From: an uncultured Clostridia bacterium
GTDB taxonomy: Bacteria; Bacillota; Clostridia; Christensenellales; Borkfalkiaceae
Reading direction: 5' to 3'
DNA length: 16,982 nt
Assembly: GCA_947177825.1 (NCBI GenBank)
Contig: CAMWWA010000009.1
Location: 1 to 16,982 of the forward strand
Position numbers and translations under genes: made by a program. Below are positions 1-16,982 of this stretch, one piece after another; the first letter of the stretch is position 1; each line of letters opens with the position of its first letter. The notes beneath the pieces were generated by a model. That model searched no databases and was not told where the DNA came from. It saw only the letters and a list, made by a program, of their open reading frames with translations.

Positions 1-346
1 TTATAAAACTGGTATTATAGCTGTTGAAGAAGCAAGTAATCGTAATGATAAAAAGATTTGTTCGCTATTTGATAGTTGTGATTACGTTTTATTTGATACA
101 TCATTTTATGGTGGGACTGGCCGTTTATCAACATTAGAGGATCTACAAAGAATAAAGCAAAAATATTCTAATAAAAAGTTTTTTATTGCTGGCGGGCTGA
201 ATGTCGTGAATGTAAAAAATATTGTTCAGCTCTTAAATCCTTTTGCTGTTGATGTTCAGAGTGGAGTCGAATCTGTAGAAATTAAGCATCGAAAAGATGA
301 AAGTAAAGTAGCACAATTTATATCAGAAGTAAAAAGTAACGGTTAG
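1..346 (+). CDS. Phosphoribosylanthranilate isomerase-like protein (TrpF superfamily), 5' end outside window
   Basis: The open frame enters from the left edge (codons start at base 2) and ends at TAG 344-346, giving the last 114 residues. It shows the C-terminal half of a TrpF-type TIM barrel. There is a strand ending VLFDTSFYGGTG (the Asp matches the catalytic acid region of TrpF and GGTG the phosphate loop), then FFIAGGLN (second phosphate-binding strand), then DVQSGVE followed by KHRKD near the end, as in DVSSGVE...RKD of TrpF. TrpF isomerises phosphoribosylanthranilate in tryptophan synthesis. It is divergent: the usual F-D-W after GGTG is replaced by LST. The catalytic Cys of the first strand would lie outside the window. 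The gene is far more AT-rich than the genes to the right and sits beside a tRNA integration scar, so it is probably carried by an element. TrpF superfamily membership is fairly secure; the substrate is not. Confidence 0.75.
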   Translation, partial: YKTGIIAVEEASNRNDKKICSLFDSCDYVLFDTSFYGGTGRLSTLEDLQRIKQKYSNKKFFIAGGLNVVNVKNIVQLLNPFAVDVQSGVESVEIKHRKDESKVAQFISEVKSNG

Positions 347-358
347 TTAATTAACTAA
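343..358. repeat. 16-bp perfect AT-rich palindrome across the trpF-like stop codon
   Basis: TTAGTTAATTAACTAA reads the same on both strands and overlaps the TAG stop. It could be a protein-binding site or an incidental AT-rich palindrome. It lies about 190 bases inside the predicted element end. No T-tract follows, so it is a poor terminator. Confidence 0.4.
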
Positions 359-467
359 AATTAATTATTACAATATACTAACTGGCTTTTAAAAGTTTTA
401 GTTTTGTAAAAAAATTGGGATGTTGCTGATTTTAAGGATTTTGTAACAAACGAAAAAGTCTGATTTT

Positions 468-511
468 GGGGCATTTTTACGCGGTTTTCGGCTAAAAATG
501 CCCTGTTTTTA
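468..511 (+). terminator. Rho-independent terminator after the trpF-like gene
   Basis: GGGCATTTTTA (469-479) pairs perfectly with TAAAAATGCCC (493-503) over 11 bp. The loop is 13 nt, and TGTTTTT follows. The upstream side carries a short run ATTTT rather than a strong A-tract, so it would work mainly on the + strand. Confidence 0.75.
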
Positions 512-546
512 TAGTTTTTGTTAAAGTAAATTTTTGACGCATATGC

Positions 547-601
547 CTTAAAATCCCTCGGGGGAGACTCCGTGCCGGTTCAAGTCCGGCCAGCGGCACC
601 A
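547..601 (+). pseudogene. 3' fragment of tRNA-Leu(UAA), candidate att site
   Basis: From the anticodon loop onward this is a tRNA-Leu. The loop CTTAAAA contains anticodon TAA and the 3' anticodon strand is TCCCT. A long class II variable arm follows (GGGGGAGACTCC), then T-stem GCCGG with loop TTCAAGT and CCGGC, acceptor strand CAGCGGC, discriminator A and encoded CCA ending at 601. The 5' partner strand GCCGCTG is absent upstream, and so are the D-arm and the 5' anticodon strand. Only GACGCAT (536-542) still resembles the D-arm exit. It therefore cannot fold as a functional tRNA. A 3'-only tRNA copy beginning at the anticodon loop is typical of tyrosine-recombinase attachment sites. Confidence 0.8.
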
Positions 602-644
602 AATAAGCGCAGGATGAAGCGGTTCAACTTACGCTTATTTTCTA
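601..644 (+). terminator. Hairpin downstream of the tRNA-Leu 3' end
   Basis: AAATAAGCG (601-609) pairs with CGCTTATTT (632-640) across a 22-nt loop, followed by TCTATT. It starts immediately after the CCA end, where a terminator for the original tRNA-Leu gene would be expected. The stem is AT-rich and the loop long, so strength is uncertain. Confidence 0.5.
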
Positions 645-662
645 TTCAAAACACAACGCCAA

Positions 663-1352
663 TCAAAGTTCAACCAACTTGCCGTTATCGAAATAATAAA
701 TATTCTCTTTTTTGAATCCGTACTTTGAACCGCTAACTGCAATATGCGGTTCAAACGTAAAACATTTTACGCTGCCGAGAGGTGCTTTGTTGCCTTTTTC
801 GATATAAATTCTATCGTTTTTATCCGTTACGATAGAGTGTCCCAGATTGCCCATAAAATCTAAATTTATATAGCCGTTAGCTGTAATAAATTCGTTTGTA
901 TGTGAGTACAGTTCCTCGAAAGTCGTTTCGGGGGTAGCAACCGATAATAATTCCAAGTGTAATTTGTCTTCCATTAGCAAGCCGTTTTTCCATTCGGTGT
1001 TTCTTATTTTATTAATATCATTTACGACAACTCCGTCTTCGATAATAATCGTCCTTGCATAATCACCTCAAACTTTGCCGACTTGCGGACTTAAATCAAC
1101 CGTTATTATATCGTTTTCTTTAATAATTTTGTCCGCGGTCCGATAGTGTTTTCCCGATATGGAAAGAGTAGTTTTATCGCCCGAAAACACGAACGCGCCT
1201 ATATCCCAATACCAAAAAGAGGTCGCGCCGAGCGACAGCATTTTGCTTTCGGCTATTTGTCTTAATTCTTGCAAGCTCATACCGACTTTTATTTCGGATT
1301 TTATAAAAGCCATCGTTTGCTTTGCAATCTGCTGAACCTCAAAATTTTTCAT
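663..1352 (-). pseudogene. M24-family metallopeptidase gene interrupted by an in-frame TGA
   Basis: Read on the minus strand from ATG 1352, the frame gives a 229-residue pita-bread (M24, aminopeptidase P/methionine aminopeptidase-like) protein. It has all five metal ligands: D86 in VDLSP, D97 in GDYARTI, H172 in GNLGHSI, E201 in FEPHI and E216 in KKEN. Codon 95 is TGA (1068-1070), one base from TGG, at a site just before GDYARTI where an aromatic residue is common in the family. The frame is otherwise open, without a frameshift. Translation stopping at residue 94 would lose four of five ligands, so the product would be inactive. Upstream there is a good promoter and no Shine-Dalgarno. TGA is an ordinary stop elsewhere in the window, so a nonsense-mutation pseudogene is the simplest reading. 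A sequencing error or readthrough remains possible. Confidence 0.85.
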
Positions 1353-1358
1353 AATAAA

Positions 1359-1387
1359 ATTTTATCACAAATGCCGCATTTTAGCAA
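1359..1387 (-). promoter_or_regulatory. Sigma70-type promoter of the M24 peptidase gene, leaderless-type
   Basis: On the minus strand TTGCTA (1382-1387) is followed by a 17-bp spacer and TAAAAT (1359-1364), with TG one base before the -10 (TGA-TAAAAT). Only six bases separate the -10 from the ATG, so transcription should begin at the start codon itself. No ribosome binding site is present, in keeping with a leaderless mRNA. Confidence 0.65.
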
Positions 1388-1405
1388 GTGATGAAATTCC
1401 GTTGC

Positions 1406-1434
1406 TTGCCTACGGGCGGGTTTAATGCTATAAT
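1406..1434 (+). promoter_or_regulatory. Promoter of the EFR1 ferredoxin gene
   Basis: TTGCCT (1406-1411), 17-bp spacer, TATAAT (1429-1434) with extended -10 TGC. It is divergent from the M24 promoter and separated from it by about 20 bases. The predicted transcript starts near 1441, and GAGAGGAG (1439-1446) lies at the very 5' end of the message ahead of ATG 1451. Confidence 0.7.
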
Positions 1435-1450
1435 GGTCGAGAGGAGTTTT

Positions 1451-2227
1451 ATGGTTGGCGTTTATTTCAGCGGAACGGGCAATACGAAATATTGTATAGA
1501 AAAATTTTTGAAAGCTCTTGACGGGGAAGCGGAGGCTCTGCCGATAGAAGACCCTGCGGCAACGGAGGCGGTCAAAAATGCGGACGAAATAGTTTTTGCA
1601 TACCCCGTGTACTATTCCAATCTGCCGAAAATCGTCAGAGACTATATTTGCGATAACGCTGACATATGGCGGGGTAAACGCGTTTTTGTTATTGCGACTA
1701 TGGGTTTGTTCAGCGGTGATGGCGCGGGCTGTTCGGCGCGACTGTTGAAAAAGTACGGAGCAAAGGTTGTCGGCGCTCTGCACTTAAAAATGCCCGATTG
1801 TATCGGCGACGTCAAACTGCTGAAAAAGCCGCTCGATAAAAATCGTCAACTGATTAAGCAAGCAGACAACAAAATCGTTAAAGCTGCCGATAAAATCAAA
1901 CGCGGGAAATACCCGAAAGAGGGACTGGGCTTTTTCTATCACATTGCGGGATTGTTTGGGCAGAGATTGTATTTCCCCAATAAAACCAAAAAGTACTATG
2001 ACAATGTAAAGGCGGACGGAAGCAAATGCGTTGCTTGCGGTCTGTGCGCCTCGGTCTGCCCGATGCAAAACATCCACGTAGAGAGTGGCGAGGTTACGTT
2101 CAACGGCAAGTGCACTATGTGCTACCGCTGCTTCTCCAACTGCCCGCAAAAGGCGATAACGATAATCGGCAAGCAAGTTTACGAGCAGGGCAAAATAGAA
2201 AAATACTTAGACGGTGGGAATGTTTGA
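1451..2227 (+). CDS. EFR1-family flavodoxin/ferredoxin (flavodoxin fold plus two [4Fe-4S] motifs)
   Basis: This is a cytoplasmic electron carrier of 258 residues. The N-terminal flavodoxin domain has the FMN phosphate loop FSGTGNT at residues 6-12 and YPVYYSNLP near 51-59. The C-terminal ferredoxin domain holds two complete clusters, C193/C196/C199/C203 and C221/C224/C227/C231, each ending CP. The family (annotated EFR1 ferrodoxin) is common in anaerobes; its physiological partner is unknown. I chose ATG 1451 because GAGAGGAG lies six bases upstream and the conserved strand VGVYFSGTGNT follows directly. A longer frame from 1388 would run through the promoter. The stop TGA overlaps the Shine-Dalgarno region of the next gene, so the two are coupled. 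No damage is visible, unlike its neighbours. Confidence 0.9.
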   Translation: MVGVYFSGTGNTKYCIEKFLKALDGEAEALPIEDPAATEAVKNADEIVFAYPVYYSNLPKIVRDYICDNADIWRGKRVFVIATMGLFSGDGAGCSARLLKKYGAKVVGALHLKMPDCIGDVKLLKKPLDKNRQLIKQADNKIVKAADKIKRGKYPKEGLGFFYHIAGLFGQRLYFPNKTKKYYDNVKADGSKCVACGLCASVCPMQNIHVESGEVTFNGKCTMCYRCFSNCPQKAITIIGKQVYEQGKIEKYLDGGNV

Positions 2228-2228
2228 T

Positions 2229-2789
2229 ATGAACGAAATTTTGACGTTTGCCGACAGGGAAGAATTCAGGAAGTGGCTTTCAGAAAACTGTAAGTCAAGC
2301 GAGGGCGTTTGGCTGTTGTTTGGAAAGAGCGGTGGTCCGAAAACTATTAAAGCGGAAGAGGCGCTTGAAGAAGCGTTGTGCTTCGGCTGGATAGACGGAC
2401 AGATGCAGAGTCTTGACGACAAAACTTACAAGAAATATTTTGCCGGGCGCAGGGCGAAAAACAAGTGGTCGGATAAAAATAAAACGTTGGTCAAGAGCCT
2501 CGAAGAGCGTGGACTTATGACCGACTTCGGCAGAGAAAAGATAGAGGAAGCAAAGAAAAACGGTCAGTGGGACGCGCCCGATTTAATGGCTCTCGGTGAG
2601 GATGCAGTTGCAGTTCTTTCCGAATTGCTTCAAGAATAAGAACCCGCAAACACCAATTTTCAAGCTATGCCGCTGTCAGTAAAGAAAACTTACTCCCGCG
2701 CATACTTCGACGCAAAGACGGACGCGGGCAAGCAAAAACGGCTTGCCTGGATAGTGGACAGGCTTAACAAAAATCTGAGACCTATGTAA
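2229..2789 (+). pseudogene. YdeI/OmpD-associated family gene interrupted by an in-frame TAA
   Basis: The frame from ATG 2229 (after GGTGGG at 2213-2218) encodes a YdeI-family protein with the family landmarks EGVWLLFGKSGG, ALCFGWIDGQ, KNKWSDKN and NGQWDAPD. Codon 137 (2637-2639) is TAA. The same frame then continues for 49 codons with the expected C-terminus (EPANTNFQAM, KKTYSRAYFDAKTDAG, RLAWIVDRLNKNLRPM) and a second stop at 2787-2789. The total would be 186 residues, a normal family length. The lost residue lies just before the conserved EPA.TNF segment; a Tyr codon there would be one base from TAA. YdeI-like proteins are small cytoplasmic proteins linked to stress or peptide resistance, with no settled biochemistry. 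A 136-residue truncated product would lack the conserved C-terminal helices. Confidence 0.85.
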
Positions 2790-2804
2790 AAAGAGGAAAG
2801 GTAT

Positions 2805-3059
2805 ATGACACAACTTACGACAATGATGAATATCGGAAAGGAGATGGCAAGCAAGCTGAAAAGCGTTGAAATAGATTGCGCCGAAAAGCTTATCGAGGTC
2901 GGCTCGAAAGAGGCGTTCTTCAGACTGAAAACCAAATATCCGCAAGTGTGTTTGGTGCATCTGTACACGCTGGAAGGGGCAATTCAAAACTTGGAATTCA
3001 ACTGCCTTTCCGAAGAAACCAAAGCAGACTTGAAAGCGTTCAGCGACAGCTTGAAATAG
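2805..3059 (+). CDS. TfoX C-terminal-type helix-hairpin-helix protein
   Basis: The protein has 84 residues. It matches the stand-alone TfoX/Sxy C-terminal domain: LTTMMNIGKEMASKL (the hairpin with the conserved NIG), then IDCAEKLIEVGSKEAF, then VCLVHLYTLEGAIQNL, then LSEETKADLKAF. In proteobacteria TfoX/Sxy is a competence activator. The small Firmicutes versions have no established role, so I name only the domain. ATG 2805 is preceded by AGAGGAAAGG. It lies 15 bases after the restored end of the YdeI frame, so the EFR1-YdeI-TfoX-DUF3795 genes read as one former operon. No damage is seen. Confidence 0.8.
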   Translation: MTQLTTMMNIGKEMASKLKSVEIDCAEKLIEVGSKEAFFRLKTKYPQVCLVHLYTLEGAIQNLEFNCLSEETKADLKAFSDSLK

Positions 3060-3073
3060 GAGGTGGATTACCA

Positions 3074-3178
3074 ATGAAAAAACTTATTGCATATTGCGGG
3101 CTCGGTTGCGAGAAGTGCGACGCGCGGACGGCTACGCTCAACAATGCCGAAGCGTTGGGCAACCTTAAGAATAAGTAA
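3074..3178 (+). pseudogene. Truncated DUF3795 gene (first 34 codons only)
   Basis: ATG 3074 has a strong AGGAGG at 3059-3064 and begins MKKLIAYCGLGCEKCDAR, the signature N-terminus of DUF3795 proteins, whose YCGL.C..CDA cysteines likely bind metal. Family members run well beyond 100 residues with further Cys pairs. Here the frame diverges after about residue 28 and stops at TAA 3176-3178. No remainder of the domain follows, so the 3' part was probably deleted. The following bases hold a hairpin and then the tail of an unrelated regulator, which marks the deletion or rearrangement joint. Confidence 0.75.
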
Positions 3179-3205
3179 TAAAAATGCTTAGACTTATTCT
3201 CTATT
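3168..3205 (+). terminator. AT-rich hairpin at the DUF3795 truncation point
   Basis: AGAATAAGT (3168-3176) pairs perfectly with ACTTATTCT (3192-3200) around a 15-nt loop; CTATTT follows. Its 3' arm and tail resemble those of the hairpin after the tRNA-Leu fragment (CTTATTTTCTATT against CTTATTCTCTATT). It may be a weak terminator. Confidence 0.4.
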
Positions 3206-3257
3206 TAACTGGGCAAAAGCTCTCGGCTGCACAATGGAAGATTTACTGAAAGAATAA
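3192..3257 (+). pseudogene. C-terminal remnant of a Cro/CI-type HTH regulator
   Basis: Between the stop at 3189-3191 and TAA 3255-3257 one frame reads YSLFNWAKALGCTMEDLLKE. That matches the final helices of XRE-family repressors (…IAKALGC..EDLL). There is no start codon with a binding site and no recognition helix, so only the tail survives. It sits directly after the truncated DUF3795 gene and supports a rearrangement here. Confidence 0.55.
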
Positions 3258-3331
3258 AATTGTAGAATTAAGTCACAAACGAGTCAAAATCATAGTCTTA
3301 TCAAAATAATAGGGTGTTAAGGGAGATACAA

Positions 3332-4834
3332 ATGAAGCCCGTTAATTTATACGAATTTTCCAAAACGTTCTTTTTGTCTGAAAATCCTTTATCAGTTTAT
3401 GAAAAATTTAATTCTCAACGCAACAAAAGTATACAAATAAAGAGTAGAGAAATAGAGACTATTCAGAAATGTATTTCTCTACTTTATGAACTTGTCGAAT
3501 TAGAGAATTGGGACGGATTCTATTACTCGTTTTCTATTCCGCAAATATCCAAAGAATTTGATTTGCTGAAATTGGGCGATGATAAAGTCTTGAATTTAGA
3601 GTTAAAAAGCGAATACACTTCCGACGAGAAATTATTAAAACAACTGGTGCGCAATAACTATTACTTATCACACTTAGGAAAAGAAATAATTGAAATCGTT
3701 TACGTGGCGGACAAAAATGCATTTTACCTTTTGAAGGGAGATAATCTTGTCGATATAGACGTTACCGCCGTTGCCGAAATTATAAACGGAATAGGCGGTT
3801 TTTACGAAGAAGATATAGAAGCTTTGTTCAAACCTGCGCAATTTCTAGTGTCGCCTATAAATACGCCCGAAAAATTTGTCAGCGGCAATTATTTTCTGAC
3901 AGACCATCAGGAAACCATAAGGAACGCAATAATAGAGGATAGGGGGAGCGGAAGCGGCTCGTCTAACTTTTATCAGGTTACGGGCGGCGCAGGAACGGGA
4001 AAAACTCTCTTAATATATGACATTGCCAAAAACCTTGCACGGACGAAAAAGATTTGTGTCATTCATTGTGCGTATCTGGCGGACGGACACATATATCTTA
4101 ACGAGCATTTAAATAACGTCACCATTGTTTCGGTAAAGGATACTTATGGTATAAACTTCGGAGATTACGACGGATTTGTAATTGACGAAGCTCACCGTCT
4201 CCGCCCTGCGCAGTTATCCCTTATCTGCGAAAAGGTAACAGCTTTAAATAAGTTTTGCGTGTTCGGAGGGGACGGGGAACAGTGTTTATCAAAGGCTGAA
4301 GTAAAAGACAATATCAGCGAGAAAATAAATAATTTAGAGGGCTGTAAACACTTTAAGTTAACTAACAAAATAAGAACAAATCCCGAATTGGCGGATTTTA
4401 TCCATCTGTTGAGGAAAATCAACGACCCGGTCATGACTAAGTCCTTTCCGAACGTAAAAATTATCTATGCGGATACGTACGAATACGCAAACGTTTTAAT
4501 AGAAAAATACAGCAAGAAGGGCTATAAGTACATAAGTTATACTCAGTCAGCTTATTACAGTCACAACATAGACAAAATACAGTCAAGCGATAACACGCAT
4601 AAGGTAGTGGGGCAGGAATTCGATAATGTCCTGATGGTTATCAACGAAAGCTTCGCGTATCTTGACGACGGCAGGTTGGGCGCTTACGAACATCCCGTAC
4701 CTGATTATCTATTTGCGCAATTACTATATCAGGGATTAACGCGTGTTAGAGAAAAATTGATTATTATAGTTTTGAATAATAAAACCGTATTTGAAAAACT
4801 GATGGGGGCTATTAAAAATGCCACGAAAGACTGA
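3332..4834 (+). CDS. PD-(D/E)XK nuclease fused to SF1/DUF2075-type DNA/RNA helicase
   Basis: The predicted protein has 500 residues. The N-terminal part (about 60-140) carries a restriction-endonuclease-like core: D77 in KEFDLLK, E90-L-K92 in LNLELKSE and a downstream Q104 in LLKQLVRNNYYL, the usual PD-(D/E)XK arrangement. From about 185 an SF1 helicase of the DUF2075 type follows. It shows Walker A GGAGTGKT (218-225), Walker B VIDEAH (283-288), NKIRTNPEL (345-353), HKVVGQEFDNVLMVI (423-437) and the arginine-finger motif QGLTRVREKLIII (467-479). Such proteins probably translocate on and cut nucleic acid; no member I know of is assigned a precise function. ATG 3332 follows AAGGGAG, so it is preferred to the GTG at 3314. 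It overlaps the Nudix gene by 17 bases. It is more AT-rich than the genes after 6350, which suggests acquisition. There are no signal peptide or membrane segments. Confidence 0.85.
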   Translation: MKPVNLYEFSKTFFLSENPLSVYEKFNSQRNKSIQIKSREIETIQKCISLLYELVELENWDGFYYSFSIPQISKEFDLLKLGDDKVLNLELKSEYTSDEKLLKQLVRNNYYLSHLGKEIIEIVYVADKNAFYLLKGDNLVDIDVTAVAEIINGIGGFYEEDIEALFKPAQFLVSPINTPEKFVSGNYFLTDHQETIRNAIIEDRGSGSGSSNFYQVTGGAGTGKTLLIYDIAKNLARTKKICVIHCAYLADGHIYLNEHLNNVTIVSVKDTYGINFGDYDGFVIDEAHRLRPAQLSLICEKVTALNKFCVFGGDGEQCLSKAEVKDNISEKINNLEGCKHFKLTNKIRTNPELADFIHLLRKINDPVMTKSFPNVKIIYADTYEYANVLIEKYSKKGYKYISYTQSAYYSHNIDKIQSSDNTHKVVGQEFDNVLMVINESFAYLDDGRLGAYEHPVPDYLFAQLLYQGLTRVREKLIIIVLNNKTVFEKLMGAIKNATKD

Positions 4835-5243
4835 CACGAACGTAGTTGAAGTTGTTGCCGCGTTGATATGGAATAAGGACAAGTTTTTGATTTGCCAAAG
4901 ACCTGCAAAGAAGGCGAGAGGGCTGTTGTGGGAATTTGTCGGAGGCAAAGTTGAAGAGGGCGAAACGAAAGAGCAAGCGCTTATCCGCGAATGTCAGGAA
5001 GAGCTTGCAATTACGGTTGAGCCGCACGATGTATTTACGGAAGTAACGCATGAATATCCCGATATAACCGTACATTTGACATTGTTTAATTGCACTATAT
5101 CGCGTGGACAACCGCAGCTATTAGAGCATAATGCACTTGAGTGGATTAACGCAAAAGAAATAGCAAATTACAATTTCTGTCCTGCCGACGTTGAAATTTT
5201 AAAGAGAATAAAAGAATATGTTGACTTTAAGATTAGGCGATAA
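4818..5243 (+). CDS. NudG/MutT-like Nudix nucleoside triphosphate pyrophosphohydrolase
   Basis: The protein has 141 residues with a Nudix box from G43 to I65: GGKVEEGE, then R57-E58-C59-Q60-E61-E62-L63-A64-I65. The catalytic REx2EE core is intact; the usual Gly near the end is Ala64. QRP.....LWEFVGGKVE before the box and FCPADVEILKRI at the end are typical of the MutT/NudG group, which hydrolyse oxidised or modified (d)NTPs to the monophosphate. NudG prefers modified pyrimidine nucleotides such as 5-hydroxy- or 5-methyl-dCTP; whether this copy does is inference. ATG 4818 lies inside the helicase gene and its own stop lies inside the next gene, so the three are translationally coupled. That coupling argues for a shared job rather than general housekeeping. 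Confidence 0.9.
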   Translation: MPRKTDTNVVEVVAALIWNKDKFLICQRPAKKARGLLWEFVGGKVEEGETKEQALIRECQEELAITVEPHDVFTEVTHEYPDITVHLTLFNCTISRGQPQLLEHNALEWINAKEIANYNFCPADVEILKRIKEYVDFKIRR

Positions 5244-5889
5244 AACACTGCAAAAAAGTTATGTTGGGATGATTAATGAAACGATAGGCACTAACTATAA
5301 GAATTTATTAAGGTGTACTGTTGATTTAGAACAATTTGATGTACCAAAAGTCATTGCGTGGTTTGTTTATATGGACGGTAGCGCACATGGTTACCCTGAT
5401 GGTTGGCAATGGAAAAATACTCTCTCATCCGACGGGAATACAATCATAGAAGAACACATAAGTTCCGTAAAGGAAACACTTAAAGAAAGGCAAATTAAAG
5501 AAGGCTATAATCCGTATAGGCTTTGTTTTCAAAGAGATTACATAAACAACAGGAATGGATATTGGTGTAAGTTCGTAGGAGTATTTCGGTTTTCAAGGTT
5601 TTTAAGAGCGGGATTAGATAAATTTGAATATGTCAAAGTGCTTGACGAATTTACAGTTGGATGTAAGGGAGATGGATATAATCCAAGACTGAATAGCAAA
5701 AATGATTTTTTGGTAGATGCGCCCTCTTATAAAGTGCCAATTGAGAAGATGCTATTTTCGGACAGCGTATATAGATTATTGAAAAAAGGAGGCATTGAAA
5801 AATCTGGTGATTTGCTCGAATTAGGTATTGGAGTTGATGGACCAATAGCTACAGAAATCAGGCAAAAATTGTACGAGTATTTTCACTAA
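5218..5889 (+). CDS. Uncharacterised protein, third gene of the nuclease-helicase operon
   Basis: I do not recognise this 223-residue protein. It is soluble, without signal peptide or membrane segment, and rich in aromatics. Visible landmarks are VIAWFVYMDGS followed by GYPDGWQWKN and DGNTIIEEHI (about 45-80), a YNPYRLCFQRDY segment (about 98-109), and GYWCKFVGVFRFSRFL (about 114-129) followed by YVKVLDEF. The F-x-G-V-F strand resembles, by eye only, small beta domains that read nucleic acids in restriction systems. The C-terminal 45 residues look helical. ATG 5218 overlaps the Nudix gene by 26 bases and has only a weak purine-rich AAAGAGA upstream, so it is probably translated by coupling. 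The gene is AT-rich like the helicase. It ends 21 bases before the operon terminator. Confidence 0.75.
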   Translation: MLTLRLGDKTLQKSYVGMINETIGTNYKNLLRCTVDLEQFDVPKVIAWFVYMDGSAHGYPDGWQWKNTLSSDGNTIIEEHISSVKETLKERQIKEGYNPYRLCFQRDYINNRNGYWCKFVGVFRFSRFLRAGLDKFEYVKVLDEFTVGCKGDGYNPRLNSKNDFLVDAPSYKVPIEKMLFSDSVYRLLKKGGIEKSGDLLELGIGVDGPIATEIRQKLYEYFH

Positions 5890-5910
5890 TTTCTAATAGA
5901 GATAAGTTAT

Positions 5911-5950
5911 AACCCAGTCCGGCGGAGGAATCCGTCGGGCTGGGTTTATG
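5911..5950 (+). terminator. Terminator of the nuclease-helicase/Nudix operon
   Basis: AACCCAGTCCGGCGG (5911-5925) pairs with CCGTCGGGCTGGGTT (5932-5946) over 15 positions, two of them G-T wobbles, around a 6-nt loop. The tail is TTATGTT, rather poor in T, but the stem is very stable. It sits 21 bases after the last stop codon, so the three-gene unit ends here. Confidence 0.75.
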
Positions 5951-6294
5951 TTAAAAACTTTGGGGAGTAATTTGGACCGGAAGTACCCGAAAATTGGGGA
6001 GTTTCGGGAATGAAAATTCCGTTCATTGGAGTTTCGGGGAACTGTAATATCAGCGCCATATTACGGGCTGTATTTGGTTTTTGGCAGGGTATTTCCGCAT
6101 ATTGCAAAAACACCTCGCCGGGGTTCGGATTCGGGGAGTTTGTCCCTGAATTCCGGGGATTTTCCGTCGTGTAATCAACCGAAAATCGGGTGCTAAAAGT
6201 TGCTCTAAAACCGCTTATCTCAACATACCTCAAAGGACGTTTTTGGGGAATTGAACCACCGGGTCTGCCTTAAAAACTTTTGAGCGCACATAAA
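5951..6294. other. Gene-free stretch with short G-rich repeats
   Basis: No convincing gene is visible. A minus-strand open frame (5946-6233) is low in complexity and has no binding site. The + strand repeats a motif close to TTSGGGGAGTTT: around 5960-5969, 5994-6004, 6026-6034 (with two bases fewer) and 6130-6141. Two of the copies extend into AGTTTCGGG. A small inverted repeat, GGAAT with ATTCC, lies near 6008-6020. The repeats could be protein or RNA-structure sites, or the debris of an older element. Confidence 0.5.
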
Positions 6295-6323
6295 TTGCAA
6301 TTCGGGTTAAAAACTGCTATACT
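6295..6323 (+). promoter_or_regulatory. Promoter of the SDR epimerase gene
   Basis: TTGCAA (6295-6300), 17-bp spacer, TATACT (6318-6323) with extended -10 TGC. Transcription should start near 6330, leaving a leader of about 20 bases with GCGGGAG ahead of ATG 6352. Confidence 0.7.
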
Positions 6324-6351
6324 TGTTGTAAAGTAAAGCGGGAGTGAAAAA

Positions 6352-7251
6352 ATGAAAATTTTAGTTACGGGCGGCACGGTTTTCGTAAGCAAATACATAG
6401 CGGAGCATTTCTCCGCAAACGGGCACGAAGTTTACGTTTTAAACCGCAACACAAAGCCCCAGTTGCCCGCGGTCAAGCTCATTCAATGCGACCGCAAGGC
6501 GATAGACGGGCAGCTCAAAGGTCTGCATTTCGATACGGTTATAGACGTGACCGCCTATAACGCCGCCGACGTAAACACGTTGCTCGACAGCCTTGAAAGC
6601 TTTGATAACTACGTAATGATAAGCTCGAGCGCGGTATATCCCGAATCACTTGCAATGCCTTTTAAGGAAGGCGATAAGTGCGGCGCGAACAAATTCTGGG
6701 GCGATTACGGCACTGATAAAATAGCGGCTGAAAACGCTCTTATTAAGAGAGTCCCGACCGCGTATATCATCAGGCCGCCCTATTTGTACGGTGAGTACAA
6801 CAACGTTTACCGCGAGGCGTTTGTGTTCGACTGCGCCGAAAGGGACGCAACCTTTTACCTGCCGAAAGACGGCTCTATGCCCTTGCAATTTTTCCACGTT
6901 GAGGACCTGTGCAGATTTATTGAACGCCTACTTGCGCAAAAGCCCGGACAAAGAATATTCAACGTCGGCAATGCGCCCGTAACGGTTAAAGCGTGGGTGG
7001 AGTATTGCTATTCTGCCGCAGGCAAAACGCCGCAATTTGCATACGTTACGGACGGTACGGAGCAGCGCAACTATTTTCCGTTTTACAACTATGCTTACGT
7101 GCTCGATACCGCCGCGCAGAAAGAAATAATGCCCGGACTGTTACCGTTGAAAGACGGATTGAGGCGGGCTTATGAATGGTACAAAGAAAACCGCGGCAGC
7201 GTAAAGCCAAAAAATTATCTGCAATATATTCACAGCCGCTTCGAAAGTTAA
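6352..7251 (+). CDS. NAD-dependent epimerase/dehydratase family protein (SDR)
   Basis: This is a cytoplasmic Rossmann-fold enzyme of 299 residues. The N-terminal nucleotide-binding segment KILVTGGTVFV (2-12) departs from the usual GxxGxxG: the third glycine is replaced, as in atypical SDRs related to the CSP41 type. The catalytic residues are in place, with SSSAVYP (91-97) and the Tyr-x-x-x-Lys pair Y119/K123 in DYGTDKIAAE. IIRPPYLYGE (about 138-147) and FFHVEDLCRFI (about 185-195) are typical of sugar-nucleotide epimerases. The substrate cannot be told; a nucleotide-sugar or similar carbonyl is likely. GCGGGAG precedes ATG 6352 and a clear promoter lies upstream. It is monocistronic, ending at a hairpin. 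From this gene onward composition is host-like. Confidence 0.85.
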   Translation: MKILVTGGTVFVSKYIAEHFSANGHEVYVLNRNTKPQLPAVKLIQCDRKAIDGQLKGLHFDTVIDVTAYNAADVNTLLDSLESFDNYVMISSSAVYPESLAMPFKEGDKCGANKFWGDYGTDKIAAENALIKRVPTAYIIRPPYLYGEYNNVYREAFVFDCAERDATFYLPKDGSMPLQFFHVEDLCRFIERLLAQKPGQRIFNVGNAPVTVKAWVEYCYSAAGKTPQFAYVTDGTEQRNYFPFYNYAYVLDTAAQKEIMPGLLPLKDGLRRAYEWYKENRGSVKPKNYLQYIHSRFES

Positions 7252-7265
7252 GGAGCGGCTATTTA
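7234..7265 (+). terminator. Hairpin overlapping the SDR stop codon
   Basis: AGCCGCT (7234-7240) pairs with AGCGGCT (7254-7260); CTT and AAG can extend the stem inward. The TAA stop lies in the loop region, and ATTTAAAT follows in place of a full T-tract. It is a plausible weak terminator. Confidence 0.45.
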
Positions 7266-7363
7266 AATATAAGTTTTGCATGTCAAAAACAGCAAAAAAG
7301 TGTTAAGGAGGACGGCACGATAAAAAATTTTTTGACAAAATACGACAAAGCAAACGAAATGCA

Positions 7364-7392
7364 TTGACAATGCCTGTTGTTACCCATAAAAT
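7364..7392 (+). promoter_or_regulatory. Promoter of the lipoprotein gene
   Basis: TTGACA (7364-7369), exactly 17 bp, TAAAAT (7387-7392). The start should be near 7399, giving a leader of about 48 bases ending in GAAGAAGGAGG. The rest of 7261-7446 holds nothing else I can support. Confidence 0.75.
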
Positions 7393-7446
7393 TTCATTTA
7401 TCACAAATTATCCGCCGGCGGGAAGCGGGCGAAGAAGGAGGATAGA

Positions 7447-9051
7447 TTGAAGGTAAAAGGTAAGACAAGCGCGCTTATTGCGGCGTGTGCCGGAATATTT
7501 GCGGGCGCCTTTGTAAGCGGTTGCGCGGATATGAAAGCCACTCCGCCGCACGAGCATACTTACAACGAAAGCGAATGGTTGCACGACGATGCGGGGCACT
7601 GGCGAGGCGCCGTGTGTGGACACAGGGAAACAAAGAATTACGGCGAACACGTTTACGACGGAGCCGCGGACGCGGACTGCAACGTGTGCGGCAGATTGAG
7701 AAAAATTGAAGAAATAAAATACCCCGCGGAAAGCAACGGAGAGAAGCCCGAAGAAGTAAAGGGCGCATCCGACGAGAAAGCCGAGGGGTTTATTATTGGC
7801 AAAAATACGGACGGTCTGATAGTGGAGGGAATAAGCGCGGAATATGAGCTGAGCACGGAGAGAAGGGCGCTGAATTTCGATGCTTTGGAATACGCCGTTT
7901 ATCTTTCCGAAAACGGTGCGAAAAGCGAAGAAGTTCCGCCCGAATATTACGAAACTACGGTATATTACGGCGGTAACAAGGTTTTTTCGCCGCAGGAGCT
8001 GACTGACGACGGGCAGTATACGGTGAGTATAAAACTGGTTGGCGCGGTATATGCTGAGGGTGAAAATACGGATGCGGACGACCTTTCCGTCCGTATAGAA
8101 TTTAAAGTTAAAAACGGCGTTAAATCTTTCAGTCTGACGGAAGGCAGAACCGGACAGGTATCTTCCTTAAACGATAAAATGAGCGCGACCTGGAAGTTTG
8201 AAGCGGTGCGCGCGAACGGGGATAAGTTTACTTTTGACGGAAGCGACGCGGAGCTGGTGCCGCCCGATACCGAAACGGTGGGCACTCGCACGACGACGGT
8301 GAAATACGCCGGGATAGTCAAGAGGATAGAATACACGGTTAATCCCGTGCCCGGGATAGTGGACGGCGGTGTGGAAATAACCGCGAAAAGCGGCGCCGAC
8401 ATAGAAACAGACTTGAATTTCGTACGGATAAGCACGGACGATTTCGACGTGGAATATTCGGTGAATGCAGGCTATGATTATTCGGTAAAGACAGTGCTCG
8501 TTTGCAATGGCGAAGAGACAGAGAGCTTAGAGCTGGAAACGGGGGAAAGCGTTCATCACGTGACCGTGCGCGTGACTTTTACTTACACGGTGGAGGGCGA
8601 AACGATAACCAAAGTTTATCCGCAGTCGTTCGAAATAACGGTAAGGAAAAAGCCGCAGAATATAAATCTGCCGCACGTATACGGCGGCGCGGAAATAATG
8701 AGCGGCGACGGGGCGGTGCGCCTGAACGCACAAGACGGTTTTACCGCAAGCGTAAACGACGGGGCGCTGGAGATAAGAAACAGCAAAGAAGAGTACGGGC
8801 TGATTTATACGGGCTTGGTTATAGACGTAGAAAAGCCGGCAACCGTTAAGCTGAATATTGCCGTGGCGGATGGCGCGTATTGCGGCGTTACGGTAGACGG
8901 CGATGACCTCGGCGAAGGACAGGATTTAGAAGGCGAACAAGAGCTGACTTTCGTCTTTGCAGAAAGCGGAGAAAATACAATCTATATACTGGCAAATAAC
9001 GAGTTTGATTTGATTATAATTAAGGGCGTCGAGATTATATACGGGGAGTAA
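7447..9051 (+). CDS. Secreted lipoprotein with HxH/CxxC module and beta-rich repeats
   Basis: The protein has 534 residues. TTG 7447 is the start because AAGGAGG (7434-7440) lies six bases upstream. A basic N-terminus, a hydrophobic stretch and the lipobox V23-S24-G25-C26 mark a type II signal peptide, so the mature protein is probably anchored to the membrane outer face. Residues 35-85 hold a module of His and Cys pairs (HEHTY, DDAGHW, AVCGH, EHVYD, DCNVCG), common in surface proteins of anaerobic Clostridia and a possible metal site. The remainder (about 110-535) is acidic and beta-rich, like Ig-type domains (EFKVKNG, TYTVEGETITKVYP), and ends in a jelly-roll-like domain (YGGAEIM to IIYGE), possibly carbohydrate-binding. 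No catalytic motif is seen. Its stop touches the stop of mnmA on the other strand with no spacer and no obvious terminator. Confidence 0.8.
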   Translation: MKVKGKTSALIAACAGIFAGAFVSGCADMKATPPHEHTYNESEWLHDDAGHWRGAVCGHRETKNYGEHVYDGAADADCNVCGRLRKIEEIKYPAESNGEKPEEVKGASDEKAEGFIIGKNTDGLIVEGISAEYELSTERRALNFDALEYAVYLSENGAKSEEVPPEYYETTVYYGGNKVFSPQELTDDGQYTVSIKLVGAVYAEGENTDADDLSVRIEFKVKNGVKSFSLTEGRTGQVSSLNDKMSATWKFEAVRANGDKFTFDGSDAELVPPDTETVGTRTTTVKYAGIVKRIEYTVNPVPGIVDGGVEITAKSGADIETDLNFVRISTDDFDVEYSVNAGYDYSVKTVLVCNGEETESLELETGESVHHVTVRVTFTYTVEGETITKVYPQSFEITVRKKPQNINLPHVYGGAEIMSGDGAVRLNAQDGFTASVNDGALEIRNSKEEYGLIYTGLVIDVEKPATVKLNIAVADGAYCGVTVDGDDLGEGQDLEGEQELTFVFAESGENTIYILANNEFDLIIIKGVEIIYGE

Positions 9052-10128
9052 TCAGTATTCCACTTTTTCGATAACGCCGCCGCCCAGGCAACGTGTGGAG
9101 TCGTAAAACACCGCGTACTGTCCCTCGGTCACGGCGCGCTGCTTTTCGGCAAACACCACGCGCACGCGGTTGCCTTCGGGCACGATGCGCACCTTCTGCT
9201 CGCCCTGGCGGTAGCGGAATTTCGCCGTACATTCGATGGGGGAAGCGGGCGCGTCGACGCCTATCCAGTTGAGTCCCGACACCTCGCACGAACGCGAATA
9301 CAGCGGACTTTCGTCGCCGTGCGACACGTACAGAACGTTGTTCTGCAAATCCTTTTTCACGACGAACCATCTGCCGTCCTCGCCGCTCTTTCCGCCTATG
9401 TTCACGCCCCTGCGCTGACCTATGGTGTAGTGCATAAGTCCTACGTGTTCGCCCACTTCCTCGCCGCTAAGCGTGAGTATTTTACCGGGCTTGGCGGGCA
9501 GATATTCCATAAGGAATTTACGGAAATTGCGCTCGCCGATAAAGCATATCCCCGTGGAATCCTTCTTTTCCGCGGTGGCAAGCCCGTTGGCGACGGCGAT
9601 TTTGCGCACCTCTTCCTTGGGCAGGTTTGCAAGGGGGAACAGCACTTTTTCAAGCTGCGGCTGGGTTACCTGGTTTAAAAAATAGGTCTGGTCTTTGCCC
9701 CGGTCCGCCGCCTTCAAAAGGTAGTGCCTGCCGCCTTCGGAGTGGTCTATGCCGCAGTAGTGTCCCGTGGCGATATAGTCCGCGCCAAGCGAAAGCGCGT
9801 ACTCGCGGAAGGGACCGAACTTGATTTCACGGTTGCACAGAACGTCGGGGTTGGGAGTTCTGCCCGCGGCGTATTCGTCGAGGAAATGCTTAAACACTCT
9901 CTCCTGATACTGTCTGGCAAAGTTCACGCTGTAATAGGGAATATCCAGCAGCGAACATACCCTGCGCACGTCGGCAAAGTCGCCCTCGGCGGTGCACGTG
10001 CCGTTCGCGTCGTCCTCTTCCCAGTTCAGCATAAAAAGCCCTATTACGTTGTAGCCCTGCTCTTTTAAAAGCAGCGCCGCCACGGAGCTGTCAACTCCGC
10101 CGCTCATTCCCACGACCACGGTTTTCAT
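9052..10128 (-). CDS. mnmA: tRNA-specific 2-thiouridylase MnmA
   Basis: The protein has 358 residues from ATG 10128. MnmA activates U34 of tRNA(Lys, Glu, Gln) with ATP and adds sulfur from a persulfide relay, in the cytoplasm. Visible landmarks are the PP-loop SGGVDSSVAA near the N-terminus, GLFMLNWEED, the NPDVLCNREIKF segment with the first catalytic Cys, ATGHYCG, KDQTYFL, the second Cys in STGICFIGERNFRKFL, and GQRRGVNIGG. The C-terminal beta domain ends LGGGVIEKVEY. A longer frame could begin at a TTG (10165-10167), but that codon lies in the -35 box, so ATG is preferred. There is no Shine-Dalgarno; the -10 box ends 10 bases before the ATG. The gene is convergent with the lipoprotein gene and divergent from DUF4250. 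Confidence 0.97.
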   Translation of the reverse strand: MKTVVVGMSGGVDSSVAALLLKEQGYNVIGLFMLNWEEDDANGTCTAEGDFADVRRVCSLLDIPYYSVNFARQYQERVFKHFLDEYAAGRTPNPDVLCNREIKFGPFREYALSLGADYIATGHYCGIDHSEGGRHYLLKAADRGKDQTYFLNQVTQPQLEKVLFPLANLPKEEVRKIAVANGLATAEKKDSTGICFIGERNFRKFLMEYLPAKPGKILTLSGEEVGEHVGLMHYTIGQRRGVNIGGKSGEDGRWFVVKKDLQNNVLYVSHGDESPLYSRSCEVSGLNWIGVDAPASPIECTAKFRYRQGEQKVRIVPEGNRVRVVFAEKQRAVTEGQYAVFYDSTRCLGGGVIEKVEY

Positions 10129-10138
10129 AATCGGACAA

Positions 10139-10167
10139 ATTATAGCACTTCCCGACGCCTTTTGCAA
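10139..10167 (-). promoter_or_regulatory. mnmA promoter, nearly leaderless
   Basis: On the minus strand TTGCAA (10162-10167), 17-bp spacer, TATAAT (10139-10144) with extended -10 TGC. The predicted start near 10132 leaves a leader of only a few bases, too short for a ribosome binding site. Confidence 0.75.
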
Positions 10168-10177
10168 TTAAATGCGG

Positions 10178-10206
10178 TTGCGTAAATCAAATCAAGGTGC
10201 TATAAT
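10178..10206 (+). promoter_or_regulatory. DUF4250-pepT promoter, leaderless-type
   Basis: TTGCGT (10178-10183), 17-bp spacer, TATAAT (10201-10206) with extended -10 TGC. Six bases separate the -10 from ATG 10213, so the start codon should be the first transcribed bases. It lies back to back with the mnmA promoter, the two -35 boxes being 10 bases apart. Confidence 0.75.
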
Positions 10207-10212
10207 TGCGGT

Positions 10213-10407
10213 ATGTCTAATTTAAACGCTCAATTACCTACGGATGATAACATTCTGCTTTCGCTTGTCAACACAAAGCTGCGCGACGGCGACACGCTTG
10301 CGGACTTTTGCGCCTCCTACGGCGTGGAGGAGGCGGAGCTTGTTTCGCGGCTTGCGCGCGCGGGTTTTAAATACGACGGAATAAGCGGAGCCTTTATAAG
10401 GAGCTGA
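10213..10407 (+). CDS. DUF4250 family small protein
   Basis: The protein has 64 residues. It matches DUF4250: a start with an LPTDDNILLSLVNTKLRD core, a helical segment LADFCASYGVEEAELVSRL resembling a small helix-turn-helix, and the ending FKYDGISGAF. The family is common in Clostridia and has no known function; the helical centre suggests nucleic-acid or protein binding, which is inference. There is no Shine-Dalgarno and the ATG is placed at the predicted transcription start. The stop TGA is 4 bases before the pepT start, so the two are one transcript. Confidence 0.85.
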   Translation: MSNLNAQLPTDDNILLSLVNTKLRDGDTLADFCASYGVEEAELVSRLARAGFKYDGISGAFIRS

Positions 10408-10411
10408 ATTT

Positions 10412-11536
10412 ATGGAAAGTGTCGAAGAGAAATTTTTGCGGTACGTGCGCGTGGATACGCCGAGCGATGAGGACAACTTTGATAATACGCCCTCGACCGA
10501 GTGCCAGAAAAATCTTGCCGGTATGCTGTGCAGTGAGCTGAAAGCGCTTGGCTTGCAGGCGGAGGTTACGGAAAACGCTTACGTCTATTCTCATATCCCC
10601 GCCAACTGCAAAACGCAGTATTCGATAGGCTTTATCGCGCATCTCGATACGGTGGACAAGCCCAGCGGTGTGGGCGTTAAACCCGTGGTGCGCGGCGATA
10701 TAATAACTTCGGACGGCACTACCGTGCTGGGTGCGGACGACAAGGCGGGCGTTGCCGAAATTATGGCGCTTGCCGAATATCTGGTTACGCACCCCGAATT
10801 CAGGCACGGAAAAATCGGCATAGCCTTTACCCCCGACGAGGAGATAGGACACGGCGCCAAGCTGTTCGACGTAAAAAAATTCGGCTGCGATTTTGCATAC
10901 ACCGTGGACGGCGAGGAGCTGGGCGAAATCTCGTACGAAACGTTCAACGGCGCGTGTTTCGATTTGGAAATTACGGGCGTGAATATTCACCCCGGACAAG
11001 CCAAGGACAAAATGATAAACGCGGTCACCGTTGCAAACGAATTTATTTGCGCGCTGCCCGCAAACGAGCGCCCCGAAACGACAGAGGGCAGAGAGGGCTA
11101 TTATTTTATTCCCGAGATAAGCGGCGGTGTGGAAAAGTGCGCCGTGCACGGCATTATCCGTGACCACGACAGAGCGAAGTTCGAAGAGCGCAAGGCGTTC
11201 GTCGAAAGTCTTGTGTATAAGCTTAATGAAAAGTACGGCGGCAGGATATCGCTTAAAATGCGCGACCAGTATTATAACTGCGCGGAGGTAATAACGCCGC
11301 ATATTCACCTTGTGGAAAACGCAAAGCGCGCAATGGAGGCGGAGGGAGTCATGCCGCTTATATTCCCCATAAGGGGCGGCACGGACGGTTCGTCGCTGTC
11401 GTTTATGGGCTTGCCCTGCCCCAATATATGCACGGGCGGACAAAACGCGCACGGGCTTAACGAGTTCGTTTCGGTGCAGGCAATGCACAAGGTTGTGGAA
11501 ATTCTTAAGGGTATAGTCGCCGCCTATAGTAAATAA
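10412..11536 (+). CDS. pepT: Peptidase T (tripeptide aminopeptidase, M20B), shortened form
   Basis: This is a cytoplasmic di-zinc peptidase releasing the N-terminal residue from tripeptides. It has 374 residues. Motifs in order are IAHLDT (first zinc His/Asp), LGADDKAG (bridging Asp), FTPDEEIG (catalytic Glu and zinc Glu), YTVDGEELGE, GVNIHPG, IRDHDR, and near the end GGTDGSSLSFMGLPCPN with ICTGGQNAHGLNEFV (last zinc His). Typical PepT is about 405-410 residues. Here the segment between VKP and TSDGTTVLGADDKAG is about seven residues instead of nearly forty. All metal ligands survive, so activity is expected. AAGGAG (10397-10402) precedes ATG 10412. It is the second gene of the DUF4250 unit. 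Confidence 0.93.
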   Translation: MESVEEKFLRYVRVDTPSDEDNFDNTPSTECQKNLAGMLCSELKALGLQAEVTENAYVYSHIPANCKTQYSIGFIAHLDTVDKPSGVGVKPVVRGDIITSDGTTVLGADDKAGVAEIMALAEYLVTHPEFRHGKIGIAFTPDEEIGHGAKLFDVKKFGCDFAYTVDGEELGEISYETFNGACFDLEITGVNIHPGQAKDKMINAVTVANEFICALPANERPETTEGREGYYFIPEISGGVEKCAVHGIIRDHDRAKFEERKAFVESLVYKLNEKYGGRISLKMRDQYYNCAEVITPHIHLVENAKRAMEAEGVMPLIFPIRGGTDGSSLSFMGLPCPNICTGGQNAHGLNEFVSVQAMHKVVEILKGIVAAYSK

Positions 11537-11551
11537 TAAGAATATAGACAA

Positions 11552-11592
11552 AGCCGCGGCTTGCATTTTGCTTCCGCCGCGGCTATAATAAA
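11552..11592 (+). terminator. GC-rich hairpin after pepT, overlapping the tRNA-Arg promoter
   Basis: AGCCGCGG (11552-11559) pairs perfectly with CCGCGGCT (11577-11584) around a 17-nt loop. No T-tract follows (ATAATAAAAA), so termination may be weak. The loop contains the TTGCAT -35 box of the tRNA gene and the 3' arm abuts its -10 box. Confidence 0.5.
11561..11589 (+). promoter_or_regulatory. tRNA-Arg promoter
   Basis: TTGCAT (11561-11566), 17-bp spacer, TATAAT (11584-11589). Eight bases separate the -10 from the first tRNA base, so the primary transcript carries almost no 5' leader for RNase P to remove. Confidence 0.7.
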
Positions 11593-11597
11593 AATAC

Positions 11598-11673
11598 GTG
11601 CCCGTGGTGGAATTGGATACCATAAAAGCCTCCGACGCTTTCGGTCCGGGTTCGAGCCCCGGCGGACACACCA
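11598..11673 (+). tRNA. tRNA-Arg(CCG)
   Basis: The gene is 76 bases long with encoded CCA. Acceptor GTGCCCG pairs with CGGACAC except for a C4/A69 mismatch. The D-stem is GTGG/CCAT with one G-T pair. The anticodon stem AAAGC/GCTTT encloses loop CTCCGAC, anticodon CCG, which reads CGG codons. The variable loop is CGGT, and T-stem CCGGG/CCCGG encloses TTCGAGC. Discriminator is A. The D-arm sequence is not of the common AGCTCAG type. It is transcribed alone between its own promoter and a strong terminator. Confidence 0.93.
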
Positions 11674-11678
11674 TAACG

Positions 11679-11712
11679 GCGCCGCGCGTTGCAAACGCGC
11701 GGCGCTTTCCTT
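11679..11712 (+). terminator. tRNA-Arg terminator
   Basis: GCGCCGCGCGT (11679-11689) pairs perfectly with ACGCGCGGCGC (11695-11705), 11 bp with a 5-nt loop, followed by TTTCCTT. It starts six bases after the CCA end. Confidence 0.85.
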
Positions 11713-11727
11713 ATCCCTAAAAAAATC

Positions 11728-11739
11728 AATACGCGTATT
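11728..11739. promoter_or_regulatory. Upstream palindrome, candidate MarR operator 1
   Basis: AATACGCGTATT is a perfect 12-bp palindrome ending four bases before the marR -35 box. It shares the ACGCGT core with the larger palindrome downstream; their centres are 52 bp apart, close to five helical turns. Confidence 0.5.
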
Positions 11740-11743
11740 TTAG

Positions 11744-11772
11744 TTGACAAAATCCGCACAATAACATACAAT
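11744..11772 (+). promoter_or_regulatory. marR-degV promoter
   Basis: TTGACA (11744-11749), 17-bp spacer, TACAAT (11767-11772). It is flanked on both sides by palindromes with an ACGCGT core, an arrangement suited to autorepression. Confidence 0.75.
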
Positions 11773-11776
11773 AGCC

Positions 11777-11794
11777 TTGTTGACGCGTCAACAA
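11777..11794. promoter_or_regulatory. 18-bp perfect palindrome, candidate MarR operator 2
   Basis: TTGTTGACGCGTCAACAA covers the expected transcription start, four bases after the -10 box. Length and symmetry fit a MarR dimer site. Binding here would block the promoter, so the regulator encoded 22 bases downstream probably represses its own operon. Confidence 0.7.
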
Positions 11795-11815
11795 ATTAAA
11801 AAGAGAGGAAAAATT

Positions 11816-12274
11816 ATGGACAGATTCAGCACGTTCACCGTTCTTGTAAACAGAATCGTGCGCAATATTCACAAAATAAAGGTGGAGGAAATGTCGAGGT
11901 TCGGTCTGAAAGGCACGCACGTATCCTGCCTGTACTACCTTTACAGGGAGGGCAAGCCCATTACGGCAAGCGAGCTTACGGTCATCTGCGACGAGGACAA
12001 GGCGGCGATTTCGCGCGCGGTGGACTACCTCAGCAGGGAGGGCTACGTCGTCTGCGAGGGCACGGCGCTTAAAAAGTACAAGAGCCCCGTCGTGCTCACG
12101 CAAAAGGGCATCGAGGTCAGCAAGTCGGTTGCGAACAGGGTGGACAGCATTCTTGCCGCCGCAAGCGAGGGTTTGAGCGACGAGGACAGAGCGGTTTTTT
12201 ATAAGGGGCTGGATTTGATTTCGGGCAACTTACAGAAAATCTGCGACGGAAAGGAGGAGTGCGGCGTTGGTTAA
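11816..12274 (+). CDS. MarR-family transcriptional regulator
   Basis: The protein has 152 residues. It has the MarR plan: an N-terminal dimer helix (FTVLVNRIVRNIHKI), a winged helix from about 38 to 100 with GTHVSCLYYLYREGKPITASEL, recognition helix DKAAISRAVDYLSREGYV, wing around KKYKSPVVLT, then C-terminal dimerisation helices. ATG 11816 follows AGAGAGG; an upstream TTG would fall in the operator palindrome and is rejected. The stop overlaps the degV start by 8 bases. The ligand is unknown. Because the partner gene is a DegV-type fatty-acid-binding protein, a FabT-like role in lipid sensing is possible, but that rests on context only. Confidence 0.9.
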   Translation: MDRFSTFTVLVNRIVRNIHKIKVEEMSRFGLKGTHVSCLYYLYREGKPITASELTVICDEDKAAISRAVDYLSREGYVVCEGTALKKYKSPVVLTQKGIEVSKSVANRVDSILAAASEGLSDEDRAVFYKGLDLISGNLQKICDGKEECGVG

Positions 12275-13109
12275 AATTTTGGTAGACACCGCTTCGGATA
12301 TCGATTTGACCGAGGCGCAGAAGACGGGCGTGGAGCTTATTCCCATGAAGATAACCATCGGGGAAGAGGAGTTCCTGGACGGCATAAATCTTTCGCACAG
12401 ACAGTTTTTCGAAAAGCTTATCGAGAGCGCGGAGCTTCCGCACACCAGCCAGATTAACCCCTTTCAGTACGAGGAAGAGTTTGAAAAGCTCACCGCGGAC
12501 GGAAGCGAGGTGGTTGCGATAGTGCTTTCTTCCAGGCTTTCGGGCACTTACGCCGGCGCGGTGCAGGCTGCCGAAAAGTTCGGCGGCAAGGTGCACGTCG
12601 TAGACAGTATGAACGCAAGTCTGGGCGAGCGCATATTATGCCAGCACGCCGTTGCGCTCAGGGACGCGGGCAAAAGCGCAAAGGATATTGCCGCGGAGCT
12701 TGACAGAGTCAAGAATAATATAAACTTGCTTGCCGTGCTGGATACGCTGGTATACCTTAAAAAGGGCGGCAGAATTTCCGCCGTGACCGCGTTTGCGGGC
12801 GAAGTACTTTCCATTAAACCCGTGGTAGGAGTTATCGACGGCGAGGTCAAGCTTGTCGGCAAGGCGATAGGCTCCAAAAAGAGTAACAACCTTTTAAACA
12901 AGCTGGCAGCCGAAAAGGGTATCGATTTTTCTATGCCCTACGGCGTTATGTATTCGGGGCTGGACGACAGTATGCTTAAAAAGTACGTCGCGGACAGCGG
13001 CGCGCTGTGGCAGGGGCATACCGACAATATTCCTTCGTATATGATAGGCAGCACCATCGGCACGCACATAGGTCCGGGCGCGATAGGCGTTGCGTTTTTC
13101 TCGAAATAA
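12267..13109 (+). CDS. DegV family fatty-acid-binding protein (FakB-like)
   Basis: The protein has 280 residues. The start is TTG 12267, with AAGGAGG (12251-12257) nine bases upstream inside marR. DegV proteins bind a fatty acid in a buried pocket; some (FakB) present it to the kinase FakA to make acyl-phosphate for phospholipid synthesis. Landmarks are ILVDTASDI at the N-terminus, the pocket residues HTSQINP (T60, S61), SSRLSGTY (88-95), VVDSMNASLG, and LVYLKKGGRI followed by LSIKPVVGVIDGEV. The C-terminus GTHIGPGAIGVAFF carries the conserved His and Gly residues. No fakA is nearby. It is co-transcribed with marR and ends at a strong terminator. Confidence 0.93.
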   Translation: MVKILVDTASDIDLTEAQKTGVELIPMKITIGEEEFLDGINLSHRQFFEKLIESAELPHTSQINPFQYEEEFEKLTADGSEVVAIVLSSRLSGTYAGAVQAAEKFGGKVHVVDSMNASLGERILCQHAVALRDAGKSAKDIAAELDRVKNNINLLAVLDTLVYLKKGGRISAVTAFAGEVLSIKPVVGVIDGEVKLVGKAIGSKKSNNLLNKLAAEKGIDFSMPYGVMYSGLDDSMLKKYVADSGALWQGHTDNIPSYMIGSTIGTHIGPGAIGVAFFSK

Positions 13110-13110
13110 T

Positions 13111-13147
13111 AAAAGCCCCGCGGCGTTTCGCCGCGGGGCCTTTTTTT
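13111..13147. terminator. Bidirectional terminator between degV and the histidine kinase gene
   Basis: GCCCCGCGGC (13115-13124) pairs perfectly with GCCGCGGGGC (13130-13139), followed by CTTTTTTT on the + strand. On the minus strand the same stem is followed by TTTTATTATT. It therefore serves both convergent genes. Confidence 0.9.
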
Positions 13148-13150
13148 ATT

Positions 13151-15796
13151 TTATTCTTCTATGAATTTTGCAAGCGTTGCCTTAACGACGTCAATATCTA
13201 TCGGTTTGGCTATATGCGCGTTCATGCCGCATTCAAGGCACTTCTGCATATCCTCGGCAAACGCGTCCGCGGTCATTGCGATAATGGGAATTTTGTTGTA
13301 ACCCTTTCTCAGTCCTCTTATATAGGTTGCCGCTTCCAGACCGCTCATGACCGGCATACGGATATCCATTAAAATGGCGTCGTAATATCCCGGCTTGTGT
13401 TCGAGAAGCTTATCCACGCAGACCTGACCGTTTTCGGCGTGCTCCACTTTGAGCCCCGCTTCGGTTAAAAGCAGCTCGGCAATTTCCCAGTTGAGGTCGT
13501 TGTCCTCGGCAACCAGAATATTTTTGCCTTCCAGGTTGACCGCACTTTTGCGGGGTTGCGCTTCCTGAGCCGCCTGAGCCGCGGCGCCGTCGGCAAACTG
13601 CCTCAGCCCGTAGAACAGGGTGGACTTGAACAGGGGCTTGGATATAAATCCGCTTATGCCCGCCTCGCGCGCTTCGTTTTCGATTTCCGACCAGTCGTAA
13701 GCCGAGATGAGCAGTACGGGAATATTCTTTTTAAGAGTCTTGTGCAGGCGGCGCGCCGTCTCAATGCCGTCGATGCCGGGAAGCTTCCAGTCCATTAAAA
13801 TGACGTCGTAGTCGCTTCCGCTCTCGTGAGCTTCAAGCGCCATCTTGATGGCCGATTCGCCGTCCAGCGTCGATTCCGCCTTAACGCCGATTGAGGAGAG
13901 GGAGGCGACCGTCGTATCGCACAGCATCTGGTCGTCGTCTACGACAAGCATCTTCCATTCGGGAAGAATCATATCCACCTCTTCGGTGTCGGCAATTTCC
14001 AAATCGAGAGTTATGTGGAACTTCGTGCCCTCGCCAAGCTTGCTGTCTACGTCTATGGTGCCGTGCATGGAATCTACGATATATTTGGTTATCGACATTC
14101 CCAGTCCCGTGCCCTCGGTCTTGTTTACGCGGGCACTGTCCTCGCGCGTGAACGAATCGAATATCTTCTTTTGGAATTCCTCGCTCATGCCTATGCCGTT
14201 GTCCTTTACCTCTATATGGGTGCGCACGTAGCGTTCGCCTAAGGGTGAAGCCTCCTGATAGAGCGAAAGGTCTATGGTGCCGTTATCGGGGGTAAACTTG
14301 TATGCGTTGGAAAGCAGATTCAACAGCACCTGGTTAAGTCTTACGCTGTCGCAGTAAACCTTTTCCGCAACGACGTTGCTGACGTAAATATCGAACTTCT
14401 GCTTCTTGATTTTTATCTGCGGCTGCATTATGGTTGCAATGCCTTCAATCATTTCGCTGAGTGAAACCTGCTCCATATTCAGCGTCATTTTGCCGCTCTC
14501 TATCTTGGACATATCCAGAACGTCGTTGATAAGTCCCAGAAGGTGGCGCGAGGAAAGCGAAATCTTTTTAAGACAGTCGGAAACCTGCTGTCTGTTATCC
14601 TCGTTGGCAATCGCAATCGCGGTCATTCCGACTATGGCGTTCATGGGCGTTCTTATGTCGTGCGACATATTCGAAAGGAAGTCGCTCTTCGCCTTGTTCG
14701 CCTCCTCGGCAAGCTCCCTTGCGTGTTCAACCTGTTTCAGGTTGCGCCAATTGAGGAGCAGGTAAACTACGAACACGGCTACGAGGATTACCATAATAAC
14801 CGCGCATATGCCTACGGTAACGCCCGTCAACGCCTTGGATAAGCCCGTCACCTTGTTGTCGAGGTCGGTATAGTTCATTACCGTAACGAGGTACCATTCG
14901 GAGTTTTCCAGCCTTGCGCAGTACATATGCCTGCGCGGAGAGGAGGTGTTTATTACCGCCGAAAATACTTTGTCCGTGGACATTCTGGTTTTCAGCGTTT
15001 CGATAAGGCTTTCCGCCTCGGCTTCGTCCATACCGAAACCGCCGCGTATCTGGTCGAAGAAATTTTCGTACTGCGAGTGAGCTTCGGGGTCGTCGCCGGG
15101 GTGCATTACGTAGGAGCCGCTGCTGCGGATAATGTGCGTATCGAAGCGCTTGTCGGTGCTGCCGTCCGTGTTCGTTTCGGCAAGCATACTGCTTATAATG
15201 GGGTTTCTGAGACCTGCTACAAGCGCAACGCTTTCGCCGCCGTTTTCAAGCTTATAAGGCTTGTCGTGGTCGTCGTCGCCCTCGGCGGTAGTCGGCACGC
15301 CGATAAGAACTATGCCGCTGTCTATTACCGTTCCGTCCGCCCCGTGACTGGTTGCAACCGCAAACTTGCTTACCTTTTCCTCTTTAAGCGATTTGATAAA
15401 GGGGGCGGGCTCTTCGGGAGTAACCGCGTCGCCCAAAAGCATTTGCAGGCTGCCGTCTTCGTCCATAAAGGCAAGGTAGTCGAAGCCTCTCTTTTCGGCG
15501 GCGAATTTCAACTTGTCGTTTACGTCCTCGTCGTTCGAACGGTAGGTTGTGTGCAGTGCCTCGACCATAGTCACGCGCTGCTCTATAACCTGGTTATAGC
15601 GCATGACCATCTGGCTGCCTATGCCGGTCATAAAGGTGCCGCCCACGTCGTTTATAGTGTCCTTGCTCTTCCTGTTGGTGTATACGCCCAAGACGATAAA
15701 CATTGCAATGCATACCGCAAGCCCCACGGCAACGCCGATGAGCAGCAGGCGTTTGGAAAGTTTCTGCCATTTTCTTGTCGATTCGCTGATTTCCAT
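13151..15796 (-). CDS. Hybrid sensor histidine kinase with two receiver domains
   Basis: The protein has 881 residues and sits in the membrane. TM1 spans about 17-39, an extracytoplasmic sensor (dCache-like, 40-320) follows, and TM2 spans about 322-348. A linker helix leads to HisKA with H379 in SNMSHDIRTPMN, then an ATPase domain with N-box around N497, DNGIGM (532-537) and GTGLGM (562-567). Receiver 1 has D620/D621, phospho-acceptor D669 in LMDWKLP and K720. Receiver 2 has E764/D765, D811 in LMDIRMP and K864. No HPt domain or DNA-binding output is attached, so a separate HPt or regulator must finish the relay. The signal is unknown. ATG 15796 follows GAGGAAG. It is divergent from cysK with a palindrome between them. 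Confidence 0.93.
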   Translation of the reverse strand: MEISESTRKWQKLSKRLLLIGVAVGLAVCIAMFIVLGVYTNRKSKDTINDVGGTFMTGIGSQMVMRYNQVIEQRVTMVEALHTTYRSNDEDVNDKLKFAAEKRGFDYLAFMDEDGSLQMLLGDAVTPEEPAPFIKSLKEEKVSKFAVATSHGADGTVIDSGIVLIGVPTTAEGDDDHDKPYKLENGGESVALVAGLRNPIISSMLAETNTDGSTDKRFDTHIIRSSGSYVMHPGDDPEAHSQYENFFDQIRGGFGMDEAEAESLIETLKTRMSTDKVFSAVINTSSPRRHMYCARLENSEWYLVTVMNYTDLDNKVTGLSKALTGVTVGICAVIMVILVAVFVVYLLLNWRNLKQVEHARELAEEANKAKSDFLSNMSHDIRTPMNAIVGMTAIAIANEDNRQQVSDCLKKISLSSRHLLGLINDVLDMSKIESGKMTLNMEQVSLSEMIEGIATIMQPQIKIKKQKFDIYVSNVVAEKVYCDSVRLNQVLLNLLSNAYKFTPDNGTIDLSLYQEASPLGERYVRTHIEVKDNGIGMSEEFQKKIFDSFTREDSARVNKTEGTGLGMSITKYIVDSMHGTIDVDSKLGEGTKFHITLDLEIADTEEVDMILPEWKMLVVDDDQMLCDTTVASLSSIGVKAESTLDGESAIKMALEAHESGSDYDVILMDWKLPGIDGIETARRLHKTLKKNIPVLLISAYDWSEIENEAREAGISGFISKPLFKSTLFYGLRQFADGAAAQAAQEAQPRKSAVNLEGKNILVAEDNDLNWEIAELLLTEAGLKVEHAENGQVCVDKLLEHKPGYYDAILMDIRMPVMSGLEAATYIRGLRKGYNKIPIIAMTADAFAEDMQKCLECGMNAHIAKPIDIDVVKATLAKFIEE

Positions 15797-15831
15797 AAAA
15801 CTTCCTCGTCCGTAAAATATCTTCCGTATCC

Positions 15832-15860
15832 ATTTTAAGCAAATTTTTTTGCGGTGTCAA
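15832..15860 (-). promoter_or_regulatory. Histidine kinase promoter
   Basis: On the minus strand TTGACA (15855-15860), 17-bp spacer, TAAAAT (15832-15837). The predicted start leaves a leader of about 30 bases before ATG 15796. Confidence 0.7.
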
Positions 15861-15863
15861 TAG

Positions 15864-15879
15864 TTTATGCGCGCATAAA
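15864..15879. promoter_or_regulatory. 16-bp palindrome between the kinase and cysK promoters
   Basis: TTTATGCGCGCATAAA is perfectly symmetrical and lies three bases upstream of the kinase -35 box. An imperfect copy, CTTATGCGCGTTAAA (15929-15943), overlaps the cysK promoter spacer 65 bp away. Two related sites, one per divergent promoter, suggest a shared regulator, not identified here. Confidence 0.55.
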
Positions 15880-15924
15880 ACGCACTCGCGACGATATATT
15901 ATAGGGCGTACGGGCGGCAAATAA

Positions 15925-15952
15925 TTGACTTATGCGCGTTAAATGGTATAAT
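15925..15952 (+). promoter_or_regulatory. cysK promoter
   Basis: TTGACT (15925-15930), 16-bp spacer, TATAAT (15947-15952) with TGG before the -10. The spacer contains the half-palindrome CTTATGCGCG, so a bound factor would sit between the two boxes. Confidence 0.7.
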
Positions 15953-15987
15953 TTAAGGCAACCGCACGTTAAAAAGAGGTTATCGGT

Positions 15988-16923
15988 ATGGCAAAAATTT
16001 ACACCGCGGCGGAACAGCTTATCGGCAATACTCCGCTTCTGGAACTCAAAAATATTCAAAAGCTTTTCGGCTTAAAGGCAAGACTTCTTGCCAAGCTGGA
16101 ACTGTTCAACCCCGCAGGTTCGGTCAAGGACAGGGTGGCTAAGGCAATGCTGGACGACGCGGAGGAGCGCGGCGTTATAAAGAAGGGTTCGGTCATAATA
16201 GAGCCGACCTCGGGCAACACGGGCATAGGGCTTGCCTCGGTTGCCGCGGCGCGCGGATACAGGGTGATTATAGTTATGCCCGACACTATGTCGGCGGAGC
16301 GCAGAACGCTTATGTCGGCTTACGGCGCGGAGCTGGTTTTGACAGAAGGAAGCAAGGGTATGAAGGGGGCGATAGCCGAAGCGGAACGCCTTGCACGGGA
16401 AATCCCCCAAAGCTTCGTCGCGGGGCAGTTTGTAAATCCCGCAAATCCGCGCGTTCATTACCGCACCACGGGACCGGAAATTTTCCGCGATACGGACGGG
16501 CTGGTTGACGCGTTCGTCGCCGGCGTGGGCACGGGTGGAACGGTGAGCGGCGCGGGCAGGTATTTAAAGGAGCAAAAGCCTTGCTTAAAGGTAGTGGCGG
16601 TGGAGCCTGCAAACTCTCCCGTGCTGTCGGGCGGCAATGCGGGCGCGCACGCCATTCAGGGCATAGGCGCCGGGTTCGTTCCCGAAATTCTGGATACGCA
16701 GGTTTACGACGAAATTGTAAAGGTGGAAAATAAGGACGCTTTGGAAACGGGCGCGCTGATTGCCAAGAGCGAGGGTATACTCGTGGGCATATCGTCGGGT
16801 GCGGCGGCATGGGCGGCAATACAGCTGGCAAAGCGCGTGGAATATGAGGGAAAAACGATAGTCGTGCTCTTCCCCGATAGCGGCGACAGATATCTTTCGG
16901 TAAAAGGGTTTCTCTGCCCATAA
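15988..16923 (+). CDS. cysK: Cysteine synthase A (O-acetylserine sulfhydrylase)
   Basis: This is a cytoplasmic PLP enzyme of 311 residues making cysteine from O-acetylserine and sulfide. PLP Lys is K47 in NPAGSVKDR. The substrate loop is TSGNTG (74-79), the phosphate loop GTGGT (181-185), and S270 in ISSGA contacts the pyridine ring. PDSGDRYLS (296-304) closes the domain. Length and order match CysK/CysM. AAGAGG (15974-15979) precedes ATG 15988. There is no cysE next to it in the window, and no T-box or S-box leader: the leader is only about 30 bases. Control, if any, is likely through the palindromic site in its promoter. Confidence 0.95.
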
Positions 16924-16958
16924 GCGGCGCAATACTGTGTTGCGTTCCGCGCCGCCTT
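16924..16958 (+). terminator. Hairpin after cysK
   Basis: GCGGCGC (16924-16930) pairs with GCGCCGC (16949-16955), with CGCAA/TTGCG forming an alternative inner stem. Only CTT follows, so it is a weak match to an intrinsic terminator. A second small stem, GTGTAC with GTACAC, lies at the window edge. Confidence 0.5.
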
Positions 16959-16982
16959 GGTCGTGTACTTCTGTGTACACTC

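Follow-up and report, generated by a model that had tools for sequence, protein, structure and literature searches.

An operon pairing an Nhi/AbiO-family nuclease-helicase with a Nudix hydrolase and a separate SRA protein, a candidate modification-dependent anti-phage system in an uncultured Clostridia bacterium

Do three overlapping genes of an uncultured Clostridia bacterium work together against phages and, if so, against which kind of DNA? The genes lie in a stretch of 16,982 nucleotides, called the window hereafter, from a 1.34-Mb assembly (210 contigs, 82.6% complete). A preliminary description had read them as a nuclease-helicase, a Nudix enzyme and an unrecognised protein, overlapping by 17 bases (genes 1 and 2) and 26 bases (genes 2 and 3). 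Our analysis confirmed these open reading frames and overlaps, all on the forward strand. Gene 1 is counted from the ATG at 3332, a GTG at 3314 being a possible alternative start. The features are as follows.

3332..4834, + strand: gene 1, Nhi/AbiO nuclease-helicase, 500 aa (PADLOC AbiO and Nhi; model pLDDT 90.7)
3443..3706, + strand: PD-(D/E)XK-like nuclease core, gene 1 residues 38-125, with D77, E90 and K92 (invariant residues; element order in the model)
3890..4813, + strand: SF1 helicase core, gene 1 residues 187-494
4818..5243, + strand: gene 2, NudG-like Nudix hydrolase of PDC-S07, 141 aa (Pfam, PADLOC and PDB matches)
5218..5889, + strand: gene 3, stand-alone SRA putative reader with alphaCTD-like tail, 223 aa (Pfam, PADLOC; model pLDDT 88.7)
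5218..5673, + strand: SRA domain, gene 3 residues 1-152, with pocket residues W65, N67 and E78
5710..5886, + strand: RNA-polymerase-alphaCTD-like domain, gene 3 residues 165-223
5911..5946, + strand: terminator-like hairpin at the operon end (16-bp stem, -31.9 kcal/mol, z -5.4)

The single terminator proposed for the unit agrees with this hairpin, which folds with lower energy than every one of 200 shuffles and is missing from the output of a consensus terminator scan. The operon had also been thought AT-richer than its surroundings. This holds towards the right, where GC content rises from 0.37-0.40 in the operon to 0.47-0.56 between 6 and 16.5 kb, but not towards the start of the window, whose initial 1.5 kb are about as AT-rich (GC 0.35-0.39). 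The supposed tRNA integration scar nearby found no support: the only tRNA gene found in the window is a tRNA-Arg (11598-11673) lying 5.7 kb from the operon, and a repeat search of 2600-7000 reported no repeat pair flanking the genes. In an empty-site comparison, the epimerase that flanks the operon matched in none of four same-genus genomes at E 1e-30. A truncated gene of 34 residues immediately precedes the operon at 3074-3178. It resembles the beginning of a DUF3795 gene, covering positions 1-25 of the 83 in that Pfam profile at 20.2 bits, slightly below the cut-off of 22.6, and suggests that the left edge of the operon is a recombination break point. Further away, an M24 metallopeptidase gene (663-1352, reverse strand) is apparently split over two reading frames, of which 663-980 covers positions 115-204 of Peptidase_M24 and 1068-1352 resembles, by eye, the front half. 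By eye, GGGGAGTTT/TTCGGGGA-like words recur at 5963-6240, in the gap that separates the operon from the epimerase gene; the repeat search reported no long repeat family in 2600-7000, this interval included.

By its sequence, gene 1 is a member of the Nhi/AbiO family, a known anti-phage family. The PADLOC models of AbiO (7.7e-147, residues 1-493 of 500) and Nhi (1.9e-142, residues 1-492 of 500) cover nearly all of it. In keeping with the PD-(D/E)XK nuclease and SF1 helicase named at the outset, D77, E90, K92, the Walker A residues G221-T222-G223-K224, D285/E286 and R471 are invariant in all 36 aligned rows, and the modelled nuclease core has the expected order of helix, three strands, helix and strand. 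The core is named by motif and element order, with no fold match behind the name, and absence of a match from a fold listing is no evidence for a different fold. Neither PLD nor DUF3427 matched gene 1 at E up to 1. The available passages of PMC12904381 describe known Nhi as a single-gene system with a trigger linked to phage SSB, and report DNA nicking and unwinding.

The view of gene 2 as a NudG-like Nudix enzyme is well founded. It matches Pfam NUDIX_4 (4.6e-25) and the candidate-defence Nudix family PDC-S07 of PADLOC (8.6e-48, residues 9-133). G43, E49, R57-E58 and E61-E62 of the Nudix box and P122-A123-D124 of the PAD motif do not vary among the 24 relatives chosen; Ala64 replaces the Nudix box glycine. 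Among structures, PDB 2rrk, a CTP pyrophosphohydrolase that we take to be E. coli NudG (Orf135), is matched at 8.1e-22 and 1mut, presumably E. coli MutT, at 1.1e-14. MutT carries Asn where the PAD motif of NudG has Asp. A plain MutT acting on 8-oxo-dGTP is less likely, because 2rrk outscores 1mut and its C-terminal PAD motif, Asp included, aligns with that of gene 2; what counts against dismissing it is that the best PDB match (5x1x, 8.2e-27) is titled 'Mutator mutT protein'. Gene 2 thus shares Nudix box and PAD motif with NudG, but scores 103.8 bits against the NCBI equivalog for pyrimidine (deoxy)nucleoside triphosphate diphosphatase, below its cut-off of 156. For NudG on 5-methyl-dCTP, the accessible parts of two papers give kcat/Km values of 3x10^5 (PMC3744803) and 1.3x10^6 per M per s (PMC5158307).

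Gene 3, which the preliminary description could not place, does not encode a protein of an unknown family: a Pfam SRA match (6.2e-10), the alignment of its pocket and its fold rule this out. PADLOC mREase_II matches it at 1.4e-6. In a fold search with the model, the SRA fold is nearest to 5hmC readers, residues 1-152 aligning to residues 178-318 of AbaSI, and residues 165-223 in the C-terminal part have an alphaCTD-like fold. W65, N67 and E78, conserved in relatives, correspond in the alignment to Trp215, Asn217 and Glu228 of PvuRts1I, for which a role in the pocket is proposed in the portion of PMC4157451 available to us. Fold and pocket, as modelled, support gene 3 as a modified-base reader.

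Most relatives of gene 3 belong to assemblies of uncultured Clostridia. The distribution is patchy, since 13 of 297 genomes of the order match (the window's included) and none of the nine other genomes of the genus does; five of the 12 other matches in the order are weak, at E 1e-7 or more (G188, G009, G118, G064, G235). SRA searches of viral contigs, plasmids and phages gave no match. Neither Nudix nor Nhi was found within 1.5 kb of the SRA loci of the order (L020-L032), one of which has an ADP-ribosylglycohydrolase. At 17 named gene 3 loci, Nhi is absent from all and Nudix from 15; the two others (L009, L010) have Nudix with an S41 helicase. An ADP-ribosylglycohydrolase stands beside six of the 17 (L003, L004, L005, L007, L008 and, fused, L006). 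Among nine neighbour proteins scanned, those of BREX (BrxL, PglZ) adjoin L012, and AbiEi/AbiEii adjoin L009. A small helix-turn-helix-looking gene was noticed by eye near L003, L007, L008 and L016. T4-like phages ADP-ribosylate alpha-CTD, which the ADP-ribosylglycohydrolase neighbours and the alphaCTD-like tail bring to mind.

If the three genes form one system, they might be expected together elsewhere. Co-occurrence was judged by phmmer, with few query proteins, within the sequence around each locus. No complete trio was found at another locus with readable DNA. The check proposed for the trio, that it should recur across distant genomes, came out negative: neither Nudix nor SRA occurs at any of the 20 further Nhi loci scanned, which are 30-44% identical, some with flanks of only 1.5 kb and two partial (L085, L211). 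With the window's genome included in each count, Nhi matches in five of 151 genomes of the family, three of 156 of the order and seven of 398 of the phylum (two of these weak and partial). It also matches 81 plasmid and 4 phage records, and six of these 85 were read.

The Nudix family is found mostly elsewhere, yet it repeatedly meets helicases of this kind. Near relatives of gene 2 (E up to 1e-40) occur in 69 of 297 genomes of the order, at 70 places including the window's. About 5 kb on each side, where the contig allows, was checked for the helicases tested and for SRA, and two of the 69 other loci adjoin such a helicase (L120, S41; L137, SauUSI-like). In the phylum, a threshold of E 1e-20 gives matches in 77 of 398 genomes. 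Of the 29 loci read, two adjoin a SauUSI-like gene, namely L052 and L047 (its extended version is L077); a 34-bit SauUSI-like fragment at L051 is left out of the count. Because so few adjoin such a helicase in order and phylum alike, most near Nudix genes are probably ordinary pool-cleaning genes. On viral contigs, two of three Nudix loci (L083, L084) adjoin a gene combining PLD, helicase and DUF3427 and the third (L215) does not; no such helicase is found at the plasmid locus L076, and phages searched for Nudix at E 1e-15 gave no match.

Two kinds of helicase make up these encounters. In Elusimicrobiaceae (L009), SRA, a PDC-S41 helicase and Nudix form one run in which the end of S41 is the start of Nudix; the fourth gene of the run (11208-14171) encodes a metallophosphatase fused to a STAND NTPase-like region. 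At L010, S41 is matched over 35 residues at the edge of the contig, and between this match and a convergent SRA gene lie Nudix and a 1591-aa helicase protein (4678-9453, reverse strand), which matches DpdF-type and GajB/UvrD-type helicase profiles. L120 has S41 and Nudix without SRA. The idea that S41-Nudix has a conserved fourth partner was dropped, since L009 and L120 differ in their large downstream proteins. S41 occurs in 18 of 297 genomes with 22 matches (two genes each matched in two pieces), of which one has Nudix within 1.5 kb (L184, the same place as L120) and several others lie at contig ends; viral contigs gave no S41 match. A SauUSI-like enzyme accompanies Nudix at L077, L052, L083, L084, L137 and a Lactiplantibacillus plasmid (L222), the one case among six read of 20 plasmid records with SauUSI-like genes. 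This plasmid, NZ_CP028230.1 of Lactiplantibacillus plantarum, carries a restriction-like gene run: a PDC-S07 Nudix gene overlaps a SauUSI-like mREase_IV gene and is followed by a MazG-like gene and a GIY-YIG-SLFN helicase, beyond which lie more genes, one with DUF2357/PDDEXK_7.

Closer to the window, three indirect signs point to a linkage of Nhi with Nudix or SRA, judged for Nhi relatives of 64-89% identity from protein entries. Three pairs of proteins agree in the length of their longest contig: Nhi P0146 with SRA P0014 (31,840 bases), Nhi P0149 with Nudix P0032 (19,482 bases) and Nhi P0150 with Nudix P0093 (37,859 bases). On the full lists, such matches have chance means of 0.15 and 0.72 and are not significant by themselves; with contigs above 10 kb and the seven closest Nhi, a restriction chosen after the matches were seen, the means are 0.001 and 0.005. 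The C-terminal tail of gene 2 is encoded by the 26 bases common to gene 3, and it is nearly identical in the three closest Nudix proteins (P0026-P0028) among 119 listed of 7970 matched, which suggests that these share the SRA overlap. The Nudix tree groups the window's protein with P0026-P0028 and P0032 (support 96/97), on a short alignment whose bootstrap is not settled; P0093 falls outside this clade. Judging from identities of 89% for P0146 vs 53% for P0014, the reader may have been swapped or may evolve fast.

The reading to which we give slightly better than even chances is a three-gene, modification-dependent (type IV-like) anti-phage system with recognition and cutting split between proteins. 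Gene 3 would scan DNA and take up a flipped-out, C5-modified cytosine in the SRA pocket predicted by the model; 5hmC, plain or glycosylated, is the likeliest such base. Directly or through its alphaCTD-like tail, it would then recruit or license Nhi on the marked DNA, and Nhi, by analogy with its family, would unwind and nick the phage genome. The Nudix enzyme, by analogy with NudG, would hydrolyse C5-modified dCTP from the phage pool or from recycled phage DNA, presumably keeping host DNA free of the mark read by gene 3. The early proposal that the nuclease-helicase attacks modified DNA with the third protein as reader fits the anti-phage family of gene 1 and the fold and pocket of gene 3; the cutting and the recruitment we infer. 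In favour of the three-gene system count the Nhi identity, the invariant catalytic residues, the SRA pocket, the PAD motif, the overlaps, the recurrence of Nudix with S41 and SauUSI-like helicases and the close-lineage linkage. Against it count the missing second trio, the Nhi loci without partners, the description of Nhi as single-gene, the SRA loci without Nudix or Nhi (six of them beside an ADP-ribosylglycohydrolase), the rarity of such helicases beside near Nudix genes and the position of P0093. In addition, early draining of 5hm-dCTP by the Nudix enzyme would spare the phage from the reader.

Of the rivals, two carry the most weight: an islet of independent modules and a Nudix enzyme that drains the phage pool. 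In the former, Nhi is self-contained and Nudix-SRA is a second, independent module on the same transcript. This fits the absence of Nudix and SRA from all 20 more distant Nhi loci and of Nhi from all 17 SRA relatives, as well as P0026-P0028, which keep the SRA-overlap tail but differ at their N-termini, so that the Nudix-SRA pair may stand behind other junctions. Yet both gene junctions of the operon overlap, favouring coupled translation, L009 joins SRA and Nudix to a nuclease-helicase of another family, and a Nudix-SRA pair without a nuclease has no obvious effector; we consider two independent modules rather unlikely. In the latter, Nudix is a weapon that drains phage 5hm-dCTP in a pincer: a phage keeping the mark is cut by SRA-Nhi, and one losing it falls to ordinary restriction. 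The NudG-like motif, the reported activity of NudG on a C5-modified dCTP (accessible parts of PMC3744803 and PMC5158307), the repeated pairing with SauUSI-like enzymes and the second, MazG-like pyrophosphohydrolase at L222 agree with it. But 67 of the 69 near Nudix loci of the order have neither tested helicases nor SRA in the sequence checked, which looks like a general cleaning role, and we regard the pincer as quite improbable.

A further possibility, to which we attach very little probability, makes gene 3 a modified-DNA-binding transcription regulator of the operon or of the phage instead of a nuclease adaptor, with Nudix as a general pool cleaner. The alphaCTD-like fold would suit a regulator, as would the six of 17 SRA relatives with ADP-ribosylglycohydrolase instead of a nuclease and the helix-turn-helix-looking genes seen by eye at four loci. 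However, gene 3 sits last in the operon, not first, and it is hard to see what a reader of modified cytosine would do at promoters of the host itself.

The three-gene system could be one case of a modular immunity, a generalisation that we hold as doubtful. SF1 nuclease-helicases, Nhi in the window and PDC-S41 in Elusimicrobiota, would be exchangeable and would become modification-dependent through an SRA-alphaCTD adaptor that can be detached. A Nudix enzyme devoted to the task would guard against autoimmunity by destroying C5-modified dCTP set free from degraded phage DNA, which would keep the host from ever writing the mark into itself; sets of Nudix, helicase and reader would on this view make up a single type of system that keeps recurring, SauUSI-like enzymes being its fused version. 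Should the three-gene reading hold, a separate reader re-aims a general anti-phage nuclease-helicase at base-modified phages, and the Nudix genes that recur beside SauUSI-like and SLFN-type helicases gain a concrete, testable role as guards of the nucleotide pool of the host. Gene 3 would then also provide, in natural form, a stand-alone reader of the 5hmC type that could serve as a probe.

How does the operon compare with known systems? It shares with Nhi/AbiO the make-up of nuclease and SF1 helicase, but is not a single gene: gene 1 overlaps a Nudix gene that itself overlaps an SRA gene. It shares with PvuRts1I and AbaSI the SRA fold and the pocket Trp, Asn and Glu, but gene 3 starts at the SRA domain, without their N-terminal nuclease half, and carries an alphaCTD-like domain, so that any cutter is a separate protein. 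CMoRE/PD-T4-3, according to the available part of PMC12923530, is likewise a modified-cytosine-dependent anti-phage restriction (5hmC/5ghmC), but a single protein with a GIY-YIG nuclease and without helicase or Nudix. The PDC-S41 (SLFN-g3) helicase with PDC-S07 at L009 is the nearest match to the trio, from which it differs in helicase family, gene order and its fourth gene. SauUSI has the same parts list of nuclease, helicase, SRA reader and, adjoining, a small Nudix (relative L077; PMC7641849 and PMC7913695, as far as their text was available). There, a PLD nuclease, a ResIII/DEAD-type motor and SRA form one polypeptide, whereas the operon has an SF1 PD-(D/E)XK-like enzyme and keeps SRA on its own chain.

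The preliminary description knew of no system with this trio. Judged by titles, starts of abstracts and passages, searches of the open-licence literature listed no description of it either, but SauUSI with Nudix is in print: available passages note MutT homologues adjoining SauUSI homologues in 2020 (PMC7641849) and predict DUF3427 to bind modified DNA (PMC7159879), and the idea of Nudix plus reader plus helicase is therefore partly anticipated. Overall, the parts of the operon are of known kinds, and the split SRA-Nhi form appears to be new.
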